Source: Blautia sp. (GTDB taxonomy: Bacteria > Bacillota > Clostridia > Lachnospirales > Lachnospiraceae). From it: a stretch of DNA of 40,950 nt. The stretch lies in contig JAMPAC010000022.1 in the NCBI GenBank assembly GCA_023667395.1, forward strand, positions 1-40,950. The letters run 5' to 3'. The notes beneath the pieces were generated by a model. It had not been told where the DNA came from and searched no databases. It was given only the letters and a program-made list of their open reading frames with translations. This document shows, in pieces, positions 1 to 40,950 of the stretch. Each line of letters opens with the position of its first letter. Position 1 is the stretch's first letter. The position numbers and the translations under genes are program-made.

Positions 1-5
1 GGGAA

Positions 6-668
6 ATGAAACTGTATCTGACCGGGGAGGACGAAACGATGATCCAGCAGTTGGACGGGGCAAGAGTCACCCGTGAACAGAGGAATGTGATATTAAACTT
101 GTCGGATGAAAAGAAGTGTCGTGTGTTTCTTTATGAGGAAAGTGGCGTTAAGACCAGTGAAACCCAGGAACAGCTTAATGGCAGAGTTCTACATATGGTA
201 GAAGAATGGCGTGATGAACAACGTGACAATGTTTTCGACAGGGATCCTGACCAGGGAGGCGCGCCGCAGGACATCAAGGATTCTATCAGTCAGGCAAGTG
301 ACACTGAGAATGAATGGAGCAGTTTTGCTGATGTAGAGAGACGATTGGAAGATCGCGAAAGTGCGAACCAGAAGTACCCCAAGAGGACTTTGACGCAATT
401 GGTGGCAAATGATTACAGGAAGATGGCGCTCTTACTGGTCTGGCACGGCGGAGAGCAGTCCACGATCGTTTATTATTACGCAAACTCTATCCTGTATCAC
501 ATGGATTGCCTGAAATATGCTGATAATACAGACACGTCCATTAAGAAAAAGCTGCTGACCATTGCCCAGTGTTATGAGGATATAGCGTATGTGTGCCCTG
601 GTTATGAAGAAGCTGGGAGGGCGCGGAGCCTTGCGACGGCATTTCGATATGCGGCAGACCAATATTGA
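6..668 (+). CDS. hypothetical protein, 220 aa
   Basis: I do not recognise this family. The ORF opens with an ATG five bases into the window, so an upstream extension or a different start cannot be excluded. The protein is soluble and charged, with no signal peptide or membrane segment. The middle (about residues 60-120) is rich in Asp, Glu, Gln and Arg and looks disordered. The C-terminal half (about 125-220) is more hydrophobic and probably helical, with a Tyr-rich patch near residues 150-165. Its stop lies 17 bases before the ATG of the winged-helix gene at 686, so the two are probably co-transcribed and may act together. Confidence 0.6.
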   Translation: MKLYLTGEDETMIQQLDGARVTREQRNVILNLSDEKKCRVFLYEESGVKTSETQEQLNGRVLHMVEEWRDEQRDNVFDRDPDQGGAPQDIKDSISQASDTENEWSSFADVERRLEDRESANQKYPKRTLTQLVANDYRKMALLLVWHGGEQSTIVYYYANSILYHMDCLKYADNTDTSIKKKLLTIAQCYEDIAYVCPGYEEAGRARSLATAFRYAADQY

Positions 669-685
669 TATACGGAGGAAACGAT

Positions 686-1324
686 ATGGATGATTCGATC
701 AGAAAACAGATTATGGGGATCCGTTCTAAATATTGCGAACCGATATTGAAGCTGCTTGCGCAGGAGGGTGAACTGTATCATGGTGACCTAGCGGAGAAAC
801 TGAATATGGCGCCCAGTGGCCTGAACTCGATCATCAAGAAGATGCAGGAATGCAGCCCTCCCATCATTGAGATCATGCAGATAGGAAAATACAAGATCTA
901 TACGCTTCCACCTAATGTGAAAGAGTATATGGAAAGCAGGGAAAATGAAAAGGGAGCGGCTGCGGGACAGGAGCATGCCGGGGACTCGGCAGAGGAAGAA
1001 AATGTATTGTTGTGCATGCAGCATTTCGTGGAGAAAGCAGGAGAACAGTGGCGGGACATCCTGCATCTGCTGCTGAGAGACCTGCCATGTGACGCAGGCA
1101 AGGAAACGAGACAGCAGTACGATAAGCTGATGCGGTGCATTGTGGAAGCTGGAAAATACAGGGAGGAAGAACTGGATGAATTGAACAGGTTTATCCATAA
1201 TGAGGTGCTTGAAAGCCTGATAAAGGATTATCTGAAAGAAATAGAAGAGTGTGAAGAGATCCTGAGGCAGATCGGTCAGCGGGAAAGGGGCGAGAGGCTG
1301 CTGCGCCATTTCAGATTGCAGTGA
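686..1324 (+). CDS. winged-helix (MarR/ArsR-like HTH) protein, 212 aa
   Basis: The N-terminal 70 residues read as a winged-helix DNA-binding domain: a helix with YCEPILKLLAQEGELYHGDL, a recognition-helix-like stretch (NMAPSGLNSIIKKM), and a wing ending in GKYKIYTLPP. The remaining 140 residues are acidic and helical, with no known enzymatic motif. The open frame extends upstream to a TTG at 665, but the ATG at 686 is preferred because GGAGG (674-678) lies eight bases before it. It directly follows the unrecognised gene at 6-668. It ends just before the trp promoter and is probably not part of the trp operon. The target is unknown. Confidence 0.65.
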   Translation: MDDSIRKQIMGIRSKYCEPILKLLAQEGELYHGDLAEKLNMAPSGLNSIIKKMQECSPPIIEIMQIGKYKIYTLPPNVKEYMESRENEKGAAAGQEHAGDSAEEENVLLCMQHFVEKAGEQWRDILHLLLRDLPCDAGKETRQQYDKLMRCIVEAGKYREEELDELNRFIHNEVLESLIKDYLKEIEECEEILRQIGQRERGERLLRHFRLQ

Positions 1325-1341
1325 AAAAATATAAAAAATCC

Positions 1342-1370
1342 TTGACACGTTTTTACATCGGGAGTAATAT
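1342..1370 (+). promoter_or_regulatory. sigma-A-type promoter of the trp operon
   Basis: TTGACA at 1342-1347 and TAATAT at 1365-1370 are separated by exactly 17 bases. Transcription would begin near 1377 and run into the T-box leader. Confidence 0.8.
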
Positions 1371-1376
1371 AGTAAA

Positions 1377-1720
1377 AAGTGAATAGCGGAACCGAAACCG
1401 TAGATGTGGAGATAAAAACAGTGTGTGATGCGGGAAGCGTCGCACAGGCACTTACAGAGAGACCGGATGCTGAGAAAGGTCAGAACGTCGGCTGTTAAAT
1501 GGACCACGGAGGGCGCAGGGAAAGGGAGAGATGTTTGAGGATTGATTCTTCCGAGTATATTGCGACGTAAGGCACGCGTGAGAGGCTAGGGGTATGATGG
1601 TATCCCGGTAAGAGCGCTTTTTTATTGGAGCGAAGCAAGGTGGCACCGCGGGAATAATGAATAGATAAAATGTTCATCCCGTCCTTGACAAATACTATTT
1701 TGTCAGGGACGGGGTATTTT
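1377..1720 (+). promoter_or_regulatory. T-box riboswitch leader of the trp operon (tRNA-Trp sensing)
   Basis: The signature T-box AGGTGGCACCGCGGG is at 1638-1652, followed by a 13-bp terminator hairpin (1678-1690 pairing with 1701-1713, one G-U pair) and a T-rich tail. The UGGC in the antiterminator bulge would pair with GCCA, which fits tRNA-Trp with a G discriminator base. A candidate specifier codon TGG followed by A lies at 1500-1503 on the 3' side of the long Stem I region. The short hairpin GACC/GGTC (1461-1481) probably belongs to Stem I. In the known mechanism, uncharged tRNA stabilises the antiterminator and opens the operon when tryptophan is scarce. The specifier assignment is inferred from position and from the downstream genes. 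Confidence 0.9.
1678..1719 (+). terminator. regulated terminator within the trp T-box leader
   Basis: The stem is 1678-1690 with 1701-1713 and the loop is about 10 bases, followed by TATTTTATTTT. It sits 20-odd bases before the trpE ATG and is mutually exclusive with the T-box antiterminator. Confidence 0.85.
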
Positions 1721-1741
1721 ATTTTAGGAAAGGAGAAAGAT

Positions 1742-3220
1742 ATGACCACCCAACCAACTCTCGAAGAATGTAAAAAACTTGTCGCCTCAGGCAGCTACGG
1801 CGTGATACCCGTCAGCACGGAGATCCTCTCCGATACTTCCACGCCCATTGAAGTACTGCAGATCCTGAAGAAAGTCAGCGCCCACGTATATCTGCTGGAA
1901 AGCGCTGAGGCGGATAAGAAATGGGGCAGGTACTCTTTCCTGGGGTACGATCCCCTGACGGAAATCACCTGTTATAACGGAACCACCAGGATCAAAAACC
2001 AGCTGACGACCCAGACCACCACAGAAGATGTCCGCGCCTGTATCCGAAATATCATTGAGGAAAACCGCAGCCCCAGGATGGAATACCTGCCCTCCTTTAC
2101 CGGCGGCCTGGTAGGGTATTTTTCCTATGATTACATCAAATATAGCGAGCCCACATTAAAACTGGACGCGGAGGATGAGGAGGGATTTCAGGATGTGAAC
2201 CTGATGCTGTTCCACAAGGTGATCGCCTTTGACAATTACAGGCAGAAGATCATCCTCATTGTCAACATCAAGACGGACGATATGGAAGCGAATTATAACA
2301 GGGCGGTACTGGAACTGGAAAGCATGAGGCAGCTGATCCGGAAAGGGGAAAGGGCTTCCGACACGCCCCTGGTATTAAAGTCAGATTTTAAGCCGCTTTT
2401 CAGCGAAAAAGAATACTGTGAGATGGTGCGGAAAGGAAAGCATTATATCAGGGAGGGCGACATTTTCCAGGTAGTCCTTTCCAACCGTCTGGAGGCGGAG
2501 ATGGAGGGCAGCCTGCTGGATGCCTACAGGGTTCTGCGGACCACCAACCCCTCCCCCTATATGTTCTATTTTTCGGGGACGGACGGGGAGATTGCCGGAT
2601 CCAGCCCGGAGACGCTGGTGAAGCTGGAAAATGAAAAGCTGTACACGTTCCCTCTGGCGGGAACCAGACCCAGGGGCAGGACGGAGGCGGAGGATCAGGC
2701 GCTGGAAAAGGAACTGCTTGCCGACGAGAAAGAGCGGGCGGAACACAATATGCTGGTGGATCTGGGACGGAATGATATCGGCAAGATCAGCAGGGTGGGA
2801 ACCGTGGAAGTGGAAAAATATATGTCCATAGAGCGGTATTCCCATGTGATGCATATCGGTTCCACGGTGGGAGGCATCATCCGGGAAGATAAGGACGCGC
2901 TGGATGCGGTGGATGCCATCCTGCCTGCGGGAACCCTGTCGGGGGCACCGAAACTCAGGGCCTGCGAGATCATCAACGAACTGGAAAACAATAAAAGGGG
3001 AATCTACGGCGGCGCAATCGGTTATGTTTCCTTTACGGGAAATCTGGACACCTGCATTGCCATCCGGCTTGCCTTTTCCAAAAACGGCAGGGTGTTCATC
3101 CGCTCCGGCGCGGGGATTGTGGCGGACAGCGTGCCGGAAAAGGAATACAGGGAGTGCATCCAGAAAGCGGCGGCGGTCAGGAATGCCATTGAAATCGCAA
3201 AGGAGGGGCTGGAAGAATGA
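1742..3220 (+). CDS. trpE: anthranilate synthase component I
   Basis: TrpE converts chorismate and ammonia (supplied by TrpG) to anthranilate, the first committed step of tryptophan synthesis. The 492-residue length is normal. The N-terminal part carries [16 protein letters not shown], the LLES element that in known TrpE proteins forms the tryptophan feedback site. The C-terminal chorismate-binding domain shows PSPYMFYF, the GSSPETLV stretch, [18 protein letters not shown] and [14 protein letters not shown]. The start is the ATG at 1742 after AGGAGAAAGAT; the upstream open frame belongs to the leader. It overlaps trpGD by ATGA, indicating translational coupling. Expression is controlled by the T-box. 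Confidence 0.97.
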
Positions 3221-4995
3221 TACTTTTGATCGATAACTACGACAGTTTTTCTTACAACGTGTATCAGCTGACGGCTTCTGTGGAGCCGGATGTGAAAGTG
3301 ATCAGGAATGACGAGATGACAGTGGAGGAGATCGGCGCGCTGTCACCCTCCCACATCATTTTATCGCCCGGTCCCGGCAGGCCCTCGGAGGCGGGGATCT
3401 GCGAGGAGGTCATCAGGACTTTCCAGGGGCAGATCCCCATTCTGGGCATCTGCCTGGGACATCAGGCCATCTGCGAGGTGTTCGGCGCGACGGTGACCTA
3501 CGCGAGGGAACTGATGCATGGGAAGCAGTCCACGGTGACGCTGGATACAGAGAGCGTCCTGTTCCGGGGCATGGACCGGGAGATGGTGGTGGCCAGGTAC
3601 CATTCCCTGGCGGCGAATCCGAAAACGATGCCGGAGGAACTGGCGGTAACGGCCATGACGCCGGACGGTGAGATCATGGCGGTGGAGCACCGGGATTACC
3701 CCGTATACGGCGTGCAGTTTCACCCTGAATCCGTGCTGACGCCCAAGGGGCGGAGGATCATGGAGAATTTCCTGCGGAAAGAAACAGCGGACAGCAGAAA
3801 AAGTCCATTGACTGATATGTCCGGATTCCGAAGCAAAACTCCTGACATTGCAATGGAATCAGAAGAAAACCAGGCAAGACTTCTGGAGAATGCGGCGGAT
3901 TCCGCAGAATCAAATGGAAACCGTGGGGAAAATGCAACAGATTTAACAGAATCAGATCAATCAAATATAAGGGAGAACAGCGAAATGATAGGAGAAGCAA
4001 TCATCAAATTATCAAAAAAGGAAGACATCGGTTATGAGATGGCGAAAGCCGTCATGAATGAGATCATGAGTGGCGAAGCCACGGATATCCAGAAGAGCGC
4101 GTATCTGACGGGACTTTCCATGAAGGGGGAGACCATCGAGGAGATCACCGGCTCTGCAGAGGAGATGCGCAATCACGCGCTGCCTGTGGAACACGATATG
4201 GATGTGCTGGAGATTGTGGGCACCGGCGGGGACGGTTCCAATTCCTTTAACATTTCCACCACTGCGGCCCTGATCGTCTCTGCGGCGGGCGTTCCCGTGG
4301 CAAAGCATGGCAACCGTGCGGCAAGTTCCAGGTCAGGGGCGGCGGACTGCCTGGAGGCGCTGGGGGTCAATATTTCAGTGGAGCCGGAGAAAGCGGCCGA
4401 ACTGCTGAAAGAGACGGGTATCTGCTTCCTCTTTGCACAGAAATACCACACGGCCATGAAGTATGTGGGGCCGATCCGTAAGGAACTGGGCATCCGCACC
4501 GTGTTCAATATCCTTGGCCCCCTGACCAACCCCGCCAGGGCCAACATGCAGGTCATGGGCGTCTATGACGAGAACCTGCTGGAGCCCATGGCACATGTCC
4601 TTTCCAACCTTGGGGTGAAAAAGGGTATGGTGGTCTACGGCGAGGAGAAGCTGGATGAAATCTCCATCTGCGGCCCCACGAAAGTCGTTGCATTCCATCG
4701 GGGCGAGTATAAGAAATACCTGATTACCCCCGAAGACGTCGGCCTGCGGCGGGGGCAGGCAGGCGACCTGCTGGGGGGCACGCCCCAGGAAAATGCGGAA
4801 ATCACCAGGGCAATCCTGATGGGGGAGGAGCGGGGTGCAAAGCGTGACGCGGCGGTGATCAACGCGGCGGCGGCCCTGTTCGTGGCAGGAAAGGCAAACG
4901 GCATGAAAGCGGCGGTAAAGCTGGCGGAGGAAACCATCGACAGCGGGAAAGCGCTGCAGAAGCTGGAGGAATTTGTGGAGGCCTCCAACAGGTAA
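3217..4995 (+). CDS. trpGD: fused anthranilate synthase component II / anthranilate phosphoribosyltransferase
   Basis: One 592-residue frame contains two enzymes. Residues 1-190 are a class I glutamine amidotransferase: the nucleophile is Cys79 in GICLGHQAI and the His/Glu pair is in FHPES (about 169-171). It supplies ammonia to TrpE. Residues about 257-592 are TrpD, which transfers phosphoribose to anthranilate; its motif [13 protein letters not shown] starts near residue 335. The linker (about 190-256) is low-complexity, acidic and Ser/Asn/Glu-rich, unlike either enzyme. An in-frame ATG at 3985, preceded by GGGAG at 3971-3975, could start free TrpD. The arrangement parallels the enterobacterial TrpGD fusion, but the linker looks like a recent read-through joining. 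Confidence 0.93.
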
Positions 4996-5077
4996 TCCCA
5001 AAGCCAGAGGCAGGTATCTGCCTGGAAAATGTGATGGCAGATTTACAGTACCGATCAGGAAAAAGCGTATGTGGAGA

Positions 5078-5117
5078 CGGGGAGTGCAAGACAGCTGTTT
5101 GAGAATGAAACTCCCCG
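5078..5117 (+). other. intercistronic hairpin between trpGD and trpC
   Basis: The 188-base gap between the two genes holds an 8-bp perfect inverted repeat (CGGGGAGT at 5078-5085, ACTCCCCG at 5110-5117) and a smaller AGGCAG/CTGCCT hairpin near 5010-5025. No T-tract follows, so it is not an obvious terminator. It may stabilise or process the transcript. Confidence 0.4.
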
Positions 5118-5183
5118 CAGCAAGCAGCGGGAATTACCCACCTTTTTGGATGAAAAGGCGTCAGGATGCATAAGGAGGCAGAT

Positions 5184-5978
5184 ATGATATTGGATGAGAT
5201 CGCGGCAAAAACGAGGGAGCGGATAGAGGCGGAGAAACGCAGGCTGCCCCTGGCGGAACTGAAAGCCCAGGCGGCGGAACTGAACCGTGACACAGGTTTT
5301 CCCTTTGAAAAAGCGCTGGCAAAGCCGGGCATGAGTTTTATCTGCGAGGTGAAGAAGGCTTCCCCCTCAAAAGGAGTGATTGCGGAGCATTTCCCCTATG
5401 TGGAGATCGGAAAGGAATATGAGAAAGCGGGCGCGGACGCCATTTCCATCTTGACGGAGCCGTTTTATTTCCAGGGCAGCAACGAATATCTTGCCGCCAT
5501 CCGCAGGGAAGTGTCCATCCCCCTCCTGCGCAAGGATTTTACGGTGGACGAATATATGCTTTATGAGGCGAAGAAGATCGGCGCCGACGCTGTGCTCCTG
5601 ATCTGCGCCATCCTTTCTCCCATGCAGCTTTCCGAGTATGCGGGAATCGCGCGGGACCTGGGACTGTCGGCGCTGGTGGAGGCCCATGACGAGGCGGAGA
5701 TCGGGACGGCGCTGCAGGCAGGGGCGAAAATCATTGGTGTCAACAACCGCAACCTGAAAGATTTTACGGTGGATATCCATAATTCCGTCCGGCTCCGGGA
5801 ACTTGTGCCGGGAGATATCCTGTTCGTGTCGGAGAGCGGCATGAAAACTAGGGCGGACATTGCCAGGCTGGAGGAAAACGGAACCGATGCGGTGCTGATC
5901 GGGGAGACTTTTATGCGAAGCCTGGATAAGGTGGGGATGTTAAGGGAATTAAGGGAGCAGCGTGAAAAAAGTCTGTAA
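5184..5978 (+). CDS. trpC: indole-3-glycerol phosphate synthase
   Basis: TrpC closes the ring of carboxyphenylamino-deoxyribulose phosphate to give indole-3-glycerol phosphate. At 264 residues it is a normal stand-alone TIM barrel. Family motifs are present: FICEVKKASPSKGVI, the LLRKDF strand, GVNNRNLKDFTVD and VSESGMKTRADI. The ATG at 5184 is chosen because AAGGAGG ends a few bases before it; an earlier ATG at 5166 lacks such a site. The gene end overlaps the first of two tandem hairpins before trpF. Confidence 0.96.
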   Translation: MILDEIAAKTRERIEAEKRRLPLAELKAQAAELNRDTGFPFEKALAKPGMSFICEVKKASPSKGVIAEHFPYVEIGKEYEKAGADAISILTEPFYFQGSNEYLAAIRREVSIPLLRKDFTVDEYMLYEAKKIGADAVLLICAILSPMQLSEYAGIARDLGLSALVEAHDEAEIGTALQAGAKIIGVNNRNLKDFTVDIHNSVRLRELVPGDILFVSESGMKTRADIARLEENGTDAVLIGETFMRSLDKVGMLRELREQREKSL

Positions 5979-6023
5979 TGCGGACTTTTTCCACGCGGAA
6001 GAACGCAAATACGGCGTTCTTCC
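5966..6023 (+). other. two tandem hairpins at the trpC-trpF junction
   Basis: The first is an 8-bp perfect stem, AAAAAGTC (5966-5973) with GACTTTTT (5983-5990), whose loop contains the trpC stop codon. The second is a 10-bp perfect stem, GGAAGAACGC (5997-6006) with GCGTTCTTCC (6014-6023). The trpF ribosome site GGAGG follows at 6027-6031. They could act as an attenuator, an RNA stabiliser or a translation spacer. Confidence 0.5.
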
Positions 6024-6036
6024 CATGGAGGTTATT

Positions 6037-6702
6037 ATGGCAGTTAAAATTAAAATATGCGGTCTGTCCCGTGAAGAGGATATGGAATACGCCAATCAGG
6101 CCATGCCGGATTATATCGGGTTTGTGTTCTGGGAGCACAGCCGCAGGTATGTCAGCCATAAGCGGGCGGCGGCGCTGCGCAGGCTGCTGAAGCCGGAGAT
6201 ACAGGCGGTGGGCGTGTTCGTGGACGCGCCGAGGGAGGAGATCCTTTCCCTGCTTCGGGAGGGTGTGATCGATCTGGCGCAGCTTCACGGCGGGGAGACG
6301 GAGGAAGACATCCAATATTTACAGGCAGCCACCGGAAAGCCGGTCATAAAAGCGGTCAAGGTCAGGAACCGCCGTGACGTGGAGGCATGGCTGGATTCTT
6401 CGGCGGATCATCTGCTGTTTGACAGCGGCATGGGAAGCGGCGCTGCTTTTGACTGGGGGCTGTTAAAGGATATCCCCAGGGAATTTTTCCTGGCAGGGGG
6501 ATTGAATCCGGAGAACCTGCGGCAGGCGGTGGAGACAGTCAGACCCTATGCCGTGGACATAAGTTCCGGGGTGGAGACTGACGGCATCAAGGACAGGGGA
6601 AAGATACAGGAAGCGGTAAATCTGGTGCGGTCGTTACAATCATTGGGAGGCCACGCGGAGTTTTCGGGGCAGGATCCGGATAGTTGCGATAATTTTGCAT
6701 GA
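6037..6702 (+). CDS. trpF: phosphoribosylanthranilate isomerase
   Basis: TrpF performs the Amadori rearrangement of phosphoribosylanthranilate. The protein starts MAVKIKICGLSREED; the Cys in KICGL is the expected catalytic general base, and the Asp in LLFDSGMGSG is the expected general acid. AGGLNPENL and VDISSGVETDGIKD complete the phosphate-binding barrel end. Length is 221 residues. The open frame begins earlier (5962), overlapping trpC, but GGAGG at 6027-6031 and homology of the N-terminus support the ATG at 6037. Two hairpins separate it from trpC. Confidence 0.95.
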   Translation: MAVKIKICGLSREEDMEYANQAMPDYIGFVFWEHSRRYVSHKRAAALRRLLKPEIQAVGVFVDAPREEILSLLREGVIDLAQLHGGETEEDIQYLQAATGKPVIKAVKVRNRRDVEAWLDSSADHLLFDSGMGSGAAFDWGLLKDIPREFFLAGGLNPENLRQAVETVRPYAVDISSGVETDGIKDRGKIQEAVNLVRSLQSLGGHAEFSGQDPDSCDNFA

Positions 6703-6729
6703 TGCAGGATAGAAAAGGAGAGTATCAAC

Positions 6730-7917
6730 ATGGGCAAAGGACGTTACGGAATACACGGTGGACAGTATATTTCCGAAACACTGATGAATGAACTGATCCA
6801 CTTGGAGGAGTGTTACGAGCATTACAAAAACGATCCGCAGTTTCAGGCGGAACTGAACACTCTTCTGAATGAATACGCAGGCAGGCCGTCCCTGCTGTAT
6901 TACGCGGAGAAGATGACAAAGGATCTGGGCGGCGCAAAGATCTACCTGAAACGCGAGGACTTAAATCACACCGGCTCCCACAAAATCAACAATGTGTTGG
7001 GCCAGGCGCTGCTGGCAAAGAAAATGGGCAAGACACGCATCATCGCCGAGACGGGAGCGGGCCAGCATGGCGTGGCCACGGCCACGGCGGCGGCCCTGCT
7101 GGGCATGGAGTGTGAGATTTACATGGGAAAGGAGGACACGGAGCGTCAGGCGCTGAATGTGTACCGCATGGAACTGCTGGGCGCGAAAGTGCATCCGGTC
7201 ATGACCGGAACCCAGACCCTGAAGGATGCGGTCAACGAATGTATGCGGGAGTGGACGGGCAGGGTGGATGACACGCTGTATGTGCTGGGCTCCGTCATGG
7301 GTCCCCATCCTTTCCCCATGATCGTCCGGGATTTCCAGAGCGTCATCAGCCGGGAGGCGAAGGCGCAGATCCTGGAGAAAGAGGGAAAGCTTCCTGCGGC
7401 GGTGGTAGCCTGTGTGGGCGGCGGGAGTAATTCCATGGGGGCTTTTTATAACTTCATCGAGGACAGGGAAGTGGAACTGATCGGCTGCGAGGCGGCGGGA
7501 AAGGGCGTGGACACCGCATTGACGGCGGCCACCATCGCCACCGGGAGCCTGGGCATCTTCCACGGCATGAAATCTTATTTCTGCCAGGACGAGTACGGGC
7601 AGATCGCGCCGGTGTACTCCATTTCCGCAGGCCTGGATTACCCCGGCATCGGGCCGGAACATGCCCACCTGCACGATATCGGCAGGGCGAAATATGTGCC
7701 TGTGACGGATGACGAGGCGGTGGACGCCTTTGAGTATATCGCCAGGACGGAGGGAATCATCTGCGCCATTGAGAGCGCCCATGCGGTGGCTCATGTGCGG
7801 AAGATCGCGAAAGATTACAGCCCGGAACAGAGCATCATCATCTGCCTGTCGGGGCGGGGAGATAAGGACGTTGCGGCGATTGCAAGATACAGGGGGGTGG
7901 AAATCCATGAATCATAA
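6730..7917 (+). CDS. trpB: tryptophan synthase beta chain
   Basis: TrpB condenses indole with serine using PLP. The 395-residue protein has the PLP-lysine motif HTGSHKIN with Lys85, the [12 protein letters not shown] substrate-binding stretch, and the phosphate-binding GGGSNSMG. This is the ordinary TrpB1 type that works with TrpA by indole channelling. The start ATG follows AAAAGGAG. Its end overlaps trpA by 11 bases, so the two subunits are translationally coupled. Confidence 0.97.
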
Positions 7918-8692
7918 ACTGAACAAGGTATTCGATACACCAAACGGCAAGGCTTTTATCGCCTTTATCACGGCGGGGGACCCCACGGCGGACAATACGG
8001 TAAACTGCATTCTTGAGATGGAGCGTGCAGGAGCCGACCTGATCGAGATCGGCATTCCTTTTTCCGACCCCACAGCCGAGGGCGTGGTGATCCAGGAGGC
8101 CAATATCCGTGCGCTGAAAGGCGGGATGACCACCGACGGGGCATTTGAGATCGTCCGCCGCGTGCGGGAACAATCCCGGATTCCGCTGGCTTTTATGACT
8201 TACGCCAATCCGGTGTTCCACTATGGGTATGAGAAATTCTTTGTAAAATGCGAGGAACTGGGGGTGGACGCCATCATCATTCCTGACCTGCCCTTTGAGG
8301 AGAAGCGGGAGATGGAGGAGCCTGCCAATGCCCACAATGTGGCGCTGGTGTCCATGATCGCGCCTACCTCGGAGAGCCGCATCCAGGCCATTGCTTCCGA
8401 GGCGAAAGGCTTTATTTATGTGGTATCGTCCCTGGGCGTTACCGGCGTCAGAAGCGAGATCCGGACGGACGTGGGGGCGATCGTGGAGAGCATCCGAAAG
8501 GTGACGGATGTTCCCTGCGCCGTGGGCTTCGGCATCAGCACGCCCGAACAGGCGAAGAAGATGGCGGCAGCATCGGACGGCGCCATTGTGGGAAGCGCCA
8601 TTGTGAAGATCGTGGCGCAGTACGGCGACGACGCGCCGGAGAAAGTCTATCAGTATGTGAAGAGCATGAAAGAGGCGGTTCTCCAGGTATAA
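7907..8692 (+). CDS. trpA: tryptophan synthase alpha chain
   Basis: TrpA cleaves indole-3-glycerol phosphate to indole and glyceraldehyde-3-phosphate. The 261-residue protein contains [15 protein letters not shown], carrying the catalytic Glu and Asp, then [19 protein letters not shown] and GFGISTPEQ. The ATG at 7907 lies inside the last codons of trpB and is preceded by GGGGGGTGG. Upstream frame extension is a shadow of trpB. It is the last trp gene of the operon. Confidence 0.97.
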
Positions 8693-8740
8693 TTGCGTTT
8701 CATAAATTCAGTTTTTGGGACAGGAGATGAGATAGAGGCA

Positions 8741-9202
8741 TTGAACATTCATATCAGAACCGCAGGGCAGGATGAGTATGAGACCGCAGAAATGATCATG
8801 AAGCAGGTTCAGAAAATGCATGTGGAATGGCGGCCGGATATTTACAGGTATGGCGAAACGGTACTGCCTTTGGAAATGTATGAACAGGCGGTAAAGGACG
8901 GAACCTTTTTCATTGCGGAATATGGCGGAGATGCAGCGGGAATTTTATCGATCCAATACCGCCATGTGGAAAGTCCGTGTCATGTGACAAGAAATATTAT
9001 TTTTATCGATTCCATGGCAGTGGAAGAAAGATATCGTGGGAAAGGCATCGGACACGCGTTTTTTGATTTCCTTAAGGGGCTAAGGGATCAGGGAGGATAT
9101 GACGGGATCGAACTGCAGGTAAATGCCGGGAATGAAGCTGCTTATAAAATGTACTCCGATTATGGTTTCACTGATAAATCTGTGAATATGGAACTGTTAT
9201 AA
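8741..9202 (+). CDS. GNAT-family N-acetyltransferase
   Basis: The 153-residue protein has the GNAT fold: an N-terminal helix pair, the acetyl-CoA segment IDSMAVEERYRGKGIGHAFF (motif A, R/Q-x-x-G-x-G/A form RGKGIG) and the C-terminal LQVNAGNEAAYKMYSDYGF (motif B). The acceptor substrate is unknown. The open frame extends to a TTG at 8693, directly after the trpA stop; the TTG at 8741 gives an N-terminus (NIHIRTAG) typical of the family. Neither start has an ideal ribosome site. It probably rides on the trp transcript, which ends at the terminator at 9240. Confidence 0.85.
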   Translation: MNIHIRTAGQDEYETAEMIMKQVQKMHVEWRPDIYRYGETVLPLEMYEQAVKDGTFFIAEYGGDAAGILSIQYRHVESPCHVTRNIIFIDSMAVEERYRGKGIGHAFFDFLKGLRDQGGYDGIELQVNAGNEAAYKMYSDYGFTDKSVNMELL

Positions 9203-9239
9203 GACTGATGGGTTGGTTAAATAAAGTGTGTAATTTTTT

Positions 9240-9265
9240 GGTGGTCGGGTGTCCGGCCACCTTTT
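9240..9265 (+). terminator. Rho-independent terminator after the trp operon and GNAT gene
   Basis: GGTGGTCGG and CCGGCCACC form a 9-bp stem (one G-U) with a GTGT loop, followed by TTTT. Confidence 0.75.
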
Positions 9266-9274
9266 GCACAGATA

Positions 9275-9403
9275 TCAATCAAACGGAAGATATTCCTCTT
9301 CTTCAAGATTCTCTGCCACACATCTTATATAGCGGTCTGCGATGTCGCTCGGAATAGGGATACAGGAATTTGAAATGTAATCTTTTTTCGTGCCCGCTTG
9401 CAT
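9275..9403 (-). CDS. possible small ORF or gene remnant, 42 aa
   Basis: A 42-codon frame on the minus strand runs from the ATG at 9403 to a stop at 9275. Its C-terminal half (IPIPSDIADRYIRCVAEN, then an acidic end LEEEEYLPFD) has protein-like composition. There is only AAGGA very close to the ATG, and a plus-strand promoter overlaps its start. It may be the tail of a degraded gene. I do not recognise it. Confidence 0.25.
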   Translation of the reverse strand: MQAGTKKDYISNSCIPIPSDIADRYIRCVAENLEEEEYLPFD

Positions 9404-9426
9404 AATCCTTGGAAAGTGGATATACT
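9398..9426 (+). promoter_or_regulatory. promoter for the toxin-antitoxin pair
   Basis: TTGCAT (9398-9403) and TATACT (9421-9426) have a 17-base spacer. This would give a leader of about 225 bases before the antitoxin gene. Confidence 0.6.
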
Positions 9427-9525
9427 ATAAGTGAGAAAGTTAGAAATTCATACTTGTTACCATACCACTCACAAGCGGCACAAATGGCCATGAAATCTGT
9501 GGCATGACAACAAGTTGATGCACAC

Positions 9526-9590
9526 AAAACGCCAAAGGACGGCGTTTTGGCGCCTGCTGTCTCGGATTTTGGCAAAAAAATGCCAAAATC
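9526..9590 (+). repeat. two inverted repeats in the antitoxin leader
   Basis: The first is AAAACGCC (9526-9533) with GGCGTTTT (9541-9548). The second is GATTTTGGCA (9565-9574) with TGCCAAAATC (9581-9590) around six A residues. Both share the TTTTGGC element. They could be operators for the AbrB-type antitoxin or RNA hairpins in the leader. The rest of 9203-9656 shows no clear gene other than the small minus-strand frame. Confidence 0.5.
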
Positions 9591-9656
9591 TCACGCGGTG
9601 CCGTCCGGTGACGTTTACTTTCATACTTACTAACATAAAGCAAAGGAGATGATCGT

Positions 9657-9917
9657 ATGCTGGCCGAATTACGTCAGAAGTCACAGATTACCATACCGAA
9701 GGAGATTATTGTCAAACTGGGCCTTTCCGAGGGCGACAAGCTGGATATTTTTGAACGGGACGGAGCCATCTGTATGTTGCCAGTGGTCGTTTACCCGAAA
9801 AAATACCTCGACGAACTGCGGGACGACCTGGGCGAGATGAAGGCAAAAATCGCCTCCGGTGAGCAGCCTGTCTTTGACAGCGTGGACGCGCTGTTTGCAA
9901 GGTTGGAGGCAGATTGA
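9657..9917 (+). CDS. AbrB/MazE-type antitoxin
   Basis: The 86-residue protein begins with a SpoVT-AbrB swapped-hairpin DNA-binding domain (LRQKSQITIPKEIIVKLGLS, then EGDKLDIFE). The C-terminal 40 residues are acidic and helical and would bind the toxin. Its ATG follows AAAGGAGATGATCGT. The stop overlaps the next gene in TGATG, the usual coupling of antitoxin and toxin. The pair probably represses its own promoter through the inverted repeats upstream. Confidence 0.85.
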   Translation: MLAELRQKSQITIPKEIIVKLGLSEGDKLDIFERDGAICMLPVVVYPKKYLDELRDDLGEMKAKIASGEQPVFDSVDALFARLEAD

Positions 9918-10183
9918 TGGCTTATCAGATTACCTTTACCAAACGGTTTGAAAAACACTTCAAGGATCTGAACGCGCAGGAGAAAAAGCAGCTTCGGAAC
10001 AAATTGCGGCTCCTTGCCGAAAACCCTATGCACCCTTCTTTGCGTACCAAACGCATTCAGGGGATCAAAGACCTGTTTGAGTGCAGCGTCAACATGGACA
10101 TCCGCATTATTTGGTACTATGAAGGCGACAGGTTGATCATCCTCGTTGACGTGGGACATCACGATATTTTAGACCAATATTAA
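9917..10183 (+). CDS. RelE/YafQ-family toxin
   Basis: The 88-residue basic protein has the RelE/ParE fold pattern: YQITFTKRFEKHFKDL, a helical hairpin, then the strand series LRTKRIQGIKDLFEC, IRIIWYY and LIILVDVGHHD with a terminal His/Asp pair. Members of this superfamily are ribosome-dependent mRNA endonucleases or gyrase poisons, and the exact target cannot be told here. The ATG at 9917 overlaps the antitoxin stop. It appears intact. Confidence 0.85.
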   Translation: MAYQITFTKRFEKHFKDLNAQEKKQLRNKLRLLAENPMHPSLRTKRIQGIKDLFECSVNMDIRIIWYYEGDRLIILVDVGHHDILDQY

Positions 10184-10189
10184 GGGTAT

Positions 10190-10388
10190 AGGCGGCGCCT
10201 GTTGTATCAGCGGATGCCGCCTTTCCCTGCCATTTCCCGGTGCAGCCAAAGGCTCCGACGCCCCGCTGTTCCCCAAGTTTTGTCACAAAATCCGCGATCA
10301 CCGCCAGCGTAATAATGAACTGTCCGATTCCAAACCCCAGTGGGATTTTCGCGATCTTGCCGGGCTGTAGGGTGCAGTCATAAGGCAT
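10190..10388 (-). pseudogene. internally deleted dUTPase remnant
   Basis: On the minus strand a frame starting MPYDCTLQPGKIAKIPLG resembles the entry strands of dUTP diphosphatase. It is soon followed by QRGVGAFGCTGK, which matches the C-terminal motif V (RGxGGFGSTG) of that family. The substrate-binding motifs that should lie between are missing, so about half of a normal 140-150-residue protein is gone. The frame continues beyond the natural end into noncoding DNA. The dUTPase identity rests on these two motifs and is an inference. The rest of 10184-10590 shows no other gene. Confidence 0.5.
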
Positions 10389-10532
10389 ATACGTTTCTTT
10401 TTGAAATCTACATGGTATATAACTTGTCATAAATGGCTATATTTCAGGCAATCAACAGCGTTTCACGTCAAATGATGTAAAATTCTCAAAAATATTCGCG
10501 CGATTTGATATGAAAACAGACATCAATATCAC

Positions 10533-10560
10533 TTGGTTTTACACGAATATCTGCTATACT
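10533..10560 (+). promoter_or_regulatory. probable promoter of the AAA/DUF4143 remnant
   Basis: TTGGTT (10533-10538) and TATACT (10555-10560) are spaced by 16 bases. The 14 bases from TATACT onward are identical to those at 9421-9434, at the antitoxin promoter. Confidence 0.4.
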
Positions 10561-10590
10561 ATAAGTGACATTCTTCAGGGAGGGCTGCTT

Positions 10591-11075
10591 ATGTATCGCA
10601 AGATCATAGATTATTTAAGGGAATGGAAAGAAAACGAACACCGCAAGCCTCTTATCCTGCAGGGCGCAAGGCAGGTCCGCAAGACGTATTCCATGCTGGA
10701 GTTTGGGCGTACTTATTATGAGAATGTGGCTTACTTTAATTTTGAGACAAATCCGAAGCTGAATGAAATCTTTGACGAAGACATCAGTCCTGATTATCTG
10801 ATCCCGATCCTGTCCCGTATCGCCGGGCAGACGATCGTGCCTATCAGACTTACTATTGGGAGTCCCAGCGGGGGGCGGAGATCGATTTCGTGATCCAGCG
10901 GGAGGGCAGGCTGATCCCCATTGAGGTCAAGTCCGCCGACAACACGAAAGCCAAGAGCCTGAAAGTCTATATGGAAACCTACAGGCCCGACTACGCCATC
11001 ATGCTTTCCGCGAAAAATTTCGGCATGGAGGACGGGAAGAAAACGGTTCCCCTTTATGCGGCTTTCTGCATCTGA
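10591..11075 (+). pseudogene. AAA_14/DUF4143 ATPase, internally deleted and frameshifted
   Basis: The first part (ATG at 10591 after CAGGGAGGGCTGCTT) encodes MYRKIIDYLREWKENEH and a P-loop region reading ILQGARQVRKT. The family consensus is GARQVGKT, so the invariant Gly before Lys is replaced by Arg. After about 85 codons the frame is lost near 10840. It resumes in another frame as YWESQRGAEIDFVIQREG and IPIEVKSADN, the C-terminal DUF4143 nuclease-like module, ending at 11075. Families of this type are about 400 residues and only some 160 codons remain, so most of the middle is deleted. No function is expected. Confidence 0.8.
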
Positions 11076-11209
11076 ATGCCCTGCAGGCAATGAGTCAGGC
11101 GCTGTGTCTGGGGGAATGAAAAATTTGTTGGCGGGAGTGCGGATAAGTGCTAAGATATTTACAGAAAAGGTGTACCGTAAAGCAACGGTTCGCCTCGGTT
11201 AAGTGTTAA

Positions 11210-11253
11210 TCAAAAAAGCAACCTAACTTTGGTCGGGGCGGTTGCTTTTTTGA
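11210..11253. terminator. strong bidirectional terminator hairpin
   Basis: A perfect 14-bp stem pairs 11210-11223 with 11240-11253, with six A on one arm and six T on the other, so it can terminate transcription from both sides. The stop codon of the minus-strand small ORF (11223-11225) lies in it. Confidence 0.8.
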
Positions 11254-11378
11254 TGTCTTTTATTTCTCTTAGTTTGCCGGATACTGATTATCGTGACGAT
11301 GATGCTGATAATTGTCACTACAATACCGGCAAGATCCAAGAGCAGCGAAGCTGTCTCTTTAATTACTCCGAACACCAA
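11223..11378 (-). CDS. small hydrophobic protein, type I toxin-like, 51 aa
   Basis: A 51-codon minus-strand frame starts at TTG 11378 (ten bases after GAAAGG) or at the adjacent GTG. It encodes one strongly hydrophobic helix, LAGIVVTIISIIVTIISIRQ, followed by a very basic tail (TKRNKRHQK) and ends SNRPDQS inside a strong terminator. Length, single membrane helix, basic tail and terminator placement resemble the holin-like type I toxins of Firmicutes. No antisense RNA is proven. An 8-bp inverted repeat (ATGTGCGA 11407-11414, TCGCACAT 11419-11426) lies upstream and could fold in its mRNA. The rest of 11076-11601 holds only terminator-like hairpins. Confidence 0.5.
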   Translation of the reverse strand: MVFGVIKETASLLLDLAGIVVTIISIIVTIISIRQTKRNKRHQKSNRPDQS

Positions 11379-11524
11379 TAGTGCTTACCTTTCACTTTAC
11401 TTTCCGATGTGCGATATGTCGCACATTTGTGTCCCCCTCCCTTGGTACTGGAAACTCTCAAAATGTACTCATTTTGGCAAAAGGCGAACTGCTACCCGTC
11501 ATGCAGCTTACCTGCCTGAAAAAG

Positions 11525-11562
11525 CAGCTTACCGCGATTTGCTTGCGGAGGGCTGTTTTTTT
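11525..11562 (+). terminator. terminator-like hairpin ahead of the ABC transporter
   Basis: CAGC/GCTG and CCGC/GCGG form a two-part stem (11525-11555), followed by seven T residues. It precedes the ABC gene's ribosome site and could terminate a transcript entering from upstream. Confidence 0.5.
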
Positions 11563-11601
11563 ATGTATGCTACAGAAAAGCAAAACCACAGGGAGGAGCA
11601 G

Positions 11602-12600
11602 ATGGAACAGATCATTCAGGTAAAAGGATTAAAGAAATATTTCGGGAAAGTGAAGGCGGTGGACGATATCAGCTTTTCCGTAGAGAGAGGGGAGTTGTTC
11701 GGATTCCTGGGGGTGAACGGCGCGGGGAAATCCACCACCATCAACATGCTGTGCACGCTCTTCCGGCCCACCGCAGGGGAGATCAAAATCGGCGGCAATG
11801 CGCTGGGCAGGGAAGATGAAGCAATCCGGCGCCTGATCGGGATGGTGTATCAGAATAACTGTCTGGACGACAGGCTGACGGTGCGGGAGAACCTGCTGAT
11901 CCGGGGCAGCCTGTACGAGAAAGACAGCAGGATGCTGAAAGGGAACATGGAGCGGGTCTGCGGGCGGCTCAGGCTGGAGGAAACACTGGACAGGCATTTT
12001 GGCAGGCTTTCCGGCGGGCAGAAGCGGAAGTGCGAGATCGCAAGGGCTCTCCTCCACACACCGGAGATCCTGTTCCTGGACGAACCCACCACAGGCCTGG
12101 ATCCTGCCACCAGGAAGACGGTGTGGGAGAGCCTGGAAAACCTGCGGCAGGAGGGAATGACCATTTTCCTCACCACACATTACATGGAGGAGGCGGCAAA
12201 ATGCAGCCATATCGCGGTGATGGACAGCGGGAAGATCAGGGAGTACGGAACGCCCTTTTCCCTGAAAGAAAAGTACTCCAGGGACAGGCTGCGGCTGATG
12301 GCGAAGCCGGGGATGGGCGCCGCGCTGGAGGCGAGGCTGGATGCGATCAACTGCGGGCAGGAAGATAGCGGCACTGAAAAATCAAAAACATTGGCCAAAA
12401 GAAAGCCCGCAGAGATATCAGGGAAAGGATCAGCCGGGAACCCGGAAGAGCGCCTGTACGACATTTTCCTGCAGGACAGCATGATGGCGCTACCGGTTTT
12501 GAAGGCGGCCGAAGAATTTCTGGAAGGCTTCGAACTGGCGCAGGGTTCCATGGATGACGTTTTCCTGAATATCACGGGGAAAAACCTGGAGGAAATCTAA
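11602..12600 (+). CDS. ABC transporter ATP-binding protein (DrrA/CcmA-like)
   Basis: This is the 332-residue ATPase of an exporter. Walker A is GVNGAGKST, the signature is LSGGQKRKCEIAR, and Walker B with D-loop is LFLDEPTTGLDP, followed by the H-loop His in LTTHYMEEA. The C-terminal 100 residues are an extension typical of drug- or lipid-exporting ATPases. The ATG at 11602 follows GGGAGGAGCAG; the longer upstream frame crosses a terminator and is not coding. It pairs with the permease at 12702. Substrate is unknown. Confidence 0.92.
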   Translation: MEQIIQVKGLKKYFGKVKAVDDISFSVERGELFGFLGVNGAGKSTTINMLCTLFRPTAGEIKIGGNALGREDEAIRRLIGMVYQNNCLDDRLTVRENLLIRGSLYEKDSRMLKGNMERVCGRLRLEETLDRHFGRLSGGQKRKCEIARALLHTPEILFLDEPTTGLDPATRKTVWESLENLRQEGMTIFLTTHYMEEAAKCSHIAVMDSGKIREYGTPFSLKEKYSRDRLRLMAKPGMGAALEARLDAINCGQEDSGTEKSKTLAKRKPAEISGKGSAGNPEERLYDIFLQDSMMALPVLKAAEEFLEGFELAQGSMDDVFLNITGKNLEEI

Positions 12601-12701
12601 AAGTGATCCGCCGGAAACGGGGACATATGGACAGGACACAGCATCAAAGTGCGCCTTGCGGATAACATGGATGTGTGAGAAAAAAAGAAAAGAGGGTTAA
12701 G

Positions 12702-13622
12702 ATGAGGGAAATATTATATTTGACAAAACGGAATAGTCTGGTATATCTTCGGGACAGGAAAGCGGTATTTTTTTCCATATTGTCCATGCTGATCGTGCTG
12801 GGACTGATGGTCATTTTCCTGGGCAGCATGAACAGCGAGGATCTGGTGCTCCTGTTGGAACAGTATGGAGGTGAGCGGGATGCGGCCCGGGACGCGGACA
12901 ATGCAAAACATCTGATCCAGCTGTGGACGCTGGCGGGAATCCTGGTTGTCAATTCCGTAACCATTACCCTGACCGTCATCGGCACCATGGTGCAGGATGA
13001 GGAACAGAGCCGCCTGGCCAGCTTCTATGTGACCCCGGTGAATCGGGGGAAGCTGGTGCTGGGGTATGTGCTGGCGGCATGGCTGACGGGGGCGGGGTTG
13101 AGCATCCTGACCCTGGCAGCAGGCGAAATTTATATGGCGGTCAAAGGATGGGGACTTCTTCCTGTATCGGTGCTTGCAGCTATGTGCGGTATGATCTTTC
13201 TGAATGCATTTGTGTATGCCGCCCTGGGGTACCTGCTGGCCATGTTCATCCACAGCTACAGCGCCTGGGGCGGGATGCTGACCATCGTGGGTACGCTGGT
13301 GGGCTTTGCGGGCGGCATCTATCTGCCCATGTCAGCCCTCTCAGAAAGGCTGCAGACCGTGTTGAAGTGTCTGCCCGTGCTGCAGGGGATATCCATGATG
13401 CGCAGGGTCTGCCTGGAGGAGATCACGGAGAGCACTTTTCAGGGAATGCCCTCCCAGGCGGTGGAAATCTTCCAGGAGGGCATGGGGATCACGCTGGCGG
13501 CAGGGGAAAGAATCATGACCATGAAAGAACAGCTTTTCATTTTGCTGTTATATGGTATAATAGCTATATGTATCGCAGTTATTTTAAATAAGGGACGCAG
13601 ATTAAAGGACAGGACGGACTGA
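12702..13622 (+). CDS. ABC-2 type transporter permease
   Basis: The 306-residue membrane protein shows a first membrane helix near residues 20-40 (FFSILSMLIVLGLMVIFLG), an extracellular loop, then five further hydrophobic segments ending with one near residues 275-295. This is the normal six-helix ABC-2 layout. The start is the ATG at 12702 after AGAGGG. It should form the exporter with the ATPase encoded 100 bases upstream. The LytTR regulator and DUF3021 gene follow, an arrangement common in Firmicutes for regulated exporters. Confidence 0.9.
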   Translation: MREILYLTKRNSLVYLRDRKAVFFSILSMLIVLGLMVIFLGSMNSEDLVLLLEQYGGERDAARDADNAKHLIQLWTLAGILVVNSVTITLTVIGTMVQDEEQSRLASFYVTPVNRGKLVLGYVLAAWLTGAGLSILTLAAGEIYMAVKGWGLLPVSVLAAMCGMIFLNAFVYAALGYLLAMFIHSYSAWGGMLTIVGTLVGFAGGIYLPMSALSERLQTVLKCLPVLQGISMMRRVCLEEITESTFQGMPSQAVEIFQEGMGITLAAGERIMTMKEQLFILLLYGIIAICIAVILNKGRRLKDRTD

Positions 13623-13626
13623 TATC

Positions 13627-14064
13627 ATGAAAATAACGATACAGGACCGCCCGGATGGCGAGGAGGATGAGATCATTGTCCGGTGCCGCCATCTGGACGA
13701 CAGGATGCTGAAAATGATCTATGCCCTGAAAGCAGGGCAGGAGAAGCTGACAGTCCTACGGGAAGGAAAATTTGTCCAGATTTCCCCGAAAGAGATATAC
13801 TACTTTGAGGCAGTGGATAATAAGGTGTTTGCTTATCTGGAAAAGGATGTATATGAATGTCGGCTTAAGCTGTATGAACTGGAACAGAGGTTTGCGGAGA
13901 CGGATTTTTTCAGGGCGACCAAATCCACCATTGTCAACCTCGCCTGGGTAAGGAGTTTCAGCCCCGCCTTTAACGGCCGGTTTGAGTTGCTGATGAAAAA
14001 CGGGGAAAAGCTGATCGTGTCCAGGCAGTATGTACCGGATCTGAAAGCGAAGCTGGGATTGTAG
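13627..14064 (+). CDS. stand-alone LytTR-family DNA-binding regulator
   Basis: The 145-residue protein has a short N-terminal segment and a LytTR domain from about residue 40 on: VQISPKEIYYFEAVDNKVFA, YELEQRFAETDFFRATKSTI, then LIVSRQYVPDLK. There is no receiver domain, so it is not a two-component regulator. It is paired with a small membrane protein of the DUF3021 family, a known combination in which the membrane partner may inhibit the regulator. The ABC genes upstream are the likely target; autoregulation is an inference. Confidence 0.88.
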   Translation: MKITIQDRPDGEEDEIIVRCRHLDDRMLKMIYALKAGQEKLTVLREGKFVQISPKEIYYFEAVDNKVFAYLEKDVYECRLKLYELEQRFAETDFFRATKSTIVNLAWVRSFSPAFNGRFELLMKNGEKLIVSRQYVPDLKAKLGL

Positions 14065-14097
14065 ACCGGATTTACAGATTGAAGAGAGGTGATGCAT

Positions 14098-14532
14098 GTG
14101 AGCAGACTGAGATTTTTATTTCAAATCTATACCATGGTAATGACCGGCGTTGTGTTCGCGGTGGCGGTGTTCACCACCATCGTCAATCCCATCGAGCGGG
14201 TGGAATCGGCGCTTCTGTGGCAGATGGCGCTTGTATCGGGAATGTGCACCCTGATGTCGCTGGTGGTTTATCCATGGCGCAGGGAAATGGGCAAGGTGGA
14301 GGCCATCGTCAGGACGCTGATCCATTATGCCCTGATCAATGCGGTAGTGCTGGGCAGCGGGGTGCTGTTTGACTGGTACAATCCTTCTGAATTCAGCAGC
14401 GTGGCCGCCATGATGCTTTCCATTGCCATTATCTTCGGGGTCATAACAGCCGTCTCCTGGAGAAAAGGGAAAAAGGATGCCGCTGAAATGAACCGGCGGC
14501 TGGAGGAGTACCAGAAAGAGAAAAATGTGTGA
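14098..14532 (+). CDS. DUF3021 membrane protein
   Basis: About 144 residues with four predicted membrane helices (near residues 8-28, 40-60, 75-95 and 103-120), a loop rich in aromatic residues (FDWYNPSEF), and a charged C-terminal tail (KGKKDAAEMNRRLEEYQKEK). This is the DUF3021 family, usually next to LytTR regulators. The GTG at 14098 is preferred because AGAGAGGTG lies at good distance; ATG 14092 is possible. A long terminator hairpin follows. Confidence 0.82.
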   Translation: MSRLRFLFQIYTMVMTGVVFAVAVFTTIVNPIERVESALLWQMALVSGMCTLMSLVVYPWRREMGKVEAIVRTLIHYALINAVVLGSGVLFDWYNPSEFSSVAAMMLSIAIIFGVITAVSWRKGKKDAAEMNRRLEEYQKEKNV

Positions 14533-14540
14533 CAATTCCA

Positions 14541-14595
14541 AATCCATGAAAAATGGCATTCGAATTTTTTCGAATGCCATTTTTCGTGGATTTTT
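14541..14595 (+). terminator. terminator after the ABC-LytTR-DUF3021 operon
   Basis: A 17-bp perfect stem (14548-14564 with 14569-14585) plus a further 5 bp (14541-14545 with 14588-14592), followed by a run of T. Its right arm overlaps the left inverted repeat of the recombinase segment (14583-14608). Confidence 0.8.
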
Positions 14596-14608
14596 GTAAT
14601 CTGCGAAA
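14583..14608. repeat. left inverted repeat of a predicted invertible segment
   Basis: A 26-base sequence whose reverse complement recurs at 15966-15991 with one mismatch (base 6). The left copy also forms a local dyad, TTTTGTAAT and ATTACAAAA around the 7-base spacer CTGCGAA, as expected for a tyrosine-recombinase core site. Confidence 0.8.
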
Positions 14609-14677
14609 TTACAAAACCGCATATGTGCAACCCTGCCGCATCTGGCAGGTACAACGTTCCCAGATATCAACTATGCA

Positions 14678-14706
14678 AGTATAGTTCTTTTTTTCATTTT
14701 TGTCAA
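14678..14706 (-). promoter_or_regulatory. consensus outward promoter inside the invertible segment
   Basis: On the minus strand, TTGACA (14706-14701) and TATACT (14683-14678) are spaced by exactly 17 bases. It is a near-perfect sigma-A promoter. As read here it fires leftward into the terminator region. After inversion of 14583-15991 it would fire rightward across the repeat into the cpsB-like gene, with a leader of about 165 bases. Confidence 0.75.
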
Positions 14707-14728
14707 TAGTATTTGAAAATTGTATAAA
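14700..14728 (+). promoter_or_regulatory. recombinase promoter, overlapping the outward promoter
   Basis: TTGTCA (14700-14705) and TATAAA (14723-14728) have a 17-base spacer and would drive the recombinase gene at 14807. Its -35 box shares bases with the -35 box of the divergent outward promoter, so the two should compete. Confidence 0.65.
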
Positions 14729-14773
14729 AAATCGGTTCAATAATTTTGGTACCTGCTTTTACAAAAAGCTGTT

Positions 14774-14793
14774 AGTGGTCAAAAAAGTGGTCA
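14774..14793 (+). repeat. two AGTGGTCA repeats near the recombinase start
   Basis: AGTGGTCA occurs at 14774-14781 and 14786-14793, and a third copy lies at 15914-15921 at the other end of the segment. All are in the same orientation. They could be arm-type or accessory binding sites. Confidence 0.3.
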
Positions 14794-14806
14794 AGGAGGA
14801 AAGGAC

Positions 14807-15934
14807 ATGGCAAGAAGAGGAGAAAACATCAGGAAACGCAAGGACGGACGGTGGGAAGGGCGATACCGGTATACGGACAGCGCCGGTACAGTCCGTTCCC
14901 GGTCGGTCTACGCGAGGACTTACAGGGATGTGAAAGAGAAATTGTCCACAGAAAAAATGAAATGCAAAGGAACCGGCCGACTGAAAGGGACGACAGATAC
15001 AGGGGCGGACAGCATAACGTTTGATGACAGCGCTAATGAATGGTTCGAATGCATGGGAAAGAAAAGAAAACATTCCACCTGCGTCAAATACCGTAACATC
15101 TATGACATCCATGTAAAACCCATCATCGGGAACATCCGGATCAGCGAAATCTCCCAGGATAAGATCAATTCCATATTTCCCCATGACATTGCGAAATCAG
15201 ACAGCCTACTCAGAAGCATTTCATGCGTGACGAACCAGATCATGAAATATGCCGCGGATCGTTACCAGGTCACATGCCGCCTGGCTGCGTGTGACAGGAT
15301 AAAAAAAGTCCGCAGGCCGGTAGAGGCGCTTTCACGGTCAGAGCAGGCGAAACTCATACACTACCTGTACAGTTTCCCGGACATTTATAAGACCGGGATC
15401 ATCCTGTGCCTGTCCACCGGGCTGAGGCTTGGGGAGGTCTGTTCGCTGAAATGGGAGGACATCGATTTCGAAAACAGGATCCTGTGTGTCAACCGCACTG
15501 TCCAGCGGATTTCCGTACAGGATCGGAATTCCAAAACGGCTCTGGTGGAAAGCGAGCCAAAAAGCTGTTTTTCAAAACGTGAAATCCCCATTACCGACGA
15601 CCTGGTCAGGCTGCTGCAGCCCTATCGCGAAAACGGCGGATATGTACTGTGCGGAAATAAGCCCATGGAACCGAGGACATACCAGAACAGGTTCATGAAA
15701 TACCTGGAAGCCGCCGGGATAGGGAAAACCAATTTCCACATCCTGCGCCATACCTTTGCAACGAACTGCATTGACAGCGGGACGGATATCAAGAGCCTGA
15801 GTGAGATCCTGGGGCACTCTGATGTGAGGATAACGCTGAACAGGTATGTACATCCCACGACCGAGACGAAGCGCCGCCATATGGACACGCTGGCAGTCAT
15901 TTATGGTCAATATAGTGGTCAGGCCTGTGGATGA
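14807..15934 (+). CDS. tyrosine recombinase (phage-integrase family), predicted DNA invertase
   Basis: The 375-residue protein has an N-terminal Arg/Lys-rich arm-binding segment (KRKDGRWEGRYRY), a SAM-like core-binding domain (about 65-160), and a C-terminal catalytic domain. The active-site residues are visible: Arg in STGLRLGEVCSLKWED, His-x-x-Arg in HILRHTFAT, His in LGHSDV, and the nucleophile Tyr in LNRYVHP. The ATG follows AAGGAGGAAAGGAC. It lies between two 26-bp inverted repeats, so it most likely inverts its own segment rather than excising it. No excisionase or phage genes are nearby. No clear terminator separates it from the capsule operon. Confidence 0.92.
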   Translation: MARRGENIRKRKDGRWEGRYRYTDSAGTVRSRSVYARTYRDVKEKLSTEKMKCKGTGRLKGTTDTGADSITFDDSANEWFECMGKKRKHSTCVKYRNIYDIHVKPIIGNIRISEISQDKINSIFPHDIAKSDSLLRSISCVTNQIMKYAADRYQVTCRLAACDRIKKVRRPVEALSRSEQAKLIHYLYSFPDIYKTGIILCLSTGLRLGEVCSLKWEDIDFENRILCVNRTVQRISVQDRNSKTALVESEPKSCFSKREIPITDDLVRLLQPYRENGGYVLCGNKPMEPRTYQNRFMKYLEAAGIGKTNFHILRHTFATNCIDSGTDIKSLSEILGHSDVRITLNRYVHPTTETKRRHMDTLAVIYGQYSGQACG

Positions 15935-15965
15935 ATCCTTTTAAATAAGGATATCAAGCGGTCGT

Positions 15966-15991
15966 TTTCGCAGATTACAAAAATCTACGAA
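15966..15991. repeat. right inverted repeat of the predicted invertible segment
   Basis: Reverse complement of 14583-14608 with 25 of 26 bases identical. It lies 78 bases before the capsule operon's first ATG (16069). The outer arm (AACGACCGC in reverse complement) does not match the palindromic arm of the left site. Confidence 0.8.
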
Positions 15992-16068
15992 CATATTATG
16001 TCCCAAATATCACAATGGAATCACGGAAAATTCATGAAAGGACATTGTTGGCCTGGAGCAGGGGGAAT

Positions 16069-16809
16069 ATGTTTTTCAGGGAAAAAAGATCGGGAAAGAT
16101 GACGGACATGCACTGCCATATCCTGCCTGCGGTGGATGACGGCGCCCGGGACATGGGACAGACGATGGACATGCTCCGGATCGCGCAGGGCGAGGGGATA
16201 ACGGCAATGATCGTGACCCCGCATTATAAGGAAGGACGCCATAACGCCAGCCCCGCCACCATCATGGAAAGGATCCGGGAAGTGCAGGAGGAAGCGGAAA
16301 GGCAGGGCATCTTCATCCCATTGTACCCGGGGAATGAGATCTTCTATTTTGACGGACTGCCGGAACGGCTGGAAAATAATGAAGTCCTGAGCCTGAACCA
16401 TACGGACCGTGTGCTGGTGGAGTTCCCGCCCACAGCGGATCATATTTATATCCGCAATGCCCTTGACAGTGTCAGGGCGGAAGGATATGTGCCGGTTCTT
16501 GCCCATGTGGAGCGGTATGGGTGCATGGTACGGGACTGGAAGCGCGTGAGGGAACTGAAACAGATGGATGCGGAGATCCAGGTCAATGCCGCCAGCGCCT
16601 GCGGGCAGCTGGGAAAGCAGGTTCAGAGATTCATCCATGACATCCTGCAGGAAAACCTGGTCGATTACGTGGGGACGGACGCCCACGATGCCCATGGCAG
16701 GGCGCCGCAGTTCCGCAAATGCCGCCAGGCGCTGGCAAAAAGATTTGACGCATCGTACATAAACGAGATTTTTTATGAAAATGCATTAACAATAATAAAC
16801 GCGGAGTAA
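16069..16809 (+). CDS. cpsB: CpsB/CapC-family PHP-type protein tyrosine phosphatase
   Basis: This manganese-dependent phosphatase would dephosphorylate the capsule tyrosine kinase CpsD. The PHP metal ligands are visible: DMHCHILPAVDDG, VTPHYKEG, YPGNEIFY, LAHVERY and VGTDAHD. Length is 246 residues from the ATG at 16069, chosen for GGAG ten bases upstream; ATG 16015 lacks a ribosome site and ATG 16099 has a weak one but gives the N-terminus closest to relatives. It is the first gene of the capsule operon and sits just beyond the right inverted repeat. A promoter would reach it from inside the invertible segment. Confidence 0.9.
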   Translation: MFFREKRSGKMTDMHCHILPAVDDGARDMGQTMDMLRIAQGEGITAMIVTPHYKEGRHNASPATIMERIREVQEEAERQGIFIPLYPGNEIFYFDGLPERLENNEVLSLNHTDRVLVEFPPTADHIYIRNALDSVRAEGYVPVLAHVERYGCMVRDWKRVRELKQMDAEIQVNAASACGQLGKQVQRFIHDILQENLVDYVGTDAHDAHGRAPQFRKCRQALAKRFDASYINEIFYENALTIINAE

Positions 16810-16816
16810 GAGGGAT

Positions 16817-17590
16817 ATGCAGGAACAAAATAGCAATGTGATCGAGATCGATCTGGAAGAACTTTTAGGGCTGGTGCTACACCGGCTGTGGCTGATACTG
16901 CTGTGCGGCGTGGCCACGGGGCTGGCGGCGTTTGCGGTGAGCGCTTTCCTCATCACGCCCAAATATGAATCGACGACAGGCATCTATGTCATGAGCAGGC
17001 AGGACAGTTCCAATTTTTCCTACAGTGACGCGCAGTTTTCCACGCTGCTCACAAAGGACTATGAGAAACTGATCACCTGCAGGTATGTGCTCGAGACCGT
17101 GATAGAGCAGTGCAGCCTCCCGGATGAATTTGAGGAACTGGAGGACCGCGTCACGGTGGAGAACCTCACGGACACGAGGATCATATACATCACCGTGAAG
17201 GACACCAACCCGGCGATGGCGCAGTACATAGCCAACAGCATCAGGGAAGTGGCCTCCGAGCAGATCACGGAGGTCACGGACGTGGAGGCGGTGAACATAG
17301 TGGAACTGGCAAACCTGCCGAAAGAACCGTCGGAGCCCTCCGTCCTGATGTGGACGGTTCTGGGGGCTGCCCTGGGGGTGTTCCTGAGCCTGCTGGTACT
17401 GATCGTCCGGTATGTGGCGGATGATACGGTCAAATCTTCCGAGGATGTGGAGAAATACCTCGGGTGGGGGACGTTGGCGCTGATACCGGTGATAGAGGAA
17501 GAACCCGGCGAGAGGGGCGCGGCAAGGAAGAATACCGTCAGGAGGAGACCTGCCCCGGCCAGGACGAAGGATGCGGAAGCAGTGAATTAA
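16817..17590 (+). CDS. cpsC: Wzz/CpsC-type polysaccharide chain-length and kinase-adaptor protein
   Basis: The 257-residue protein has two membrane helices: one near residues 25-50 (LWLILLCGVATGLAAF) and one near 176-197 (LMWTVLGAALGVFLSLLVLI). Between them is an extracellular Wzz domain. The Pro-rich approach to the second helix (LPKEPSEPS) is typical. The C-terminal tail is cytoplasmic and would activate the kinase encoded next. The ATG follows AGAGGGAT. It lies seven bases after cpsB. Confidence 0.9.
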   Translation: MQEQNSNVIEIDLEELLGLVLHRLWLILLCGVATGLAAFAVSAFLITPKYESTTGIYVMSRQDSSNFSYSDAQFSTLLTKDYEKLITCRYVLETVIEQCSLPDEFEELEDRVTVENLTDTRIIYITVKDTNPAMAQYIANSIREVASEQITEVTDVEAVNIVELANLPKEPSEPSVLMWTVLGAALGVFLSLLVLIVRYVADDTVKSSEDVEKYLGWGTLALIPVIEEEPGERGAARKNTVRRRPAPARTKDAEAVN

Positions 17591-17603
17591 AGAGGGGAAA
17601 ACC

Positions 17604-18326
17604 ATGCAGGAATTTGAGATCAGACAGGCGAACCTGGATTTCAGGGCAAAAGAGGCTTTCAAGACATTAAGGACAAACATAGAGTTCTCCGGGGATGACA
17701 TCAAGGTGGTCGCACTGACATCGGCGACGCCGAACGAGGGGAAATCCTCCGTGAGTTTCGAACTGGCGCTGTCCTTTGCCCAGGCGGGCAGGAAGACCAT
17801 ACTGATAGACGCGGACCTGCGTAAATCGGTGATGCGTTCCAGATATAAGAGGGGGAAGATCAAATACGGGCTGACGAACTACCTGGCGGGAAAACAGGAA
17901 TTCTCGGACGTGACCTGTACCACGGATGTCCCCAATTTCTATATGGTATTCGCCGGACCCGTACCGCCGAATCCCAGTGAACTGCTGGGGAACAGCAGGT
18001 TCAGCGCGATGATAGCGGAGTGCAGGGAGGTGTTCGACATGGTCATCATCGACACGCCGCCGGTGGGCAGCGTGATCGACGCGGCGATCATATCCAGGCA
18101 CTGCGATGGCGTTGCCGTCGTCATGGAGATGGGGGCGATCAGCTACCAGTTCGCCCGGAGGATCAAGGAACAGCTGGAGGTGGCCAACGCAAAGATCCTG
18201 GGCGTGGTGCTTAATAAGGTGGATATGACCGGGAAAGGGTATTACGGAAAATACTACGGCAAGTATTACGGGAAGTACTACGGAAAATATTACGGTAAGT
18301 ATTATGGGAATTATGGGAATGAGTAG
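17604..18326 (+). CDS. cpsD: CpsD-type BY-kinase (tyrosine-protein kinase)
   Basis: The 240-residue cytoplasmic kinase shows Walker A (TSATPNEGKSS, Lys47), Walker A' (ILIDADLR) and Walker B (VIIDTPP). The C-terminus is an autophosphorylation tail made of five tandem YYGK units followed by YYGNYGNE, encoded by an approximately 12-bp tandem repeat at about 18238-18311. The tail holds a dozen tyrosines. It works with CpsC in the membrane, and CpsB should reverse its phosphorylation. The repeat could change length by slippage in whole codons. Confidence 0.93.
   Translation: MQEFEIRQANLDFRAKEAFKTLRTNIEFSGDDIKVVALTSATPNEGKSSVSFELALSFAQAGRKTILIDADLRKSVMRSRYKRGKIKYGLTNYLAGKQEFSDVTCTTDVPNFYMVFAGPVPPNPSELLGNSRFSAMIAECREVFDMVIIDTPPVGSVIDAAIISRHCDGVAVVMEMGAISYQFARRIKEQLEVANAKILGVVLNKVDMTGKGYYGKYYGKYYGKYYGKYYGKYYGNYGNE
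18238..18311 (+). repeat. 12-bp tandem repeat coding the YYGK tail of CpsD
   Basis: TATTACGGAAAA-type units recur about five times with synonymous differences (C/T and A/G at third positions), giving a perfect YYGK amino acid repeat. Synonymous divergence shows that selection keeps the protein repeat. Confidence 0.75.
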
Positions 18327-18328
18327 GG

Positions 18329-18353
18329 AGTATTGGAAATAAGGTCAGGGAGG
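18329..18353 (+). repeat. direct repeat copy 1 of a 25-bp junction sequence
   Basis: 23 of 25 bases match 21012-21036, and a shorter diverged copy is at 20097-20120. Each copy lies just upstream of a start codon (18363, 20128, 21044) and contains the ribosome site. They mark the edges of the DNA inserted between cpsD and the initiating transferase. Confidence 0.6.
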
Positions 18354-18362
18354 ATCCGGTGC

Positions 18363-18620
18363 ATGTACATCAACTACACCGTCATAAACGGCATAGAGTA
18401 CGGGACAGCTGCTCATTCCGTCCGGGCAAACGGTTCTGTTGGCAAGGAACAGCAGATATATCTCGGCCGTGTCATTGATAAGGCACGGGGCATCTTTAAA
18501 AACAGGAAGCGGGGCTTTTTTGTATACGATGTAAAAAACAATATATTTTCCACTGTCCCCCCGGACTTCATTGAACCTGAAATCGTCAGGAAAACGCGAA
18601 CCCCAAGGCGGAATCAGTAA
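18363..18620 (+). pseudogene. N-terminal fragment of a DDE transposase
   Basis: 85 codons from the ATG at 18363 encode YINYTVINGIEYGTAAHSVR, then QIYLGRVIDKARGIFKN and an end near PPDFIEPEIVRK. This fits the N-terminus of IS1634/IS4-like transposases, which continue for several hundred residues. The catalytic DDE region is absent, so it is a dead fragment. I assign the family from memory of this N-terminal pattern, hence moderate confidence. It sits directly after the first direct repeat. Confidence 0.55.
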
Positions 18621-18724
18621 TGAAATTTCGGAGCATGGCTCGTTCGATCGGATATGGAATAAGGATTGTCCAGAAATATGGAGTGAAACTTACTGTTCAG
18701 AAAGTGAAGAACCGGGTGATGTGA
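18620..18724 (+). pseudogene. possible N-terminal scrap of a glycosyltransferase
   Basis: A 34-codon frame beginning in a TAATG overlap with the transposase fragment reads MKFRSMARSIGYGIRIV and QKYGVKLTVQKVKNRVM. The amphipathic basic start resembles the N-terminal helix of family 2 glycosyltransferases in capsule loci. The rest of a gene is missing. Beyond it, to about 18800, GTGAAAGCCCCCACTTCAAG and a GGGC-GAAA-GCCC hairpin resemble IS200/IS605-type right-end sequences. Both readings are tentative. Confidence 0.25.
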
Positions 18725-18810
18725 GGAAAGTGAAAGCCCCCACTTCAAGACGGGAAAAATATGAATACACCGGGCGAAAGCCCGTGTAGATAAATGGAAC
18801 CATGTACCTT

Positions 18811-18832
18811 GACAACTGCATATCTTACACCG
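18811..18832. repeat. left 22-bp inverted repeat flanking the Rpn-like gene
   Basis: A perfect reverse complement of 20013-20034 (core CAACTGCATATCTTACACC). The pair encloses about 1.2 kb with a single gene. No clear target-site duplication is visible outside the repeats. Confidence 0.75.
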
Positions 18833-19063
18833 TGAAAAAAAGAACGGATTATTAAAAAAGGGTATTGCACATTGCGGCATCCTGTGGTAGACTTATGCCA
18901 TAAAGAGGAAGAATCAGTCGCATTTTCGTGGAAATCCGCGGTTCAAAGTGCATGTTCAGGCATTTCGCCACAGATTCAACTTTTTAAAGAGGATAGTGGC
19001 GGAACCGGGAACCTGCAGAAACCATCTTTTTCCGCCGCTGTGAAGACAGAAGGAGGAAAACGG

Positions 19064-19975
19064 ATGGGAAGACCACGGAACCCATGGCAAGGCGGCCATG
19101 ACATCCCACAGAAGGAACTGGAATCATACCCGGATGTGTTCGCGGATATCCTGAACGCACTGGTATACGGGGGAGAGCAGGTGGTAGACCTGCGGCGTCT
19201 CAGCCAGGCAGGGACGGAAACCCGCTACAGGGACCAGGAGCGCAGGCTGAGGAACCAGTATGAGGACCTGGGCAGGTATGAGACGGACGGGGAAGGCAAT
19301 GCGAGGATACTGTACCTGCTGGCCAACCAGTCGCGGACGGACAGCAGGATGCTGCTGAGGAAATGCGGATATGTCGGCGGTTATTACAGGGGACAGTATG
19401 AGCAGCAGATGAGGGAAATCTGCCCGGTCATGGAGCTGGTGCTGTACTGGGGAAGGAAACGATGGCGGACACCGCGTTCCATGCGGGAATTTTTCGAAGG
19501 GAAAGGCATCCATCCCAGGGCGTGGAGGTACATGGACAATGAAAGGATCCATGTGTTCGAGATGCGCCACCTGCCCAGGGAAGTCATAGGGAGGTTCCGG
19601 AGTGACATGCGGATCGTCCTGGAATATCTGGCGGATGAGGATGGAGTGGATCAATTGGAACAGGAAGTCAGCCACCCGGCGGCGCTGCTGGAACTCATGC
19701 AGGCATTGTCGAGGGATGACCGGTATGGGACAGTGATAGAAAACCTCATGGGCGAAGAGGGGGCAGGGGAAGGAGGGAACTGGACCGTGTGCAAGCTGAT
19801 GGATAAGTATTGGGGAGGCGGGCTGCAGCAAGGGCGTCAGGAGGGCATAAAAGCGCTGATCTCCACATGCCATGAATTAGGCGTAACATTTGAAACAACG
19901 GCGGACAAGGTAAAGGAAAAATATGCGCTGGATGATTCCAGGGTAAAGGAAAGCATGGCGTTGTACTGGCAATGA
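19064..19975 (+). CDS. Rpn/YhgA-like PD-(D/E)XK nuclease-family protein
   Basis: The 303-residue protein has the pattern of the recombination-promoting nuclease (Rpn, transposase_31-like) family: YPDVFADILNALVYGG at the start, RILYLLANQSRTDSRM, then LLRKCGYVGGYYRGQY. A variable middle and a C-terminal helical part (LQQGRQEGIKALISTCHELG) follow. In relatives the central strand reads IENQT; here it is LANQS, so the catalytic Glu appears replaced by Ala. The ATG at 19064 follows AGAAGGAGGAAAACGG; longer frames upstream have no ribosome site. A perfect 22-bp inverted repeat brackets it and a strong terminator follows. It may be a mobile unit, possibly nuclease-dead. Confidence 0.75.
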   Translation: MGRPRNPWQGGHDIPQKELESYPDVFADILNALVYGGEQVVDLRRLSQAGTETRYRDQERRLRNQYEDLGRYETDGEGNARILYLLANQSRTDSRMLLRKCGYVGGYYRGQYEQQMREICPVMELVLYWGRKRWRTPRSMREFFEGKGIHPRAWRYMDNERIHVFEMRHLPREVIGRFRSDMRIVLEYLADEDGVDQLEQEVSHPAALLELMQALSRDDRYGTVIENLMGEEGAGEGGNWTVCKLMDKYWGGGLQQGRQEGIKALISTCHELGVTFETTADKVKEKYALDDSRVKESMALYWQ

Positions 19976-20004
19976 CCGCCAGACCATAAAATAGTAGAGG
20001 GAAT

Positions 20005-20052
20005 AAAACTCCCGGTGTAAGATATGCAGTTGTCTTATGCCGGGAGTTTTTT
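20005..20052 (+). terminator. terminator after the Rpn-like gene, inside the capsule locus
   Basis: An 11-bp stem pairs 20005-20015 with 20040-20050, followed by TT; the long loop holds the right 22-bp repeat, which adds a TAAGA/TCTTA pairing. It would cut transcription coming from cpsB-cpsD unless there is read-through or a new promoter downstream. Confidence 0.7.
20013..20034. repeat. right 22-bp inverted repeat flanking the Rpn-like gene
   Basis: Perfect reverse complement of 18811-18832. It lies within the loop of the terminator. Confidence 0.75.
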
Positions 20053-20127
20053 GGTTGGAAAATATCAGGAGTATGACCGGTCATGGTTATTTTGGGAGTA
20101 TAGGAAACAGGTCAGAGAGGTGTAGGT

Positions 20128-20991
20128 ATGGGGAACTTTAAAATATTTAGTACATTCAGGAGCAGGTTGGAAAAGAATAAAAGATCAAGGAATCTCCTGA
20201 TGTTTTTGAGAAAAATCGGTGCGGTCAATATTTTGCATTTTTTTGAAGATTTATTCCGTTCAAAAAAGAGTTGTGATGATTTTAATAAATTTTGTAAAGA
20301 TAACGCAGAAAAATTAAAAAATATATTTGACATGTTAGATGATGAAAAATCAAAAAGGGTATTTGAAAACATATTACGATACCGGGCAAGCTACAACCGG
20401 AAATACCTGAGGGGAATCATTGATGGCGGCCAGTACTTTGACAAAGATATCATGCGGTTTTCCGACGATGAAGTCATGGTGGATTGCGGTGCATACATAG
20501 GAGACACAATCGAGGAATTTGTGAAGAGGAACAGTGAATACAAACATATTTATGCATTGGAACCCGATAATAATATCATTGCTTTCCTGAAAGAGAATGC
20601 AAGATCAGCAAAAGACAGGCTTACTATTTTTCCGGTAGCTGCCTGGAGCAAAAAAGAAACTTTATCATTTGCTGATGATGGAATTGGAACGGGGCATGTA
20701 GGGCGTGGGGGGGGGCGCCGTATAGAAGCAGATTCAATCGATAATCTGTTAAGTGGTGCATATGTTTCCTTTATAAAGATGGATATTGAAGGGGCAGAAA
20801 TGGAAGCCTTGACAGGCGCCTGCAGGACAATACAAGAAAATAAACCCAAGCTGGCCATATGCATCTATCATAAATATGAGGATCTGTACAGGATACCAAT
20901 GTATGTAAAGAGCCTGGTTCCAGAGTACAGGATATATATCAGGCATTATTCCGATACCCCATCGGAGACAGTAATGTATGCGATAACCTGA
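20128..20991 (+). CDS. FkbM-family methyltransferase with an in-frame G9 tract
   Basis: The 287-residue protein has a SAM-binding FkbM domain in its second half: VMVDCGAYIGDTIEEFV (motif I), IYALEPDNNI, FIKMDIEGAEMEAL, then KLAICIYHKYEDLYRIP. The first 100 residues are AT-rich in DNA and helical. It would O-methylate a sugar of the surface polysaccharide. Nine consecutive G at 20707-20715 encode GGG in GHVGRGGGRR and are in frame here. Slippage by one base would truncate the protein after the catalytic core begins. Ribosome site GAGAGG precedes the ATG. Confidence 0.88.
   Translation: MGNFKIFSTFRSRLEKNKRSRNLLMFLRKIGAVNILHFFEDLFRSKKSCDDFNKFCKDNAEKLKNIFDMLDDEKSKRVFENILRYRASYNRKYLRGIIDGGQYFDKDIMRFSDDEVMVDCGAYIGDTIEEFVKRNSEYKHIYALEPDNNIIAFLKENARSAKDRLTIFPVAAWSKKETLSFADDGIGTGHVGRGGGRRIEADSIDNLLSGAYVSFIKMDIEGAEMEALTGACRTIQENKPKLAICIYHKYEDLYRIPMYVKSLVPEYRIYIRHYSDTPSETVMYAIT
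20707..20715 (+). repeat. poly-G tract (G9) in the first FkbM gene
   Basis: Nine G in a row inside coding DNA, in frame. The only other tract of this length in the window is at 34511-34519 in another FkbM-like gene. The next longest G runs are six. Confidence 0.85.
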
Positions 20992-21011
20992 TGAATTTTT
21001 GATCAAATAAA

Positions 21012-21036
21012 AGTATTGCAAATAAGGTCAGAGAGG
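21012..21036 (+). repeat. direct repeat copy 3 of the 25-bp junction sequence
   Basis: Matches 18329-18353 at 23 of 25 positions. It supplies the ribosome site for the initiating transferase, and may represent the original cpsD-to-transferase junction. Confidence 0.6.
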
Positions 21037-21043
21037 TGCGTGT

Positions 21044-21799
21044 ATGGAGAACAGCTATGGCGCGAACGCGATGGATCTGGGAATGGCAGGTTCCGGTGTG
21101 GAACCGGAAAAGGAGCCGTCTGTCTTTTATGTGATAGATGGAACCGCTGATTCAGGGCGGCAGACGCGGGAGATCCTCGGGGGGAAAGTTGGATATCGAA
21201 TAGTGAAGAGACTGTTTGATATTGTCCTTTCGATCCTGGCAATGGTCATTTTAGCGCCAGTCTTTCTGATAACGGCAATTGCAATCAAGATGAATGACGG
21301 CGGACCGGTTATACATAAAAGATATTGTGTTGGGAAGAATGGAAAAGCTTTTCCCATGTATAAGTTCAGGAGCATGGTGGTAAACGCGGATGAATTGATC
21401 GATCGCTTTCCGGAAGAGATAAAGGCACAATATTTGCAGGGAATAAAACTGGCGGATGACCCAAGGATCACAACCGTGGGTAAAGTGATACGCAAGGCAA
21501 GCATTGATGAACTGCCACAGCTGTTTAATGTGCTGAAAGGCGAGATGAGCATTGTCGGCCCGAGGCCGGTTATAGAAAGGGAAGTTCAGGCATATGCAGG
21601 CAAGGCAGGCGTTTTATTGAGCGTCAGGCCGGGCATCACGGGAACCTGGCAGGTATATGGAAGAGGGGATGCCGCTTATCTGAGCAGGGAATCCCAAAAC
21701 CTGCAGCTGGCATATGTGGAAAATATGGGTTTCCTGTATGACATCAAAATTTTAGGGATGACATTCAAAAAGGTCATCACGGGCGAGGGAGCAAGATGA
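21044..21799 (+). CDS. initiating phosphoglycosyl transferase (bacterial sugar transferase family)
   Basis: This 251-residue monotopic enzyme would transfer a sugar 1-phosphate to undecaprenyl phosphate and start the repeat unit. A hydrophobic re-entrant helix lies near residues 58-80 (FDIVLSILAMVILAPVFL). Then follow YKFRSM, KLADDPRITTVGK, the catalytic Asp-Glu dyad in ASIDELPQLFNVL, and MSIVGPRP. The C-terminal RPGITGTWQVYGRG is typical. The N-terminal 50 residues lack the extra four-helix bundle of WcaJ, so it is the short PglC-like form. It overlaps the next gene by four bases (ATGA). Confidence 0.92.
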   Translation: MENSYGANAMDLGMAGSGVEPEKEPSVFYVIDGTADSGRQTREILGGKVGYRIVKRLFDIVLSILAMVILAPVFLITAIAIKMNDGGPVIHKRYCVGKNGKAFPMYKFRSMVVNADELIDRFPEEIKAQYLQGIKLADDPRITTVGKVIRKASIDELPQLFNVLKGEMSIVGPRPVIEREVQAYAGKAGVLLSVRPGITGTWQVYGRGDAAYLSRESQNLQLAYVENMGFLYDIKILGMTFKKVITGEGAR

Positions 21800-22503
21800 A
21801 AGCATTTTTACTGGCAGCCGGGTTCGGAACCAGGCTTCGGCCAATAACGGATACGATACCCAAATGCCTGGTCACCATTAAGGACAAGCCGCTATTGGAA
21901 TGGTGGTTTGAACTGTTCCGGAAACATGGGATTGATGAGGTGCTGGTCAATACACACTATATGGCGGATCAGGTTGAAGCGTTTGTAAACGGGTACACTG
22001 CGGTACACAGGGATATAAAAGTGACGCTTTTTTATGAGAAAGAACTCCTGGGAAGCGGGGGCACCGTGAATGCGAACAGGGATTTCATTGAAACAGGGGA
22101 AGATTTCCTGATATGTTACGCGGATAACCTGACAGATGTAAACCTGCAGGAACTGATCAATGTGCACCGGGGAAACGGGTCGGTTCTGACCATGGCACTG
22201 TTCCATACGACCATGCCGGAGCAATGCGGGATTGCCGCAGTGGATAAAAACGGGCTGATAACGGAATTTGTGGAAAAACCGGAAAGTCCGGAGGGCAATC
22301 TGGCCAATGCGGGGATATATGTCGCCAACCAGATGCTGTACCAATATTTCGAAAATGACGGTTTCTGTGATTTTGGGAGGGATGTCCTGCCAAGGCTTGT
22401 GGGGATCATGTACGGGTATGAAATACATGCCTGGCTCAGGGACATAGGCACACTGCAGAATTTACAGTCAGCAAGAGAGGAATGGGCATATGATCATCTC
22501 TAA
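21796..22503 (+). CDS. hddC: heptose-1-phosphate nucleotidyltransferase (HddC-like)
   Basis: The 235-residue protein is a Rossmann-type sugar-phosphate nucleotidyltransferase: LLAAGFGTRLRPITDTIPKC (GxGxRx5Tx3PK), YADNLTDV, and EFVEKPESP. In the context of hddA, gmhB and gmhA next to it, the best role is transfer of GMP to D-glycero-alpha-D-manno-heptose 1-phosphate, giving GDP-heptose. By sequence alone a mannose- or glucose-1-phosphate specificity is also possible. Overlaps hddA by 14 bases. Confidence 0.82.
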   Translation: MKAFLLAAGFGTRLRPITDTIPKCLVTIKDKPLLEWWFELFRKHGIDEVLVNTHYMADQVEAFVNGYTAVHRDIKVTLFYEKELLGSGGTVNANRDFIETGEDFLICYADNLTDVNLQELINVHRGNGSVLTMALFHTTMPEQCGIAAVDKNGLITEFVEKPESPEGNLANAGIYVANQMLYQYFENDGFCDFGRDVLPRLVGIMYGYEIHAWLRDIGTLQNLQSAREEWAYDHL

Positions 22504-23458
22504 GACACCGTTGAGGATCAGTTTCGCAGGCGGAGGCACGGATATTGACAGTTATTATAAGACCGGTTACGGCGCAGTGGTGAGCGCAGCAATCAACAAG
22601 CACGTATATGTGACAGTACACAGACGGTTTGACAATTCCCTGCGCGTGGGCTATACCAAGACCGAGATCGTAAACCATGCGGATGAATTGGAGCATGACA
22701 TTGTGAAAGCCTGTCTGGAAATGGTGGGTATAGATAATGGTGTTGAGATCACTTCCATCGGTGAAGTCCCGGCCGGTACGGGGATGGGTTCCTCCGGCGC
22801 CCTGACAGTGGGGCTTTTGAACGCATTATACAGCCATGTCGGCAAGAGGCTTTCCTCCTATGAGTTGATGGAGAAAGCGTGCCAGATAGAAATAGACATC
22901 CTGAAACAGCCGATTGGCAAGCAGGATCAGGCCGCAGCGGCTTTTGGAGGCCTGAATTACTTCAAATTCCGTGCAGACGGCAGTGTGGGGCAGGAACGGA
23001 TAGAACTGTCGCAGGAGGACTTTAAGAAACTGGAATCCAGGCTGCTGGTATTTTATACAGGACAGACACATTCGGCGGGCGCCATCTTAAGGGAACAGAA
23101 AAGCAGTACGGGCAGTCACCTGAAAACGATGGACGAGATGCGGGACCAGGCGGACCAGTTAAAGGAGAAGCTTATGAAAGACGGTTTCGGCGCATATTTT
23201 GGCGGGATGCTGCAGCAGGCATGGGAGAGGAAGAAGCTGCTGTCCAGCGGGATCAGTAACCTGGAGATTAACAGGATGTATGACTCGGGGATACAGGCAG
23301 GCGCTCTTGGGGGGAAACTCCTGGGAGCCGGGGGAGGCGGATTCCTGCTCTTCTATTGTGAGGAAGACAAGCAGGAACAGTTGAGAAAGGCGCTTGGACT
23401 ACAGCAGCTGTATTTCAGGGTAGCCAGGTATGGAAGCAGGGTGGTTTATTTTGAATAA
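22490..23458 (+). CDS. hddA: D-glycero-alpha-D-manno-heptose 7-phosphate kinase
   Basis: The 322-residue GHMP kinase phosphorylates heptose 7-phosphate at C1 in the GDP-heptose route. Visible motifs are KTPLRISFAGGGTDIDSYY, the ATP loop VPAGTGMGSSGAL, QDQAAAAFGG, and the C-terminal KLLGAGGGGFLLFY. The opening pattern and length fit HddA rather than mevalonate or galactokinase. The ATG lies inside the end of hddC after AGAGAGGAATGGGCAT. It is followed by gmhB with a small overlap. Confidence 0.9.
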   Translation: MIISKTPLRISFAGGGTDIDSYYKTGYGAVVSAAINKHVYVTVHRRFDNSLRVGYTKTEIVNHADELEHDIVKACLEMVGIDNGVEITSIGEVPAGTGMGSSGALTVGLLNALYSHVGKRLSSYELMEKACQIEIDILKQPIGKQDQAAAAFGGLNYFKFRADGSVGQERIELSQEDFKKLESRLLVFYTGQTHSAGAILREQKSSTGSHLKTMDEMRDQADQLKEKLMKDGFGAYFGGMLQQAWERKKLLSSGISNLEINRMYDSGIQAGALGGKLLGAGGGGFLLFYCEEDKQEQLRKALGLQQLYFRVARYGSRVVYFE

Positions 23459-24041
23459 CGCAAGACCCCGGAAAGCGGTCTTCCTTGACAGGGATGGGGT
23501 CATTAATAAATGCGCGGCGCCGCACTGTTATGTGTCCAGGTGGGAGGATTTCGAGTTCCTGCCCGGGGCCGTTGAAGGGATCAAATTGTTGAATGACGCC
23601 GGATACCTGATATTTCTTATCAGTAACCAGAGGGGGATCGCGAGGGGATTATATACTATTGAAGAGGTTCAGACCCTGCATGAAATGATGTGCGGATACC
23701 TGGAAAGGATGGGGGCGCATATTGACGGAATCTATATATGTCCCCATAACTATGGGGAATGTGACTGCAGGAAACCGGGTATCGGACTTTTCAGGCAGGC
23801 GGAGCAGGAGTGGATGATCGATAAGGAAAAGTCCTGGTGTATTGGAGATTTTGAGAATGATATCATGGCAGGGATTGCTTATGGGGTTAAAACGATCCTG
23901 ATAGGAGATGAAACTGAAAAGTACGGGCAGGACTATACTTTCAGCAGTTTACAGGTGGCGGGCAAATACCTGGCAGGCAAAACCGCTGATCTTAAGGGGC
24001 ATAAGGAATGGATTACAGCAAGACAATTCGGGATTATATAA
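23451..24041 (+). CDS. gmhB: D-glycero-D-manno-heptose 1,7-bisphosphate 7-phosphatase (copy 1)
   Basis: The HAD-superfamily phosphatase (196 residues) has the nucleophile motif FLDRDGVIN, LISNQRG, the zinc-type cysteine cluster around CPHNYGECDCRKPG, and CIGDFENDIMAG. It removes the C7 phosphate from heptose bisphosphate. The start is taken as TTG 23451, with AGGGTGG at 23438-23444; ATG 23430 in the same frame is an alternative. It overlaps hddA and gmhA. A second, AT-richer homologue is encoded at 28778. Confidence 0.88.
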   Translation: MNNARPRKAVFLDRDGVINKCAAPHCYVSRWEDFEFLPGAVEGIKLLNDAGYLIFLISNQRGIARGLYTIEEVQTLHEMMCGYLERMGAHIDGIYICPHNYGECDCRKPGIGLFRQAEQEWMIDKEKSWCIGDFENDIMAGIAYGVKTILIGDETEKYGQDYTFSSLQVAGKYLAGKTADLKGHKEWITARQFGII

Positions 24042-24580
24042 ACAGAGAGATTCAGGTACTGCAGGCACTTGATCCGGATGGGATCAACGAAGTACTTAAT
24101 GTGCTTGAAGCAGCCAGGGAAAGAAATGCGGATATCTATATCTTTGGCAATGGAGGCAGCGCGGCGACAGCAAGCCACTACGCGGGGGATTTTAATAAAG
24201 GGGTCTCTGCGGAAACGAAAGGGAATAAGTACAGGTTTCATTGTCTGTCAGATAATATCCCGACCCTGATGGCGATTGCCAATGATATTGCTTATGAGGA
24301 AATCTTTCGTGAACAACTGAAAGGGAGACTCCGGGCGGATGACCTGGTGATCGGTATATCAGGAAGCGGAAATTCAGTCAATGTGATTAATGCGGTTCAG
24401 TATGCAAAAGATATTGGCTGCAAGGTAATCGGTATTACGGGATATCATGGCGGCAGGCTGAAGCAGCTGGCGGATTATCATCTGGACGCAGGGGTGGAAG
24501 ACATGCAGATATCGGAAGACGTACATATGATGTTCGATCATTTGATGATGTCAGCGCTTAGAAATGCTGAGGCGGTGTAG
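24008..24580 (+). CDS. gmhA: phosphoheptose isomerase, SIS domain (copy 1)
   Basis: GmhA converts sedoheptulose 7-phosphate to D-glycero-D-manno-heptose 7-phosphate. The 190-residue protein is one SIS domain: IYIFGNGGSAATASHYAGDF, LMAIANDIAYEEIF, VIGISGSGNSVNVINA and a C-terminal EDVHMMFDHLMMSAL. It overlaps gmhB copy 1 by 34 bases and is the last gene of the GC-richer heptose block. Base composition changes right after it. Confidence 0.9.
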   Translation: MDYSKTIRDYINREIQVLQALDPDGINEVLNVLEAARERNADIYIFGNGGSAATASHYAGDFNKGVSAETKGNKYRFHCLSDNIPTLMAIANDIAYEEIFREQLKGRLRADDLVIGISGSGNSVNVINAVQYAKDIGCKVIGITGYHGGRLKQLADYHLDAGVEDMQISEDVHMMFDHLMMSALRNAEAV

Positions 24581-24584
24581 GAAG

Positions 24585-25685
24585 ATGCGCACACAGAAAG
24601 TCATAAGGGTATTGCAGATTCCAGGGAAAATGGATTATGGCGGAGTCTCGGCAGTACTTATGAATTATTACAGGCATATTGATAAATCTAAAGTACAGTT
24701 TGATTTTGCGGTAAACATTGATTGTGCGTTTCCTCAGCAGAACGAGTTAATAGCTGGCGGAAGTAAATTATATCGCGTGTCTTCTTTGAAAAATGTGCTT
24801 AGGTATATTCATGATGTTTATAAAATAATTAAAACCGAAAAATATCAGATTGTCCATGCGCATATGAATTCCTTAAATATTTTTCCGTTGCTTGCGGCAA
24901 AACTGGCAGGCGCACAAATACGGATCTGCCATAATCATTCTACAGATGCGGAAGGGGAATTTATAAGAAATACTGCCAAAAATATTTTTAAGATGTTTTC
25001 AAGAATTTTCCCGACACACTATGCAGCATGCTCTGAATATGCGGCAAATTGGTTATATGGGAAAAGGTTTTGCAAACGGCATCCGGTAAAGATCATCCAT
25101 AATGGGATTGAGTTGGGACGTTTTGCTTATAATGCGGAAGTTCGTGATGAAGTGCGCAGGCGATATGGCATGGGGGAAAAGTTTGTAATTGGAAACATAG
25201 GACGATTTGTATTTCAGAAAAACCATGATTTACTGATAGATATTTATAATGCAATATACAGGGAAAATAGAGACACGGTACTTTTGTTAGTTGGAGAAGG
25301 AGAACTACTGGAAGAAGTTAAAACAAAAGTTCGAAAATACGGTTTGGAAAATGCTGTTATCTTCACGGGAGTTGAAAAAGATACGAGTAAGCTGTATCAG
25401 GCAATGGATGTATTTGTACTGACATCACGCTATGAGGGGCTTTCCGTGACAACTGTTGAAGCACAGGTCAACGGGCTTCACTGTGTTGTATCAGGCGCAG
25501 TACCGGAAGAGGCGATAATTTCCGGCAATGTGGAACGAGTTGAAGACTATTCAAATATTAAGGAATGGACAAAAAAAATTATGGATAAAAAGAACAGGGT
25601 TTTAGGAAAATCAGAGGCAATAAAATTGTATGATATTATAAGTTGTGCGCAAGAACTGGAAAAGTATTATGGTGATTTGGTTTGA
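24585..25685 (+). CDS. glycosyltransferase family 1 (GT-B)
   Basis: The 366-residue GT-B enzyme has an N-terminal acceptor domain starting VLQIPGKMDYGGVSAVLMNY and a C-terminal Glycos_transf_1 domain: IIHNGIELGRF, IGNIGRFVFQKNHDLLIDI, LLLVGEGELLEEV, VFVLTSRYEGLSVTTVEAQ. It is EpsF/CpsF-like. Donor and acceptor are unknown; GDP-heptose from the genes just upstream is a candidate. ATG 24585 is preferred over an in-frame ATG at 24564 inside gmhA. The DNA is clearly AT-richer from here on. Confidence 0.88.
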   Translation: MRTQKVIRVLQIPGKMDYGGVSAVLMNYYRHIDKSKVQFDFAVNIDCAFPQQNELIAGGSKLYRVSSLKNVLRYIHDVYKIIKTEKYQIVHAHMNSLNIFPLLAAKLAGAQIRICHNHSTDAEGEFIRNTAKNIFKMFSRIFPTHYAACSEYAANWLYGKRFCKRHPVKIIHNGIELGRFAYNAEVRDEVRRRYGMGEKFVIGNIGRFVFQKNHDLLIDIYNAIYRENRDTVLLLVGEGELLEEVKTKVRKYGLENAVIFTGVEKDTSKLYQAMDVFVLTSRYEGLSVTTVEAQVNGLHCVVSGAVPEEAIISGNVERVEDYSNIKEWTKKIMDKKNRVLGKSEAIKLYDIISCAQELEKYYGDLV

Positions 25686-26758
25686 AAATATTAATTGAAG
25701 TAATGCATGGACTTGGAGATGAGGTTTGCGCACTTCCGATGATTGAAAATATATGTCTGGCGTATCCCGATGCGGATATTACGGTGCTGGTAAATTCAGA
25801 AGGCGGAAAAGAAATTATTGAGCATGGAAATTTTAAAGCCAGCAAAACTATTATTTTAAATGTGCATAAGGACAAAAAGTTTAAAGTGGTCAGAGAATGC
25901 AGGGATATGCGGCGTAATAAGTACGATATGGGGATATCCTGTGCGCTCACTTCTATGACAAAAGCACATTTGTTTATGGGCGCAATAGCGCCTGAGATAA
26001 AAGCGGGAATCCAGTTTTCCAGGAAACAGGACTTTCAGGCATTAAACGATAGGATGCATTTTGTAGATGCAAATCTTGAAATATTAAAAGATTTGAACAT
26101 TTCATTAACTGTGACATCACCAAGGTTGATCGCGAATCCTTTATTAGTGACATATTTTCGTAGTGTAATGGATACGGGGAATCAGAAAAAACGAATTGGC
26201 GTATGTATAGGTAATGCAGACGCCACTTATAAATATAAGTACATAAGAAAGAAACCGGTATACGCAAAAGGGTGGGGAATTTCAAATATGACGCTGCTAT
26301 GTGAACGGCTACTGGATAATGAATATTCACTGTTTCTAATCGGTGGCAAGCAGGAAATTCCGCTTTTCAAACAGATGCCTGAAAAGATAAAAAGCAGATC
26401 TGTATCATTTGTTGGAAAAACAACGGTTGCGGAATCAATGGCAGTTGCAAGTTTATGCGATGTTCTGGTTGGCGTAGACACGGGAATGCAGCATATAGCA
26501 GATGCATTAGGAGTTAAGACGGTTTCGATTTTTGGGCCTACAAATCCGCATACACGAGGAGCATATTCAAAAAATGCAAGGTTTGTAGAGTGTGAGAAAG
26601 AATGTAAGTATTGCTTTGGCACAGCCAGATATACACGATGCGAAGATAGAAAATGTCTTAAGGAAATAACGGTGGAGCATGTATTTAAAATAATTACAGA
26701 AATACTGAAAGGGGAGGCCAAAGCAAAAGATGGAATTGAAGAGACAGATCATGAGTAA
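25682..26758 (+). CDS. glycosyltransferase family 9 (heptosyltransferase-like)
   Basis: The 358-residue protein has the GT9 layout: MKILIEVMHGLGDEVCALPM at the N-terminus, and DVLVGVDTGMQHIADALGVK with SIFGPTNP in the C-terminal nucleotide domain. Many GT9 enzymes are heptosyltransferases that use ADP-heptose, and hldE follows directly. A cysteine-rich tail (CEKECKYCFGTARYTRC) is also found in the second GT9 here. The start is TTG 25682, overlapping the preceding stop in TTGA. Overlaps hldE by 29 bases. Confidence 0.86.
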   Translation: MKILIEVMHGLGDEVCALPMIENICLAYPDADITVLVNSEGGKEIIEHGNFKASKTIILNVHKDKKFKVVRECRDMRRNKYDMGISCALTSMTKAHLFMGAIAPEIKAGIQFSRKQDFQALNDRMHFVDANLEILKDLNISLTVTSPRLIANPLLVTYFRSVMDTGNQKKRIGVCIGNADATYKYKYIRKKPVYAKGWGISNMTLLCERLLDNEYSLFLIGGKQEIPLFKQMPEKIKSRSVSFVGKTTVAESMAVASLCDVLVGVDTGMQHIADALGVKTVSIFGPTNPHTRGAYSKNARFVECEKECKYCFGTARYTRCEDRKCLKEITVEHVFKIITEILKGEAKAKDGIEETDHE

Positions 26759-28199
26759 ATCGATTCTTGTCGTCGGAGATGTGATGCTTGACACCTATTA
26801 TTATGGAGATATAGAGCGCATTTCACCGGAAGCTCCAGTGCCGGTTTTTAGAAAGAAATCAGAGCGGTATGTTTTAGGGGGAGCGGGAAATGTGGCTGCT
26901 AACCTGATTGCAGCGGATCAGCAGGTATCTGTGATGGCCGTGACAGGTGAAGATGAAAATGGAAATAGATTGAGAGAGATTCTTAATGAGAAAAATATCA
27001 ATACTGATCTGTTAGTTGCACTTGATAGGAATACCACAGTCAAAACGAGATTCCTTGCTGCAAATAATCAACAAGTGCTTAGGCTGGATATTGAAGATAC
27101 AAATGAACTAAAAGAAGAAGAATATAAAGTATTATTAGATGCTTTTGAGGAGAAAATAAGTAAATTTGAAATCATCCTGATGTCCGATTATATGAAAGGC
27201 CTGCTTGGCCGTGATTTTACACAGTGCATCATACGGATGGCAAAGGCGCGTGATATTCCGGTAGTGATCGATGTAAAAGATTCACAGGCTGCTAAGTATA
27301 AGGATGCATTTTTAGTAAAGCCTAATTTAAATGAATTAAAAAATTTAACGGGGATGTCAATAGAAACAGATGATGAAATTATTGACGCGTCCGGGAAACT
27401 TAGAGAAATGTGTGAGTGTAGGTACGTTCTTACAACCTGTGGAGCAAGAGGTATGGTGCTGGTTAGCGCTGAGGAATCATTTTTTTTAAAGTCCATTCAA
27501 CAGGAAGTATTTGATGTGACCGGTGCTGGAGATACGGCAATTGCTTATCTGGCTGCGTGTATGGCAAATGGTTTTTCTGTAATGGAGGCAGTTGAAATTG
27601 CCAACTACGCGGCTGGGATTCAGGTGGGGAAAACAGGGACATCCTCTGTTTGCTGGAGGGAAGTCTGGGAATACATTATGGATCAGAAACGAATGACTTT
27701 GTACAAAATTCTGGAAGAAAAAGACGTCGCTGTTTTTCGGAAAGAGCATATGGGGCAGAAAGTGGTTTTTACAAATGGATGCTTTGATATTTTACATACC
27801 GGTCATATCCGCTATTTGCGGGAAGCGGCAAAGCTGGGGGATATTCTGATCCTTGGCCTTAATAGTGATGCATCGGTAAAAAGACTGAAAGGATCTGAAC
27901 GGCCGATCAATAATGAACTGGATAGGGCAGAAATATTATGTGCCCTTGAATATATAGATTATGTTGCAATATTTAACGAAGATACACCGTTGGAATTGAT
28001 CAAGAAGATTCAACCGGATGTGCTGGTAAAGGGTGGCGACTACAGTAACGAATATGTGATAGGAACAAAAGAAGTAGAAGCTTGGGGAGGAAAATTAGTA
28101 TTGATTCCTTTTGTAGAAGGAAAATCCACTACCAATATTATTAAAGTAATAGAGAAGACTTTCCAGGACAATGAGAAAAGAGCGGGTTGTGATGAATGA
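26730..28199 (+). CDS. hldE: bifunctional heptose 7-phosphate kinase / heptose 1-phosphate adenylyltransferase
   Basis: The 489-residue fusion has a ribokinase-type kinase (1-325) with SKSILVVGDVMLDTYY, GGAGNVAANL, and the catalytic FDVTGAGDTAIAY. The C-terminal nucleotidyltransferase (about 340-480) has VFTNGCFDILHTGHIRYL (HxGH) and LKGSERPIN. It makes heptose 1,7-bisphosphate and then ADP-D-glycero-beta-D-manno-heptose. Full-length HldE is typical of Gram-negative LPS pathways. GGGGAGG is 12 bases before the ATG at 26730; ATG 26751 is an alternative. Confidence 0.94.
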   Translation: MELKRQIMSKSILVVGDVMLDTYYYGDIERISPEAPVPVFRKKSERYVLGGAGNVAANLIAADQQVSVMAVTGEDENGNRLREILNEKNINTDLLVALDRNTTVKTRFLAANNQQVLRLDIEDTNELKEEEYKVLLDAFEEKISKFEIILMSDYMKGLLGRDFTQCIIRMAKARDIPVVIDVKDSQAAKYKDAFLVKPNLNELKNLTGMSIETDDEIIDASGKLREMCECRYVLTTCGARGMVLVSAEESFFLKSIQQEVFDVTGAGDTAIAYLAACMANGFSVMEAVEIANYAAGIQVGKTGTSSVCWREVWEYIMDQKRMTLYKILEEKDVAVFRKEHMGQKVVFTNGCFDILHTGHIRYLREAAKLGDILILGLNSDASVKRLKGSERPINNELDRAEILCALEYIDYVAIFNEDTPLELIKKIQPDVLVKGGDYSNEYVIGTKEVEAWGGKLVLIPFVEGKSTTNIIKVIEKTFQDNEKRAGCDE

Positions 28200-28764
28200 T
28201 ATTATCATGGACAGCATCCAGGACAACATTACAGTAAAAAAAGAACTTCTTAAAAACAATGTACTTTTGGATACAGTATCTGATTTGTCGGATGAAATGG
28301 TGAAATGTATAAGAAATGGCGGGAAGATTATACTTTGTGGAAATGGCGGTTCTGCTTCCGATGCGTTACATTTCGCAGGAGAAATTGTTGGACGATTTCA
28401 AAAGGAGCGTCCTGCATGGCCAGCCATAGCGCTTAATGCCGATGTGGCAACCATGACTGCCATAGCAAATGATTATGGCTACGAAGATTTGTTTGCGCGC
28501 CAGGCGGAAGCGCATATAAAGGAGCAGGATGTTTTTATTGGCATCAGCACAAGCGGAAATTCCGAGAATGTTTTACGGGCAGTGGAAGCGGCAAGAAAAA
28601 AGGGTGCCAGGACAGCAGCATTTCTGGGAAAAGATGGGGGGAAAATCGGCAAGATGGTTGATTTTCCGGTGATTGTTCCCAGCAAGGTAACTGCACGGGT
28701 GCAGGAATGCCATATTATGTTGATTCACATCATATGCGAGATTTTGGAAAAAAAACTTTCATAG
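28192..28764 (+). CDS. gmhA: phosphoheptose isomerase, SIS domain (copy 2)
   Basis: A second GmhA, about 190 residues, closer to the enterobacterial type than copy 1: IILCGNGGSASDALHFAGEI, GRFQKERPAWPAIALNAD, IANDYGYEDLF, FIGISTSGNSENVLRA and TAAFLGKDGGKIG. It makes heptose 7-phosphate for HldE. The ATG at 28192 has a weak site (GAGCGGG); ATG 28171 in the same frame overlaps hldE more. The two GmhA proteins are clearly diverged, not a recent duplication. Confidence 0.9.
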   Translation: MNDIIMDSIQDNITVKKELLKNNVLLDTVSDLSDEMVKCIRNGGKIILCGNGGSASDALHFAGEIVGRFQKERPAWPAIALNADVATMTAIANDYGYEDLFARQAEAHIKEQDVFIGISTSGNSENVLRAVEAARKKGARTAAFLGKDGGKIGKMVDFPVIVPSKVTARVQECHIMLIHIICEILEKKLS

Positions 28765-28777
28765 AAGAGGGAAACAG

Positions 28778-29347
28778 GTGAACAAGGCAATTTTCCTGGA
28801 CAGGGATGGAACGATTAACGTTGAGAAAAAATATCTTTACAAAATAGAAGACTTTGAGTTTCTTCCCGGAGTGATTGAAGGATTAAAAATACTTCAGCAG
28901 AAGGACTATCTTCTGATCATCCTTACAAACCAGTCGGGTATTGGAAGAGGGTATTATACAGAAGAGGATTTTGTGAAATTGAACGATTGGATGTTACAGG
29001 AATTAAATAGAGAAGGAGTATTGATTACGAAGGTTTACTATTGCCCGCATCTTCCCACGGCAAAGATGACAAGGTACAGAAAAATCTGCACTTGCAGAAA
29101 ACCTGCTCTGGGAATGTATGGGCAGGCAATAAAGGAATTTGACATTGATATCTCTTTAAGTTATGCAATAGGCGATAAGATACGAGATTGTTCGATCTGT
29201 GAAAAAATGGGATGCAGAGGATTTATTATTGCTGAAAATGAAAATTCAAAAGTTATAGAAGCTGTTAAAGGTGGAAAGTGTAGAAATATCAGGTACGAAA
29301 CGGACTTGCTGGCATGTGCTAAAAGGATAGCGCAGATGGAGGGATAA
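28778..29347 (+). CDS. gmhB: heptose 1,7-bisphosphate 7-phosphatase (copy 2)
   Basis: The 189-residue HAD phosphatase has IFLDRDGTINVEKKYL, FLPGVIEGL, LTNQSGIGRGYY, the Cys/His metal cluster YYCPHLPTAKM to ICTCRKPALGM, and AIGDKIRDCSICE. It acts on the beta-bisphosphate made by HldE. The GTG start at 28778 follows AGAGGGAAACAG. It lies between gmhA copy 2 and hldD, so the ADP-heptose pathway is complete and contiguous. Confidence 0.9.
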   Translation: MNKAIFLDRDGTINVEKKYLYKIEDFEFLPGVIEGLKILQQKDYLLIILTNQSGIGRGYYTEEDFVKLNDWMLQELNREGVLITKVYYCPHLPTAKMTRYRKICTCRKPALGMYGQAIKEFDIDISLSYAIGDKIRDCSICEKMGCRGFIIAENENSKVIEAVKGGKCRNIRYETDLLACAKRIAQMEG

Positions 29348-29349
29348 CA

Positions 29350-30315
29350 TTGATCATCGTTACAGGTGGAGCAGGATTTATTGGCAGTTGTGTAGTCCGC
29401 ACATTAAATGATGCAGGTATTGAGGACATCATTGTTGTGGATGATATCAATACAACGGATAAGTGGATGAATCTGCGGAATAAAAAATATATGAAATATG
29501 TACATAAGTCAGAATTCCTGAAAGAACTGATTACCTATGAAAATGTCACGGCAGTCATCCATATGGGGGCGCAGTCAGCTACTACGGAAAGAGATTTTGA
29601 CTATTTGTGGAAAAACAATTTTGAATATACCAAAGCGTTATGGAATTATTGTGCTGAAAAGGAAATTCAGTTTATATATGCGAGTTCAGCGGCAACCTAT
29701 GGAGATGGAAAATCAGGTTTTGACGATGAGACGGATATAGATGACTTTTTACCATTAAACGGATATGGATATTCTAAACAGATATTTGATTTATGGGTAA
29801 AACATCAGGCAGAATCTTTTCCCAAACAGCATGTAGGCCTTAAATTTTTTAATGTTTATGGTCCTAATGAGTATTTCAAGGGAAACATGGCAAGTATGGT
29901 ATTCCATGGATATAAACAGATTCAGAAATGCGGAAAAATAGGGTTATTTAAATCATGCAATCCTGACTATAGGGATGGTGAGCAACTGCGGGATTTTGTG
30001 TATGTTAAGGATGTATGTAGTGTGATTTACTGGTTGTTGCGCAATCCCCACGTGAATGGTCTGTTCAATGTGGGTACTGGTCGGGCACAGAGTTTTCGGG
30101 AATTAGCTGAGGCAACATTTCAGGCTTTAGATATGGAACCCAACATTGAATATATAGACATGCCGGAACATTTGAAGCAAAAATACCAGTATTATACTAA
30201 GGCAGAAATAAAGAAACTCAGGGATGCGGGGTATGATAAGGAATTCATGGATCTGGAAATCGGTGTAAAAGATTATGTGTGTGGATATTTAAATAAGGGG
30301 TTTATGATTTGGTAA
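29350..30315 (+). CDS. hldD: ADP-L-glycero-D-manno-heptose 6-epimerase
   Basis: The 321-residue short-chain dehydrogenase-type epimerase has the NAD(P) loop IIVTGGAGFIGSCVV, GAQSATTERD, the YGYSK catalytic Tyr-Lys pair, FFNVYGPNEYFKGNMASM and RDFVYVKDVC. These match HldD (RfaD) over generic sugar epimerases. It turns ADP-D,D-heptose into ADP-L,D-heptose. The TTG start at 29350 has GGAGGG upstream. Confidence 0.92.
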   Translation: MIIVTGGAGFIGSCVVRTLNDAGIEDIIVVDDINTTDKWMNLRNKKYMKYVHKSEFLKELITYENVTAVIHMGAQSATTERDFDYLWKNNFEYTKALWNYCAEKEIQFIYASSAATYGDGKSGFDDETDIDDFLPLNGYGYSKQIFDLWVKHQAESFPKQHVGLKFFNVYGPNEYFKGNMASMVFHGYKQIQKCGKIGLFKSCNPDYRDGEQLRDFVYVKDVCSVIYWLLRNPHVNGLFNVGTGRAQSFRELAEATFQALDMEPNIEYIDMPEHLKQKYQYYTKAEIKKLRDAGYDKEFMDLEIGVKDYVCGYLNKGFMIW

Positions 30316-30329
30316 CAGGGAAGATTAGT

Positions 30330-31514
30330 ATGAGAAGTAAAGTAATAAGAATAAATAAAAAAGCAATTATGGCACTAATTTTCTTTATACCAGTTTATAA
30401 ACCACAGTCTATAAATTACCTGTCACCATTGCTGGATACAGTATTTAATGTGCTGTTGATAGTATTTGCATTTATATTATTATTTATTGGATATTACAAA
30501 AAAGTAAAGCTATTAGATTCTTTTTCAGTATGTGCGTTAAGCTATGCAGTTATTGAGTATGCTGTGACAATAAGGATGAGAGGAGATTTGTATTTATTAA
30601 GTACATATATTGTCAGATATATGTATATTTGGTTGTACATAAGGATTATCCTAATAGAAATTCAGGCGAGTTATGAGATTCCATTATTGATTTTAAAATG
30701 CTGGTTTTATTTGAATATAGTTTCTTATTTCCTTTATCCAGAGGGTATGTATGTAGCAATATGGAAGATTAATGAGATATATACGAGAGAAAATTATCTG
30801 ATGGGATCAAAAAACGGTTATGTGTTTCCAGTTTCCTTTGCGTTTCTTTTATTGTATATGTGTATTAATCAACAAAACCGTAAAATGAAATTAAAGGATA
30901 CCGTGTTTGTGGTAGCGTGTTATTTTACTGTGCTTTTCATTTCAAAATCATCAACAGGAATTATCGCGATGGTGCTTTTAGGTATATATATACTGGCAAA
31001 AAACACGCTGTTAAACTCAAAAAGAGCTGTAGGGATGCTTATTACGTTAAATATAGTGCTTTTCGGGGCGATTACATTGATTTCAAACAATATGCCCTTA
31101 TTACAAGCGCTTAGCTACATTACAGGTAAGAGTATAACATTAAATAATCGTACAGATGCATGGAGAGACGTTATTTCTGTGATTATGTCCAAACCTATAT
31201 TCGGATATGGGTGTACCTCGGAGTATGTTAATTTAATAATGTTTCATAGAGTGCACACACATAGTATTTTCTTACAAGCCGCATATGAGGGCGGGATTGT
31301 TTTACTGACTGCTTTTGCTTTATTGATAGCTGTGGTCTTAAAGAAGATATATATGAATTATGAAGAGGACGAGAAGTGCAAATTTTTCCTGTGGACTATT
31401 TTCGTTTTATTGATTGCAGGTATTGCAGATTTAAATAAGTATGCTTTATTTTCCGCGTTGTGCGTATCTTATTATGGATGTAATCGCAAGTTAATTGCAA
31501 AAGATAAACGATAG
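30330..31514 (+). CDS. wzy: Wzy-like O-antigen polymerase/ligase membrane protein
   Basis: About 394 residues with 10-11 hydrophobic segments and a large loop near residues 255-310. The loop carries NRTDAWRDVISVIMSKPIFG and HTHSIFLQAAYEGG, the pattern of the Wzy_C/O-antigen ligase family. It would polymerise repeat units on the outer face of the membrane. The ATG at 30330 follows AGGGAAGATTAGT; the frame extends upstream to a TTG within hldD. The DNA is very AT-rich. Confidence 0.85.
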   Translation: MRSKVIRINKKAIMALIFFIPVYKPQSINYLSPLLDTVFNVLLIVFAFILLFIGYYKKVKLLDSFSVCALSYAVIEYAVTIRMRGDLYLLSTYIVRYMYIWLYIRIILIEIQASYEIPLLILKCWFYLNIVSYFLYPEGMYVAIWKINEIYTRENYLMGSKNGYVFPVSFAFLLLYMCINQQNRKMKLKDTVFVVACYFTVLFISKSSTGIIAMVLLGIYILAKNTLLNSKRAVGMLITLNIVLFGAITLISNNMPLLQALSYITGKSITLNNRTDAWRDVISVIMSKPIFGYGCTSEYVNLIMFHRVHTHSIFLQAAYEGGIVLLTAFALLIAVVLKKIYMNYEEDEKCKFFLWTIFVLLIAGIADLNKYALFSALCVSYYGCNRKLIAKDKR

Positions 31515-31548
31515 GATATGATTCAAAAAAACAAATGGGGAGAGACTG

Positions 31549-32631
31549 ATGAAATACTTAGTATGTATGGGTTCTGGTATCGGAGATGTTATCCTCACCC
31601 TGCCCTTTTTAAAAACTATTCGTGATAATGATGGAACGGCATATATAACATTGTTTCGCTGCGGAACCAGAAAACAATTGAATGAAAAAAAAGAGTTGTA
31701 TAAATTTCAGGAGTTGGCTGATGAAGTCGTAAGTTATGCGCAAAGTGAAATGCTGTATAGTTTAGGTGTTTTCTTAAAGTTAATGAAAAAGGGATATGAT
31801 TATGGATTTGTTCATCAGTATACAGACAGTCCGGATACATCAGCATGGCCGGCGTTCATTGTGAGATATGCCTGTAAAAAGACAATTGGTACCATTGTTC
31901 CGCAGAATCCTAGAATTTCATTTAATATAGAAGTTCCGCGGACAGAAAGGGATAGTGTTACGATTTCTCAGTTAAAACTGCTTGAGGAAATAGGGTATGT
32001 GAGTGAAAAGAAATATGAAGGTCTTCTGCCGGACAACAAATTAGAGATTGTATATAGGAAATTACACATTGATGAAAAAATCAGTCAGAGGAAATGCATA
32101 GGACTGTGTGTGGGGACAGTTCCGGTTGTAACGAGAGTCAGAGGAAAAGTAGTTGAGAAAAAAATAAAAAATTGGCCATATGAAAAATGGAGTAAATTAG
32201 CAGATCGATTAACTACAGACGGTTTTTTGGTAGTGTTGTTTGGGAGTCCCACTGAAAGAGATGAAATAGGTCAATTGGATTGTTTTCAACAATTTACGGG
32301 AATGAATTTGTGCGGAACTATGAGTATAGTACAGACAATGTCAGTATTAAAAAAAATGGAGATTATAGTAGGTGCTGATACCGGATTAATGCATTGTGCC
32401 GCCGCATTGAAAAGGAAATCCCTGACATTGTTTGGCGCAACAGATTATAAACAGTATCTTCCGTATGGCAATAAAAGTTATTATATTGCCGCCCAAAAAG
32501 AGTGTGCACCATGTTTTGGAACAGCAAAGGCAGGTGTTTGTGAAAGGAATGAATGTATGAACAGCATTACGGTAGAAAAAGTATATTTGAAAATATTGGA
32601 GATTTTGGGCAATGAAGATTACACTCGGTAA
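31549..32631 (+). CDS. glycosyltransferase family 9 (heptosyltransferase-like), second copy
   Basis: The 360-residue GT9 protein starts MKYLVCMGSGIGDVILTLPF and has IIVGADTGLMHCAAALKRKS and TLFGATDYKQYLPYG in the nucleotide-binding half. Like the first GT9 it has a Cys-rich stretch (CAPCFGTAKAGVCERNEC). It is probably a second heptosyltransferase using ADP-heptose, though other GT9 donors exist. Ribosome site GGGGAGAG precedes the ATG. Overlaps the flippase gene by 20 bases. Confidence 0.86.
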   Translation: MKYLVCMGSGIGDVILTLPFLKTIRDNDGTAYITLFRCGTRKQLNEKKELYKFQELADEVVSYAQSEMLYSLGVFLKLMKKGYDYGFVHQYTDSPDTSAWPAFIVRYACKKTIGTIVPQNPRISFNIEVPRTERDSVTISQLKLLEEIGYVSEKKYEGLLPDNKLEIVYRKLHIDEKISQRKCIGLCVGTVPVVTRVRGKVVEKKIKNWPYEKWSKLADRLTTDGFLVVLFGSPTERDEIGQLDCFQQFTGMNLCGTMSIVQTMSVLKKMEIIVGADTGLMHCAAALKRKSLTLFGATDYKQYLPYGNKSYYIAAQKECAPCFGTAKAGVCERNECMNSITVEKVYLKILEILGNEDYTR

Positions 32632-34024
32632 AAAGGACATCATATGGAGTTATGTTGGAACCATTATGTCTATGGGGGCAAATCTTTTTATGCTGCCATT
32701 TCTGATGTATTATCTCGACGGCGATATGCTCGGATTATGGTATGTATTTGCAAGTATTGGAGCAATTGCCACTTTATTTGATTTTGGTTTCGCAGTCACA
32801 TTTGCAAGAAATATTACATACTGCTGGAGTGGAGCGCAGGAATTAAAAAGAGAAGATGTTGCCTTTGTTAAGAACAGGGAGCCTGATTATAAACTGATGA
32901 AACAGGTACTTGTTACCTGCAGATTGATATATGGCATTTTATCTGGCCTGGTATTAGTGCTTATGCTGACGGGAGGGACAATATATATAAGATACGTCTC
33001 GAAGGAAGTGAAAGGGACGATTCCGCTTATCGCATGGATTATTTATGCGTTTGCGGTGACACTGAATTTGTATTATGGCTATTATGCTTCGTTTTTACGT
33101 GGTGTTGGAGCCGTTGAAAGGGCAAATAAAAATACGGTTTATGCGAGAGGAATACAGATTTTACTGACAATTGGATTGCTTTCCTGCGGGGCAGGAATCA
33201 TTGGGGCAAGTATTGCTTATCTCGCATACGGAACCATTTTTAGAATGCTTGGAAAATATTATTTTTATAGATATCAGGGGATTAAGGATAATTTAGCTAA
33301 GATATCGGAAGAACCAACAAAAAAACAGATTCATGAGTTATTCATTGTGGTGTGGCATAACGCATGGAGGGATGGGGTGATTTCCGTTTGCAATTATTTC
33401 TGCAATCAGGCATCGACGATTATTTGTTCCATGTTTTTGTCACTGGCGGAAACAGGAGTCTATTCTATTGGAGTACAGATTGCTTCTGCGATTGCACAGA
33501 TTGCCGGGACGCTATATACAGCGTATATACCGGAACTGCAGGCAGCTTATATCAATGCGGATACGGATAAAATGAAAAGACTAATGGCAATGATTGTAAT
33601 GTCATTTATTTATCTTTATATAACAGGTACTATTGTTTTTATGGCGGTTGGAATGCCGGTCTTGCGTATTATAAAACCAACTGCCGTAGTATCGATTCCG
33701 GTATTAACAGGATTGTGTATATACCAAATGATATTAAAGTATAGAAATTGTTATACGACATATTTTTCCTGCACAAATCGGATTATTTATATGAATGGAT
33801 TTATTGTATCGGCACTTTTGTGTGTGATTCTATCCCTTTTCATGACCGGGGGGCTTGAATTTGGTGTTTGGGGATTGATATTGGCGCAGATTATCAGTCA
33901 GGCCGTATATAATATGTGGCATTGGTCTCTGGCCGTGCATGAGGAATTAGGTGTTTCTGTGAAAGACATGATCAGAACAGGGAATAAAGAATGCGTTAAA
34001 ATTGTGCGTTTATTGAAGAAATAA
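32612..34024 (+). CDS. wzx: Wzx-like polysaccharide flippase (MATE/MOP superfamily)
   Basis: The 470-residue protein has 12 or so membrane helices, starting IIWSYVGTIMSMGANLFMLP, with a conserved LFDFGFAVTFARN near the third helix and AETGVYSIGVQIASAIAQI in the middle. This fits an oligosaccharide flippase moving the lipid-linked repeat unit outward. It accompanies the Wzy-like polymerase, so assembly is of the Wzx/Wzy type with CpsC/D controlling length. Confidence 0.88.
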   Translation: MKITLGKKDIIWSYVGTIMSMGANLFMLPFLMYYLDGDMLGLWYVFASIGAIATLFDFGFAVTFARNITYCWSGAQELKREDVAFVKNREPDYKLMKQVLVTCRLIYGILSGLVLVLMLTGGTIYIRYVSKEVKGTIPLIAWIIYAFAVTLNLYYGYYASFLRGVGAVERANKNTVYARGIQILLTIGLLSCGAGIIGASIAYLAYGTIFRMLGKYYFYRYQGIKDNLAKISEEPTKKQIHELFIVVWHNAWRDGVISVCNYFCNQASTIICSMFLSLAETGVYSIGVQIASAIAQIAGTLYTAYIPELQAAYINADTDKMKRLMAMIVMSFIYLYITGTIVFMAVGMPVLRIIKPTAVVSIPVLTGLCIYQMILKYRNCYTTYFSCTNRIIYMNGFIVSALLCVILSLFMTGGLEFGVWGLILAQIISQAVYNMWHWSLAVHEELGVSVKDMIRTGNKECVKIVRLLKK

Positions 34025-34066
34025 GGCAATGTAGCCTGCTGTTGAAAGAGAGAAAGAGGTATAGGC

Positions 34067-34910
34067 ATGATCAGACAAATAATAAGCGACAAACTGATTA
34101 ATTTAATGGTAAGGGCAATTCAGAAAGCAGACTGTCTGCAGATAAATAATGGGGAGGCAGTGCTCAATAGCAGAATGGAAGATCCTGTCTTTTTGGAACG
34201 CTATGGATACAAGGTATATTCTCAGAATGATGAAGATGGAATTATAGAAGAGATTTTTAACCGGATAGGGGAGAAATACAGAACATTTGTTGAGTTTGGG
34301 GTGCAGAATGGCCTGGAATGTAATAGTCATTTCCTGTTGCATAAGGGATGGAAAGGCATCTGGATCGAAGGGGGCAAAAGGTATTGCAAAGAAATCAGGG
34401 ATCTGTTTAATGGTTTAATTGAAAATAAGCGTTTGCTTGTTAAGAATGCTTTCATCAACAAAGATAACATTGATCGATTGATCCTGGACGGGTTAAATGA
34501 ACTTGGAATTGGGGGGGGGTATTGATTTGCTAAGTATAGATATTGATGGAAATGATTATTATGTGTGGGATAAGATTTATTCCATAGACCCTCGGGTGGT
34601 CGTAATAGAATATAATGCAAAATTTCCTGCCAATTTTGAATGGATAATGAATTATGATGAATCGCATATATGGAAATACGATGACGAGATGGGAGCTTCA
34701 CTAAAGTCGTTAGAACTTCTTGGAAACGCAAAGGGATATCAATTAGTGGGAACTAATGTTACGGGCTCCAATGCTTTTTTCGTAAAAAAAGAATTAGCAA
34801 GAGATTTATTTCCATTGCCTGCTATATCGGAAAATTTATGGAATCCTGCGCGATATGGCATGAAATACATAAGTGGACACAGGGCAGGGAAATATGTTGG
34901 CAAAATATAA
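34067..34910 (+). pseudogene. FkbM-like methyltransferase, frameshifted at a G9 tract (possibly phase-variable)
   Basis: The first frame (34067-34525) encodes YGYKVYSQNDEDGIIEEIF, TFVEFGVQNGLECNSHFLLH and GWKGIWIEGG, then stops after GIGGGY. The second frame takes over with GGIDLLSIDIDGNDYYVWD and runs to 34910. The junction is nine G at 34511-34519. Eight G would give one continuous protein of about 281 residues with a complete SAM-binding domain. The gene is therefore OFF as read, by slippage or by sequencing error. Each half is otherwise free of stops, which argues for recent loss. Ribosome site AAGAGG precedes the ATG. Confidence 0.82.
34511..34519 (+). repeat. poly-G tract (G9) causing the frameshift
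   Basis: Nine G. Tract lengths of 8 or 11 restore the reading frame. Confidence 0.85.
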
Positions 34911-34957
34911 AGATAAACCCGGTATTGCAATGAAAAATCTGTACTTGGAGGTTAAAA

Positions 34958-35887
34958 GTGAGTTTAAGGACAGGCAACATGATAATGTCATTATACAAAC
35001 GAAGTCCCCAATGGAGAAATCTGACTGATTCTGAATTAAGTCGTTTAAAAGACGAAATGGTATCTATAGCAAACGACATTATAGGGGTATGTGAAAAATA
35101 TAAGTTCAAGTATGTATTGTCCTATGGAACGGCATTAGGAGCCATTAGACATAATGGGTTTATCCCATGGGACGATGATCTGGATCTTAGTATGCCAAGA
35201 AGTGATTATGACAGTTTTTTGAGGGTGGCAGAAAAAGAATTGGGAGACAAGTATTTTGTTTATGCTGTATCAAAGGGAGACAACATGAAGATTCCCACAT
35301 GCCATGTAATAAAAAAAGGAACTAGATATATTAATTATGGCGATTTAACATTGCTATCCCCGGAACAGGAGAAAATGAAAGGAATTTATGTAGATATATA
35401 TCCGCTGGAAAATGCATCTGATACAGCGCTTATTAGAAAATTGGACGGATATATAAACTTGGCGATTCAGTTTGTTATGTCCTGTGTGAATATGCGGGAT
35501 ACGGTCAGATGTTTGGAGAAAATGGATGTAACCTTGACGAAAGAGGAAAAGAAACAATTAAGAGTCAAGTGGATATGCGGGAATATTTTTGGACTGATTC
35601 CACCTACTAAATGGTGCGTCATACTGGATAAATTTTCTTCAAAAAACCATAACAATAACTCCCGGTACATTACCTCATATACAGGATATAAAGATATTAA
35701 AAAATCCGTATATGAACGTTGCCGGATAATCGGAACAAAAGAATGGAGTTTTGAAGGTCATATGTGGAAAATTCCTGATGATTATGATTATTATTTGAAA
35801 ACAATATATGGAGATTATATGAAAATGCCAGATGTAAAAGAGAGAAAAATCCATCCTGTTTTTGAACTTGATTTTGACAGCAACTGA
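34958..35887 (+). CDS. LicD-family phospho/phosphonotransferase
   Basis: The 309-residue protein has the LicD signature YGTALGAIRHNGFIPWDDDL (about residues 56-75) with the metal-binding Asp cluster. LicD enzymes transfer phosphocholine or related groups from CDP- or CMP-activated donors to surface sugars. With PEP mutase and nucleotidyltransferase domains in the next gene, the likely donor is a CMP-phosphonate rather than CDP-choline. The GTG start at 34958 follows TGGAGGTTAAAA. No signal peptide. Confidence 0.87.
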   Translation: MSLRTGNMIMSLYKRSPQWRNLTDSELSRLKDEMVSIANDIIGVCEKYKFKYVLSYGTALGAIRHNGFIPWDDDLDLSMPRSDYDSFLRVAEKELGDKYFVYAVSKGDNMKIPTCHVIKKGTRYINYGDLTLLSPEQEKMKGIYVDIYPLENASDTALIRKLDGYINLAIQFVMSCVNMRDTVRCLEKMDVTLTKEEKKQLRVKWICGNIFGLIPPTKWCVILDKFSSKNHNNNSRYITSYTGYKDIKKSVYERCRIIGTKEWSFEGHMWKIPDDYDYYLKTIYGDYMKMPDVKERKIHPVFELDFDSN

Positions 35888-35923
35888 AATGTTGAAACGA
35901 TTGGATAAGGAGACAGGAACCTG

Positions 35924-37930
35924 ATGAAAGCCTTGATTTTGAATTCCGGTTTAGGACACCGTATGGGTGTGTTGACATCGGAGCAGCCTAAGTGCATGAC
36001 GGAGATTTCAGCAACGGAAACAATACTGAGCAGGCAGCTGAAACTACTTGCTGAAGAGGGGATCCTGGAAGTAGTCATGACTACAGGATATTATAACGAC
36101 GTGCTGATAAATTATTGTGAATCATTGGATTTACCCTTGCAATATGTGTTTGTAGATAACCCGGATTATGCGGAGACAAATTATATTTATTCTATTTATT
36201 GTGCCCGGGATTACCTTGATGATGATATTTTACTCATGCATGGAGATCTGGTTTTTGAGACTTCTGTACTGGAGGATATCCTGGCATTTCCAGGTAGCTG
36301 TATGAAAGTAAGTTCAACAACAGCCTTGCCGGATAAAGATTTTAAAGCAGTGATACATAATGGCCGGGTTGAAAAAGTTGGGGTTGGGTTCTTTGACAAC
36401 GCGATGGAGGCGCAGGCACTGTACAAATTAAAAAAAGAGGATTGGAGATTTTGGTTAGATGAGATGATATCATTCTGTGAGGAAGGAGCCAGAACCTGTT
36501 ATGCAGAGGACGCATTTAATCAGATTTCAGGCAAATGCGAAATATATGCATTGGATGTTAAAGAAAGGCTTTGTTCCGAGATTGACACACCGGAGGATCT
36601 GGCGGTCGTCAAGGTTAAGCTTGCGGAGATAGAGAATCGCACCGTATATATGGGCTTTTCCACGGATATGATTCACAGCGGGCATATTGCAATCATTAAA
36701 AAAGCCCAAAAGCTTGGGAAACTGATTATTGGTGTTTTGTCTGATGAGGCAGTTATGTCTTATAAGAGATTTCCGCTTTTATCATTTGAAGAGAGAAAGG
36801 CCATGTTCGAGAATATTGCAGGGGTATATAAGGTGATAGAGCAGAAAACTCTCAGCTACAAGGATAATCTGGAGATGCTAAAGCCCACCTATGTCGTGCA
36901 CGGTGATGACTGGCGGACAGGATTTCAAAAACCAGTCCGGGACGAGGCAGCTTCGGTGCTTGCTTCTTACGGAGGATGCCTTGTTGAATATCCGTATTCG
37001 AAAGAAGCCAAATACGCAGAACTGGAAAAAAGGGCAAGAATGGAACTTTCCACACCGGATATCCGGCGGGGCAGATTGAAAAAAGAACTGGCGATGAAAG
37101 GGACGATTACCGCGATGGAAGCCCACAGCGGTATTACGGGGTTGATTGTTGAAAATACCGTGGTGGAAGAAAATGGTGGAGCGCACCAGTTTGATGCCAT
37201 GTGGATTTCCTCGCTCTGTGATTCCACCGCAAAAGGGAAACCGGATATTGAACTGGTAGATATGACAAGCAGGTTTCGTACTATTGATGATATTTGTGAG
37301 GTCACTACAAAGCCCATCATTTTTGATGGGGACACAGGGGGACTTGCTGAGCATTTTGTATACACGGTTCGGTCGTTGGAACGCCTGGGTGTATCCATGG
37401 TTATTATTGAGGATAAGATTGGTCTTAAAAAGAATAGTCTGTTTGGTACAAAAGCAGGGCAGACGCAGGATGCCATAGACCATTTTGCGGCTAAGATTAC
37501 AGCGGGTAAGGAGGCGCAGAGGACAAGGGATTTTATGATATGCGCCCGTATAGAAAGTCTTATTCTTGAAAAGGGTATGGAAGATGCACTTGAACGCGCA
37601 TTTGCATATGTTAAAGCGGGTGCGGATGCCATTATGATCCATAGCCGGAAAAAGGAACCAGACGAAATATTTGAATTTGTGGAATGTTTTCGCAGACAAG
37701 ATATGAATACACCCATTGTCGTTGTGCCAACTTCTTTTAATACGGTAACGGAAGCGGAGTTTAAAGAGCGCGGTGTGAATATTGTCATTTATGCAAACCA
37801 ACTGACCAGGACAGGGTTTCCGGCCATGCAAAACGCAGCTAAATTAATCCTCAAAAATCATAGGGCGAAAGAATGTGATGAAATCTGCATGCCGATCGGA
37901 GATATTATTCGTCTGATTCCGGAAGAGTGA
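35924..37930 (+). CDS. three-domain protein: LicC/PntC-like nucleotidyltransferase, TagD-like cytidylyltransferase, PEP mutase
   Basis: The 668-residue protein has three parts. Residues 1-235 are a LicC/PntC-like nucleotidyltransferase (LILNSGLGHRMGVLTSEQPK, then LLMHGDLVFE). Residues 240-365 are a TagD-like cytidylyltransferase with HSGH (251-254) and VLSDEAVMSYKRFPLLSFEER. Residues 385-668 are PEP phosphomutase: GDTGG, then the signature EDKIGLKKNS (from Glu496), ICARIESLI and IVVVPTSFN. The mutase forms the C-P bond of phosphonopyruvate. The TagD-like plus mutase order recalls Fom1 of fosfomycin biosynthesis, which makes CMP-hydroxyethylphosphonate. The extra N-terminal domain is unusual. 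The gene is followed by the reductase and decarboxylase. Confidence 0.9.
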   Translation: MKALILNSGLGHRMGVLTSEQPKCMTEISATETILSRQLKLLAEEGILEVVMTTGYYNDVLINYCESLDLPLQYVFVDNPDYAETNYIYSIYCARDYLDDDILLMHGDLVFETSVLEDILAFPGSCMKVSSTTALPDKDFKAVIHNGRVEKVGVGFFDNAMEAQALYKLKKEDWRFWLDEMISFCEEGARTCYAEDAFNQISGKCEIYALDVKERLCSEIDTPEDLAVVKVKLAEIENRTVYMGFSTDMIHSGHIAIIKKAQKLGKLIIGVLSDEAVMSYKRFPLLSFEERKAMFENIAGVYKVIEQKTLSYKDNLEMLKPTYVVHGDDWRTGFQKPVRDEAASVLASYGGCLVEYPYSKEAKYAELEKRARMELSTPDIRRGRLKKELAMKGTITAMEAHSGITGLIVENTVVEENGGAHQFDAMWISSLCDSTAKGKPDIELVDMTSRFRTIDDICEVTTKPIIFDGDTGGLAEHFVYTVRSLERLGVSMVIIEDKIGLKKNSLFGTKAGQTQDAIDHFAAKITAGKEAQRTRDFMICARIESLILEKGMEDALERAFAYVKAGADAIMIHSRKKEPDEIFEFVECFRRQDMNTPIVVVPTSFNTVTEAEFKERGVNIVIYANQLTRTGFPAMQNAAKLILKNHRAKECDEICMPIGDIIRLIPEE

Positions 37931-37946
37931 AAGGAACTTGTTGATT

Positions 37947-39035
37947 ATGCCGCAAAGTGAAATTAGTATAAGCGAATTACGAAAGTGGACATGCGATAAA
38001 AAAACTTTACTGGTATGCGATAAATTTATTGATGATCAGCAGATAAAAGAACTGTTGGACTGGAACAGGATAGTAAGATTCAGCGATTATGTATCCAATC
38101 CTACATATGAGTCAGTGGTGGCGGGAGTAAATATTTTCCATAAACATGCCTGCAATGCGGTTGTTGCTATAGGCGGCGGGAGTACGATTGATGTGGCGAA
38201 ATGTATTAAGCTGTTTTCAAACATGGGTGTTGATGCGAAATATTTGGAACAGGAAATCGTGGCAAACAATGTTCCTTTTCTCGCAATTCCCACAACTGCC
38301 GGAACTGGCAGTGAGGCAACACGATATGCTGTTATTTATCATAATGGTGAGAAACAGTCCATAACGCATATAAGTTGCATCCCGGATGTTGTTATTTTTG
38401 AGGCGTCATTTTTACATGATTTACCGATTTACCAGAAAAAGGCAACCATGCTTGACGCGCTATGTCATGCAATTGAGTCATACTGGTCTGTTCATTCAAC
38501 GCATGAGAGTAAGGGATATTCAAGGGAAGCAATTTCACTGATCCTGAAATATATGGATGGTTATTTGGGGAATGAGCGTTCGTCGGAAAGTAAAATGCTG
38601 AAAGCGGCTAATATTGCAGGTAAAGCAATCAATATAACCCAGACTACGGCGGGACATGCCATGTGTTATAAGCTGACAGGCCTTTATGGAATAGCGCATG
38701 GCCATGCGGCAGCATTATGTGTTGCGAAGCTGTGGCCATATATGATTAGTCACATCGAACAATGTGTGGATGTTAGGGGACAAAACTATTTATGCAGTTT
38801 ATTTACGGAGTTGTCGGATATTATGGGGACAAGGAGCGCTGATGAAGCTGCGGAGAAATTTCAGGAGTTAATTGATGGATTAGAATTGGAAGCCCCCATT
38901 GCACGGGAAAAGGATATCAATGTACTTAAGGGTTCTGTTAATCCAATCCGCTTGAAAAACAATCCAATAAAGTTGGAGGGCAGTGACATCGAAAGCCTGT
39001 ATTGTCAGATCTTGAAAGGTGAGAAAGAGCAGTGA
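37947..39035 (+). CDS. iron-containing alcohol dehydrogenase, probable phosphonoacetaldehyde reductase
   Basis: The 362-residue group III (iron-type) alcohol dehydrogenase shows the NAD-binding AIGGGSTIDVAK, FLAIPTTAGTGSEATRYAV, and the metal ligands Asp and His in TMLDALCHAIESYW, with His in YGIAHGHAAA. Between PEP mutase and phosphonopyruvate decarboxylase its likely job is reducing phosphonoacetaldehyde to 2-hydroxyethylphosphonate. No aminotransferase is present, so aminoethylphosphonate is less likely. AAGGA supports ATG 37947; TTG codons at 37938 and 37941 are alternatives. Confidence 0.88.
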   Translation: MPQSEISISELRKWTCDKKTLLVCDKFIDDQQIKELLDWNRIVRFSDYVSNPTYESVVAGVNIFHKHACNAVVAIGGGSTIDVAKCIKLFSNMGVDAKYLEQEIVANNVPFLAIPTTAGTGSEATRYAVIYHNGEKQSITHISCIPDVVIFEASFLHDLPIYQKKATMLDALCHAIESYWSVHSTHESKGYSREAISLILKYMDGYLGNERSSESKMLKAANIAGKAINITQTTAGHAMCYKLTGLYGIAHGHAAALCVAKLWPYMISHIEQCVDVRGQNYLCSLFTELSDIMGTRSADEAAEKFQELIDGLELEAPIAREKDINVLKGSVNPIRLKNNPIKLEGSDIESLYCQILKGEKEQ

Positions 39036-40156
39036 AAGTAGAAAATTTATTTAGGATTATTGATTCGGAATTTTATACGGGCGTGCCGGATTCACTGTTA
39101 AGGAGCCTGTGTGATTTTTTGATGGATAAATATGGCATTGACCCGCAACATCATGTTATCGCGGCCAATGAGGGAAACTGTGCGGCTTTAGCGGCGGGAT
39201 ATTACCTGGCGACAGGGAAAGTGCCGGTTGTTTACATGCAGAATTCCGGGGAAGGAAATATGATTAATCCTGCAGCCAGTTTACTGAACAGTAAAGTGTA
39301 TGCTATTCCGGTCGTCTTTATCATTGGCTGGCGTGGCCAGCCAGGTATTAATGATGAGCCGCAGCATATTTTTCAGGGGGAAATAACAATAAGACTGCTT
39401 GAGGATCTGGGTATCAAAACCTTTGTTATTAATAGGGATACAACGGACGAAGATGTCATGCTGATAATGCAGGAGTACAGGAAGGAACTCGCGTTGGGAA
39501 AAGACGTGGCATTTGTCATTAGTAAAGGGGCGCTTTATTATGACAAATGTGTATATTATACGAATGATAACATCATGGACAGGGAAGAAATCATCCGGCA
39601 TGTTGTTGCTGCCAGTGGGGAAAATCCTGTTGTCAGCACTACAGGCAAAGCAAGCAGGGAATTGTTTGAAATCAGAACTGCAAATGTACAGGAGCATAAA
39701 TACGATTTTCTGACAGTTGGCTCCATGGGTCATGCATCCTCCATTGCATTGGGTATTGCAATTCATAAACCTATGGCGAAAGTATGGTGCATTGACGGAG
39801 ATGGCGCGGTGTTGATGCATATGGGAGCCATGGCTGTCATTGGTGCAAGTGCACCGAAGAATTTCGTGCATATTGTTATCAATAATGGTGCACATGAAAC
39901 AGTTGGGGGGATGCCAACCGCTGTATCAAAAATTAATTTGACTGATATTGCGAAAGCCTGCGGATATTTGCATGTAGCTTGTGTTCACGATTTTAGTGAT
40001 TTGGATAAGGAACTGGAGATGGCAAAGACAATGGATAAATTATGTTTTATTGAAGTGAAAAGTTCGATTGCAGCCCGGAGTGATTTGGGTAGGCCAACGG
40101 TTACACCATTACAAAATAGACAAAGATTCATGGACTATCTTTCTTGTCTGAGGTAA
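39032..40156 (+). CDS. phosphonopyruvate decarboxylase
   Basis: The 374-residue thiamine diphosphate enzyme decarboxylates phosphonopyruvate and pulls the unfavourable mutase reaction forward. It has FYTGVPDSLLRSLCDFL, the ThDP-activating Glu in AANEGNCAALAAGYYLATGK, VYMQNSGEGNMINP, the GDGAVLMHMGAMA ThDP-binding motif and NNGAHETVGGMPTA. These fit Ppd. The GTG start at 39032 overlaps the previous stop in GTGA. It completes the phosphonate module. Confidence 0.93.
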   Translation: MKVENLFRIIDSEFYTGVPDSLLRSLCDFLMDKYGIDPQHHVIAANEGNCAALAAGYYLATGKVPVVYMQNSGEGNMINPAASLLNSKVYAIPVVFIIGWRGQPGINDEPQHIFQGEITIRLLEDLGIKTFVINRDTTDEDVMLIMQEYRKELALGKDVAFVISKGALYYDKCVYYTNDNIMDREEIIRHVVAASGENPVVSTTGKASRELFEIRTANVQEHKYDFLTVGSMGHASSIALGIAIHKPMAKVWCIDGDGAVLMHMGAMAVIGASAPKNFVHIVINNGAHETVGGMPTAVSKINLTDIAKACGYLHVACVHDFSDLDKELEMAKTMDKLCFIEVKSSIAARSDLGRPTVTPLQNRQRFMDYLSCLR

Positions 40157-40218
40157 AAGGTATGGATATTATGAAAAACTGAGTTACATCAAATACTTAA
40201 TAGATTGGAGGAAAGACC

Positions 40219-40755
40219 ATAGCAGAAATTATTCGTCATGTAATGAATGAGTTTGAAACATATACGACAGGATATATTCCTGTTGCAGTGACAGGAGGAG
40301 TCCTGGCTGGACTGCTGGTGGCAGTGTCAGGAAAGAATGGGGATAACAGGATAAAGGCAGGAATGAACATGGGGCTTCTGGTATGTTATGGGATTCTGTT
40401 GTCTGTGATCACTATCTATGGCAGGGGAGGGTTCACCCATAGGGAGGTGGAACTTCTGCCATTCGAGGATATTTTAAATGGTAAGGCAAACGAAGCATAT
40501 CATATTGCAGGGAACATTATTTTATTTGTGCCATTTGGGATTCTTATGAGATGGATGGGATGGAAAAGGAATATGGTTTATCTGTCAGGGTTGGGGACAA
40601 GCATCCTGATAGAATTTATGCAGTATATTTTGTCCTGCGGGACTTCTGAAACAGATGATGTAATCTGTAATCTGGCAGGAGTGATCCTGGGAGACCTGAT
40701 ATATAACATTATGAAAGGAACCGCAAATATTCTGCGGTCAGGTAGGAGAAAATGA
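40219..40755 (+). CDS. VanZ-like membrane protein with a possible ATA start
   Basis: The protein has a VanZ-like fold of five membrane helices with GNIILFVPFGILMRW and LIEFMQYILSCGTSETDDVI, where polar residues of the family cluster. The reading frame is open from an ATA at 40219 that lies eight bases after a strong GGAGGAAAG. From there it encodes AEIIRHVMNEFETY, and the first ATG is 40243 without a good ribosome site. Either ATA is used, the true ATG has mutated, or translation begins at 40243 (170 residues). Function in this locus is unknown; relatives affect glycopeptide or host-lipid resistance. Confidence 0.8.
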   Translation: MAEIIRHVMNEFETYTTGYIPVAVTGGVLAGLLVAVSGKNGDNRIKAGMNMGLLVCYGILLSVITIYGRGGFTHREVELLPFEDILNGKANEAYHIAGNIILFVPFGILMRWMGWKRNMVYLSGLGTSILIEFMQYILSCGTSETDDVICNLAGVILGDLIYNIMKGTANILRSGRRK

Positions 40756-40950
40756 GCAACATACCGGAAAATGAAAACAAAAAAAGGAAGAAACCGATAT
40801 ATCTGGTTCTGGCGGTCCTGTTCGCGCTGGTGGCTGCGGCTGCCCTGGGATATCTTGTTTACCGTAACGGCCAGGCCAGGAAGCAGCAGGAAGAGTACGA
40901 GGCGCTGCTGGAATCCATGGCGGCGCAGACGCCTGCACCGATGCCCACAT
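40752..40950 (+). CDS. membrane-anchored protein, probable class B sortase, cut by the window end
   Basis: The frame starts ATG 40752, overlapping the VanZ stop in ATGA, and runs off the window. It has a charged start (MSNIPENENKKRKK), one membrane helix (YLVLAVLFALVAAAALGYLV) and a linker with YEALLESMAAQTPAPMPT. The pattern resembles Lachnospiraceae class B sortases, but the catalytic domain is not in the window. Confidence 0.5.
   Translation, partial: MSNIPENENKKRKKPIYLVLAVLFALVAAAALGYLVYRNGQARKQQEEYEALLESMAAQTPAPMPT

Follow-up and report, generated by a model that had tools for sequence, protein, structure and literature searches.

The DNA analysed here (the window, a stretch of 40,950 nucleotides from Blautia sp.) carries a large polysaccharide locus. 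Its first gene is preceded by a segment of about 1.4 kb that is bounded by inverted repeats and filled by a recombinase gene, without conjugation or excision genes. The features of this segment and its surroundings are as follows.

14540..14593, no strand: long terminator-like hairpin with 25-bp arms and a 4-nt loop, just outside and overlapping the left repeat
14582..14608, plus strand: left recombination site, 27-bp dyad TTTCGTGGAT-TTTTGTA-ATCTGCGAAA
14678..14706, minus strand: outward promoter-like site TTGACA-17-TATACT with 11/12 consensus bases, at present directed left, away from the capsule genes
14777..14793, plus strand: left arm-type repeat pair GGTCA-N7-GGTCA, just before the ribosome-binding site (found in 22/27 modules)
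14807..15934, plus strand: tyrosine recombinase of the Tn1549/lambda-integrase type with a predicted N-terminal arm-binding domain, 375 aa
15905..15921, plus strand: right arm-type repeat pair GGTCA-N7-GGTCA, within the 3' end of the recombinase gene
15966..15992, minus strand: right recombination site, inverted 27-bp dyad with the same 7-bp spacer as the left
16069..16809, plus strand: first capsule gene, CpsB/CapC family (PF19567), presumed target of the switched promoter
16817..18326, plus strand: capsule chain-length and tyrosine-kinase genes (Wzz and Wze type)
18872..40755, plus strand: remainder of the polysaccharide locus (glycosyltransferases, heptose and phosphonate pathways, Wzy_C, LicD)

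To the left of the segment, genes for a LytTR regulator and a DUF3021 protein are followed by the hairpin at 14540-14593. To the right, the CpsB protein most likely starts at ATG 16069 and not at the first ATG (16015), as this start fits the homologues at two related loci (L011 and L031), which are 246 aa each; the distance of 78 bases between the repeat end and the first capsule gene, given in the initial annotation, is correct with this start. The region 18872..40755 is presumably transcribed as a single unit. The window positions 21796-28764 encode a heptose pathway in a Gram-positive capsule locus (HddC-, HddA-, GmhB-, HldE- and GmhA-like proteins), in which only the HldE-like adenylyltransferase domain (TIGR02199) and general HAD/histidinol-phosphatase domain models exceed the NCBIfam cut-offs. 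Family-9 glycosyltransferases are located at 25682 and 31549, and a Transposase_31 (YhgA-like) protein is encoded within the capsule locus at 18872-19975. Phosphonate tailoring functions occupy 34958-40156 (LicD, PEP mutase, Fe-ADH and phosphonopyruvate decarboxylase); both the PEP mutase, which is fused to nucleotidyltransferase-like domains (TIGR02320), and the phosphonopyruvate decarboxylase (TIGR03297) score above cut-off. The polysaccharide of this locus may carry phosphonate.

The recombinase gene (14807-15934) lies wholly within the repeat-bounded segment 14583-15991 and encodes a complete Phage_integrase protein (PF00589, E 1.9e-29). Residues R207, K252, H311, R314, H337 and Y347, which we take to be the catalytic residues, are invariant in 19 aligned sequences (the window protein and 18 relatives). 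The nearest solved structure is Tn1549 Int. The fold predicted at residues 8-53 is strand-strand-strand-helix, and the family profile aligns to full-length lambda Int, beginning at lambda Int residue 15. The alignment between the lambda Int chain 1z1g and the recombinase model begins at model residue 7, but has an rmsd of 15.8, and the Pfam Tn916 domain gives a weak match (E 0.12) in 1/19 members. Modelling and profile comparison point to an integrase-type recombinase with an N-terminal arm-binding domain.

The repeats at 14583-14608 and 15966-15991 form a 26-nt inverted repeat with 25/26 matching positions (96% complementary) separated by 1357 nt; the left copy is TTCGTGGATTTTTGTAATCTGCGAAA and the right copy is its complement with one change. 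The pair has a score of 23, as compared with a top score of 10 among 10 dinucleotide shuffles, and the probability that an equally good pair arises by chance within 3.5 kb is negligible (about 1e-7, which is our own rough estimate and not a computed value). The repeat search, the shuffles and the PF00589 match thus confirm the initial view of a complete tyrosine recombinase bracketed by a 26-bp inverted repeat. Each repeat is a 27-bp dyad consisting of 10-bp arms and a 7-bp spacer, and the dyad consensus derived from relatives is roughly TTTCGYRGAT-N7-ATCTRYGAAA. A dyad had been claimed for the left copy; it is real, but is not peculiar to that copy, being conserved in both copies and in relatives. 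An alternative core dyad in the left copy (TTGTAAT-CTGCGAA-ATTACAA) was rejected, as by eye it is absent from the right copy and from the paralogue, unlike the 27-bp dyad.

The same genome contains a second cassette, which precedes another cpsB locus and has a recombinase 84% identical to that of the window; its spacer is TTTTATA (TTTTGTA in the window) and is identical in both its copies. At up to 2 mismatches, the core pattern occurs in this genome only at three recombinase genes. The third recombinase (C184, L004) is more distant and has a matching dyad pair, and a fourth (C64, L003) has flanking inverted repeats of another sequence. Relatives of the recombinase are present in 16/397 genomes of the family at E <= 1e-80 and in 32/138 genomes of the genus at E <= 1e-60, the own genome being counted in both. 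The E <= 1e-80 family set includes 19 loci outside the own genome, and at 17 of them a repeat pair lies near the recombinase gene; at L120 the copies of a matching pair are 3.9 kb apart, and L124 has just one site. These 19 loci and 8 chosen ones make up a first subset of 27 loci, in which 25 modules have repeats. Forty further loci were fetched, one of which (L178) was omitted because it lies on the contig of L031, and a repeat pair was found in 30 of the 39 examined. The 19, the 39 and another 19 chosen from the own genome, a broader 80-locus set and a plasmid collection constitute 77 Lachnospiraceae-type loci; the members taken from the 80-locus set were picked partly for repeats already seen. 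No repeat pair was found by the rule used in 13 of these 77.

In the set of 80 loci, 22 have a repeat score of at least 18, and the fraction depends on recombinase identity: 6/8 at 40% or more, 16/42 at 30-40% and 0/30 below. The cassette is thus linked to this recombinase branch and is not a general feature of integrases. In Enterococcus, 11/19 related loci have repeats, which differ in sequence from those of the window; the enterococcal set used in the larger comparison (15/15 with repeats) was selected because repeats were present. Several related recombinases in Enterococcus (L039, L041-L046 and L065) are without detectable flanking repeats and may have another role; L039 and L041-L045 have a conserved gene neighbourhood in common. 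Viral contigs contain only distant relatives (12 loci, 23-29% identity). In the phage collection, identity is at most 41.5% among the best 10 of 54 matches, and in the plasmid collection at most 37.0% among the best 10 of 14. A record labelled 'Bacteriophage sp.' (L153) was dropped as a duplicate, having the repeats and flanks of L129.

The dyad is matched at up to 5 mismatches by 54/64 Lachnospiraceae-type modules with repeats, and the spacer is the same in both copies in 53 of these 54, whereas only 30 of 2862 comparisons between loci match; the 54 modules have 43 different spacer sequences. In the first subset, spacer identity is 25/25 within modules versus 10/600 between loci. Mismatches between the two copies of dyad-type modules are all located in the arms, except for one base of L206. 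Identity in the spacer with mismatches in the arms is what strand exchange within the spacer would demand, and strict spacer identity would predict which pairs of sites can recombine.

A putative promoter directed outward from the segment lies between the left site and the recombinase gene. By itself, this site proves little, because a 1.6-kb scan of the window gave 2 promoter-like sites in total as compared with a shuffle mean of 2.4; its conservation counts for more. An outward site with at least 11/12 consensus bases is present in 16/25 modules with repeats of the first subset, and an inward one in 1/25 (shuffles: mean 0.15, maximum 2). In the larger sets, an outward site of score 11 or more is present in 30/64 Lachnospiraceae-type and 2/15 enterococcal modules, versus inward sites in 1 and 0, respectively. 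Some members of the family have an outward promoter that is weak or escapes recognition (9/25 modules of the first subset are below 11/12). Judged by consensus and conservation, inverted repeats bracket a candidate promoter ahead of the target operon.

In the present orientation, the hairpin at 14540-14593 would stop transcription from the outward promoter. Its placement recurs in relatives: of 39 modules with an assigned target, 21 have a terminator-like site by the repeat on the far side from the target and 2 have one on the target side, with 1.8 expected from shuffles. Target genes were assigned by similarity, and four target-labelled modules (L060, L154, L193 and L206) were omitted from this count. 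In the 6 modules facing their target, the corresponding numbers are 4 and 0. The window scan revealed no terminator-like site between the recombinase gene and cpsB, suggesting that 'off' may mean 'low'. An arm-type repeat pair near the 3' end of the recombinase gene was found in 21/27 modules, similarly to the pair upstream of the gene, and the arm repeats are presumably bound by the recombinase N-terminal domain. A candidate conserved leader RNA hairpin (CCTGCC...GGCAGG) was rejected; by eye it is present in the paralogue and absent in L031.

Evidence for inversion comes from a pair of loci in a related genome (G367). L114 and L115 have matching flanks (92% over 2497 bp and 93% over 222 bp) and a module of 1428 bp in common (95%), but the module lies the other way round between these flanks, and the orientation changes exactly at the 26-bp repeats; variants in the outer half-sites remain linked to the flanks. 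L114 and L115 are two loci in one genome, not one locus in two states. This sister pair supports the earlier expectation of inversion rather than excision at such repeats. More distant pairs have the target side on opposite sides of the module, mostly judged from target-side similarity alone. The outward promoter points towards TnpB-like targets in 5 modules and away in 9, towards HA-helicase targets in 1 and away in 5, and towards cpsB targets in 0 and away in 8, the last being the orientation of the window. Both orientations, which the initial annotation proposed to look for among related genomes, are seen in one sister pair (L114/L115) and not in the cpsB-type modules, which lie one way in 8/8 cases.

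A search of the own genome using the left junction found no assembled copy in the other orientation. In a search for flips within Enterococcus raffinosus, L147, L148 and L149 share one orientation, and the flanks of L150 and L151 match no others. As the cpsB modules and the three E. raffinosus records are each in one orientation, flipping may be rare or biased. A single orientation in all these data would be expected if flips to ON are uncommon in the populations sampled, if the capsule is kept off by selection or if flipping has been lost in this subgroup. L206 occupies the tree branch next to the cpsB-type L209 and L212, and its module faces a sugar-transferase gene without a cpsB match; this may be a glycan locus in the opposite state, although there is a one-base difference between its two spacers.

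The cassettes neighbour capsule, pilus, WxL, sortase or TnpB-like genes in Lachnospiraceae, Oscillospiraceae and Enterococcus. Targets include cpsB capsule genes, an HA-domain helicase with DegT and a sugar transferase, sortase B, an OmpR-type regulator with a WxL/MucBP protein, pilin and accessory SecA2/SecY2. The initial framing as a Lachnospiraceae capsule switch is too narrow, because cassettes of this family also lie by other surface operons, in Lachnospiraceae, Oscillospiraceae and enterococci. In a tree of 75 recombinases (L153, L061, L067, L036, modules without repeats and proteins shorter than 300 aa were omitted), well-supported branches force 3 changes for the cpsB association and 5 for the TnpB-like one, where a change is a gain or a loss. 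These changes indicate that the cassette changed targets, or targets changed cassettes, several times.

A helicase with several HA (helicase-associated) domains heads invertible polysaccharide operons at L112, L114, L115, L117 and L213 (identified by Pfam scan for L115 and by similarity for the other four). At L149, on an E. raffinosus megaplasmid, a related recombinase with a flanking inverted repeat precedes a helix-turn-helix gene and accessory SecA2/SecY2. TnpB/Cas12f-like proteins are encoded by the first gene beside the cassette at L113, L121, L125, L126, L127, L118, L122 and L111. PF07282 was found in both of those scanned (L113 and L122), and NCBIfam guided_TnpB is below cut-off in L113 and L118. 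The RuvC-III position is K, S or R, and not D, in 8/8, and by eye the RuvC-I motif seems lost. From these sequence features, the cassette-adjacent proteins may be TldR-like, that is, TnpB homologues with a dead nuclease, and subject to phase control.

The segment in the window is very probably a self-contained invertible promoter switch ahead of the capsule operon (we infer the activity of the window copy, the strength of its promoter and the ON/OFF meaning of the two states). The integrase-type tyrosine recombinase would act on the pair of inverted 27-bp core sites, with strand exchange in the 7-bp spacer, and so invert about 1.4 kb that contains a strong outward promoter as well as the recombinase gene itself. 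As the segment now lies, the promoter would direct transcription left into the terminator, leaving the capsule OFF or low. Once inverted, it would drive transcription rightward across the right core site and on into cpsB and the rest of the capsule operon (ON), while the recombinase gene would read towards the terminator. As the promoter is directed away from the capsule genes into the hairpin, the window is most likely in the OFF or low state.

If inversion occurs but the capsule genes are transcribed in the present state by read-through from the recombinase promoter, the switch would change the level or coupling of expression and not be a clean on/off device. Such read-through is in keeping with the lack of a terminator-like site between the recombinase stop codon and cpsB, with the present orientation of 8/8 cpsB-type modules and with a possible rightward promoter seen by eye (TTGTCA-17-TATAAA, 14700-14728). 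However, the second hexamer of this site is poor in the paralogue and the conserved promoter is the outward one, which makes this explanation unlikely; the scan also omitted the rightward site, although its rule (T at the sixth base) excludes such sites by design. The shared orientation of the cpsB-type modules (8/8), together with the one mismatch between the window repeats, would also fit a cassette that inverted formerly and whose window copy no longer flips. This is less likely still: the recombinase is intact and has its key residues, the spacers are identical, the promoter is conserved and the genome contains another copy that is just as intact.

The segment could alternatively be a mobile element with terminal inverted repeats, inserted by its tyrosine recombinase and located before capsule genes by chance. 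The closeness of the recombinase to Tn1549 Int among solved structures and the occurrence of cassettes at many unrelated loci, with 3 tree changes (gains or losses) for the cpsB association, would agree with this. Against it, the core sites are inverted and not direct, the target gene begins within about 260 bp of the repeat in most target-labelled modules, a terminator-like site is present on the other side in 21/39, spacers are identical within modules and L114/L115 differ by inversion and not insertion; this origin is thus highly improbable. The invertible promoter switch is the reading that we retain.

More broadly, and tentatively, it is quite possible though short of probable that these cassettes form a portable family in which Tn1549-like integrases became self-inverting promoter switches, with arm sites retained at both ends of the recombinase gene that could set inversion bias or repress the recombinase. 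On this view, surface operons of Lachnospiraceae, Oscillospiraceae and Enterococcus (capsule, pilus and others) would have acquired such switches on repeated occasions, as would operons whose first gene encodes a TnpB-like protein that has lost its nuclease residues. The window switch would provide a concrete, testable mechanism of phase variation for capsules in Gram-positive gut commensals. The recombinase, core dyad, outward promoter, arm repeats and terminator make one recognizable unit that can be searched for in any genome, and the natural inverted pair allows the ON/OFF claim to be checked without engineering.

In the open-licence literature, judged by title or the start of the abstract, no description of this cassette was recognized. 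At least one published survey of invertible promoters discarded invertible regions with coding sequences inside or overlapping them (PMC8748976, in part), so that such cassettes may have been overlooked, as far as that part of the survey tells. To the initial annotation, the present analysis adds the switched promoter, its present state, the second capsule cassette and the integrase-type arm repeats.

In the Hin/fljBA flagellar switch of Salmonella, a serine invertase gene is located inside the inverted segment with an outward promoter for the target operon. The window cassette is similar in having both the recombinase gene and the outward promoter inside the flipped segment, but its recombinase is an integrase-type tyrosine recombinase with an arm-binding domain (predicted) and paired arm repeats, and its target is a polysaccharide operon. 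RecV of Clostridioides difficile is a tyrosine recombinase that acts in trans on separate invertible switches; the window shares the recombinase type and a clostridial invertible switch, but has one recombinase per cassette, inside the cassette. The Bacteroides recombinase Mpi, which inverts capsule promoters, is a serine recombinase. Bacteroides capsule invertons likewise place an invertible promoter ahead of polysaccharide genes, and their switched gene is a UpxY-type antiterminator (PMC11892184, in part); the window differs in that the tyrosine recombinase is inside the segment and the first gene is CpsB/CapC and not a UpxY antiterminator. Inverton group 139 of hCom2, from Clostridia, is linked to a tyrosine-type recombinase family that is an enriched neighbour in the non-regulatable orientation (PMC11892184, in part). 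Compared by that partial description and not by motif, it resembles the window in its host class and in repeats with a nearby tyrosine-type recombinase/integrase.

The cassette can also be compared with Tn1549/Tn916-type integrases (Tn1549 structures 6EMY-6EN2). The core of Tn1549 Int consists of two 11-bp imperfect inverted repeats flanking a 5-bp crossover region (PMC5871717, in part), and the dyads of the window and its relatives have an equal 27-bp plan, in geometry only. Tn1549/Tn916 elements carry conjugation and excision genes and the window segment has neither; its sites are inverted and the spacers are identical within a module. As the core sites in the window are inverted, recombination between them would invert and not excise the segment.
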